From IMG/VR virus record IMGVR_UViG_3300022934_000191, positions 1 to 23,237 of that record: 23,237 bases of DNA; one strand, written 5' to 3'. Shown here piece after piece: positions 1 to 23,237 of this stretch. How positions within the stretch are numbered: the stretch's first letter is position 1; every line of letters starts with the position of its first letter. Source of the stretch: a virus. The notes beneath the pieces are model-generated. The model made no database searches. It was given only the letters and a program-made list of their open reading frames with translations, and was not told the DNA's origin. The position numbers and the translations under genes were made by a program.

Positions 1-336
1 TGTAATTACAACTGATATGTCAGATTCCAATGTATTATCAGCAGTATAATTTTTGTGTTGGTCAGTATTTTCCGGAAATCCTAACCCTTCTAGCCATCGT
101 AGTACTTCTGTGTAATTATTCATTTCTTCGTCAACAATAAACTGAAGAGTTAAATCATCATATGTCAATTTATCTTGTTGAGCGTAAAATGTTCTCAATG
201 GAGTATTCATCTCGACAGGAGATGATGATACGCCGGGAATTGAAACCGATTGAGTAAAAAACTCAACATTCGGCATTCTGTCTATTGAAACAGTAAACGA
301 AGCCGGTGATAAATAATTGTTAATAATTTCGGGCAT
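1..336 (-). CDS. Tail-tube-type protein (T4 gp19/gp54-like), C-terminus outside window
   Basis: The reading frame begins at an ATG (334-336) and stays open for 112 codons to the left edge, so this is a 5' fragment. Visible sequence starts MPEIINNYLSPASFTVSIDR and continues with a PNVEFF segment, an IPG turn, a TPLR segment and then LTYDDLTLQFIVDEEMNNY followed by LRWLEGLGFP. The pattern of an IPG turn, a DDLTLxFIVDE strand and an xxWLxxLGFP helix is what I associate with phage tail-tube folds, used by T4 gp19 (tail tube) and gp54 (tube initiator). Which of the two it is cannot be decided from half a protein. An exact late-promoter octamer lies 36 bases upstream, as expected for a virion gene. 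Fold call fairly sure, exact role not. Confidence 0.65.
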   Translation of the reverse strand, partial: MPEIINNYLSPASFTVSIDRMPNVEFFTQSVSIPGVSSSPVEMNTPLRTFYAQQDKLTYDDLTLQFIVDEEMNNYTEVLRWLEGLGFPENTDQHKNYTADNTLESDISVVIT

Positions 337-346
337 ACCAAATCCT

Positions 347-354
347 GATAAATA
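347..354 (+). promoter_or_regulatory. Possible late promoter, GATAAATA
   Basis: GATAAATA matches the T4 late consensus TATAAATA at 7 of 8 positions and lies 40 bases before the ATG at 395. It would put a start site near 360 and leave the GAGG ribosome binding site in the leader. The flank is an AT-rich palindrome (AATAAATTTATT), so the match could be chance. Confidence 0.3.
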
Positions 355-371
355 AATTTATTGGTTTACAT

Positions 372-379
372 TATTTATA
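372..379 (-). promoter_or_regulatory. Late promoter TATAAATA for the tail-tube-type gene
   Basis: The minus strand reads CGTTATAAATAATG here, an exact match to the T4 late consensus octamer TATAAATA. It lies 36 bases upstream of the ATG at 336. In T4 this element is read by polymerase carrying gp55 with gp33 and the sliding clamp, and a gp33 homologue is present in this window. Confidence 0.7.
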
Positions 380-394
380 ACGCTGAGGTACATC

Positions 395-1105
395 ATGAGA
401 ATCAAATCATTTTCCTATGACATGGATATGGGCGGACTTGCCCTCCACGAAGTCGCACGACTACATCACACATTTTTCGTCGATAAAAAATATGACTGGT
501 GGTATGAAGTATTACCAGACGATGTCGTAGTTGATATTGGAGCTGGAACAGGAATGTTCTCAGCAAAAGCTTTAGATGCTGGCGCGAAAAAAGTTTATAT
601 GATTGAACCTAATAAAAGACTTTTAAAAACAGCGATTAAAAATGTCAGCGAATATATGATGGATACTGAAACTCCTAAGGTCATACCAATTAATGCCGCA
701 ATAGGTAAAACAGATATTGATTTAAGTAATGTTTATAAATCAAGTACAATTGTAGAAGAAGATGAGGACTGTAAGCTTTCATCGTTTAGAGAATTCGTAG
801 GTAAATATGATTTAAACCATATTGATTTTTTAAAGATTGATGCTGAGGGTGCTGAATTAAACTTCCTACCTGAACACTTAGATTATATTTCATCTCATGT
901 ACGACACGCAGCAATTAATGTTCACGTTGATGCTCAATATGGTGCTGCTGATAAGTTTTGGAATTTTAGGTCAAAGATTATTAAACCATTTTTAGATACA
1001 AATAGGTTAAGATTCCAAGATGAAACTTTAAGAGATAAAGTAATGGCTCAAAATTGGAATCAACTTGTACCAAGAGAATTTATGATTTATATTACTAATT
1101 ACTAA
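395..1105 (+). CDS. FkbM-family SAM-dependent methyltransferase (copy 1)
   Basis: A 236-residue protein. Motif I of a class I SAM-dependent methyltransferase is clear at about residues 45-55 (VVVDIGAGTGMFS), followed by an acidic motif II (YMIEPN) and an FkbM-type segment LKIDAEGAELNFL near residue 150. The length is normal for the family, which O-methylates sugars or other small molecules. In phages the target is unknown; glycan or lipopolysaccharide modification is often proposed. The ATG follows GAGG at a good distance. The gene converges on a paralogue at 1095-1793, and the two 3' ends overlap by 11 bases on opposite strands. It may be expressed late from the weak octamer at 347. Family call firm, substrate unknown. 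Confidence 0.85.
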   Translation: MRIKSFSYDMDMGGLALHEVARLHHTFFVDKKYDWWYEVLPDDVVVDIGAGTGMFSAKALDAGAKKVYMIEPNKRLLKTAIKNVSEYMMDTETPKVIPINAAIGKTDIDLSNVYKSSTIVEEDEDCKLSSFREFVGKYDLNHIDFLKIDAEGAELNFLPEHLDYISSHVRHAAINVHVDAQYGAADKFWNFRSKIIKPFLDTNRLRFQDETLRDKVMAQNWNQLVPREFMIYITNY

Positions 1106-1793
1106 TATAGAGCATAAAAGAACACCAATCCGTTTTATTTCCATTATATAAAAAGAAATCATTATAGGCATTCTCTCGATCTTCGTGTTCTAAAAATCTA
1201 ATTTGGTCTGTATCGAATCGTTGAAGCAATGTATCTCTTACGCGAATCCATTGTTTGACTTGCCAAGGATTTGTGACATGGAATTCTACCGCGATATGAC
1301 CAACAGCATTTTTCAAGTATGACATATTTGATTCCTTGAAAATGTCATACTCTCCACCTTCGCAATCTATTTTAAGATAATCAATCCAAGAAATGTCATA
1401 CTCTGTCATACACTCAGCAAAATTCATTACTCTAAATGAAGTGTCTGTATTATTATTGAAAACATTCTGATAATGTTCTCTGTCGCTTCCTATAGCGGCG
1501 TGTATCGGCACAACAGGTAATTCCCCATTGTCTATAAAGTATGCTGATGTATTTTTTAAGAGCGTTTGAAGATGAGCTCGTGAAGGCTCGATAGCGTATA
1601 TCCTATGAGCCCCACAATCAAGAGCATGGCATGTAAAGAAACCCACACAAGAACCAATATCGACGACAACATCAAGAGGCTGAACATCACGATACCATTC
1701 ATAATCCTTTCTATGAAAGAACTCATGATAGAGAGTATTGATGTCATTGAGTGGTAATCCTTCTACACTTAAGTTTTTATTTAAATATCTCAT
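1095..1793 (-). CDS. FkbM-family SAM-dependent methyltransferase (copy 2)
   Basis: A 232-residue protein with the same architecture as copy 1: VVVDIGSCVGFFTCHALDCGA (about 42-62), then YAIEPSR, and LKIDCEGGEYDIF further on. The two proteins match along their length, including the YEWY/YDWW segment before motif I and the closing MLYIS/MIYIT strand, so they are diverged duplicates. Several cysteines near motif I (SC, TC, DC) are absent from copy 1. The gene is the last of the minus-strand topoisomerase operon. Its start overlaps the preceding small ORF by 17 bases, which points to translational coupling. The regulatory setting therefore differs from copy 1. The methyl acceptor cannot be told from sequence. 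Confidence 0.85.
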   Translation of the reverse strand: MRYLNKNLSVEGLPLNDINTLYHEFFHRKDYEWYRDVQPLDVVVDIGSCVGFFTCHALDCGAHRIYAIEPSRAHLQTLLKNTSAYFIDNGELPVVPIHAAIGSDREHYQNVFNNNTDTSFRVMNFAECMTEYDISWIDYLKIDCEGGEYDIFKESNMSYLKNAVGHIAVEFHVTNPWQVKQWIRVRDTLLQRFDTDQIRFLEHEDRENAYNDFFLYNGNKTDWCSFMLYISN

Positions 1794-1965
1794 TACGTCT
1801 TTGCACTAACTCAAAATATCCATTAGGTCCTACCTCATAGATATCTCCAATCTGAATATCGGTTTCATCTAATATCCAGTGTTTATTATCTTCGTCCGAT
1901 TCTTTTACAATACGAAATCCGTTATCGAACGTATTCATTATTAAACCCTTTACATGTTTAAACAT
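1777..1965 (-). CDS. Small hypothetical protein
   Basis: A 62-residue ORF that I do not recognise. It is polar and rich in acidic residues, with no cysteine, membrane segment or known motif; the middle reads HWILDETDIQIGDIYEVGPN, suggesting a small beta-rich domain. The ATG directly abuts the stop codon of gene 52, and its GAGG ribosome binding site lies within the last codons of 52, so it is probably translated by coupling. Its end overlaps the methyltransferase start by 17 bases. The tight packing supports a real gene. Confidence 0.6.
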   Translation of the reverse strand: MFKHVKGLIMNTFDNGFRIVKESDEDNKHWILDETDIQIGDIYEVGPNGYFELVQRRNEIFK

Positions 1966-3318
1966 TTAAATTTCCTCTAAGTCAGTTGTGAATTGGTCTT
2001 GGGGTTTTGTCTTTTTCCAAAAGTTCAAGGTTCGTTTCGTTTCAGCAATCTGTTTCTTTAATTTAACAATTTCGTCTTTTGTTAAAGTCATGATACCTAA
2101 TGAGAGCAATCTGGCACAGTCACCTCCTTCGGCCGATGTCTCGTTCATTATTTGTTTCTGAACTTGTGTTTTGGTATTATCCTTAAATACAACTCGGCCA
2201 TCAACCACAGCTTGGATAAATTCCATTTTCACGGTTAACCAACGAACCTCTTCCGTGAACTCTGTTTTACGTGCATCGATTCTTTTCTGTAAAATACCTA
2301 AACGATAATCGCAAAAATCCTTAATCAGTTGTCGTGCGTCATCATATTCACGTAGCTTACCATCGTAATCAATCACGGTTAAATTTTGGGCAAAAGGTTT
2401 ACTCAACTTAAATTTACTAATAATTTTAGATCGAGACCATTTTGCCGAAGTGTTTTGTTTCAGTTTTACTTCAAACCTGAAACCAGTTTTATCACATAGG
2501 TCCTCATAGGAAACAATGTCGCCATCATCTTCCAAACCATCAAGGACCTTCACATATGATTCCCTGTCAAATCCGTATGGCACTTCCGTAATGGAGAGTA
2601 GCGTTTTTGTTCGCTGAGTGAAAGTACCATACGCAATATATTTTGTTGGGTCTTCTTTGTTTTGTTCCACAGTTCCACTGAACTCTGGGAATTTAATATC
2701 AATAGGATTTGCAATATCACCTGTTTCCAAATATTCCAAACACGCAGCACTAACACTTTCAGGGCAATGAGGTAGAATATTTGTAGCGAAACCAGTTGCA
2801 ATACCTTTTGTTCCATTAATTAAAACTAAAGGAATGACTGGTAAGTAAAATGCAGGTGGTTCGTGTTCTGGGTCATCATGAACTGGAGATAAATCCAAAT
2901 CCTTAATGTACGTGTTGAAGTTATCTGAAAGGCGAGTATAAACATACCTTGCCGCACCAGCCTCTTGTACCAGTCGAGTACCAAATGAACCTCGGCCTTC
3001 AATTAAACATATGTTGTTATTCCATGTTGCCGCCATTAATTGACCAGCACCCGCTGCCGAAGCCTCGCCGTGATTATAACCATAATCGGAAATGATACCA
3101 GACACAGCTGATACCTTTTTAAAATCTTTTTTACTATTGAGTATTGATGAATACAAATAGAACCTTTGAACAGGTTTTAATCCATCAACCATATTTGGAA
3201 TCGCACGAGATTCAACGGTGTACATTGCAAATGATTTCCATTCATTACGTGCTACACTTGAAATAGGATATTCAGTACCTAAAGTATTTTCACTTGTAAA
3301 AGCAGTTAAATCACTCAT
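1966..3318 (-). CDS. 52: Type II DNA topoisomerase, breakage-reunion subunit (T4 gp52)
   Basis: A 450-residue protein close in length to T4 gp52 (442). It opens with the GyrA/ParC-type DNA-cleavage domain: a segment SRAIPNMVDGLKPVQR (38-52), a YGYNHGEASAAG loop (79-90) and the catalytic region AGAARYVYTRLS. By alignment to GyrA (RY at the active site), Tyr125 preceded by Arg124 is the DNA-linked tyrosine. A helical coiled region at about 340-440 matches the family. It pairs with gp39 encoded upstream to relax or decatenate phage DNA during replication. The ATG has a GAGG site 8 bases ahead and overlaps the cysteine-cluster gene by 8 bases. There is no separate promoter, so it belongs to the gene 39 operon. 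Confidence 0.95.
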   Translation of the reverse strand: MSDLTAFTSENTLGTEYPISSVARNEWKSFAMYTVESRAIPNMVDGLKPVQRFYLYSSILNSKKDFKKVSAVSGIISDYGYNHGEASAAGAGQLMAATWNNNICLIEGRGSFGTRLVQEAGAARYVYTRLSDNFNTYIKDLDLSPVHDDPEHEPPAFYLPVIPLVLINGTKGIATGFATNILPHCPESVSAACLEYLETGDIANPIDIKFPEFSGTVEQNKEDPTKYIAYGTFTQRTKTLLSITEVPYGFDRESYVKVLDGLEDDGDIVSYEDLCDKTGFRFEVKLKQNTSAKWSRSKIISKFKLSKPFAQNLTVIDYDGKLREYDDARQLIKDFCDYRLGILQKRIDARKTEFTEEVRWLTVKMEFIQAVVDGRVVFKDNTKTQVQKQIMNETSAEGGDCARLLSLGIMTLTKDEIVKLKKQIAETKRTLNFWKKTKPQDQFTTDLEEI

Positions 3319-3613
3319 AATATTCCTCTAAATTTATACCTCGGAAAAAGTTTTCCTTCGAAACTTTACCAGCACTTAAATCATCAATTAATCTCAATGC
3401 ATTATCTTTTGTTATCATTCCTTTCTCATAATTTATTAACATAGGACAAAAAAATCTTTGACATCGTTCTGGTCTGTTTTCATATATGGAACATTTATTA
3501 TCACTAGTAAGATTTATACATGGCAAAATTAAATCATCGCCACCATCAATTATTACTTTATCAAATAATGTACCATTACAACAATGACCACATTCAAAGC
3601 ACAAATTATCCAA
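3311..3613 (-). CDS. YkgJ/CxxCxxCC-type cysteine-cluster protein between topoisomerase subunits
   Basis: A 100-residue protein starting at a TTG (3611-3613). I chose this start because AAGGAG lies 7 bases ahead, inside the end of gene 39. The longer in-frame ORF back to 3649 begins with another TTG and has no ribosome binding site. The protein has the YkgJ-type metal-binding pattern: C5xxC8xxC11C12, then PC (32), C41, a SIYENRPERC segment (C51) and C56. The family is thought to bind zinc or an iron-sulfur cluster; the function is poorly known. It overlaps gene 39 by 8 bases and gene 52 by 8, so the three are coupled. A metal-binding protein here is unusual. Confidence 0.75.
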   Translation of the reverse strand: MDNLCFECGHCCNGTLFDKVIIDGGDDLILPCINLTSDNKCSIYENRPERCQRFFCPMLINYEKGMITKDNALRLIDDLSAGKVSKENFFRGINLEEYYE

Positions 3614-5435
3614 ACATAAACTCCTTACGCAATGATGAATCCTTACCAAACATCATTTGAAGTACATCAGCGTCGTCCATTGTGACGACATCGTAGGTTG
3701 GTTTATTAATTATAATACTATATTCGTCCTCTGTCAATGACCCAAGACCTTTTATGTATCTATGTTTCCAATTCTTTTCTTTTGATTTAAATGAAGAAGC
3801 TTCCTCATAAGTATAGAACCATTTTATATCTTCACCTTTCGTTGAAATCATAATTGGAGTTCTGGTAATCATTACTCTTTGTTCAGTTAAGAGTCGTGGC
3901 CAGAATTTATAAAAGAATGCAATTAATAATGGACTGATATGTCCAATACCATCATGGTCAGCATCAGTTAGTGTTGCGATATACTTATATGACATATCAT
4001 CAACACTGTTTGGATTATTAATATCCAAACCTAATACAGCAACCAATTCACTCAATTCTTTATTCTTTAATACATCAGCGGGTTTCATATCCCACGTATT
4101 CATAATTACGCCTCGCAATGGAAACGCACCTACTTTATCTGGGTCGCGAACCTTTAATAGGAAACCCATTGCCGAGTCTCCTTCCACAATTTTAAGTGTC
4201 GCATCATCTTTATTTGCCGCAATGTGTTTTGCAACCTTAACCTTTCTTAATTTTTTCTGAGCCAATGTCGCAGCTCTTTTATCAGCTGCCATTTTCTTGG
4301 CAAGTTGTGCTTCGATAATTGGGTCAATAATAACAGGTGTATTTAAAATCTTCCTTGCGATGGCTTGGAAATCTTTAATGTCAGCCTGTTCAACGTGTTC
4401 CTTAATATTACTTTGTGGATTTGTTAAGCGTTCTTTTGTTTGACTGTCAAATTTTGGATTAATAAAATTACGAGCAAACATTACAAAGGTCAAACCACCT
4501 TTAATAGTAGTTTTCATCACCTCGATTTTATGTTTACGCTTAATCATTGTGACAAGTTCATCAACAATACTATTCACAATATAATCTACATAATTACCAC
4601 CCTGTCTGGTATTCACGCCATTTATAAAACTATTAGAGCGGAATCCATCTTCAGATGGAGCAAAGAACATTGCCAGATTATCTGATTTTTCTATAATTGT
4701 AGTTTCATCAAATAATGCAGCGTATTTCTTTAAATCTGTGACCTTAATTCTTCTCTTATTAAAATAGAAATTAATTTCAGGGAACGCCATTTGTAATGAC
4801 ATCAGTCTATCTTCAATTAATGATACTGTGTCTAATTCTTGTAGTGTGTCGACTTCAAATAAGTCAAAGTCTGGTATAAAAGAAACTTCAGTACCTGAAC
4901 CAGCTTTGGCCCCTGTTTTAATTTTTAACTCATCAGCACCATCTTTACAATGTACCTCCAGGTATTTGCTGTCAGCCCATGTACGACCAATAAACTTTGA
5001 TGAAAGGAAGTTTGTCGCGGCCGAACCGACACCGTTGGTACCGATTGTGACTCTCTCGTCGTCGAAGGAAGTACCAGCATTAACCTTAGTCCATGCGGCC
5101 ACAGGTCTCAAAATCTCTTCTTTAGAGGTTTCGTCATAAATTTTATCTTGTGGAATTCCGCGACCATTATCAGTGACGGTAATTTTATCTCCGTCAATGG
5201 ATACATTAATCTTATTTGAGTATTTAAAATTAGTTCTAATCGCCTCGTCAATTGCATTATCTAATATTTCATCAACCATTTTAGATAAGGCAGGGACATA
5301 TACAGCTTTCTTCCATTCACCACAAACAAATCTTTCTATTTGTTCACGAGAACTAGAACCCATATACATACCGATACGCTCTCGGACATGCTGACGAGCT
5401 GTCAATATTCTAAATTGTTCTGTCTGTTGTGTCAC
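3606..5435 (-). CDS. 39: Type II DNA topoisomerase, ATPase subunit (T4 gp39 with gp60 part fused)
   Basis: A 609-residue GyrB/ParE-like subunit. The GHKL ATPase signatures are present in order: DEILDNAIDEA (E56 and N60), TDNGRGIP (from D89) and GTNGVGSAATN (about 132-142). The TOPRIM motifs follow as EGDSAMG near 420 and TLTDADHDG near 490. In T4 itself the TOPRIM part is split off as gene 60; here it is one uninterrupted frame. The start is GTG with a GGAG site upstream, 19 bases after the expected start of a strong early promoter. It is the first gene of the minus-strand operon. The product drives DNA strand passage with gp52 and ATP. Confidence 0.95.
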   Translation of the reverse strand: MTQQTEQFRILTARQHVRERIGMYMGSSSREQIERFVCGEWKKAVYVPALSKMVDEILDNAIDEAIRTNFKYSNKINVSIDGDKITVTDNGRGIPQDKIYDETSKEEILRPVAAWTKVNAGTSFDDERVTIGTNGVGSAATNFLSSKFIGRTWADSKYLEVHCKDGADELKIKTGAKAGSGTEVSFIPDFDLFEVDTLQELDTVSLIEDRLMSLQMAFPEINFYFNKRRIKVTDLKKYAALFDETTIIEKSDNLAMFFAPSEDGFRSNSFINGVNTRQGGNYVDYIVNSIVDELVTMIKRKHKIEVMKTTIKGGLTFVMFARNFINPKFDSQTKERLTNPQSNIKEHVEQADIKDFQAIARKILNTPVIIDPIIEAQLAKKMAADKRAATLAQKKLRKVKVAKHIAANKDDATLKIVEGDSAMGFLLKVRDPDKVGAFPLRGVIMNTWDMKPADVLKNKELSELVAVLGLDINNPNSVDDMSYKYIATLTDADHDGIGHISPLLIAFFYKFWPRLLTEQRVMITRTPIMISTKGEDIKWFYTYEEASSFKSKEKNWKHRYIKGLGSLTEDEYSIIINKPTYDVVTMDDADVLQMMFGKDSSLRKEFMFG

Positions 5436-5460
5436 TTATGTACTCTCCATTTGAATTGCC

Positions 5461-5489
5461 ATTCTATCATATTACTTGTCAAAAGTCAA
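5461..5489 (-). promoter_or_regulatory. Early sigma70-type promoter for the topoisomerase operon
   Basis: On the minus strand TTGACT (5484-5489) and TAGAAT (5461-5466) are separated by 17 bases. The predicted start, near 5454, is just upstream of the GTG of gene 39. Confidence 0.8.
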
Positions 5490-5523
5490 CCCCTATATAA
5501 AAAATAATTTTTTCGGAAACGTG

Positions 5524-5552
5524 TTGACAATGGGCCAGTTTCCTGTTAGTAT
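5524..5552 (+). promoter_or_regulatory. Early sigma70-type promoter (first of a tandem pair)
   Basis: TTGACA (5524-5529) and TAGTAT (5547-5552) are spaced by 17 bases. It lies upstream of the small-gene cluster and back to back with the gene 39 promoter. Confidence 0.65.
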
Positions 5553-5585
5553 TTAACTATGATTTATCTATTAATAAGAAAAAGA

Positions 5586-5607
5586 TTTGCAAAAAGTGTT
5601 GACTTTT
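5586..5607 (+). repeat. 22-base early-promoter repeat (second copy at 6320-6341)
   Basis: The segment that reads TTTGC, one variable base, then AAAAGTGTTGACTTTT occurs here and at 6320-6341 with a single mismatch. A shorter version (GGTGTTGACTTTTT) is at 16089-16102. Each copy places TTGACT at a -35 position before a TATAAT, so this is a reused promoter module. The conserved bases extend about 13 bases upstream of the -35 hexamer. Confidence 0.75.
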
Positions 5608-5627
5608 GCTTGTTAAAGTATTATAAT
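5599..5627 (+). promoter_or_regulatory. Strong early promoter for the small-gene cluster
   Basis: TTGACT (5599-5604), 17 bases, then a perfect TATAAT (5622-5627). The predicted start near 5634 leaves the AAGGAGG site before the ATG at 5660 in the leader. Confidence 0.85.
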
Positions 5628-5659
5628 AGTAATATAAACAATTGGAAAAGGAGGAAAAA

Positions 5660-5857
5660 ATGAGTTGTTTACATAATGATATGATTCTGGATAATCTCCA
5701 CATGGACGTTATTTCAGAGGACGAACAAGGTCTTTTAGAGCCTGAAATAAGAGACATCGTGTTGGATACTGGTTTACATCCAGATGATGATAGAGATGAA
5801 ATATTAATTAGAATCGTTGAGGATAGGTTTGACGCCTTACCTGACGGTCCACAATAG
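5660..5857 (+). CDS. Small acidic hypothetical protein, first gene of an early cluster
   Basis: A 65-residue protein that I do not recognise. The ATG at 5660 follows AAGGAGG, so the in-frame upstream TTG at 5642 is not the start. The sequence is strongly acidic (EDEQG, HPDDDRDE, EDRFD) with few basic residues and probably one helix in the second half. Small, acidic products made from a strong early promoter are typical of phage host-takeover or anti-defence proteins, but nothing in the sequence fixes a target. It is followed at short distance by two more small genes in the same direction. Confidence 0.7.
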   Translation: MSCLHNDMILDNLHMDVISEDEQGLLEPEIRDIVLDTGLHPDDDRDEILIRIVEDRFDALPDGPQ

Positions 5858-5868
5858 GAGTTGTTATT

Positions 5869-6057
5869 ATGATGGACCCTAAGACTTTTAAATTGCTTGC
5901 TGAATGTTCAGTAAGAGATGGAGAACAAAGATATACCGAGGCCGATATCAGGGCCATGGTAGGTGCTCCAACTAGAGAAGAAGAGGAATACTGTATTTGC
6001 GGTGATAAACTGGTCGACTGCGAAGATGGTTATGTACATATGACCAGTGGAGTGTAA
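5869..6057 (+). CDS. Small hypothetical protein with a Cys-rich C-terminus
   Basis: A 62-residue protein; ATG follows AGGAG by 8 bases (the second ATG at 5872 is equally possible). The N-terminal half is a polar helix region. The last third has a YCICGDKL turn, then a CEDGYVH segment: three cysteines and a histidine spaced like half of a small zinc ribbon. No family is recognised. It is in the early cluster, 11 bases after the previous gene and 5 before the next. Confidence 0.65.
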   Translation: MMDPKTFKLLAECSVRDGEQRYTEADIRAMVGAPTREEEEYCICGDKLVDCEDGYVHMTSGV

Positions 6058-6062
6058 TTATT

Positions 6063-6275
6063 ATGAATTTTAATATTAAAGAAATCGCAAAAGATCTTGG
6101 TTTTGGTATCGCGGCAGTTGCTATTGTAGTCGGAACCATGTTTGCAATTATTTCCCTTTTGGAAATGATTAATATGACAGAAGATAACATTAGGCTTGCA
6201 ATTGCAACACCCTTTGTAATTTACTTCTGTTGGATGTTTGGAAGTTTAACTAGGTCAATCTACTTTAAGGATTAA
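6063..6275 (+). CDS. Small inner-membrane protein with two TM segments
   Basis: A 70-residue protein with two hydrophobic stretches, about residues 10-32 (GFGIAAVAIVVGTMFAIISL) and 43-62 (LAIATPFVIYFCWMFGSL), joined by a short polar loop. GGAG lies upstream of the ATG. It is the last gene before the next early promoter. There is no similarity I recognise. An early two-TM phage protein could act in membrane takeover or superinfection exclusion, but this is a guess. Confidence 0.65.
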   Translation: MNFNIKEIAKDLGFGIAAVAIVVGTMFAIISLLEMINMTEDNIRLAIATPFVIYFCWMFGSLTRSIYFKD

Positions 6276-6332
6276 CCTAACTTTTGGTTATATCGTTATA
6301 TCAAAATATTATATAAAAGTTTGCGAAAAGTG

Positions 6333-6360
6333 TTGACTTTTACTAGAAATTTGGTATAAT
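6333..6360 (+). promoter_or_regulatory. Strong early promoter
   Basis: TTGACT (6333-6338), 16 bases, TATAAT (6355-6360). It sits in the second copy of the 22-base promoter repeat and drives the cluster beginning at 6391. Confidence 0.85.
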
Positions 6361-6390
6361 GGTAGAGTAAATTAAATTATGGGAGTGAAA

Positions 6391-6735
6391 ATGTCAACAT
6401 TCACAATTGAACAAAATCCAGGTTCTTCTGGTACGTCCCTTCAGGGATATATTAATGCGTCTTACGACGATTTGGTTCTTGCCTTTGGTAAACCAACCTA
6501 CGATGAAACATCAGCCGACAACAAGGTCGACATTGAGTGGTGTTTAAAGATTTTTGAAAATGACGACGAAGATGGTATCAACGTCACCATTTATAATTGG
6601 AAAGATTACGATGGTGGCAAACGAGCCACTGCTGACCTTGATTATGAATGGCACATTGGCGGACACAGTCCTATCGATGCGGTCACATTGAAAGAAGCTT
6701 TCGTTTATCAATTATCACAAAAGGAGGTTGCGTAA
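6391..6735 (+). CDS. Phage hypothetical protein (SLQGYI...WHIGG type)
   Basis: A 114-residue protein. I prefer the ATG at 6391 because GGGAG is 6 bases ahead; the ATG at 6379 overlaps that site. The sequence contains SLQGYINASYDDLVLAFGKP near the N-terminus, then VDIEWCLKIF, VTIYNWKDYDGG and YEWHIGGHS. I recognise this order as a small family found in many phage genomes with no assigned function; my recognition is from general pattern memory only. The alternation of strands and one helix suggests a compact alpha/beta domain. It is the first gene after the strong promoter at 6333, hence early. Confidence 0.75.
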   Translation: MSTFTIEQNPGSSGTSLQGYINASYDDLVLAFGKPTYDETSADNKVDIEWCLKIFENDDEDGINVTIYNWKDYDGGKRATADLDYEWHIGGHSPIDAVTLKEAFVYQLSQKEVA

Positions 6736-6920
6736 TGGCAATAGATAAAGATGTTCTTAAGGCTATGGAAGAACTAAAAAATAACAAGGCCACAAAGAAA
6801 CTGGCAAAACAAAGGCCAGAAGATTTTTCTTTGTATTCTGACTCAGTTGATGATTTCGATGTGAGTGAACTTGGTTCCAATTTTAGTTTTGGTAGTTATG
6901 GAGACTCCGATTGGAATTAA
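6735..6920 (+). CDS. Small hypothetical protein
   Basis: A 61-residue protein. The ATG overlaps the previous stop (TAATG) and follows AAGGAGG, so the longer upstream extension of this frame is not used. The N-terminal 35 residues are a charged, lysine-rich helix; the rest is a low-complexity Ser/Asp/Gly/Phe tail (LGSNFSFGSYGDSDWN). No family recognised. A charged helix with a disordered acidic tail could bind a protein partner. Confidence 0.65.
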   Translation: MAIDKDVLKAMEELKNNKATKKLAKQRPEDFSLYSDSVDDFDVSELGSNFSFGSYGDSDWN

Positions 6921-7075
6921 TTGGATTATTCCTAGGATTTGTGTTTGTTTTAGCACTATTCCTAGGGTTAATTAAAATTTTACTCGGCCTTGCCGAGTTT
7001 ATTTGGAACAATGTATGGACTGTAATATTGTTCTTTATATTTTTTATAATGATATTAATATCGGGAGTTTATTAA
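6911..7075 (+). CDS. Very small membrane protein, TTG start
   Basis: A 54-codon frame starting at TTG (6911-6913) with GGAG 7 bases ahead, overlapping the preceding gene by 10 bases. The product is almost wholly hydrophobic: a first segment LIGLFLGFVFVLALFLGLIK (3-22) and a second WTVILFFIFFIMILISGVY at the C-terminus. No upstream ATG exists in this frame. The intact two-TM pattern and fit between neighbours support a real gene. Function unknown. Confidence 0.55.
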   Translation: MELIGLFLGFVFVLALFLGLIKILLGLAEFIWNNVWTVILFFIFFIMILISGVY

Positions 7076-7076
7076 T

Positions 7077-7499
7077 ATGGTAGTTTCGTTCTCTGGTCCA
7101 CGAGGTGGTAAGGTTGATATGGGTCTGCAAAACTATGCGTTGATGGCAATAAATAATTTTGCCAAACAACTAGGCATAAGAAGGTTGCGGACAGCAATTG
7201 AAGTACGCTTTCACCACAATTTATATGTTGACAACTCCCAATGTAGTGAAGGTCTTTGCGAAGCTCTGGACCGGAGAACTTTTATTTTGGATATCGCATT
7301 ATATGGAAATTGGGTATCCACACTGGCACATGAAATGATTCATGTAAAACAATTTGCGAAAGAGGAATTGGACCCAGCATTAACTCGTTGGAAAACAAAG
7401 GACCATTCGCGAACAGAATACTGGGAACAACCTTGGGAAAAGGAAGCCCGACGATTGCAAGCTAAGTTAGTTGCAAACTTTGAAAAACAATTTGTTTAA
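7077..7499 (+). CDS. SprT-like zinc metallopeptidase
   Basis: A 140-residue protein with an HExxH zinc site: STLAHEMIHVKQ with H85, E86 and H89. A downstream glutamate in the EQPWEKEA segment (E121 or E123) probably supplies the third ligand, as in many small phage HExxH proteins. The size is that of a bare catalytic domain. SprT-like and wss-type domains cut proteins, sometimes DNA-protein crosslinks; the substrate here is unknown. GGGAG precedes the ATG, two bases after the previous stop. It lies directly upstream of the tRNAs, in the early accessory region. Confidence 0.75.
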   Translation: MVVSFSGPRGGKVDMGLQNYALMAINNFAKQLGIRRLRTAIEVRFHHNLYVDNSQCSEGLCEALDRRTFILDIALYGNWVSTLAHEMIHVKQFAKEELDPALTRWKTKDHSRTEYWEQPWEKEARRLQAKLVANFEKQFV

Positions 7500-7510
7500 A
7501 TAGAGTTTAC

Positions 7511-7587
7511 GCGCTCTTAGCTCAATTGGATAGAGCAACAGCCTTCTAAGCTGTAGGTTTCAGGTTCGAGTCCTGAAGGGCGTGCCA
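7511..7587 (+). tRNA. tRNA-Arg(TCT)
   Basis: A 77-base cloverleaf with encoded CCA. The anticodon stem ACAGC/GCTGT closes a CTTCTAA loop with TCT at 34-36, reading AGA. The T arm TCAGG-TTCGAGT-CCTGA is perfect. The acceptor pairs GCGCTCT with AGGGCGT, leaving a G1:U72 wobble end. AGA is favoured in AT-rich phage genes. Confidence 0.95.
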
Positions 7588-7592
7588 AATTT

Positions 7593-7679
7593 GCCTCGGT
7601 GGTGGAATTGGTAGACACAAGAGACTTAAAATCTCTCGCCCGGTTGGGTGTGCCGGTTCGAGTCCGGCTCGAGGTACCA
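7593..7679 (+). tRNA. tRNA-Leu(TAA)
   Basis: An 87-base class II tRNA with a long variable arm (CGCCCGGTTGGGTG) and encoded CCA. The anticodon stem AGAGA/TCTCT holds CTTAAAA, anticodon TAA, reading TTA. The T arm GCCGG-TTCGAGT-CCGGC is perfect. The acceptor ends in a G1:U72 wobble, as in the neighbouring tRNA-Arg. It follows that tRNA by 5 bases. Confidence 0.95.
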
Positions 7680-7695
7680 TATATAGGAGACAAAA

Positions 7696-7791
7696 ATGGA
7701 TATGTTTGGAGTGTGGATTATAATTGGAGTAAATATTCTTGTGGTAGCATTATTGGCACCTATGGTATGGGACCTTATCAAAAATGGATAA
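7696..7791 (+). CDS. 31-residue single-TM peptide
   Basis: ATG at 7696 follows TAGGAG at good spacing, 16 bases after the tRNA-Leu. The peptide has one hydrophobic span, GVWIIIGVNILVVALLAPMVW, and a short charged C-terminus (DLIKNG). The next gene overlaps its end by 8 bases, which supports translation. Function unknown. Confidence 0.55.
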   Translation: MDMFGVWIIIGVNILVVALLAPMVWDLIKNG

Positions 7792-7963
7792 GAAAATACC
7801 TTTAAAAGGTGGAGACGAATATGACGCTCTTACCAACGCAAGAAGATTTTACAAATATTTAAATAGGTCAAAAGTGATTAAAAAGATTAAACGCAAGTAT
7901 AACAAAAGGTTTAGAAAAAATGGAAAGGAGCAAATCAAATCCCGTAGCCAAGAACTTGAATAA
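7784..7963 (+). CDS. Small basic phage protein (IPLKGGDEYDAL type)
   Basis: A 59-residue basic protein starting MDKKIPLKGGDEYDALTNAR, then RRFYKYL and a run of Lys/Arg (VIKKIKRKYNKRFRKN). The KIPLKGGDEYDALT opening is one I recall from small ORFs of marine and enteric T4-like phages, with no assigned function. The frame overlaps the preceding and following small genes, consistent with a coupled cluster. The basic helix could bind RNA or DNA. Confidence 0.7.
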   Translation: MDKKIPLKGGDEYDALTNARRFYKYLNRSKVIKKIKRKYNKRFRKNGKEQIKSRSQELE

Positions 7964-8039
7964 GTTCAATAAACCAGCAACTCACAAAGACCGAAAGAAA
8001 GCAATGAAAAAAGGATACAAAAAACATAAAAACCAATGA
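7920..8039 (+). CDS. 39-residue very basic phage peptide (NPVAKN...FNKP type)
   Basis: A very basic peptide beginning MERSKSNPVAKNLNKFNKPA, then THKDRKKAMKKGYKKHK. Small proteins with NPVAK...FNK...DRKK...KHK recur in phage genomes and I recognise the pattern, not a function. It overlaps the preceding gene by 44 bases in another frame; the ribosome binding site AGGTTTAGAAAAA is poor. Nucleic-acid binding is likely from composition alone. Confidence 0.6.
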   Translation: MERSKSNPVAKNLNKFNKPATHKDRKKAMKKGYKKHKNQ

Positions 8040-8200
8040 GAGTTTTAGTAAAAAATTACGGTGATGTTAGAGTTTTCTATGACAGACCGTTTGGATATAA
8101 AAGGTACATTGTTGAATGGCCAGACCACACGCAAATGTTTAGTGGTTTATGGTATAAGGAAAGCAAGGTCCTTGAACTGGTGGAAGGACAGCTGGCGTAG
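8036..8200 (+). CDS. 54-residue hypothetical protein whose stop lies in a tRNA
   Basis: The ATG overlaps the previous stop (ATGA). The product starts MRVLVKNYGDVRVFYDRPFG and contains KRYIVEWPDHTQMFSGLWYK, suggesting a small beta-sheet domain. The stop TAG at 8198-8200 falls at positions 8-10 of the tRNA-Thr, so the last ten bases of the gene are the start of the tRNA. RNA cleavage to make the tRNA would remove the stop codon from the message. Family not recognised. Confidence 0.6.
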   Translation: MRVLVKNYGDVRVFYDRPFGYKRYIVEWPDHTQMFSGLWYKESKVLELVEGQLA

Positions 8201-8266
8201 CACAATTGGTAGTGCAACTGATTTGTAATCAGTAGGTTGGGAGTTCGAGTCTCTCCGCCAGCACCA
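8191..8266 (+). tRNA. tRNA-Thr(TGT)
   Basis: A 76-base cloverleaf with encoded CCA. The acceptor GCTGGCG/CGCCAGC is fully paired. The anticodon stem ACTGA/TCAGT encloses TTTGTAA, anticodon TGT, reading ACA. Its first ten bases overlap the end of the upstream coding frame. Confidence 0.95.
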
Positions 8267-8280
8267 TATATGGAAAAATT

Positions 8281-8991
8281 ATGAAGGCAATATTATTTGA
8301 TGTAGATGGAACACTTACCGAATCAAGGCGAGTAATGGATTCAGATTTTAGAAATGAGTTTATCCAATTCTGCTCACAAAATGATGTATTTCTAGTCACA
8401 GGAAGTGACAAACCAAAAACGATTGAACAAATAGGGCTCCCAGCTTATAACGCTGTAAAGGGAGCATATCAATGTAATGGTAATGAATCATGGCGTGATA
8501 GCCGACTTGTAAAAAAGAATGATTTTACTGCTGATTATGATTTTAAACATTTTTTATTAAATGAAATCAATCGTAATGATTATAAAATTAAAACTGGTAG
8601 TCATGTAGAGTTCAGAACCGGTATGTGTAATTTTAGCGTCATAGGTCGTAATTGTAATCAACAACAAAGAGAAGAATATTATCATTGGGACATTAAAACA
8701 AAGCAACGCGAAAAACTTGCCTCAAAGATTATGAAGACATTTCCAGATTTGACAGCATCACTTGGTGGTCAAATCAGCATAGATATATACCCTAAAGGTA
8801 AAAATAAAGCACAGGTCGTTCAAGATCTCATTGACGAAGGTTATACAGAAATGGATTTCTTTGGCGATAAGTGCGAATATGGTGGAAACGATTTCCCATT
8901 ATCAGAAACAATACGCCTTGCTAAGCTTGGAAATGTTTATAAAGTAGATAATTGGGAACACACTAGGAGAATTATAAATGAGCAGAGTTAG
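8281..8991 (+). CDS. Phosphomannomutase-family HAD protein (eukaryotic PMM type)
   Basis: A 236-residue protein that follows the eukaryotic-type phosphomannomutase (PMM1/PMM2, HAD type IIB) end to end. It has LFDVDGTLTESR with the nucleophile D7 and acid/base D9, a VTGSD loop, a HVEFRTGMCNFSVIGRNC segment, GGQISIDIYPKG and FFGDKCEYGGND, which provides the Mg site. The length is near the family's (about 245). PMM converts mannose-6-phosphate to mannose-1-phosphate for GDP-mannose. One difference is PKGKNK where PMM has PDGWDK, so substrate or activity may have drifted. It sits 14 bases after tRNA-Thr in the accessory region. With the two methyltransferases it could feed surface-glycan change, though that link is inference. 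Confidence 0.8.
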   Translation: MKAILFDVDGTLTESRRVMDSDFRNEFIQFCSQNDVFLVTGSDKPKTIEQIGLPAYNAVKGAYQCNGNESWRDSRLVKKNDFTADYDFKHFLLNEINRNDYKIKTGSHVEFRTGMCNFSVIGRNCNQQQREEYYHWDIKTKQREKLASKIMKTFPDLTASLGGQISIDIYPKGKNKAQVVQDLIDEGYTEMDFFGDKCEYGGNDFPLSETIRLAKLGNVYKVDNWEHTRRIINEQS

Positions 8992-9151
8992 ATATACATA
9001 TAACCACCCAGTAAAAGAGGGTGTGACTCTAGAAGTAGTTGGTAAGGAAGAAAAAATTGAAGGCGATACAACATATGTCCGTCGTATTGATGGCTACATT
9101 ATTGATATCCCAACAGCGAATATAACCAATAAGGAAACATTAGATACATGA
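8978..9151 (+). CDS. 57-residue hypothetical protein
   Basis: ATG at 8978 with AGGAG ahead, overlapping the end of the phosphomannomutase-family gene by 14 bases. The product reads MSRVRYTYNHPVKEGVTLEV, then a GKEEKIEGDTTYVRRIDGY strand pair and ends NKETLDT; it looks like a small beta-barrel or sheet. Its own end overlaps the next ATG (ATGA). Family not recognised. Confidence 0.6.
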   Translation: MSRVRYTYNHPVKEGVTLEVVGKEEKIEGDTTYVRRIDGYIIDIPTANITNKETLDT

Positions 9152-9432
9152 TACGTTCAGAAAAAGGCGAAAAGAAAATTGATTGGTATGTTAAATGGAT
9201 GGCATCAATTTTGGTATTATCCGCAATCATTTTCAGGTCAGCTGGAGCAGAATATCACACGCTTGATATGTATTTCAGCGCAGTCGGCATCGGCTTATGG
9301 CTTTGGGTATCTCTTCTTTGGGAAGACAGAGCTCTGATTCTATTAAATGGAGTCGCCTTTATAGTATTGTGTATTGGTATTATGCGAGACCATGGTCAAT
9401 GGTGGTTGACTTTTTGGCAAAACCTGTTATAA
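9148..9432 (+). CDS. Three-TM membrane protein
   Basis: A 94-residue protein with three hydrophobic spans, about 14-30, 40-58 and 62-79, separated by GAEYHTLDMYF and a WEDRALILLN segment. The YVKW...RSAG...LDMYFS...WLWVSLLWEDRALILLN layout resembles a small family of unknown function that I associate with marine alphaproteobacteria and their phages, possibly DUF6552; I am not certain of that name. It starts at ATG coupled to the previous gene. Its 3' end contains an early promoter for the following tRNA. If the family link is right, the gene may have come from a host. Confidence 0.65.
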   Translation: MIRSEKGEKKIDWYVKWMASILVLSAIIFRSAGAEYHTLDMYFSAVGIGLWLWVSLLWEDRALILLNGVAFIVLCIGIMRDHGQWWLTFWQNLL

Positions 9433-9433
9433 T
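9406..9433 (+). promoter_or_regulatory. Early promoter upstream of tRNA-Arg(ACG)
   Basis: TTGACT (9406-9411), 16 bases, TATAAT (9428-9433). The -35 lies within the end of the three-TM gene. The predicted start near 9440 gives about 15 bases of leader before the tRNA. Confidence 0.8.
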
Positions 9434-9454
9434 ATACACAATGAAAATTTACTT

Positions 9455-9531
9455 CTCCTCTTAACTCAGCTGGATAGAGTACCTGGCTACGAACCAGGAA
9501 GTCGGGAGTTCGAATCTCTCAGAGGAGGCCA
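9455..9531 (+). tRNA. tRNA-Arg(ACG)
   Basis: A 77-base cloverleaf with encoded CCA. The acceptor CTCCTCT/AGAGGAG is fully paired; the anticodon stem CCTGG/CCAGG holds CTACGAA with ACG. A34 would need conversion to inosine by the host TadA deaminase to read CGT, CGC and CGA. It has its own early promoter, separate from the other three tRNAs. Confidence 0.95.
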
Positions 9532-9549
9532 ATTTAAGGATACTATATA

Positions 9550-9807
9550 ATGGATATAAATGAAAAAACCAAATTGCTAGAAGCATTAAAGGCAGGAACT
9601 GTGACAGTGACTTTTCGTAAGATTGACACAGGCGAATTAAGAATTATGCCTTGTACATTAAACCCATCTGTGTTAGAAGCAAATGGTGTGACTACCAAAG
9701 TTTCTGTTTCAAATACTGATACGGAAGCATTTCCGGTTTGGTCATTAGATAAAAACGCATGGCGTTCATTTAGACTTGACACTGTCGAAGGTTGGGAAGT
9801 ACTATAA
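9550..9807 (+). CDS. Small SH3-barrel-like phage protein (DUF2693-like)
   Basis: An 85-residue protein. The stretch LKAGTVTVTFRKIDTGELRI followed by MPCTLNPSVLEA and then VWSLDKNAWRSFRLDTVEGW matches the pattern of a small phage family that I recall as DUF2693, predicted to be an SH3-like barrel. Its function is not known. The ATG comes 18 bases after the tRNA-Arg with only a weak ribosome binding site (AAGGA) upstream, so it probably shares a transcript with the tRNA. The next gene overlaps its stop by one base. Confidence 0.65.
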   Translation: MDINEKTKLLEALKAGTVTVTFRKIDTGELRIMPCTLNPSVLEANGVTTKVSVSNTDTEAFPVWSLDKNAWRSFRLDTVEGWEVL

Positions 9808-10088
9808 TGGCAAAGTGGCCAAAATCAGTACCCTGGCATGATGGTGAAAGAAAGCATTGGAAATTTGATAATGGTTATCAAATCTCATTAGTTCGTTTTA
9901 CTGGCTCTTATGGCTGGAAAAAGAAACTTTGGGAATTGGCAATCATGAAAGATGGAGGATTTGTAGACCCGCCTGCAGATGCAATGGAAAATATATTAGA
10001 TGACTATCGTAAAGCCGATGAAGGCATATATGGTTATTTAAAAGATCCGGATGCGGACCGGATTATAGAAATGGTGAGGAAGTTATAA
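9807..10088 (+). CDS. 93-residue hypothetical protein
   Basis: The ATG overlaps the preceding stop (TAATG); the in-frame TTG at 9792 is less likely. The product begins MAKWPKSVPWHDGERKHWKF and is rich in tryptophan and lysine early, with a strand YQISLVRF, then a helical C-terminal half (ENILDDYRKADEGIYGYLKD). No recognised domain. Coupled to both neighbours. Confidence 0.65.
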   Translation: MAKWPKSVPWHDGERKHWKFDNGYQISLVRFTGSYGWKKKLWELAIMKDGGFVDPPADAMENILDDYRKADEGIYGYLKDPDADRIIEMVRKL

Positions 10089-10318
10089 TGCCAGTTAAAT
10101 TAGGAAAATCAGCAAGAAAGGTAGTACGAGGAGCGTCAAGGCCTTCATTCGAATATACTCATGATTATTTAAAAGTATATTCCAATGCGGCTTTATGTGA
10201 AAAATATAATGCTTCTAATACTAAACCAAAAGACAAAAGAAAAATTAAAATCGAAATTGATAGACGAAATAAAATCGGTAAAGCAAATATAGTTTTTGGA
10301 ATACCCGAAAGTGTTTAA
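10088..10318 (+). CDS. Small basic phage protein (KLGKSARKVVRG type)
   Basis: A 76-residue basic protein opening MPVKLGKSARKVVRGASRPS, then YTHDYLKVYSNAALCEKYNA and a lysine/arginine-rich C-terminal helix (KDKRKIKIEIDRRNKIGKAN). I recognise the VKLGKSARKVVRG opening from small conserved ORFs of marine T4-like phages, without known function. GGAAG precedes the ATG, which overlaps the previous stop by one base. Confidence 0.7.
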   Translation: MPVKLGKSARKVVRGASRPSFEYTHDYLKVYSNAALCEKYNASNTKPKDKRKIKIEIDRRNKIGKANIVFGIPESV

Positions 10319-10337
10319 TTTCGACAAAAATTTTTTA

Positions 10338-10478
10338 ATGAATATGAGTCCGCTATTAATTGTTTCTATAATTATGATTATATTAGCAATTGCGTATGGG
10401 CTTACCAGAGATGAGGTAATAGGTTATACTGAACATGGTGTACCTGTGTATAAAAGTGAAATAGAGGAACCAGAATGA
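10338..10478 (+). CDS. Small single-TM protein
   Basis: A 46-residue product from the ATG at 10338: MNMSPLLIVSIIMIILAIAY, one strong membrane span, then a polar C-terminal tail (TRDEVIGYTEHGVPVYKSEI). The frame is open back to a TTG at 10296, which overlaps the previous gene, and neither start has a good ribosome binding site, so the start is uncertain. Its end overlaps the next ATG by 4 bases. Likely N-in or N-out anchor with a short soluble tail; function unknown. Confidence 0.5.
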   Translation: MNMSPLLIVSIIMIILAIAYGLTRDEVIGYTEHGVPVYKSEIEEPE

Positions 10479-10678
10479 GAAATGCAGAAATAAGAAAAGT
10501 TCAAGTTCAAGGTAATAATGAATCCGGTTCGGCCGGACCAGACACAATGTATGTTGTCGATCTTTTTGAAAATAACAAACTTGTGCAGACAAGAGAATTA
10601 CCTGGAAAAAGTCAATCATATGCAAATGATGTAGTTGAAAACTGGAACTCAGGTTTAATTCAACTATTAATTGACTGA
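10475..10678 (+). CDS. 67-residue hypothetical protein
   Basis: GAGG lies 7 bases before the ATG, which overlaps the previous stop. The product has a central strand MYVVDLFENNKLVQTRELPG and a C-terminal helix (SYANDVVENWNSGLIQLLID), a simple beta-beta-alpha layout. No family recognised. It is the last of the run of small accessory genes before the structural-looking genes. Confidence 0.6.
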   Translation: MRNAEIRKVQVQGNNESGSAGPDTMYVVDLFENNKLVQTRELPGKSQSYANDVVENWNSGLIQLLID

Positions 10679-10684
10679 TAAATA
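10677..10684 (+). promoter_or_regulatory. Late-promoter-like octamer GATAAATA
   Basis: A 7 of 8 match to TATAAATA that overlaps the stop of the previous gene. A start about 6 bases downstream would fall at or next to the ATG at 10690, which has no ribosome binding site. It may serve a near-leaderless late message, or be chance in an AT-rich stop region. Confidence 0.3.
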
Positions 10685-10689
10685 GTCGT

Positions 10690-11235
10690 ATGGATTATTT
10701 TATTGCAAATACAGTTTCGGGTCGTATCTTTACTCATTTGGAAGGAGACGATGCAAACAATGCAGTCGAACTTGGGTTTACAGCGAATAATGGACTTACA
10801 GTAGTCTATGTAGAAAATGGAAATGTCACTACACCAGAAAGTAAATGGTACGATAGTTTATCCAATACAGCAATTGATAAAACGCAAGTCAGTCTAACAT
10901 ATTCTCACTCACATACTGAAATGGATTTCTTTTCAGAAGTAGAAGTACCTGGAATTATTGACCCAGAAACAGGTGATGCTGTAAGAATCGGTAGAGGCGA
11001 TATACCAGAAGAGCCAAATATGGTCCTATTGAACGATTATGACTTAATTACAGTGCCGGCAAACACCGTAGTGACAATCTCAGACATACCTAATGATGGT
11101 GATACATATATCATGGTTAATAACGAGCCTATCAATTACACAGATACATTATCATTAACAATCACACAACAAACCATAGTAGATATTAATTCGCCTAAAT
11201 ATTATGACAAGGTCATAGAATTAAAGGTAGAATAA
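10690..11235 (+). CDS. Putative structural (tail/fibre-associated) protein
   Basis: A 181-residue protein with no cysteine, rich in Thr, Asn and Val strands: an N-terminal domain MDYFIANTVSGRIFTHLEGD, a middle with SLTYSHSHTEMDFFSEVEVP, then a beta-sandwich-like end (NMVLLNDYDLITVPANTVVT, DTLSLTITQQTIVDINSP). Composition and position before an S74 chaperone protein suggest a neck, fibre or decoration protein, but no family can be named. The gene abuts the next with zero spacing. A late-like octamer overlaps its upstream edge. Confidence 0.55.
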   Translation: MDYFIANTVSGRIFTHLEGDDANNAVELGFTANNGLTVVYVENGNVTTPESKWYDSLSNTAIDKTQVSLTYSHSHTEMDFFSEVEVPGIIDPETGDAVRIGRGDIPEEPNMVLLNDYDLITVPANTVVTISDIPNDGDTYIMVNNEPINYTDTLSLTITQQTIVDINSPKYYDKVIELKVE

Positions 11236-11895
11236 ATGCCATCTAGTAGAGCAAATAACCCGTTAAATTACAATGATGTAGGAACATACTACGGCGGATT
11301 CGCTGCAGCCGGGAACTGGAGAAATAGAGATGGTTCTTGGGCGTGGGGCGCAATGACCGGTTCAGCTGATACTTATAGAGTAAGAGGAAGACCAGTATTT
11401 TTACCAGGGCCAGGATACGAGCGACTTCAGTTTTGGTTCTATTCTAATGGATGGTATCTTCGTTTTAGTCCTTCTCCATTCCAGCGCGTGTCCACAGATT
11501 ATGGTAATCCTATATCAGACGATATGTATTATTATGGTAATAGTACATCTGCAAGTTATCCCTCACAATTTTCTGGCGTTTGGTCAACGAGTAATATAAT
11601 GCGATGGTTTGGTGGAAGACGCTACTATTTCTTCCAATGTCACAATAATGTAAGTGGTTATAGAGCAATACTACCTTATTATTGGTATACCTCCGATAGA
11701 AGATTAAAAGAAAATATCAGCTTTATTGGCCGACGTAATGGACATAAGATTTATAAATGGACCTGGAAAGATGGTCTTAATCTAGGACCAACAACTGGTG
11801 TGATTGCTCAGGAAGTTCAGGAATATATGCCAGAAGCAGTGGCCAAAATGGATAATGGTTATTATAAAGTAAATTATGGAGCATTAGGATTATGA
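11236..11895 (+). CDS. Short tail-fibre-type protein with C-terminal peptidase S74 chaperone
   Basis: A 219-residue protein. Residues 152-219 form an intramolecular chaperone domain of the endosialidase type (peptidase S74): SDRRLKENI with Ser153 and Lys158 as the self-cleavage dyad, then IYKWTWKD, GVIAQEVQEYMPEAV and YYKVNYGAL. In this family the domain drives trimer folding of a fibre and then releases itself. The upstream 150 residues are rich in Tyr, Trp, Gly and Arg (GRRYYFFQCHNN, YYWYTSD), with no clear repeat. It is very short for an S74 fibre, so it may be only a distal tip or a trans-acting part. The next gene overlaps its stop by 4 bases. Confidence 0.75.
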   Translation: MPSSRANNPLNYNDVGTYYGGFAAAGNWRNRDGSWAWGAMTGSADTYRVRGRPVFLPGPGYERLQFWFYSNGWYLRFSPSPFQRVSTDYGNPISDDMYYYGNSTSASYPSQFSGVWSTSNIMRWFGGRRYYFFQCHNNVSGYRAILPYYWYTSDRRLKENISFIGRRNGHKIYKWTWKDGLNLGPTTGVIAQEVQEYMPEAVAKMDNGYYKVNYGALGL

Positions 11896-12203
11896 ATGAA
11901 GAATGGCCGGAAGGTTATGTACCAGAACCAGCTGAAACAACTCCTATGGAGCCACAAAATATAGTCACTACTAGCAGTGGACTTGATGTACAGATTTTAA
12001 CACCAGATAGACAAGACGAGGAAGTTCCTGTTTTGGAGTGTATTGAATTAGCCAAACAAAAATGGTTGGCTGATAATCCAGGTTCAACAGAGCTTGGTTG
12101 GGAGCTTGTCTCGGATTTTGAACGAGATGAGTATTTGGAAGAACAAATGCGAAATGCCGGTTATACGAAAAGTATTGTCAACGGTTTCGCACATTACGAG
12201 TAA
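11892..12203 (+). CDS. Hypothetical protein after the S74 gene
   Basis: A 103-residue acidic protein, start coupled to the preceding stop (ATGA) with GGAG 10 bases ahead. The N-terminus is proline- and glutamate-rich (PEGYVPEPAETTPMEPQN) and likely disordered. A helical second half contains ECIELAKQKWLADNP and EYLEEQMRNAGYTKS. Small acidic proteins directly after fibre genes are often assembly chaperones, but I see no motif that proves it. Confidence 0.6.
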   Translation: MNEEWPEGYVPEPAETTPMEPQNIVTTSSGLDVQILTPDRQDEEVPVLECIELAKQKWLADNPGSTELGWELVSDFERDEYLEEQMRNAGYTKSIVNGFAHYE

Positions 12204-12209
12204 TATATT

Positions 12210-12473
12210 ATGCCTAATTACAAAGGACACAATGTCGAAGTACTGACACAAGCTAAAAAGAAAATAATTGATGATGCAACACAACCTTATAATGGGCTTT
12301 CAGCAGGACCTTTCAGAACTTCATTTGATAAAATGGAAGGCGTGTTTAGAAAAGAAGTTGTAAGTTATAAAGTCGTAAATGGATATTTGCAGAAAGAAAC
12401 TGCAAAGAGAGAATTTAGAGATGGAGATTACCATGATACGGTATCCATCGAAACACTACATAAAGTAGATTAA
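12210..12473 (+). CDS. Small hypothetical protein before the terminator
   Basis: An 87-residue protein MPNYKGHNVEVLTQAKKKII, followed by a segment PYNGLSAGPFRTSFDKMEGV and FRKEVVSYKVVNGYLQKETA. It looks like a compact beta domain with one helix. I recall related small proteins in marine T4-like genomes, not their role. It is the last + strand gene before a strong terminator. The ribosome binding site is weak. Confidence 0.6.
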   Translation: MPNYKGHNVEVLTQAKKKIIDDATQPYNGLSAGPFRTSFDKMEGVFRKEVVSYKVVNGYLQKETAKREFRDGDYHDTVSIETLHKVD

Positions 12474-12475
12474 GC

Positions 12476-12499
12476 AAAAGGGGCGCAATGCCCCTTTTT
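12476..12499. terminator. Bidirectional rho-independent terminator
   Basis: AAAAGGGGC (12476-12484) and GCCCCTTTT (12490-12498) form a 9-pair stem around a GCAAT loop. A T run follows on the + strand, and the run of As before it gives Ts on the - strand. It separates two convergent operons. Confidence 0.9.
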
Positions 12500-12500
12500 A

Positions 12501-12890
12501 TTATTTACCGAAAGCTTTTCCAGCCTCAGATATACCAAAAGCACCTAATGTCACAACAACGAATGATGTGTAGATAGTATCGGAAATCAATAAATCTTGT
12601 CCCCAGAATGCTGTCACAAGGTCACATATACCAAATGCAACCATTAACGCAAAACTCATGAACCCGATAATTGATTTCTCATTAATATCATTTTCGTCAC
12701 GGAACAGGGCACCAAATGAAAATTTCTGTTGAGGTTTTGCAGCTGCAGTTGCAATCTGTAATTCCTTAGAAATTTTTTCCATTTCTTTGATTGTATCTTG
12801 AGCTTCATCAAGCTTTAATACCATTTCAGTATATTTTTCAATATCAATGGTAGCTTGACCTTTGCCGGTGTCTACTGTTTCTTTTGCCAT
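12501..12890 (-). CDS. Membrane protein with coiled coil and two TM segments (possible holin-like)
   Basis: A 129-residue protein: a charged helical N-terminal half (EKYTEMVLKLDEAQDTIKEM, coiled coil about 15-48), an amphipathic link, then two TM segments at about 73-95 (IIGFMSFALMVAFGICDLVT) and 103-121. The C-terminus is short and basic. GAGG precedes the ATG. It is the last gene of a late minus-strand operon with three other small membrane proteins, a layout that suits a lysis or membrane-remodelling cassette. No endolysin is present nearby, so the holin idea is only inference. Confidence 0.65.
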   Translation of the reverse strand: MAKETVDTGKGQATIDIEKYTEMVLKLDEAQDTIKEMEKISKELQIATAAAKPQQKFSFGALFRDENDINEKSIIGFMSFALMVAFGICDLVTAFWGQDLLISDTIYTSFVVVTLGAFGISEAGKAFGK

Positions 12891-12891
12891 T

Positions 12892-13098
12892 TTATTTTAC
12901 CTCAGATTTCCATAATGTCCAAGCACCATAGAGTAAACCACCCCATGCCACTAGGTCAATCAATCCACCAAGTAAAAGATATCCACCACAAACGGCAATG
13001 ATAACACCACCATCTAAAGATGTTCTCTCACCTAATCTTGCAAGTACCCAATCTTTTCCAAGATGCCACATGCCCTTTAATGAATCGAAATTTAACAT
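12892..13098 (-). CDS. Small two-TM membrane protein
   Basis: A 68-residue protein with AAGGAG 6 bases ahead of the ATG. The soluble N-terminus includes MLNFDSLKGMWHLGKDWVLA and RLGERTSLDGG; then two glycine-rich hydrophobic spans follow (VIIAVCGGYLLLGGLIDLVA and WGGLLYGAWTLW). The start GxWxLGKDWxLARxxERTS is one I have seen in small phage membrane proteins next to holin-like genes. Its stop lies one base before the next gene start. Function unknown. Confidence 0.65.
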   Translation of the reverse strand: MLNFDSLKGMWHLGKDWVLARLGERTSLDGGVIIAVCGGYLLLGGLIDLVAWGGLLYGAWTLWKSEVK

Positions 13099-13121
13099 AT
13101 AGTTCTCCTTATTATATAGCT

Positions 13122-13286
13122 CTAAACAATATGTTCAGACCTACTTCTTTTAGCGGTGTGACGAACACCATTTTTTGTCACATAAGGTTTTGTAAGACCT
13201 TTTGTTCCTTCTTTACCAAACAAGAAACTTGCTATCGCTATAAAAGTCGGAACAAGTAATGCAACTAATAATACACCGTCAATCAT
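13122..13286 (-). CDS. 54-residue single-TM protein with basic tail
   Basis: An ORF too short for usual cut-offs. ATG at 13284-13286 with AAGG upstream, 3 bases after the IscA-like gene stop. The N-terminus is one hydrophobic span (MIDGVLLVALLVPTFIAIAS, FLFG) followed by a basic tail KEGTKGLTKPYVTKNGVRHT and a Lys/Arg run. It has the shape of a small N-anchored protein with a positive cytoplasmic tail. It fills an otherwise unexplained gap in the operon, which supports it. Confidence 0.6.
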   Translation of the reverse strand: MIDGVLLVALLVPTFIAIASFLFGKEGTKGLTKPYVTKNGVRHTAKRSRSEHIV

Positions 13287-13289
13287 TTT

Positions 13290-13613
13290 TTAAACCTTAA
13301 AATTTACTGAAACTCCACAACCACAGCTTGATACTTCTTTAGGATTTACAATTTTAAAATATTCGTTGAGTCCTTCCTGTATCCAATCTAACGTTGAACC
13401 TTCTAAATAAGGAATGGATAACTCATCAATTGCTATTTTAAATTTACCAAAATCTAAGAGAACATCATCTTTGTGAGTCGTATCAGCGTAAGTAATAATA
13501 TACTCCCAGCCAGCACAACCACCACCAGTGACACCAAGTCGGATAGTATCTCTGCCACCTTCCTTCGTTCTCTCAATCGCCTTAAGTATTGCTGCATCTG
13601 TTAATTCAATCAC
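13290..13613 (-). CDS. A-type Fe-S cluster carrier (IscA/HesB-like)
   Basis: A 107-residue protein with the three conserved cysteines of A-type carriers: C33 in GGGCAGWEY and C97/C99 in the CGCG end (SSCGCGVSVNFKV). The length is the family's usual one. These proteins bind and hand on Fe-S clusters or iron to apo-proteins. Versions are known in marine T4-like phages. The start is GTG, overlapping the upstream stop by 4 bases (GTGA). It lies in a late operon sharing a palindromic promoter with heme oxygenase and bilin reductase, both of which depend on a [2Fe-2S] ferredoxin. A role in supporting that ferredoxin is plausible but inferred. Confidence 0.9.
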   Translation of the reverse strand: MIELTDAAILKAIERTKEGGRDTIRLGVTGGGCAGWEYIITYADTTHKDDVLLDFGKFKIAIDELSIPYLEGSTLDWIQEGLNEYFKIVNPKEVSSCGCGVSVNFKV

Positions 13614-13909
13614 TTTTTCTTTTCTAATTTCTCTATTCGTTTTAGTAATGCTGCGATTTCATCTTTTAATTCTGTAGCACCACCAGGAGCAACAGGAGGA
13701 TGTGAGTCTCTCTCTAATGTTGCAATCCTTTCAGAAACTAGTGGATATTTTTCATGGAACTTTTTATCTTGTTTAATTAAATCTATGCCAAGTCTATCCT
13801 CAGCCCATTTATCAATCTTTAATAACCAAGGTTGCATAAAACTGAACGCGCCTGTAGTAGCCAACTTTAATATAATATTCTTAAAGATTGTAAGTATAAA
13901 AGAAATCAC
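13610..13909 (-). CDS. Membrane-anchored coiled-coil protein, first gene of a late operon
   Basis: I place the start at a GTG (13907-13909) with AAGGA 8 bases ahead, giving 99 residues. The frame is open to a TTG at 13969, but that lies upstream of the late promoter and has no ribosome binding site. The N-terminus is a membrane span (ISFILTIFKNIILKLATTGA). A middle region, WLLKIDKWAEDRLGIDLIKQ, is followed by a Pro/Gly-rich link (HPPVAPGGATE) and a lysine-rich coiled coil at the end (ELKDEIAALLKRIEKLEKKK). No family recognised. Coupled to the IscA-like gene. Confidence 0.6.
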   Translation of the reverse strand: MISFILTIFKNIILKLATTGAFSFMQPWLLKIDKWAEDRLGIDLIKQDKKFHEKYPLVSERIATLERDSHPPVAPGGATELKDEIAALLKRIEKLEKKK

Positions 13910-13941
13910 AATTATATCCTTTATTTTTGTTATTGTGCTAT

Positions 13942-13953
13942 TATTTATAAATA
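13942..13953. promoter_or_regulatory. Palindromic bidirectional late promoter TATTTATAAATA
   Basis: The 12-base sequence TATTTATAAATA is its own reverse complement. It contains an exact TATAAATA on the + strand (13946-13953) and another on the - strand (13942-13949). The + start is 46 bases upstream of the heme oxygenase ATG; the - one lies 33 bases upstream of the GTG of the membrane/IscA operon. Both distances suit T4-type late promoters. Confidence 0.75.
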
Positions 13954-13998
13954 CTTTCAGTATATCCAATGATTTAACAACTCAACAGAGGTGAATTG

Positions 13999-14619
13999 AT
14001 GTCAAATAACTTAAAAGAATTAACAAGAGCACACCACGATAGTGCAGAAAGAACAGAATTTGCAGACATGCTTATGTCTGGCCAAATTAGTCCAAAATTA
14101 TACCAAGAATATCTACACGCACAACTTCAAAACTATATGGTATTGGAATCAGCTGTAAGTGTCCCAATGGAGCTAGAACCAATTTTTCGCTCTACATTAA
14201 TTGAAGATGATTTACAAGAATTAGAGAATCTTTTCAATTTAGACGAAATCGAAGATAATCTACAATCAACAATAGAATATAACCATCATATCCAAACACT
14301 TATGGAAGATGGAAATAATGATGCTTTAATAGCACATCTATATGTAAGACATTTTGGTGACGCCCACGGTGGCCAAATAATCAAAAAGAATGTTCCCGGC
14401 AGTGGTAGAATGTATGAATTTGATGATAGACCAGGCTTAATTAAGGGTGTAAGAGAACTATTACATGATGGAATGGCTGATGAAGCAAAAAATTGTTTTG
14501 AATATGCTGAAAGACTTTTCCATGAATTAATGGAACGATACCAAGAAAATCCAGAAGAATATTTACCGGAAGCTGCATTGCTTGCTCAAGCAAATGGATA
14601 TCTAGAAGACTACGAATAA
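13999..14619 (+). CDS. ho1: Heme oxygenase
   Basis: A 206-residue protein of the biliverdin-forming heme oxygenase family. The N-terminus LKELTRAHHDSAER carries the proximal heme ligand, His13 by alignment of HDSAE with the HxxAE of known enzymes. The distal helix signature is HLYVRHFGDAHGGQI with G120, D121 and G124-G125. Length fits the cyanobacterial and phage forms. The reaction opens heme to biliverdin, CO and Fe2+, using O2 and electrons from ferredoxin. The start is ATG 13999 with GAGGTG ahead (a TTG at 13996 is discounted). The stop overlaps the bilin reductase start, so the two are co-translated. Expected late expression from the palindromic promoter. Confidence 0.9.
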   Translation: MSNNLKELTRAHHDSAERTEFADMLMSGQISPKLYQEYLHAQLQNYMVLESAVSVPMELEPIFRSTLIEDDLQELENLFNLDEIEDNLQSTIEYNHHIQTLMEDGNNDALIAHLYVRHFGDAHGGQIIKKNVPGSGRMYEFDDRPGLIKGVRELLHDGMADEAKNCFEYAERLFHELMERYQENPEEYLPEAALLAQANGYLEDYE

Positions 14620-15305
14620 TGGAAAGTGAATTATTTGATAGGCTGAGGGTATTGTCAGGCGAACTTGTTTCGCTGTTTGATAAAAGTATGACACGGTATG
14701 ACAATCCTAAACATACAGCAGATTTAGATGGTTGGAAAGATGCATTTTGGAAAAGCGATACAATTCGAAAAGCTCACCTCAAAACAATAGAGCCAGTTGG
14801 AAAGAATAAACTCTGGCTCATGCACATTAATATTTTCCCACAATTTGATGTTGACCTTCCTATCTTTGGTTTGGATATAGTAGCGAATCCTAAAAAGATC
14901 TCAGGTTGCTTTTGTGATTATTCACCTACATCTGAAAGATACCATCCTTTCTTAGATAAGTTTAAATTAGAAACATCTGGTTTGACTTGGACAAGAGCAA
15001 GAGAAATGCCAGATTGGGCTCAAGAAATTTTCAGTCCTAATATTGTAGGTGCTGGTTCAATACGAGAAGGAGAGGAGACAGACCAACTCTGTCAGATGGC
15101 CTTTAATCTTGCTTCCTTTTATTGTATGGAAATGGATAACCCAGTTCATCAAAAGGTAGATGGGCTGAATACAAGAGATGCTCAAAACAAATATTGTCGT
15201 AATCAGAAAATGAATAGAATGCTTCATTCATCAATCCTTGCAATGGGGATATCTGAAGAGCGCAAGAACCAATATGTTGAAGATGTACTCTTTGAAGAAG
15301 TATAA
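14619..15305 (+). CDS. pcyX: Ferredoxin-dependent bilin reductase (PcyX/PebS/PcyA family)
   Basis: A 228-residue protein with the bilin reductase signatures in order: RKAHLKTIEP (50-59), KLWLMHINIFPQFDVDLPIF (64-83), GLDIVA, KISGCFCDYSPT (93-103), WTRAREMPDWAQEIFS and near the end AQNKYCRNQKMN. The family reduces biliverdin with electrons from ferredoxin; PcyA makes phycocyanobilin, while phage PebS and PcyX make phycoerythrobilin. Asp100 in CDYSP is a candidate catalytic aspartate. I name it PcyX because the setting is a T4-like phage without visible cyanophage pigment genes; sequence alone does not prove this over PebS. One-base overlap with the heme oxygenase stop. Family sure, subclass moderate. 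Confidence 0.85.
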   Translation: MESELFDRLRVLSGELVSLFDKSMTRYDNPKHTADLDGWKDAFWKSDTIRKAHLKTIEPVGKNKLWLMHINIFPQFDVDLPIFGLDIVANPKKISGCFCDYSPTSERYHPFLDKFKLETSGLTWTRAREMPDWAQEIFSPNIVGAGSIREGEETDQLCQMAFNLASFYCMEMDNPVHQKVDGLNTRDAQNKYCRNQKMNRMLHSSILAMGISEERKNQYVEDVLFEEV

Positions 15306-15410
15306 TTCACCTGTATAGGTTTTGTAATAATTATTCCGAACGGGAATATAATGTATTACGCAATATTAACAAAAAATTAACACAAAATTGAGGTCCTCCG
15401 GTATATATAA

Positions 15411-15470
15411 TTGCGTTAGGGAATGATACTTTCCGAAACACAATGTTTCTTTTGGTATCACCTAACACAA
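15411..15470 (+). ncRNA. Structured RNA: long interrupted hairpin upstream of a secreted-protein gene
   Basis: Nested pairs are TTG/CAA, GTTAGG/CCTAAC (15415-15420 with 15461-15466), GATAC/GTATC and GAAAC/GTTTC around an ACAAT loop. Small internal loops separate the helices. A TATAAT (15406-15411) lies just before it, without a clear -35. No T run follows, so it is not a simple terminator. It ends 34 bases before the ATG at 15504 and could be a 5' leader element. Confidence 0.5.
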
Positions 15471-15503
15471 AATTTATCCCCAAATCTTACAGGAGAAAAA
15501 GCT

Positions 15504-15767
15504 ATGAATAAGCTTGTGGCCGCGCTGTGCGTGCTTTTAGGTATTGGAACCATGTCGGTTCAGGCAGATGAGTTATACTCTTACACTGCAAAATTAAATG
15601 AAGAAGGCGAATATTGTGCTCGGATTGAGTACTTGGGTGTCAATAATCTTCCCGTGAAAAGAACTAAGTGTCGTACATTGGAAGAGTGGTATGCGCGTGG
15701 ATACCTGATTACAGAAGTTGGTCAGCCAACACCTACTCTACAAAACTTTGAAAATGGTGGCTGGTAG
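15504..15767 (+). CDS. Small exported protein with signal peptide
   Basis: An 87-residue product. The start is ATG 15504 with AGGAG upstream; the longer frame back to 15423 runs through the hairpin and is rejected. The N-terminus is a textbook signal peptide, MNKLVAALCVLLGIGTMSVQ followed by ADE, with predicted cleavage after residue 22 (VQA). The mature part has two cysteines (EYCARIEYLG and RTKCRTLEEW) that could form a disulfide in the periplasm. No family recognised. It comes after the bilin reductase gene, but behind a separate leader. Confidence 0.65.
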   Translation: MNKLVAALCVLLGIGTMSVQADELYSYTAKLNEEGEYCARIEYLGVNNLPVKRTKCRTLEEWYARGYLITEVGQPTPTLQNFENGGW

Positions 15768-15777
15768 GTCCAGAACA

Positions 15778-16002
15778 ATGATTAAAACAATTCGCAATAT
15801 TTTTGTTGTTGGTTTCTTTGCTGTAGTTTCAATTGCAGGACTACTCTATCCCATTTTAAACCCCACCCAATATGCTGAATTAATGCGTCATCAGTTCTAT
15901 ATCCCAATGGTACAACACAATGTCCCTATGTGTCTCGTAGCAGAAATGGAACACCCAGCTGAATTTCCAACTCTTACTTGCGACAAACCCCTACTCGCAT
16001 AA
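15778..16002 (+). CDS. Small membrane-anchored or exported protein
   Basis: A 74-residue product from ATG 15778. The N-terminus has a basic start and one hydrophobic span (IRNIFVVGFFAVVSIAGLLY), acting as an anchor or uncleaved signal. The outside part has two cysteines (VPMCLVAEMEHP and PTLTCDKPLLA), which could form a disulfide. It follows the previous exported protein by 10 bases and probably shares its message. Unrecognised family. Confidence 0.55.
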   Translation: MIKTIRNIFVVGFFAVVSIAGLLYPILNPTQYAELMRHQFYIPMVQHNVPMCLVAEMEHPAEFPTLTCDKPLLA

Positions 16003-16007
16003 ATAGG

Positions 16008-16036
16008 TTGACAATTCAGACATAATGTAGTATAAT
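16008..16036 (+). promoter_or_regulatory. Strong early promoter P1 of a tandem set
   Basis: TTGACA (16008-16013), 17 bases, TATAAT (16031-16036): both hexamers perfect. The start would be near 16042, exactly at the base of a long hairpin. Confidence 0.85.
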
Positions 16037-16092
16037 GGTCGGACCAATGAGGAAACTTGTTGGTTCGGCTTCTTATCAGCTGAAAAAAGGTG

Positions 16093-16121
16093 TTGACTTT
16101 TTCTTTTAATCGTGTTATAAT
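16093..16121 (+). promoter_or_regulatory. Strong early promoter P2
   Basis: TTGACT (16093-16098), 17 bases, TATAAT (16116-16121). It carries the shared GGTGTTGACTTTTT upstream context seen in other early promoters here. Confidence 0.8.
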
Positions 16122-16138
16122 AACAAACATTATACACG

Positions 16139-16161
16139 GCCAATATATTGGCAACTTTTTT
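16139..16161 (+). terminator. Possible intrinsic terminator between P2 and P3
   Basis: GCCAATATATTGGC is a perfect 14-base palindrome (5-pair stem with TATA loop), followed after AAC by six Ts. The stem is short and the T run is offset by three bases, so it may be leaky. Confidence 0.4.
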
Positions 16162-16171
16162 AAGAAAACGG

Positions 16172-16200
16172 TTGACAAAAGTGGCAAAGTAGGATATAAT
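16172..16200 (+). promoter_or_regulatory. Strong early promoter P3 for genes 33 and 59
   Basis: TTGACA (16172-16177), 17 bases, TATAAT (16195-16200). The start would be near 16207, leaving GGGGAAG before the ATG at 16244 in the leader. Confidence 0.85.
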
Positions 16201-16243
16201 AGAACCAAATACAATGCAAAAACAAAAAGGGGAAGAATCCGAA

Positions 16244-16486
16244 ATGTCTGTAGTAGCATTAACACCAGATAAAATACATCATGAGATAAGCAAACATATA
16301 TCCAAGGGAGTTCCCTATATTGATGCTTTAGTTCACTTTGCTGAACAGAACGAAATTGAAATTGAAACCATTGCACAGATTGTAAAGAAATCTTCTATAC
16401 TAAAAGAGAAGATTAAAACTGAAGCAGTAGGTTTACGAATGGTAGAAAAAGACAATGAGCCAGATATCACAGACCATTGCAAGTGA
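16244..16486 (+). CDS. 33: Late transcription co-activator (T4 gp33-like)
   Basis: An 80-residue protein. The core KGVPYIDALVHFAEQNEIEI, then ETIAQIVKK and LKEKIKTEAVGLRMVEK follow the helical pattern of T4-type gp33 (YxDAxxxxxExxxIExE, then LKEKIxxEAxxL). gp33 bridges RNA polymerase and the sliding clamp so that gp55-bearing polymerase reads TATAAATA promoters; such promoters are found in this window. Gene order with 59 and 32 is as in T4. GGGGAAG precedes the ATG; an upstream in-frame TTG (16214) is not needed. It overlaps gene 59 by 32 bases. The assignment rests on motif and order. Confidence 0.75.
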   Translation: MSVVALTPDKIHHEISKHISKGVPYIDALVHFAEQNEIEIETIAQIVKKSSILKEKIKTEAVGLRMVEKDNEPDITDHCK

Positions 16487-17057
16487 TAAATCATTCGAAG
16501 CGTATATTAAATTTAACGCAATAAAAAGACATTTTACTACAGATAACTACGATTATTTCAAGTATAACGGAAAAGTAAGAGCAAATTTTGATACTTTTAT
16601 CAGCAGAAATGACGCTTACAGTTTCGCTAAACTTGCAAAAAGAGAAGATTATGAGAACTTAATTCTTGCTAATATACTCAGGAAGCCTGACATCTGGGTC
16701 CGAGAAATTTTGGACGAGGAGTCGGAAGAAAGATATATATTATGGAAGAAGAAAATTGAAGCCTTAGGCTACAATTTCAAAAGTGAGTTGGGAAAACTCA
16801 ATGAGGATTACCAACAAAATTTTATATCACGGGATGGCCAACACCCTTATATAATGTCACTGTATTTGCAAAAGCAAATCAGTCTTGAAACATTGACCAT
16901 CTTGGCACATTCTGCAAATATTTTTTCGTATTGGAACGAAAAAGTGGTTGACAAAATTGTAGCTTGTGATATAATAAGACTTGTTAGAAAATATAAACCT
17001 TTTCTAGCATATGATGAAAAGAGGTTCAAGAACATTGTTCGCGAATACTTCTTCTAA
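16455..17057 (+). CDS. 59: Replicative helicase loader (T4 gp59-like)
   Basis: A 200-residue, all-helical basic protein. Segments FNAIKRHFTTDNYDYFKYNG, RNDAYSFAKLAKR and NLILANILRKPDIWVREI parallel the start of T4 gp59 (about 217 residues). HPYIMSLYLQKQISLETLTI matches its second domain. gp59 binds fork DNA and gp32 and loads the gp41 helicase, both encoded downstream. The ATG at 16455 lies within gene 33 with a weak ribosome binding site, so translation is probably coupled. An early promoter lies inside its 3' part. Confidence 0.85.
   Translation: MSQISQTIASDKSFEAYIKFNAIKRHFTTDNYDYFKYNGKVRANFDTFISRNDAYSFAKLAKREDYENLILANILRKPDIWVREILDEESEERYILWKKKIEALGYNFKSELGKLNEDYQQNFISRDGQHPYIMSLYLQKQISLETLTILAHSANIFSYWNEKVVDKIVACDIIRLVRKYKPFLAYDEKRFKNIVREYFF
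16948..16975 (+). promoter_or_regulatory. Early promoter inside gene 59, for gene 32
   Basis: TTGACA (16948-16953), 16 bases, TATAAT (16970-16975), both perfect, within gene 59. It would start a message near 16982, about 120 bases before the gene 32 ATG, giving gene 32 its own strong transcript. Confidence 0.75.
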
Positions 17058-17058
17058 T

Positions 17059-17096
17059 CGCAATATAACGCAATATAACGCTATACACAAGGAGAC
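17059..17096 (+). promoter_or_regulatory. Candidate gp32 autoregulatory operator in the gene 32 leader
   Basis: Two direct copies of CGCAATATAA (17059-17068, 17069-17078) and a partial third CGCTATAC lead into AAGGAG. The leader is AU-rich with no evident stable stem. T4 gp32 represses its own mRNA by binding cooperatively to an unstructured, repetitive leader over the ribosome binding site; this tract has that shape. No upstream pseudoknot was identified. Confidence 0.45.
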
Positions 17097-17101
17097 TAAA
17101 T

Positions 17102-18043
17102 ATGGCACTTACAGACTTTTCTTCGCTCAAGAAGAACAGAAAAAATACTCTCGATAAGTTGAATTCTCAACTCGAGAAAATCGCAAAACCATCTTACCAA
17201 GACCCTAACGAAGGTAAATTTTGGAAACCTACTAGAGATAAAGCTGGTAATGGATTCGCAGTAATCCGTTTCTTACCTGCACCTCAAGGTGAAGAAATGC
17301 CTTTCGTAAGGATTTGGGACCATGGATTCCAAGGACCTACAGGTCAGTGGTATATCGAAAACTCATTAACCACTTTGGGACAGGACGACCCTGTTTCTGA
17401 GTACAATTCCAAACTCTGGAATTCAGGTATTGAGGCTGATAAGGAACAAGCAAGAAAACAGAAGCGTAGGCTGAAGTACATTGCTAATATCTATGTTGTG
17501 AAAGACTCAGCAAATCCAGAAAACGAAGGCAAAGTATTCATGTACCAATTCGGTAAGAAAATCTTTGACAAGTTAAATGATTTAATGAATCCTTCATTCG
17601 AAGATGAAACTCCTGTCAATCCATTTGATTTATGGGAAGGTGCAAACTTTAGACTGAAAATTCGTCAGTTCGAAGGTTATCCTAACTATGACAAATCTGA
17701 ATTTGACCCTGCGACACCTTTATTCGAAGATGATGCAGAGTTGGAGAGAGTATGGAATGAAGAACATTCCCTCCAGGAACTACTTGAACCTAAAAACTTC
17801 AAGTCTTATGCTGATTTAAAAACCAAACTCTACAGAGTTCTGGATTTATCGTCAGACACAACCGAACAGGTTGCAACATCAAGCTTTGATAATGACACAG
17901 GAGACTCTTCTGATGACCTTGACTTGAGTAATCTATCTCAATCTGCACCAGAACCTTCTGCACCAGTTGCTGAAACCCCTGCGGCCAGCACTGATGACGA
18001 TGATGACGATCTATCAATCTTCAAAGAGCTTGCTAGAGGCTAA
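17102..18043 (+). CDS. 32: Single-stranded DNA-binding protein (T4 gp32)
   Basis: A 313-residue protein with the T4 gp32 layout. The basic N-terminal cooperativity region includes SLKKNRKNTLDKL. The core has FWKPTRDKAGNGFAVIRFLP, GQWYIENSLTTLGQDDPVSE, IANIYVVKDSANPENEGKVF and FGKKIFDKLND. A Ser/Asp/Glu-rich acidic tail follows from about 255 (DDDDDDLSIF near the end). It coats ssDNA and recruits gp59, UvsX and polymerase. The T4 core binds zinc through three cysteines and a histidine; this protein has no cysteine at all, so the zinc site is lost, as I recall for marine relatives. AAGGAG precedes the ATG. Confidence 0.95.
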   Translation: MALTDFSSLKKNRKNTLDKLNSQLEKIAKPSYQDPNEGKFWKPTRDKAGNGFAVIRFLPAPQGEEMPFVRIWDHGFQGPTGQWYIENSLTTLGQDDPVSEYNSKLWNSGIEADKEQARKQKRRLKYIANIYVVKDSANPENEGKVFMYQFGKKIFDKLNDLMNPSFEDETPVNPFDLWEGANFRLKIRQFEGYPNYDKSEFDPATPLFEDDAELERVWNEEHSLQELLEPKNFKSYADLKTKLYRVLDLSSDTTEQVATSSFDNDTGDSSDDLDLSNLSQSAPEPSAPVAETPAASTDDDDDDLSIFKELARG

Positions 18044-18055
18044 TTTGGTATATAA

Positions 18056-18116
18056 GGCAAGTGGGCTTCAAAAGCGCTCGCGATTAAGTTCGTGTACAGC
18101 GCGGCCCACCTCTGCC
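18056..18116 (+). ncRNA. GC-rich structured RNA element between gene 32 and the next gene
   Basis: Nested helices: GGCA/TGCC (18056-18059 with 18113-18116), GTGGGC/GCCCAC (18061-18066 with 18104-18109), GCGCT/AGCGC (18074-18078 with 18098-18102) and CGCGA/TCGTG around a TTAAGT loop. It is much richer in GC than its surroundings, and no T run follows. It may be a 3' stabiliser for gene 32 mRNA, a processing site or a cis-regulator of the next gene. I cannot match it to a known class. Confidence 0.55.
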
Positions 18117-18133
18117 GCCTTTAAGGAGAAACT

Positions 18134-18418
18134 ATGTCAATAAAACCAGAAACCGTACTTGACTTCGATTTCGGCTTTACAGCTATGACCGAAGATGAGT
18201 TAACCGTGGTGCAAGAAACTAGAGAGGCTGCAGAAACTGCATCTTCCTCAGCTGAAATCGCATCACAAAAAGCACAACTTTTATATGACGCAATCACGCC
18301 ACTGTTAAATAACCTTAAGGCGAATCCTGAAAAAGATTATATCTATTGGCCGGACCGTTATGCAAAACTTGATGCGTTTGCAGATAAATTACATCAAATA
18401 TTAACTGGAGAATTATAA
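18134..18418 (+). CDS. Conserved T4-like phage protein between 32 and uvsX
   Basis: A 94-residue protein starting MSIKPETVLDFDFGFTAMTE, with a coiled-coil middle (LTVVQETREAAETASSSAEI, ASQKAQLLYDAIT) and a conserved-looking end LLNNLKANPEKDYIYWPDRY. I recognise the DFDFGFTA opening and the NLKxNPEKxYIxWPxR ending from small ORFs at the same place in marine T4-like genomes. The function is unknown; location suggests a role in recombination or replication. AAGGAG precedes the ATG. The stop overlaps the uvsX start by one base. Confidence 0.75.
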   Translation: MSIKPETVLDFDFGFTAMTEDELTVVQETREAAETASSSAEIASQKAQLLYDAITPLLNNLKANPEKDYIYWPDRYAKLDAFADKLHQILTGEL

Positions 18419-19482
18419 TGAGTTTACTTGATAAAATGCTCAAAGCAGGTTCAGTAAAATCTTCTAACGTTCTCTCCAAATCAGCATTCTTCCAAGAAAA
18501 AGACCCAATTAAAACCGAACTACCGATTGTCAATATTGCATTCAGTGGTTCGCTTGATGGTGGTTTAATTCCTGGATTAACTGTTGTTGCGGGTGAATCA
18601 AAGAGTTTTAAAACCTTGTTAGGTCTTTATTGTATGAAGGCTTACCTAAACAAATATAAAGATGGCGTTGCCCTCTTATATGATTCTGAATATGGTATTA
18701 CACCAGAATATTTGGAAAGTTATAACATTGACACAGACCGTGTTATCCACATTCCAATCGAAGATGTTGAACAATTAAAATTTGACATCACTAAAAGATT
18801 AAATGAGATTGACAAAGGTGACCGTGTATTTGTTATGATTGACTCAATCGGAAACCTTGCTTCTAGAAAAGAGGTTGAGGATGCCGAAAATGAGAAAAGT
18901 GTTGCCGATATGTCACGTGCGAAACAATTGAAATCGCTCTTCCGTATCGTCACACCTAAATTGACTGGCAAGGACATTCCTTGTATTGCGGTCAACCACA
19001 CTTACAAGGAAATTGGATTATTTCCTAAAAACATTGTATCAGGTGGTACTGGTATCTATTATTCAGCTAACCAAATCTTTATTATTTCCAAAGCACAGGA
19101 AAAAGATGGAACAGAACTTGCTGGATTTAAATTTACTATCAACATTGAAAAATCAAGATATGTAAAAGAGAAATCAAAACTACCATTCACAGTCTTATAT
19201 GACTCTGGAATCCAAAAATGGTCAAGTCTATTTGAACTCGCTCTTGAAGGTGGGTGGTTGACAAAGGCCACACAAGGATGGTATAATGTAGTGGATAAAT
19301 CAACAGGTGAAATTCTTGGCTCTAAACGAAGAGCAAAAGACATTGAATCTGATAATGAATTCTTCGAAGGCTTAATTGCTGACAAAGAGTTCAATGCTTT
19401 TGTTGAAAAGAAATATAAACTAACTATGGTGGAGGCAGAAAGTGCTCGAGAAGACGATATTATCGAACCTGATACTGAATGA
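18418..19482 (+). CDS. uvsX: UvsX recombinase (RecA-type)
   Basis: A 354-residue RecA-family ATPase. The phage-type Walker A is VVAGESKSFKTLL (GESKSFKT at 59-66), and Walker B is GDRVFVMIDSIGNL (about 136-149). Further segments include RAKQLKSLFRIVTPKL and AVNHTY, then GGTGIYYSANQIFI. The product forms filaments on gp32-coated ssDNA and performs strand exchange for recombination-dependent replication. Its start overlaps the preceding stop by one base, and gene 41 begins within its last 41 bases. It contains an internal early promoter near 19258. Confidence 0.95.
   Translation: MSLLDKMLKAGSVKSSNVLSKSAFFQEKDPIKTELPIVNIAFSGSLDGGLIPGLTVVAGESKSFKTLLGLYCMKAYLNKYKDGVALLYDSEYGITPEYLESYNIDTDRVIHIPIEDVEQLKFDITKRLNEIDKGDRVFVMIDSIGNLASRKEVEDAENEKSVADMSRAKQLKSLFRIVTPKLTGKDIPCIAVNHTYKEIGLFPKNIVSGGTGIYYSANQIFIISKAQEKDGTELAGFKFTINIEKSRYVKEKSKLPFTVLYDSGIQKWSSLFELALEGGWLTKATQGWYNVVDKSTGEILGSKRRAKDIESDNEFFEGLIADKEFNAFVEKKYKLTMVEAESAREDDIIEPDTE
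19258..19287 (+). promoter_or_regulatory. Early promoter inside uvsX, for gene 41
   Basis: TTGACA (19258-19263), 18 bases, TATAAT (19282-19287), both hexamers perfect, within uvsX. A message would start near 19294, about 150 bases before the gene 41 GTG. The 18-base spacer is one longer than ideal. Confidence 0.65.
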
Positions 19483-20878
19483 AGAATACAGTCGTAAGGT
19501 ATTTCCTTATTTAAAGGAAGACTATTTTGATGATACCGCTTATCGTAAGCTATTTTCTACTGCATTTGATTATGTTGAAAAATACAAAGAGCCTCCTTCA
19601 AAAGAGGCTTTACGTATTGCACTTGACCACCGTTCAGATCTAAATGAGGATTTATATTCACAGACATCTGAACTGATTGATAATCTAGAATTAGATAAAT
19701 CTACAAACCTTGACTTCCTTTTATCTGAAACAGAAAAATTCTGTCAAGATAAGGACCTTTATAATGCTATTCGTAGGTCTATCAACATTCTAGATGGTCA
19801 GGATTCTGGAATCGGCAAGGGCGAAATACCAAAACTATTATCTGATTCGTTGGGTATTAGTTTTGACCAATCAGTTGGTCATGATTTCCTAAATGATTAT
19901 GATGATCGTTATGAACATTACCACAGAAAGGAAGAGCGTATTCCTTTCGATATTGATATATTAAACAAAATCACCAAAGGCGGTCTACCTCGTAAATCTA
20001 TGACTGTGTTATTGGCAACAACTGGTGGTGGTAAATCATTGGTAAAATGCCACATGGCAGCTAATCATCTGATGTATGGTAAAAATGTTTTGTATATTAC
20101 AATGGAAATGGCTGAGGAAGAGATTGGTCGCCGTATCGATGCCAATATTATGGATATTACGTTAGACGAAGTAAATGAAATCCCACGTGATGTTTATGAA
20201 AAGAGAATGGCAAGATATAAAACCAAAACACCTGGTAAACTTGTAATTAAAGAGTTCCCAACTGGTAGTGTACACTCTGGTCACTTTAGACATTTATTAA
20301 ATGAACTTCGTTTGAAAAAAGGCTTTCAGCCTGATGTAGTATATTTGGATTATCTTAATATATGTGCTTCATCTCGAGTTCGTGGCGCGGCTGCAGCAAA
20401 TAGTTATACATTGGTAAAATCTATTGCTGAGGAAGTGCGTGGTCTTGCAATGGAATATAATTGTGCAATTGTCACATCATCACAGTTCAATCGTGATGGT
20501 TATGGCAATTCAGATGTTGACTTGACAAATACATCGGAATCAATGGGTATCACTCATACTGCTGATGCAATATTTGGTCTGGTCAGTTCTGAATATCTTG
20601 ATGAATTGAATCAACTCATGATTAAACAATTGAAAAATCGCTGGGGCGATATCAGTTATTATCGTAGGTTCCTTGTTGGTATTGAACGTGCCAAAATGAA
20701 AATCTATGAATTAGAGGAATCAGCACAGAAAAATATAGACATTGAAGGACCTGGTGGTGGGTCTGGAAAAAAGATTCAAGTTGATGATGGACCAGTGTTT
20801 GATAAAACAGACATTGGAACAAGGCTCAGTAGACGAAAATCCAAGAATGTTTTTGCAGACACTGTAGACTTTAGATAA
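19442..20878 (+). CDS. 41: Replicative DNA helicase (T4 gp41, DnaB-type)
   Basis: A 478-residue protein. The start is GTG with GGAGG 6 bases ahead, overlapping uvsX by 41 bases. An N-terminal helical domain (about 1-140) leads to the RecA-like core: KITKGGLPRKSMTVLLATTG, with Walker A TTGGGKS (Lys198), YITMEMAEEEIGRRIDANIM and VVYLDYLNIC as Walker B. Further motifs are SYTLVKSIAEEVRGLA and IVTSSQFNR. All match T4 gp41. It unwinds the fork as a hexamer and is loaded by gp59, encoded upstream. Confidence 0.95.
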   Translation: MLEKTILSNLILNEEYSRKVFPYLKEDYFDDTAYRKLFSTAFDYVEKYKEPPSKEALRIALDHRSDLNEDLYSQTSELIDNLELDKSTNLDFLLSETEKFCQDKDLYNAIRRSINILDGQDSGIGKGEIPKLLSDSLGISFDQSVGHDFLNDYDDRYEHYHRKEERIPFDIDILNKITKGGLPRKSMTVLLATTGGGKSLVKCHMAANHLMYGKNVLYITMEMAEEEIGRRIDANIMDITLDEVNEIPRDVYEKRMARYKTKTPGKLVIKEFPTGSVHSGHFRHLLNELRLKKGFQPDVVYLDYLNICASSRVRGAAAANSYTLVKSIAEEVRGLAMEYNCAIVTSSQFNRDGYGNSDVDLTNTSESMGITHTADAIFGLVSSEYLDELNQLMIKQLKNRWGDISYYRRFLVGIERAKMKIYELEESAQKNIDIEGPGGGSGKKIQVDDGPVFDKTDIGTRLSRRKSKNVFADTVDFR

Positions 20879-20887
20879 AAGAAACTT

Positions 20888-20895
20888 TATAAATA
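20888..20895 (+). promoter_or_regulatory. Late promoter TATAAATA for the packaged-protein unit
   Basis: An exact TATAAATA lies 45 bases before the ATG at 20940 and 10 bases after gene 41. The predicted start is near 20901. It marks the switch from the replication operon to a late unit. Confidence 0.75.
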
Positions 20896-20939
20896 GTTTA
20901 GTACTAGTATACTAAATTATAGCATTTAAAGGGTGTCAG

Positions 20940-22400
20940 ATGAAACGCTTCGGCAATTATATTACAGAAGGCTCAATTCTTAAACCAGACTACGTAGTAG
21001 GTCATAAATTTGTTTTTAAAGGTAATGGCTTTAAAGAGCTATTAGCTTTAGGTTATAAGAAAGATGATATATTCGAGGTTGTATCTGAAAATCCTAATGC
21101 ATTAGAGGTTGGACCACAGGGTGGTGATTTTGTAAAACACCTTAAAGGTCCTGATGGTCGTATCATTAAAATCACAGGTGGCTCCGCGTCGGCCAAATCG
21201 GGTAATTTCACACACCTACCCGCGGCCGGCTCACCTCCGAAAGCAGCAGAATGGGAAGATCTCATTGTATATGCTTATAATAAGATTAATAATCAACCCA
21301 CAGATGAAGCCACATCTGAAGTAGCATTAAAATACTGGGATTTATATTCTGAAAATGCTACAACAATTGCTAAAAATTTCAATAGAGCCTTAAAAACGAA
21401 TCGTATGGTCCAAACTGGTCGCGGAGGCGCGGTTGGTAAAGTAGAATTAGGTCCATTTTGGAAAGAAACAGGTGCAGGAGATAAAACTCCAAAAACCGAT
21501 ATCGCATCAGCTGACTTTAAAGAGAAGGTATCTTTGAAAAAGACAGGTGGTTCTCAATTGGCATCAGCTGAGAAAAAAGAAGGTATCGCCATTGTTAAGT
21601 CTGCACTTGCTGAAATGGGTGCTCAACCAGGTTTCGCAAAAGATCTTTTAGACGCAATGGAAGAAAAAATGACTAAATTGATTAGTCGTGAAACTACTGG
21701 TAGTTTAGAAGACGCGGCCAAGGCTGGTAAAAAGACAGCAGAGGTACTTGATTACCAGAAAAAGGATGCTCAAAATAAGGAACTTTCAATAATGCTTGAA
21801 AGTTATATTAACCAAAATACAGCAGCAAATTCTTTATTCGCAAAACATGTTGTATTTGAAGCTTCTACTGGTAATAATAAATTCGGTTCTCCATCATCAA
21901 AGGCTGCAGCAAATTTATTAGGAAAATTTGACCCATCTGGTTCAGTTGTAATAGAACCAATTAGGAGTGTAAACGACCCTATTATTTCAAAATACGCTAA
22001 AAATGTCAAACCTTATGTTGCATTTAAAAAGGGTGGAGCAAGTCCAGCCTATTCTGCATTCCGATTAGGTTTATCAAAAACAAATGAAGAATTTGAAACA
22101 TTTTCTTCCATAGTTCTAAATGAATTAAATAGCCATAAAGAATTCCAATCATTATTAACAGAGGACTTTTTACAAGAAGGACCTTTTGATATGCTTCGAA
22201 AAGCAGGAGTTGCAATTAGAAGTATGGGTAAAAAAGCACTTGGCTTTTTGAAGAGAGTAGTTGATAATATTATGGCTAATGTGAAAAAAGTATTTAAAAG
22301 ACTTGTATCGGCTGGTAAAAGCATGTTTAAACGATTAATGGCATTCTTTGGATTGGATATATCTTCTACGAGAGGTATTCCTGGTGGGGTATCTCTATAA
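20940..22400 (+). CDS. Putative head-packaged protein with nuclease-like core and basic C-terminus
   Basis: A 486-residue protein. The start MKRFGNYITE followed by G resembles the capsid-targeting peptide of T4 internal proteins, cut by prohead protease gp21 after (I/L)xE; here after E10. A core at about 100-210 has WEDLIVYAYN, KTDIAS and VSLKKTGGSQLAS, which could be the E, D and (S)xK parts of a PD-(D/E)xK nuclease fold (E106, D187, K200). Residues 418-470 are strongly basic and amphipathic (SMGKKALGFLKRVVDNIM, VKKVFKRLVSAGKSMFKRLM). A second possible cut is LQE (411-413) before G. Preceded by an exact late octamer. No known family; packaging and nuclease ideas are inferred. Confidence 0.6.
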   Translation: MKRFGNYITEGSILKPDYVVGHKFVFKGNGFKELLALGYKKDDIFEVVSENPNALEVGPQGGDFVKHLKGPDGRIIKITGGSASAKSGNFTHLPAAGSPPKAAEWEDLIVYAYNKINNQPTDEATSEVALKYWDLYSENATTIAKNFNRALKTNRMVQTGRGGAVGKVELGPFWKETGAGDKTPKTDIASADFKEKVSLKKTGGSQLASAEKKEGIAIVKSALAEMGAQPGFAKDLLDAMEEKMTKLISRETTGSLEDAAKAGKKTAEVLDYQKKDAQNKELSIMLESYINQNTAANSLFAKHVVFEASTGNNKFGSPSSKAAANLLGKFDPSGSVVIEPIRSVNDPIISKYAKNVKPYVAFKKGGASPAYSAFRLGLSKTNEEFETFSSIVLNELNSHKEFQSLLTEDFLQEGPFDMLRKAGVAIRSMGKKALGFLKRVVDNIMANVKKVFKRLVSAGKSMFKRLMAFFGLDISSTRGIPGGVSL

Positions 22401-23237
22401 TGAAAAGCTTTTTAGAGTATAAAAAGACACCACCTATTGATGTCGAAGAAGGACCAAACGATCCAGCAATTTTTAAAGCAATATTTCTTGCGGGTGGTCC
22501 AGGCTCTGGAAAAAGTTTTATTTCGGGTAAAACAGGTTTACCTATTCTTGGATTTAAAGTTGTCAATTCAGATATTTCGTTTGAAAAGGCAATGAAAGAT
22601 GCTGCTCTGGAAATGAATCCAGAAAATATCTTTAGTGTCACTGGTCAGGCAATGAGAGATAGAGCTAAGAAAATGACTGCTATAAAGAAAAAGATTTTAT
22701 TAAGAGGTCGTCTTGGTTTAGCCATTGATGGTACTGGACGCGATTATTTAAAACTCAAAAATCAAGCTATAGAATTAAAAACATTAGGTTATGATGTGGC
22801 CATGATTTTTGTGAATACAGACTTAGATACAGCGTTGGAAAGGAATAGAAATCGTGAAAGAACATTACCCGAACCGGCTGTTGTTAAAATGTGGAAAGAT
22901 GTGCAGACAAATATTGGACGCTTCCAAAGTTTATTTAAAGATAATTTCATTATTGTTGACAATTCTACTGGTAGTAATTGGCAGAAAGCTACTACGAAAG
23001 GATTCAAATTCGCACAACGATTTGCAAATAAACCAGTCCGACATGTCAAAGCAATAAAATGGCTTGCACAATTCCGAAGTGGTCAAATGGAAGGTTGCAT
23101 GGACTTGGAGGATATGAAACTTGTAGAAAGTATCATTGATATCCCAAGAAGAACATATGCACCCGCTGTATTTGATAACGAGGAATCTGATAATCCAAAA
23201 ATCAAACCAAGTGTAAAAGAATTAATTAATAAACAAT
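22400..23237 (+). CDS. P-loop kinase, zeta-toxin-like, C-terminus outside window
   Basis: The ATG overlaps the previous stop (TAATG), and the frame is open for 279 codons to the right edge. The protein starts MKSFLEYKKTPPIDVEEGPN and carries Walker A in IFLAGGPGSGKSFISGKTGL (about 28-47). Then come VVNSDISFEKAMKDA, LAIDGTGRDYLKLKNQAIEL and MIFVNTDLDTALERNRNRER, the layout of zeta-toxin or polynucleotide-kinase-like P-loop kinases, with arginines (NRNRER) in the lid. Its opening MKSFLEY resembles T4 head-targeting peptides less clearly than its neighbour. The acceptor is unknown; zeta toxins phosphorylate UDP-sugars, others phosphorylate nucleic-acid ends. Expected late. Confidence 0.75.
   Translation, partial: MKSFLEYKKTPPIDVEEGPNDPAIFKAIFLAGGPGSGKSFISGKTGLPILGFKVVNSDISFEKAMKDAALEMNPENIFSVTGQAMRDRAKKMTAIKKKILLRGRLGLAIDGTGRDYLKLKNQAIELKTLGYDVAMIFVNTDLDTALERNRNRERTLPEPAVVKMWKDVQTNIGRFQSLFKDNFIIVDNSTGSNWQKATTKGFKFAQRFANKPVRHVKAIKWLAQFRSGQMEGCMDLEDMKLVESIIDIPRRTYAPAVFDNEESDNPKIKPSVKELINKQ

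Follow-up and report, generated by a model that had tools for sequence, protein, structure and literature searches.

The window analysed here, a stretch of 23,237 nt from a marine T4-like phage (IMG/VR record IMGVR_UViG_3300022934_000191), probably carries two cargo operons that share one bidirectional T4-type late promoter, with an A-type Fe-S carrier that is not required for bilin synthesis. All the parts named in the initial annotation are present where it placed them. By homology and synteny, a heme oxygenase (HO) and a ferredoxin-dependent bilin reductase of the PcyX type point rightward, and divergent from them lies an operon of membrane proteins that includes the carrier (IscA/SufA/ErpA superfamily; 13290..13613, - strand). 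The first leftward gene, m119 (13610..13909, -), encodes a hydrophobic N-terminus and a coiled-coil-like C-terminal tail of the HPPVAPGG type, and a family-profile search gave no match for it. Its reading frame also contains a TTG at 13969, which cannot be the start because the leftward promoter lies downstream of it; translation probably begins at the GTG at 13909, which has AAGGA in front of it. Immediately 3' of the carrier is m54 (13122..13286, -), a 54-aa protein with a single transmembrane (TM) segment, followed by m68 (12892..13098, -), a small membrane protein with an ERTS-DG motif that is common across marine phage contigs and for which queries from three different members found no match in named phages. 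The last gene, m129 (12501..12890, -), encodes two TM segments, C-terminal. Most relatives have an apparently unrelated EF-hand-like membrane protein in its slot, and a profile comparison, weak given the shallow alignments, showed no relation that would make the two one family. A terminator-like stem (12476..12498) closes the operon, between m129 and a convergent gene at 12210-12473 (+).

The HO (206 aa; 13999..14619, +) scored 71.9 bits against PF01126 (cut-off 23) and matched PDB heme oxygenases at E 2e-9. Its H13, within the conserved LKE-T---HD block, aligns to the HO-2 histidine, and the GD--GG motif is retained. Family, histidine and GD--GG motif identify it by homology as an HO-1-type heme oxygenase, and formation of biliverdin IXalpha is predicted. 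The bilin reductase (228 aa; 14619..15305, +) scored 68.7 bits against PF05996 (cut-off 31), and its H69 and D86 align with H88 and D105 of PcyA. The nearest solved chain is PcyX (5owg, E 5e-33), compared with E 9e-14 for the best PcyA, and the NCBI PcyA equivalog cut-off was missed (99.6 vs 206 bits). By these alignments, the enzyme is nearer to PcyX than to PcyA, and we infer that it would form a phycobilin from biliverdin, phycoerythrobilin or another; the CB_2 phage enzyme, of the PcyX kind, yielded phycocyanobilin and not phycoerythrobilin, according to the main text of PMC11480375. No ferredoxin above cut-off was detected in 14 long related contigs, and the phage would therefore have to use a ferredoxin of its host. 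In one relative (L131), the insert separating HO from PcyX was considered as an ALA synthase and rejected, being a low-complexity 527-aa ORF.

At the divergent junction lies the palindrome TATTTATAAATA (13942..13953), a candidate bidirectional late promoter. It consists of two TATAAATA late motifs as in T4, one on the + strand (13946-13953) and one on the - strand (13949-13942), which overlap by 4 bp. The motif stands shortly upstream of a gene, as in T4-type late promoters, and the window encodes a gp33-like late-promoter transcription regulator (16214..16486, +; PHROG 254, E 4e-13), which indicates that the phage has T4-type late transcription. Within the window alone, the palindrome is unremarkable, since TATTTATAAATA with up to one mismatch occurred in at least one copy in 37 of 100 shuffles, and TATAAATA is present in four copies against 2.85 expected. 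This would suit an A+T-rich site that arose by chance, or an operator, rather than a promoter, a reading that we consider highly improbable given the relatives: representatives of 195 clusters held 48 copies against 1.06 expected (among the matches listed), all 48 at divergent junctions and 44 within 200 b of HO; the spacing to the start codon is mostly 44–57 b. For the count of copies, palindromes were taken from HO-bearing cluster representatives, and the base total and expectation from the longest representatives. Of 50 clusters among the matches listed, 42 have TATAAATA on both strands in the 160 b preceding HO. The palindrome is retained whichever gene comes first leftward (lipase, m119, m68 or the carrier); it is absent from the HO-upstream gap of four co-directional loci examined and from one divergent cluster (L145). 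Across relatives, it is conserved at the HO junction far beyond chance. The initial annotation had placed the carrier and the HO/bilin reductase pair under one palindromic late promoter, and the motif bears this out: both operons seem to be fired late from it.

The carrier scored 43.9 bits against PF01521 (cut-off 26.3) and 91.6 bits against TIGR00049 (cut-off 58.8). Its C33, C97 and C99, one central and two in a CGC, are invariant in 12 aligned phage sequences and are presumably the cluster-binding cysteines. Because it did not reach the NCBI equivalog cut-offs for IscA (75.3/150.6 bits), SufA (80.6/136.2) or ErpA (69.7/117), it is filed on profile scores as a member of the A-type superfamily only, and not as IscA, SufA or ErpA proper. 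Relatives came from scans that were each limited to the 80 best among up to 587, so that samples are skewed to close relatives, and loci with a common exact 400-mer were treated as one cluster; related clusters are not independent. Co-occurrence of the carrier with bilin genes, proposed earlier as a check on a shared function, bears that proposal out in part: the carrier is nested within the bilin-bearing clade. Among the matches listed, the 52 decidable clusters with the lipase/membrane operon comprised 27 with carrier and bilin genes, 21 with bilin genes and no carrier, 4 with neither and 0 with the carrier alone; 10 clusters were set aside, including L387 and L064, whose contig ends before the carrier slot. 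The lipase scan gave a similar picture in 47 clusters (17 with both, 17 with bilin genes and no carrier, 13 with neither and 0 with the carrier alone, among the matches listed). Since the carrier was never seen in this operon without adjoining bilin genes (0/52 decidable, with L387 as the one undecided case), it may depend on them in one direction. The combination of carrier and membrane operon without bilin genes, which would speak against a common module, was thus never found adjacent; it occurred once in non-adjacent form, in G017, a 182-kb record without HO or bilin reductase in which membrane operon and IscA are 10 kb apart and which is the single such bilin-less relative.

The reverse dependence, a functional need of the bilin genes for the carrier, finds no support: 21 of 48 bilin-bearing membrane-operon clusters lack it (27/48 have it, among the matches listed). 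The carrier-less clusters include the deepest PcyX branches: the PcyX tree has five changes of carrier state, one of them probably spurious (L064 was scored 'none'), and the deepest bilin clades are without a carrier. Three bilin-bearing records of considerable length (72, 170 and 201 kb, maybe incomplete) gave no PF01521 match. The carrier looks like optional cargo, and an iron-recycling partnership is possible but unproven. In the carrier scan, 50 of 61 clusters were bilin-less, and in 36 of these 50 the carrier is paired with IscU (both among the matches listed). No IscU was found within 4 kb of the carrier in any of 31 bilin-bearing clusters, unlike elsewhere, and the carrier may therefore have a special task there.

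It had also been suggested that the membrane proteins belong to the function of the carrier rather than to lysis. This may hold for m54, which alone in the operon tracks the carrier (13/13 bilin clusters and 5/11 evaluable bilin-less ones in the m54 scan, among the matches listed). It fails for most of the operon (lipase-m119-m68-2TM protein), which is not part of carrier function because it occurs without the carrier in 25 of 52 clusters (among the matches listed). That the leftward genes form a lysis or envelope operon of holin-like membrane proteins and a class-3 lipase, with the carrier as a passenger, is a tentative reading to which we give somewhat less than even chances. The lipase of many relatives (PF01764, 83 bits) together with small TM proteins, the late motif at the operon and its conservation in bilin-less phages also agree with it, as do a 4-base overlap of m68 and a lysozyme gene in L331/L333 and a cell-wall hydrolase (PF07486) adjoining the operon in L440. 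Yet profile searches gave no holin family match, a lysozyme gene was within 400 b of m68 in only 1 of 106 clusters (among the matches listed), module-bearing phages have, by our reading of the ORFs, a distant lysozyme with its own spanin-like pair, and a lipase is missing from the operon of the window itself.

The clients of the carrier might be phage iron enzymes that have nothing to do with bilins, for example NrdB, a diiron ribonucleotide reductase, with m54 as partner of the carrier; we regard this as rather unlikely. In bilin-less clusters, m54 has IscA nearby or is flanked by NrdB and glutaredoxin (Grx): among the matches listed, 9 of 16 such clusters had IscA within 2.5 kb and 4 had NrdB and Grx. 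By our reading of the ORFs, IscU-IscA is followed by NrdA-NrdB in L104; NrdB is fused to glutaredoxin in related phages, and in the module-bearing G001 such a fusion is about 5 kb from IscU, where a candidate phage IscS proved to be a serine hydroxymethyltransferase. However, of 82 bilin-less IscA clusters, just 5 had NrdA or NrdB within 4 kb (among the matches listed), and the carrier here stands behind a late motif, whereas nrd genes in T4 do not belong to the late class. Radical SAM clients were absent from the same 14 long related contigs that had no ferredoxin. The module proposed originally, in which HO frees iron late and the co-expressed carrier puts that iron to use again or sustains the ferredoxin feeding both enzymes, is doubtful. 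It would explain the common promoter, the restriction of the carrier in this operon to bilin-bearing phages (27/27 decidable, among the matches listed), its intact active-site cysteines and the lack of adjoining IscU (0/31); further heme and iron genes occur in some module-bearing records (ALA synthase in 5/13, one partial at a contig end), and IscU is present in 3 of 14 records, of which G001 and G007 are bilin-bearing. It is opposed by the carrier-less bilin clusters (21/48) and long records, the prevalence of carriers in bilin-less phages (50/61) and the missing phage ferredoxin. Less likely still is a heme-iron switch, in which ALA synthase would boost heme early and the late promoter would then start heme breakdown and the carrier, passing heme iron to late phage iron proteins and leaving the bilin as a by-product or antioxidant; ALA synthase sits in the nucleotide-reductase region, in one record with a serine hydroxymethyltransferase nearby.

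We favour two cargo operons under one bidirectional promoter. On the rightward side, HO would open heme to biliverdin with release of iron and CO; the PcyX-type enzyme would then reduce the biliverdin, drawing its electrons from host ferredoxin, and so form a phycobilin. The leftward side would express a conserved phage operon encoding small membrane proteins, which presumably gained the carrier and m54 by insertion in part of the clade. As the promoter halves overlap, the two directions should be mutually exclusive at any moment, yet both would be active in the same late period. The carrier would most likely pass clusters made by the host, or elsewhere by phage IscU, to late or general iron proteins.

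The hemO-pcyX cassette of marine phages is published (Wegner et al. 2024, PMC11480375; original reports of 2016 and 2018 cited through that paper), and our locus resembles it, as far as its main text describes it, in having HO followed by a PcyX-type reductase in T4-like marine phages. As in its 'broken cassette', ALA synthase occurs away from the bilin genes, here in 5 of 13 related records. What differs here is the divergent membrane operon, the A-type carrier and the palindromic late promoter; the main text mentions neither iscA, Fe-S, lipase nor a carrier. Pelagibacter phage Mosig EXVC030M (MT647606) also has adjoining HO and PcyA-like reductase genes, with 32% identity between its reductase and that of the window; they are placed beside a 2OG-Fe(II) oxygenase, ferrochelatase and neck genes, with no annotated carrier within 9 kb. 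Nishimura et al. 2017 (PMC5332604) described A-type carrier and IscU genes of T4-like marine viruses and proposed Fe-S clients encoded by the phages; the accessible text links them to neither HO nor bilins. In the loci examined here, IscU often accompanies carriers from outside the bilin clade but not those within it. T4 late promoters (gp55/gp33/gp45; PMC1524935) share the TATAAATA motif and a gp33-type protein; here, however, two motifs facing each other overlap to form a palindrome between divergent genes, an arrangement that the accessible text of that source does not mention. HemO-PcyX and phage IscA/IscU are thus published, and we found no report of HO-PcyX arranged with the carrier in this way, nor of the late promoter that serves both directions. 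A two-way palindromic T4-type late promoter kept across the whole clade would be a neat regulatory device. The arrangement indicates when bilin genes are expressed (late, by motif) and with what (a membrane operon and sometimes an Fe-S carrier), and this expression context makes the question directly testable.

The window has 36% G+C over its 23,237 bases and encodes the T4-type proteins topoisomerase, UvsX-like recombinase, DnaB-like helicase, single-strand binding protein, helicase loader and a gp33-like late regulator. Positions 12501-15305 form two divergent operons. The rightward one encodes a heme oxygenase (HO, 13999-14619, +) and, with a one-base overlap, a bilin reductase (14619-15305, +) whose closest solved structure is PcyX 5owg; the PcyA active-site residues used for comparison are H88 and D105. 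The leftward operon (-) closely packs m119 (13610-13909), an A-type Fe-S carrier (13290-13613), m54 (13122-13286), m68 (12892-13098) and m129 (12501-12890), and ends in a terminator-like stem. The carrier retains all three cysteines, which presumably bind the cluster, and scores above the A-type superfamily cut-off but below those of IscA, SufA and ErpA. Elsewhere, a CxxCxxCC protein (3311-3649, -; 22.1 bits, cut-off 23), possibly zinc- or iron-binding, lies between both topoisomerase genes, and a HAD protein (8281-8991, +) resembles eukaryotic-type phosphomannomutase (PF03332, 121 bits).

The palindrome TATTTATAAATA at 13942-13953 places TATAAATA on both strands, and transcripts starting about 6 bases downstream of the motif would have predicted leaders of about 40 bases for HO and 27 for m119 (GTG start at 13909). 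In the window alone, it is compatible with chance; in relatives, chance cannot be its source. HO is preceded by both motifs in 42 of the 50 clusters (loci sharing an exact 400-mer), and representatives of 195 clusters contain 48 copies of the 12-mer against 1.06 expected, the copies being taken from HO-bearing representatives and the base total and expectation from the longest ones. Forty-four copies lie within 200 bases of HO, the remaining four also at divergent junctions, those of a lipase gene. No palindrome was found in the HO-upstream gap of the four co-directional loci that were inspected (L414, L417, L424 and L436), in four clusters without a detected upstream membrane operon (L143, L147, L148 and L155) or in one divergent cluster (L145), and L004 has only the leftward motif. 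We read the palindrome as a putative bidirectional late promoter. Immediately after the late-type bilin operon comes an early-type block: three serial sigma-70-type promoter matches (16008-16036, 16093-16121 and 16172-16200; 12, 11 and 12 of 12 positions, all with 17-base spacers) in the non-coding stretch ahead of gp33-gp59-gp32.

Earlier work describes hemO-pcyX cassettes, ALA synthase in phages, and phage A-type carriers accompanied by IscU (PMC11480375; PMC5332604). In the literature searched, mainly the main texts of open-access papers, we found no report of a carrier beside bilin genes or of a palindromic late promoter.

The initial annotation joined carrier, HO and reductase into one module. 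Scans with reductase, carrier and HO gave 63 clusters among the matches listed, 51 with HO; of the 41 whose upstream sequence spanned 1.8 kb or more, 23 had a divergent carrier and 18 did not, and 37 had m68 and/or m119. Among clusters listed in all scans with at least two membrane-operon genes, 27 had carrier and bilin genes, 21 bilin genes only, 4 neither and none the carrier only, with 10, including L064, undetermined. The putative shared late promoter and the carrier's nesting within the bilin-bearing clade support the proposal; a functional need for the carrier is unsupported, as 21 of the 48 bilin-bearing clusters lack it. On the PcyX tree (49 rows), the carrier requires 5 changes against a shuffled mean of 16.3 (0 of 500 shuffles as low), one probably spurious as L064 is still scored carrier-less. 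All the deepest bilin clades under midpoint rooting lack the carrier, so the bilin genes were probably earlier, the carrier being gained afterwards and then lost here and there. In the carrier scan, bilin genes were present in 11 and absent in 50 of 61 clusters listed; IscU adjoined none of the 11 and lay within 1 kb in 36 of the 50. When all loci are pooled, 113 clusters have a carrier; 31 of these bear bilin genes, and none of the 31 has IscU within 4 kb. The carrier with the membrane operon but without bilin genes, which would speak against the module, appeared once, with the two apart: in G017, a 182-kb record with neither HO nor reductase, 10 kb separate the lipase operon from a carrier. 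Together, these data make co-expression likely and do not thereby establish dependence, although a one-way form, the carrier joining the membrane operon solely alongside bilin genes, may hold. As separate observations, bilin-less loci such as L089 and L090 have IscU-IscA flanked by T4-type lysozyme and a CsgG/curlin-like block, probably the curli operon of pelagimyophages (PMC7029224), and in L290 (761-2164) IscU is split into two NifU_N stretches by a Hint/intein-like insert (PF01079 and PF13403, both below cut-offs).

The membrane proteins had been proposed to share the module's function. A class-3 lipase is the first gene of the leftward operon in many relatives, and many have an apparently unrelated EF-hand-like membrane protein in place of m129. 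The lipase-m119-m68-(2TM) operon also occurs without carrier and bilin genes, which places most of these proteins outside any carrier function; in some phages it is co-directional and runs into HO-reductase-gp33-gp59. Among the matches listed, m54 directly follows the carrier in 13 of 13 bilin clusters, has a carrier within 2.5 kb in 5 of 11 evaluable bilin-less clusters, and in four others lies between NrdB and glutaredoxin. A part in lysis is plausible, though weakly supported: m68 overlaps a lysozyme gene in one cluster and a cell-wall hydrolase adjoins the operon in another, but no leftward-operon protein matched a holin family and the lysozyme of the module-bearing clade is located elsewhere, beside a gene pair that we read as spanin-like.

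No [2Fe-2S] ferredoxin was found in 14 long contigs, and host ferredoxin is therefore assumed as electron donor. Five of 13 records encode ALA synthase (4 above cut-off), in line with the phages described in PMC11480375. Phage alternative oxidase (PF01786, 214 bits) occurs at L490 5343-5924, equivalent to G006:C1:10848-11414, and at G008:C1:35989-36552. Phages of the same group encode a ribonucleotide reductase small chain with fused glutaredoxin (L488 758-1993 and L490 4125-5327), and L488 2003-7229 combines ALA synthase, DUF454 (also adjoining it in G006), Cpn10, a glutaredoxin-like ORF and serine hydroxymethyltransferase, which yields glycine, a substrate of ALA synthase. In the long record G001, ALA synthase lies amid a glutaredoxin-NrdB fusion, Cpn10, serine hydroxymethyltransferase and IscU; in G006, alternative oxidase is flanked by NrdA and a glutaredoxin-NrdB fusion, with ALA synthase next to it. 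These genes suggest an iron/heme theme reaching beyond the module, and this theme is the basis of a further, improbable reading as a heme-iron switch.

Follow-up and report, generated by a model that had tools for sequence, protein, structure and literature searches.

The window analysed here is a 23,237-base IMG/VR virus record (G000), a fragment with replication genes of the T4 type (topoisomerase subunits, a gp59-like loader, gp32, UvsX and a replicative helicase). Four tRNA genes are found between 7511 and 9531 (Arg-tct, Leu-taa, Thr-tgt and Arg-acg). The 12-base sequence TATTTATAAATA sits between two divergent gene groups, with heme oxygenase and bilin reductase genes on its right and a small protein and an IscA-like protein on its left (Table 1). 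The 99-aa product of the first leftward gene gave no family match. The translation starts proposed in the first-pass annotation, GTG 13909 and ATG 13999, are correct, each being preceded by a Shine-Dalgarno sequence. For the leftward gene, the GTG start is supported over a longer, unlikely one at TTG 13969, because most relatives that share the 99-aa gene carry stop codons upstream of the aligned point. The region 13122-13909 places the IscA-like gene and a changing first gene opposite the heme/bilin operon; this first gene encodes 99 aa in the window, 53 aa with a similar VAPGG segment in locus L040 and about 52 aa in L018. It is possible that this arrangement constitutes an iron or heme handling cassette.

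Table 1. Features of the divergent junction and late octamers elsewhere in the window
Feature	Position	Strand	Basis or remark
Palindrome TATTTATAAATA, two late octamers with common central TATA	13942..13953	.	Sequence; invariant in 32 distinct related junctions
Rightward late-promoter octamer TATAAATA	13946..13953	+	Predicted transcription start ~13959, 40-nt leader; -13 to -6 rule
Leftward late-promoter octamer TATAAATA	13942..13949	-	Predicted transcription start ~13936, 27-nt leader; -13 to -6 rule
Shine-Dalgarno GAGGTGA of heme oxygenase gene	13988..13994	+	Sequence
Heme oxygenase (PF01126), ATG 13999	13999..14619	+	Family match, E 8.5e-20
Ferredoxin-dependent bilin reductase (PF05996), overlapping heme oxygenase stop	14619..15305	+	Family match
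Shine-Dalgarno AAAGGA of first leftward gene	13917..13922	-	Sequence
First leftward gene, 99 aa, GTG 13909 start	13610..13909	-	Start backed by stop codons that relatives carry upstream
IscA/HesB-like Fe-S biosynthesis protein (PF01521), overlapping first leftward gene	13290..13613	-	Family match
Rest of leftward group: 54-aa (13122-13286), 68-aa (12892-13098), 129-aa (12501-12890)	12501..13286	-	Open reading frames
One-way late octamer, upstream of tail tube gene (1-336, minus strand)	372..379	-	Octamer scan
One-way late octamer, upstream of 486-aa gene at 20940	20888..20895	+	Octamer scan

As the first-pass annotation had noted, TATTTATAAATA is perfectly self-complementary over its 12 bases and contains the exact late octamer TATAAATA on both strands. 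It is equivalent to the TATAAATA of each strand fused, the central TATA being common to both (4-bp overlap). The octamers end 45 nt before ATG 13999 and 32 nt before GTG 13909. Since the published position of the late octamer is -13 to -6 (PMC1524935), the transcription starts and leader lengths given in Table 1 can be predicted. The window holds a single copy of TATTTATAAATA, even with one mismatch allowed, with 0.02 exact copies expected from a first-order Markov model. Palindromy by itself was dropped as a signal, ten perfect 12-bp palindromes being present in the window, and so was the octamer count, 4 observed against 2.85 expected, which is not significant. A cruciform or a terminator was rejected: the palindrome is 12 bp without a loop and there is no terminator-like site. 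The signal of the palindrome is its position and conservation, not octamer count or palindromy, and the case for it is weak from the window alone and strong from comparative evidence.

A total of 80 IMG/VR loci encoding heme oxygenase relatives were fetched; the 4-kb region, used as a nucleotide query against the phage collection, gave no match. The exact palindrome lies upstream of heme oxygenase in every relative above about 66% identity, except for one locus that begins inside the gene, and this is the unbiased statement of its conservation. The search for the same palindrome between divergent genes of related genomes that the first-pass annotation had suggested finds it kept in 67 viral contigs with enough flank, all collected by presence of the 12-mer. 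They represent 32 distinct junctions (less than 85% ungapped identity, an identity cut-off and not a tree), in which 12 of 12 palindrome positions are invariant and the 40 flanking bases average 39% ungapped identity. The palindrome is found once per contig in the relatives. The leftward gene of the heme oxygenase loci is divergent wherever it was called (a few loci have a spurious overlapping frame on that side, produced by crude gene calling), and in the called cases the distance from the palindrome to the start is 31-55 nt on the left and 42-76 nt on the right. Independent sampling through the leftward lipase gene gave 40 loci with the palindrome in all 39 that were assessable; divergent heme oxygenase is in view in 38 of these, the remaining one being cut off by the contig end.

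The leftward partners belong to four unrelated groups: a lipase-like gene in 39 loci, the 99-aa gene in ten (window included), a 68-aa gene in nine and an IscA-like gene in one. Some of these changes look like loss of the first genes, because the 68-aa gene is similar to gene four of the leftward group in the window. The palindrome stays 31-55 nt from the leftward start even when the leftward gene is replaced. In a single lineage, L075-L080, both octamers are kept in a 2-bp instead of a 4-bp overlap, TATTTATATAAATA, so that what is conserved is one octamer per strand and not a dyad of fixed spacing. In L081, heme oxygenase lies behind a same-strand gene and a terminator-like hairpin, and its upstream region has the forward octamer alone. 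A permuted tmRNA separates the palindrome from heme oxygenase in L067, L068 and L072, yet the lipase gene still has the palindrome next to it. L071 departs from the pattern in that the exact palindrome has been lost; TATTTATT is left towards the lipase gene, and a TTGACA-type element stands on the opposite side. No octamer was found upstream of heme oxygenase in the more distant L069, L073 and L074, and in the last two the gene has same-strand neighbours. Permuted tmRNA genes of the alphaproteobacterial type occur in five of these T4-like contigs (L067 3314-3689, L068 9654-10029, L071 9689-10012, L072 3083-3452 and L066 9595-9957; an example of their tag is ANDDVYDMEYALAA), and in four of the five they lie between the divergent junction and heme oxygenase.

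Use of the octamer extends beyond this junction. Compared with the other permutations of its letters (56 in all), TATAAATA ranks first before genes in the window, in the related contigs G001, G002 and G005 (170, 89 and 50 kb, respectively), and in T4, RB49, HTVC008M and Mosig. It ranks second or third in four cyanophages, where the described late motif is NATAAATA (PMC2984593). Of the 20 copies in G001, 15 are sense-oriented and stand 15-90 nt ahead of a gene start, and the genes behind them include those for major head, scaffold, sheath, tube cap, baseplate wedge and neck proteins; the window's copy at 372-379 stands before the tail tube gene. A 475-486 aa protein of no assigned family and without PHROG match stands behind a late octamer in two phages (window 20940-22400, L084 10609-12036). 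The late sigma factor gp55 (phrog_234) is encoded in G001, G002, G006 and G007 (E about 1e-64) and gave no match in the other contigs examined, which are all incomplete; the window itself, a 23-kb fragment, is without visible gp55, gp33 and gp45. Three of the gp55 matches contain one stop codon inside the matched stretch (G001 54248-54721, G007 17534-18007 and G006 8504-8986), probably because the alignment extends beyond the natural stop. To the extent that sequence evidence allows a judgement, TATAAATA is the late promoter of these phages. Late operons of pelagimyophages could also be called with this motif; late promoter prediction was reported to fail in that group (PMC7029224), in contrast to the top rank of TATAAATA in the HTVC008M and Mosig genomes (L362-L377).

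Across 11 T4-like genomes or large contigs, five pairs of octamers overlap back to back, both registers counted. Every one of these pairs falls inside divergent intergenic regions, which make up 0.59% of the sequence; three of them are the same homologous heme oxygenase junction, the independent cases being T4 26/51 and Mosig 60954/60990. When all IMG/VR contigs were scanned for the 12-mer together with a ribosome site, the contexts were 33 coding, 60 same-strand, 25 divergent and one convergent, and those of a related 14-mer were similarly mixed. The argument is therefore limited to T4-like phages, since the 12-mer is often a chance occurrence in AT-rich viruses at large. A different arrangement, in which late octamers of divergent genes cross each other with the forward one left of the reverse one, is found in T4 (77337-77385 and 112007-112057), RB49 (64528-64584 and 101215-101286) and Mosig (101417-101467); in such cases the 5' ends of the two transcripts are expected to overlap.

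Taken together, these observations make it very probable that the palindrome represents two back-to-back gp55-type (T4-like) late promoters. In T4, gp55 recognises the octamer alone, which would explain how a promoter core fits into eight bases and two of them fold into twelve. Host RNA polymerase with the phage late sigma factor would recognise TATAAATA on either strand and start about six bases past the octamer, near 13959 for the heme oxygenase and bilin reductase genes and near 13936 for the 99-aa/IscA group. Binding is presumed to be exclusive because both promoters need the central TATA: only one polymerase could be bound at a time and output would be shared by alternation. Judged by the motif, the heme oxygenase, bilin reductase and IscA genes, which are metabolic and not virion genes, would be expressed late. 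A two-way late promoter between two operons, as the first-pass annotation had proposed, is thus well supported by conservation, position, partner swapping and genome-wide octamer use. The 'equal' expression that it attributed to the two operons is another matter, as nothing supports equal output.

The features observed agree with those of T4-type late promoters: an octamer a short distance upstream of a gene, the same motif before virion genes of the phage group, gp55 in relatives and no conserved -35 element. Two opposed overlapping octamers in one divergent intergenic region are likewise found, as in the overlapping divergent late promoter of T4 26/51. Use of one direction only, the octamer on the other strand being a by-product or slowly decaying, appears improbable. 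A separate promoter for the small leftward genes is conceivable, but the invariant bases include the four that belong to the leftward octamer only, and the leftward start keeps its distance through gene replacement. Moreover, the leftward octamer is absent in L081, where the neighbouring gene lies on the same strand.

The dyad might instead be an operator for a dimeric regulator or a site for a replication or recombination protein, as would suit a perfect and highly conserved palindrome present once per contig. This is very improbable: the half-sites lie 2 bp further apart in L075-L080 with both octamers kept, so that the fixed half-site spacing of a dimeric operator is not observed, half the palindrome is enough in the same-strand context of L081, and the half-site is a motif that recurs across the genome in front of virion genes. 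There is scarcely any likelihood of a host sigma-70 type promoter region, in which the octamers would act as -10 elements and expression would be early. TATAAA is similar to TATAAT, and TTGACA-TATAAT-like elements do occur right of the palindrome in a few relatives (L064, L066, L067 and L072). However, no -35 element conserved with the octamers at the right distance was found across the junctions, the best matches being scattered and weak in most of them, and those of the window equal the shuffle mean.

The reading as paired late promoters bears on how late transcription chooses its direction. The T4-type sliding clamp activates only a promoter that faces one way, so that clamp polarity could set direction at a symmetric late promoter, and the orientation of the clamp may do so here. 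A more speculative and rather unlikely extension is that a symmetric late promoter serves as a neutral reader of clamp (replication-strand) polarity, the operons being fired in proportion to the clamps loaded in each orientation, and that the 12-mer acts as a portable two-way cassette for swapped leftward cargo genes. In any case, the symmetry of the core would make it a clean template for how replication-clamp polarity picks the direction of late transcription. The conservation described above suggests that the overlapping two-way late promoter of T4 is also under strong selection in environmental marine T4-like phages, where auxiliary metabolic genes, and not structural genes, lie behind the predicted promoter.

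The first-pass annotation had stated that T4 late promoters are normally described as one-directional, a contrast that proves overstated. The T4 genome carries the identical 12-mer as its sole copy between the divergent late genes 26 and 51 (AF158101 116450-116461), and at the same place in Tequatrovirus Lutter two 8-bp promoters are annotated on opposite strands with an overlap of 4. Matches to the T4 26/51 junction occur in 659 phage records. Scarlato et al. (Virology, 1989) reportedly described how the 26/51 baseplate cluster is transcribed divergently from overlapping promoters; a literature search among open papers found none on overlapping divergent late promoters. The overlapping two-way arrangement is therefore already known. 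The likeness to T4 26/51 lies in the identical 12-mer and the divergent layout. However, the T4 genes are baseplate genes whose starts lie about 22 and 18 nt from the palindrome, whereas the group of the window comprises metabolic genes with longer leaders in marine phages, and its leftward partner changes. Pelagibacter phage Mosig (60954/60990) also has back-to-back octamers between divergent genes that are metabolic as well, in the 2-bp-overlap register, but these are other genes than those of the window junction, and the heme oxygenase gene of Mosig itself is located within a same-strand operon. T4 gene 4/53 and inh/segE share with the window paired late octamers for divergent genes within about 50 bp; there the octamers cross each other, while those of the window overlap back to back. 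What is new is an unusually well conserved member of the T4 26/51 type in marine T4-like phages, with its conservation, its metabolic cargo and the exchange of its leftward partner.

Follow-up and report, generated by a model that had tools for sequence, protein, structure and literature searches.

Why would a phage with no visible photosynthesis genes carry the enzymes that turn heme into a bilin? Bilin production by phages of phycobilisome-free bacteria has been called enigmatic (PMC11480375). The question arises again in the DNA of an aquatic virus, 23,237 nucleotides long (IMG/VR record IMGVR_UViG_3300022934_000191, positions 1 to 23,237), the whole of which we call the window. A first-pass annotation of this DNA had described a heme oxygenase gene coupled to a bilin reductase gene in a T4-like phage and had proposed a PcyX-type cassette. 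Both genes are found in that place, carry the motifs that had been quoted and match their Pfam families:

13988-13993, plus strand: Shine-Dalgarno-like GAGGTG ahead of the heme oxygenase start, from direct reading of the sequence
13999-14619, plus strand: heme oxygenase (HO), 206 aa (PF01126, E 8.5e-20; phmmer matches to human and bacterial HO structures)
14619-15305, plus strand: ferredoxin-dependent bilin reductase (FDBR) of the lysine-55 type, 228 aa (PF05996, E 7.4e-19; 5owg, E 5e-33; assigned by residue tally, trees and structure)

The HO gene opens with ATG at 13999 and ends with a stop codon at 14617-14619, while the FDBR gene runs from ATG at 14619 to a stop codon at 15303-15305. Stop and start overlap by one base in TAATG, and the two genes are thus very likely translationally coupled. 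In HO, the proximal histidine and the distal GDxHGG motif are intact, the latter containing the GDxxGG that marks a PF01126 heme oxygenase; the proximal histidine, G119, D120, G123 and G124 (numbering from Ser2) are invariant among 41 distinct relatives. The second protein is a member of the PF05996 FDBR family, and its His69 and Asp86 correspond to His88 and Asp105 of PcyA. The T4-like nature of the phage was borne out by genes for gp39 and gp52 (topoisomerase subunits), gp33, gp59, gp32, UvsX, gp41 and a tail tube protein in the window.

Relatives of the FDBR occur on 79 viral contigs, with near-full-length matches at 67-100% identity, and the active-site block is kept in 47 distinct FDBR sequences. 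Pairwise dN/dS is 0.06-0.10 for FDBR and 0.02-0.07 for HO, some dS values being near saturation; judged by these ratios, both genes are under purifying selection. Distribution, active-site conservation and low dN/dS together argue that the cassette is not a product of chance; it is real and conserved, and its enzymes are probably active. That the FDBR is a drifting, inactive remnant beside a working HO is scarcely credible: it has lost the acidic residue at position 55, as such a remnant might, but dN/dS is low, His69, Asp86 and Lys55 do not vary among 117 sequences, some of them only about 45% identical, and the AlphaFold2 model is well folded.

One mark of the type of FDBR is position 55, the site of Glu76 in PcyA and of Asp55 in PcyX. 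Scans of viral contigs gave 79 loci near the window enzyme, 194 near the enzyme of Pelagibacter phage Mosig (EXVC030M) and more than 585 by a mixed profile. One extra scan used a peptide pattern demanding the lysine, and its tally was left out of the evidence; no lysine-requiring pattern entered the scans behind the following counts. Lysine occupies position 55 in 117/117 distinct window-type sequences and aspartate in 64/64 Mosig-type (PcyX) sequences, 5owg included, while His69 and Asp86 are invariant across all 181 distinct near-full-length sequences (181/181). Glu76 itself is present in the compared cyanobacterial PcyA and in cyanophage PcyA (6/6).

The phylogeny against PcyA, PebA, PebB, PebS and PcyX that had been suggested with the first description was run. 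A first tree, which also contained the long PebA, PebB and PebS branches and one pre-like sequence, grouped PcyX with the lysine type at 100/100 against PcyA. When these were left out, PcyA (100/100), PcyX (100/99) and the lysine type (98/98) each formed one side of a branch. A weak nesting of PcyX within a lysine grade, seen in the first tree with PebA, PebB, PebS and the pre-like sequence, was dropped, since removal of the long branches gave separate supported groups. Placement within PebS, named beforehand as one of two outcomes that would contradict the PcyX-type reading, was not seen: the FDBR lies outside the PebA/PebS lineage in the tree and in the structure comparison. These trees left out alphaproteobacterial PcyA, which adjoins PcyX in published trees (PMC10151467). 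Among 385 genomes searched for it, all from the class to which the metagenome-assembled genome (MAG) "Rhodobacteraceae bacterium Water_Bin34" belongs, only three gave matches, namely the MAG itself and two unlike PcyA.

The AlphaFold2 model of the FDBR, built with 48 relatives, has a mean pLDDT of 90.6 and superposes on 5owg (PcyX_EBK42635, its best solved relative, E 5e-33) with 1.5 Å over 176 residues and on PcyA with 2.5 Å over 218 residues; Foldseek and VIA-align also matched the fold to PcyA, PcyX, PebA and PebB. Like the ho1-pcyX cassettes of uncultured marine phages and of Mosig, the window cassette consists of HO followed by an FDBR with an Asp-His pair in a T4-like phage without psbA, and its HO is 38% and its FDBR 32% identical to those of Mosig. 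What stands of the PcyX-type assignment is that the nearest solved relative is PcyX, together with the 32% identity to the Mosig enzyme and a fold within 1.5 Å of 5owg. What does not stand is membership in PcyX proper: with about one third sequence identity, Lys rather than Asp at position 55, its own clade (98/98) and its own locus, the window FDBR belongs, by residues and trees, to a separate lysine-55 clade.

Three other kinds of bilin reductase bear comparison. The PcyA of cyanobacteria, cyanophages and alphaproteobacteria shares the His88/Asp105 equivalents and the fold (Z 24.5), but the window enzyme has 20-25% identity to it, lacks Glu76 and lies outside the cyanobacterial and cyanophage PcyA clade (100/100), alphaproteobacterial PcyA being outside the comparison. 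Cyanophage PebS is likewise a phage-encoded FDBR, but it belongs to another clade, has Asn at the His69 position and gives a lower structural match (Z 18). Finally, pre-PcyA of heterotrophic bacteria resembles our case as a non-cyanobacterial FDBR near HO without Glu76. Pre-PcyA is defined by replacement of His88 by Asn or Thr (PMC10151467); the window FDBR keeps this residue as His69, and the neighbourhood of the window cassette showed no recognisable globin or V4R genes.

At 78% identity the lysine type comprises 44 representatives and PcyX six, with uneven sampling. This widens the picture of phage FDBRs, in which PcyX becomes one branch and the lysine type, as unevenly sampled, the more diverse one. 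No description of the lysine type was found in literature texts, supplementary trees lying outside that search, and no FDBR relative was found in plasmids. The kind of cassette has been known since ho1-pcyX and Mosig; here it belongs to a phage branch that is separate and larger, always has the lysine, occupies a locus of its own and shows a late promoter motif.

What would such an enzyme make? Glu76 is reported to be PcyA-specific and needed to reduce the 18-vinyl (D-ring) group, and to be absent from PcyX and pre-PcyA (PMC10151467). As the window FDBR has Lys in its place, phycocyanobilin is not expected, and the predicted product is a reduced bilin other than phycocyanobilin. PcyX converts biliverdin to phycoerythrobilin, and Asp55 of PcyX was reportedly found by Ledermann in 2018 not to be catalytic. 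Given the likeness of the FDBR to PcyX, phycoerythrobilin is our first guess and would be the most likely product, followed by a two-electron product.

There is a counter-case, compared by description only. The 527-kb freshwater phage CB_2 encodes hemO, pcyA and alaS, has a predicted non-cyanobacterial host, and its FDBR, without Asp55, was shown to make phycocyanobilin and to load a phytochrome with it (PMC11480375). The lysine-type phages resemble it in having HO and FDBR genes with alaS elsewhere in the genome (in relatives G001, G002 and G432) and in the absence of Asp55. By analogy, the window enzyme, which retains the Asp-His pair, could be PcyA-like and reach phycocyanobilin without Glu76 to supply a phytochrome-like photoreceptor of the host. 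We consider this unlikely in view of the requirement for Glu76 in 18-vinyl reduction, the lysine found instead in all members, and the absence of a phytochrome PHY domain from the phages and the Water_Bin34 MAG.

Further information comes from the surroundings of the cassette, where the following features were found:

13290-13613, minus strand: A-type Fe-S carrier (IscA/SufA/ErpA family), divergent from the cassette (PF01521, E 3e-11; TIGR00049 above cut-off)
13610-13969, minus strand: 119-aa protein between promoter and IscA gene, present in 27/37 subclade loci
13942-13953, both strands: palindromic T4-type late promoter TATTTATAAATA, 12 bp, with TATAAATA on each strand (supported by a positional test)
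15423-15767, plus strand: small protein with homologues in 28 contigs, whose internal Met at MNKLVAALCVLL opens a signal-peptide-like stretch
16214-16486, plus strand: gp33 late-transcription coactivator (PF16805, E 1e-12; phrog_254, E 4e-13)
16455-20878, plus strand: gp59 helicase loader, gp32 single-stranded DNA-binding protein, a small protein, UvsX and gp41 helicase (PHROGs; synteny counts)

Neither the 119-aa protein nor the small protein at 15423-15767 matched a family in Pfam and PHROG searches. The lysine-type locus lies just ahead of gp33-gp59-gp32-uvsX-gp41. Counted per locus rather than per contig, and among loci whose downstream DNA is long enough, gp33 comes after the cassette in 116/124 lysine-type loci, gp59 in 104/111 and gp32 in 96/103, so the cassette precedes the gp59-gp41 module in nearly all of them; the corresponding counts for Mosig-type loci are 0/27, 0/22 and 0/18. 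The Mosig cassette sits instead between 2OG-oxygenase genes and neck genes, whereas that of the window precedes gp33-gp59-gp32 under TATAAATA.

T4 and KVP40 use TATAAATA as late promoter, and S-PM2 uses NATAAATA (PMC2984593). In the window, the plus-strand copy of TATAAATA lies at 13946-13953, 45 nt ahead of the HO start, and the minus-strand copy points at the divergent gene pair; another copy stands 35 nt ahead of the tail tube gene. The motif is kept in 37/38 distinct upstream regions of window-subclade relatives. Of 88 distinct upstream regions of the lysine type, 65 have it within 100 nt of the HO start, where shuffles give about 2; of 51 Mosig-type ones, three do (shuffles, about 1.3). 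Total counts of TATAAATA are not enriched in most contigs, the bias being in position alone: in eleven sequences, 92/156 copies are followed on their own strand by an ORF that starts 15-60 nt further on, compared with a median of 7% for 55 anagrams. Of a T4-type late unit, both the TATAAATA motif at the distance of a promoter and a phage-encoded homologue of gp33 are present. Upstream conservation, positional bias, the tail-tube copy and the encoded gp33 make late, possibly bidirectional, transcription of the cassette a well-supported prediction.

Other genes were noted upstream of related cassettes. A class 3 lipase gene (L168, 3345-4127, minus strand; PF01764, E 1e-23) is divergent from the cassette in about 27/44 window-subclade loci and absent from that place in the window. 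Several relatives carry upstream a gene for a porin-like or outer-membrane secreted protein (L082, 5618-6415; G423, 143106-143897; L168, 1318-1938), which in L082 and G423 is immediately upstream. The secreted protein of L168 matches Gcw_chp (PF09694), and those of L082 and G423 match no Pfam family.

Is the bilin wanted at all, or only the iron? HO could be the point of the cassette, supplying Fe-S proteins and ribonucleotide reductase with iron or removing free heme, with the FDBR clearing biliverdin so that HO turns over. A role in iron supply has already been considered for cassettes of this kind (PMC11480375). The divergent A-type Fe-S carrier gene, found in 23/32 window-subclade loci with enough upstream DNA, shares the palindromic promoter with the cassette, and relative G001 encodes IscU-like and IscA-like proteins among other Fe-S/redox genes, as well as serine hydroxymethyltransferase. 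The same G001 (89 kb; FDBR 67% identical) bears a gene for 5-aminolevulinate (ALA) synthase, AlaS (TIGR01821, E 4e-166), and AlaS genes are likewise found in G002 and G432, in each case about 30 kb downstream of FDBR. The window ends 8 kb past FDBR, and G005, 98.2% identical to the window over 8.5 kb, ends just before the AlaS distance. Making heme in order to break it yields no net iron, and the FDBR is conserved about as strictly as HO; we thus regard iron or heme turnover as a rather improbable purpose. Synthesis of a heme precursor and breakage of heme in one phage suggest that the bilin rather than the iron is wanted, with flux probably pushed through new heme into bilin instead of iron merely being salvaged.

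Phycobilin supply is the role proposed for ho1-pebS and ho1-pcyA cyanophages. If the host had phycobilisomes, the phage would in the same way maintain its phycobilin supply and so support photosynthesis, an explanation to which cyanophage enzymes of the same family and the UvsX of the window lend something. The single nearest isolate by UvsX is a phage of freshwater Synechococcus (Synechococcus elongatus), at 59%, followed by one of Sinorhizobium. We nevertheless hold this explanation to be quite improbable. The earlier remark that photosynthesis genes are not visible proved right, and psbA, hli or cpeT, named beforehand as the other contradicting outcome, did not appear in the records searched. 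Profile searches covered 18 records, namely the window plus 17 relatives, three of these being contigs of 170, 195 and 221 kb; psbA and hli were found in 0/18, and both were detected in the cyanophage P-SSM7 control. With P-SSM7 CpeT as query, tblastn on the window and ten contigs found cpeT in the control only; its absence rests on tblastn, as the CpeT Pfam profile missed its positive control. The window and its relatives are fragments, and genes absent from them may lie beyond their ends. Moreover, the FDBR is outside the cyanophage PcyA and PebS clades, its own clade has no isolate, and relatives have AlaS-type ALA synthesis.

A host that is probably not a cyanobacterium is our reading. The nearest isolates by gp41 have Caulobacter, Stenotrophomonas and Methylophilales hosts, and isolates near by UvsX or gp41 infect Sinorhizobium, Caulobacter, Stenotrophomonas and Acidovorax. 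Assigning a host from isolates was given up, as the gp39, gp41 and UvsX relatives are all at 60% identity or below and their hosts are mixed. A Rhodobacteraceae host was considered because Water_Bin34 holds three window-like T4-like phage contigs; two of them differ 16-fold in coverage, so that the binning is weak evidence of a host, and this assignment was set aside too.

The phage contigs and AlaS genes of Water_Bin34 (L082, L083, L190, L193 and L196) comprise three lysine-type HO-FDBR cassettes and three viral-type AlaS genes; a fourth, more distant AlaS is presumably the MAG's own. One bacterial exception in a published AlaS tree is a "Rhodobacter-like genomic bin" (PMC11480375), which may represent phage contigs such as these. 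Viral-type genes reported as bacterial from such bins may thus be phage contigs. A faint host lead is a DUF6552 protein of the window (9148-9432, plus strand; PF20189, E 2e-18), found among isolates only in Pelagibacter phages HTVC008M and Mosig and in phage C48C1; its gene had no match in plasmids.

What we infer of the activity of the cassette, its product, timing, electron donor, host and bilin use can be put together in one scheme, which we think fairly probable: an operon of two enzymes that turn heme into a phytobilin, expressed late by a T4-like phage with a probably non-cyanobacterial host. After the onset of replication, gp55/gp33/gp45-type late transcription would start from the palindromic TATAAATA site and proceed rightward through the HO and FDBR genes and leftward through the Fe-S carrier gene. 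HO would convert heme to biliverdin, iron and CO, and the FDBR, coupled at TAATG, would reduce biliverdin with electrons of host ferredoxin. A phage 2Fe-2S ferredoxin was found in Mosig, whereas none scored above cut-off in the lysine-type phages searched. The FDBR would act through its conserved Asp-His catalytic pair, with Lys replacing the Glu needed for D-ring vinyl reduction. As to its use, our preferred guess is that a host protein takes the bilin as its chromophore or responds to it as an effector; among the relatives, nothing was recognised as a bilin-binding protein.

It is tempting to go further, more tentatively and with more doubt than conviction, and to propose for the lysine-55 enzymes an FDBR family of their own, distinct in its reaction or regiospecificity. 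They would be spread in a large group of T4-like phages, none of them cultured, that infect bacteria without phycobilisomes, as part of a late bilin pathway fed by phage ALA synthase and unrelated to antennae. The lysine clade offers natural sequences in large number, a constant gene order, a promoter motif from which late expression is predicted, and a changed active site at the very residue presumed to set the product; with these the purpose of phage bilins becomes assayable.

Several other window genes deserve mention. Two FkbM-type methyltransferase genes (395-1105, plus strand; 1095-1793, minus strand) lie end to end and adjoin the tail tube gene. A Cys-rich CxxCxxCC-like protein (3311-3649, minus strand), whose Pfam match is slightly below cut-off, is encoded in overlap with topoisomerase genes on both sides. 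The T4-like phage also encodes a eukaryotic-type phosphomannomutase (8281-8991, plus strand; PF03332, E 8e-35) and, at 22400-23236 on the plus strand, a protein with a Zeta-toxin/AAA-type kinase domain (PF06414, E 1e-5).
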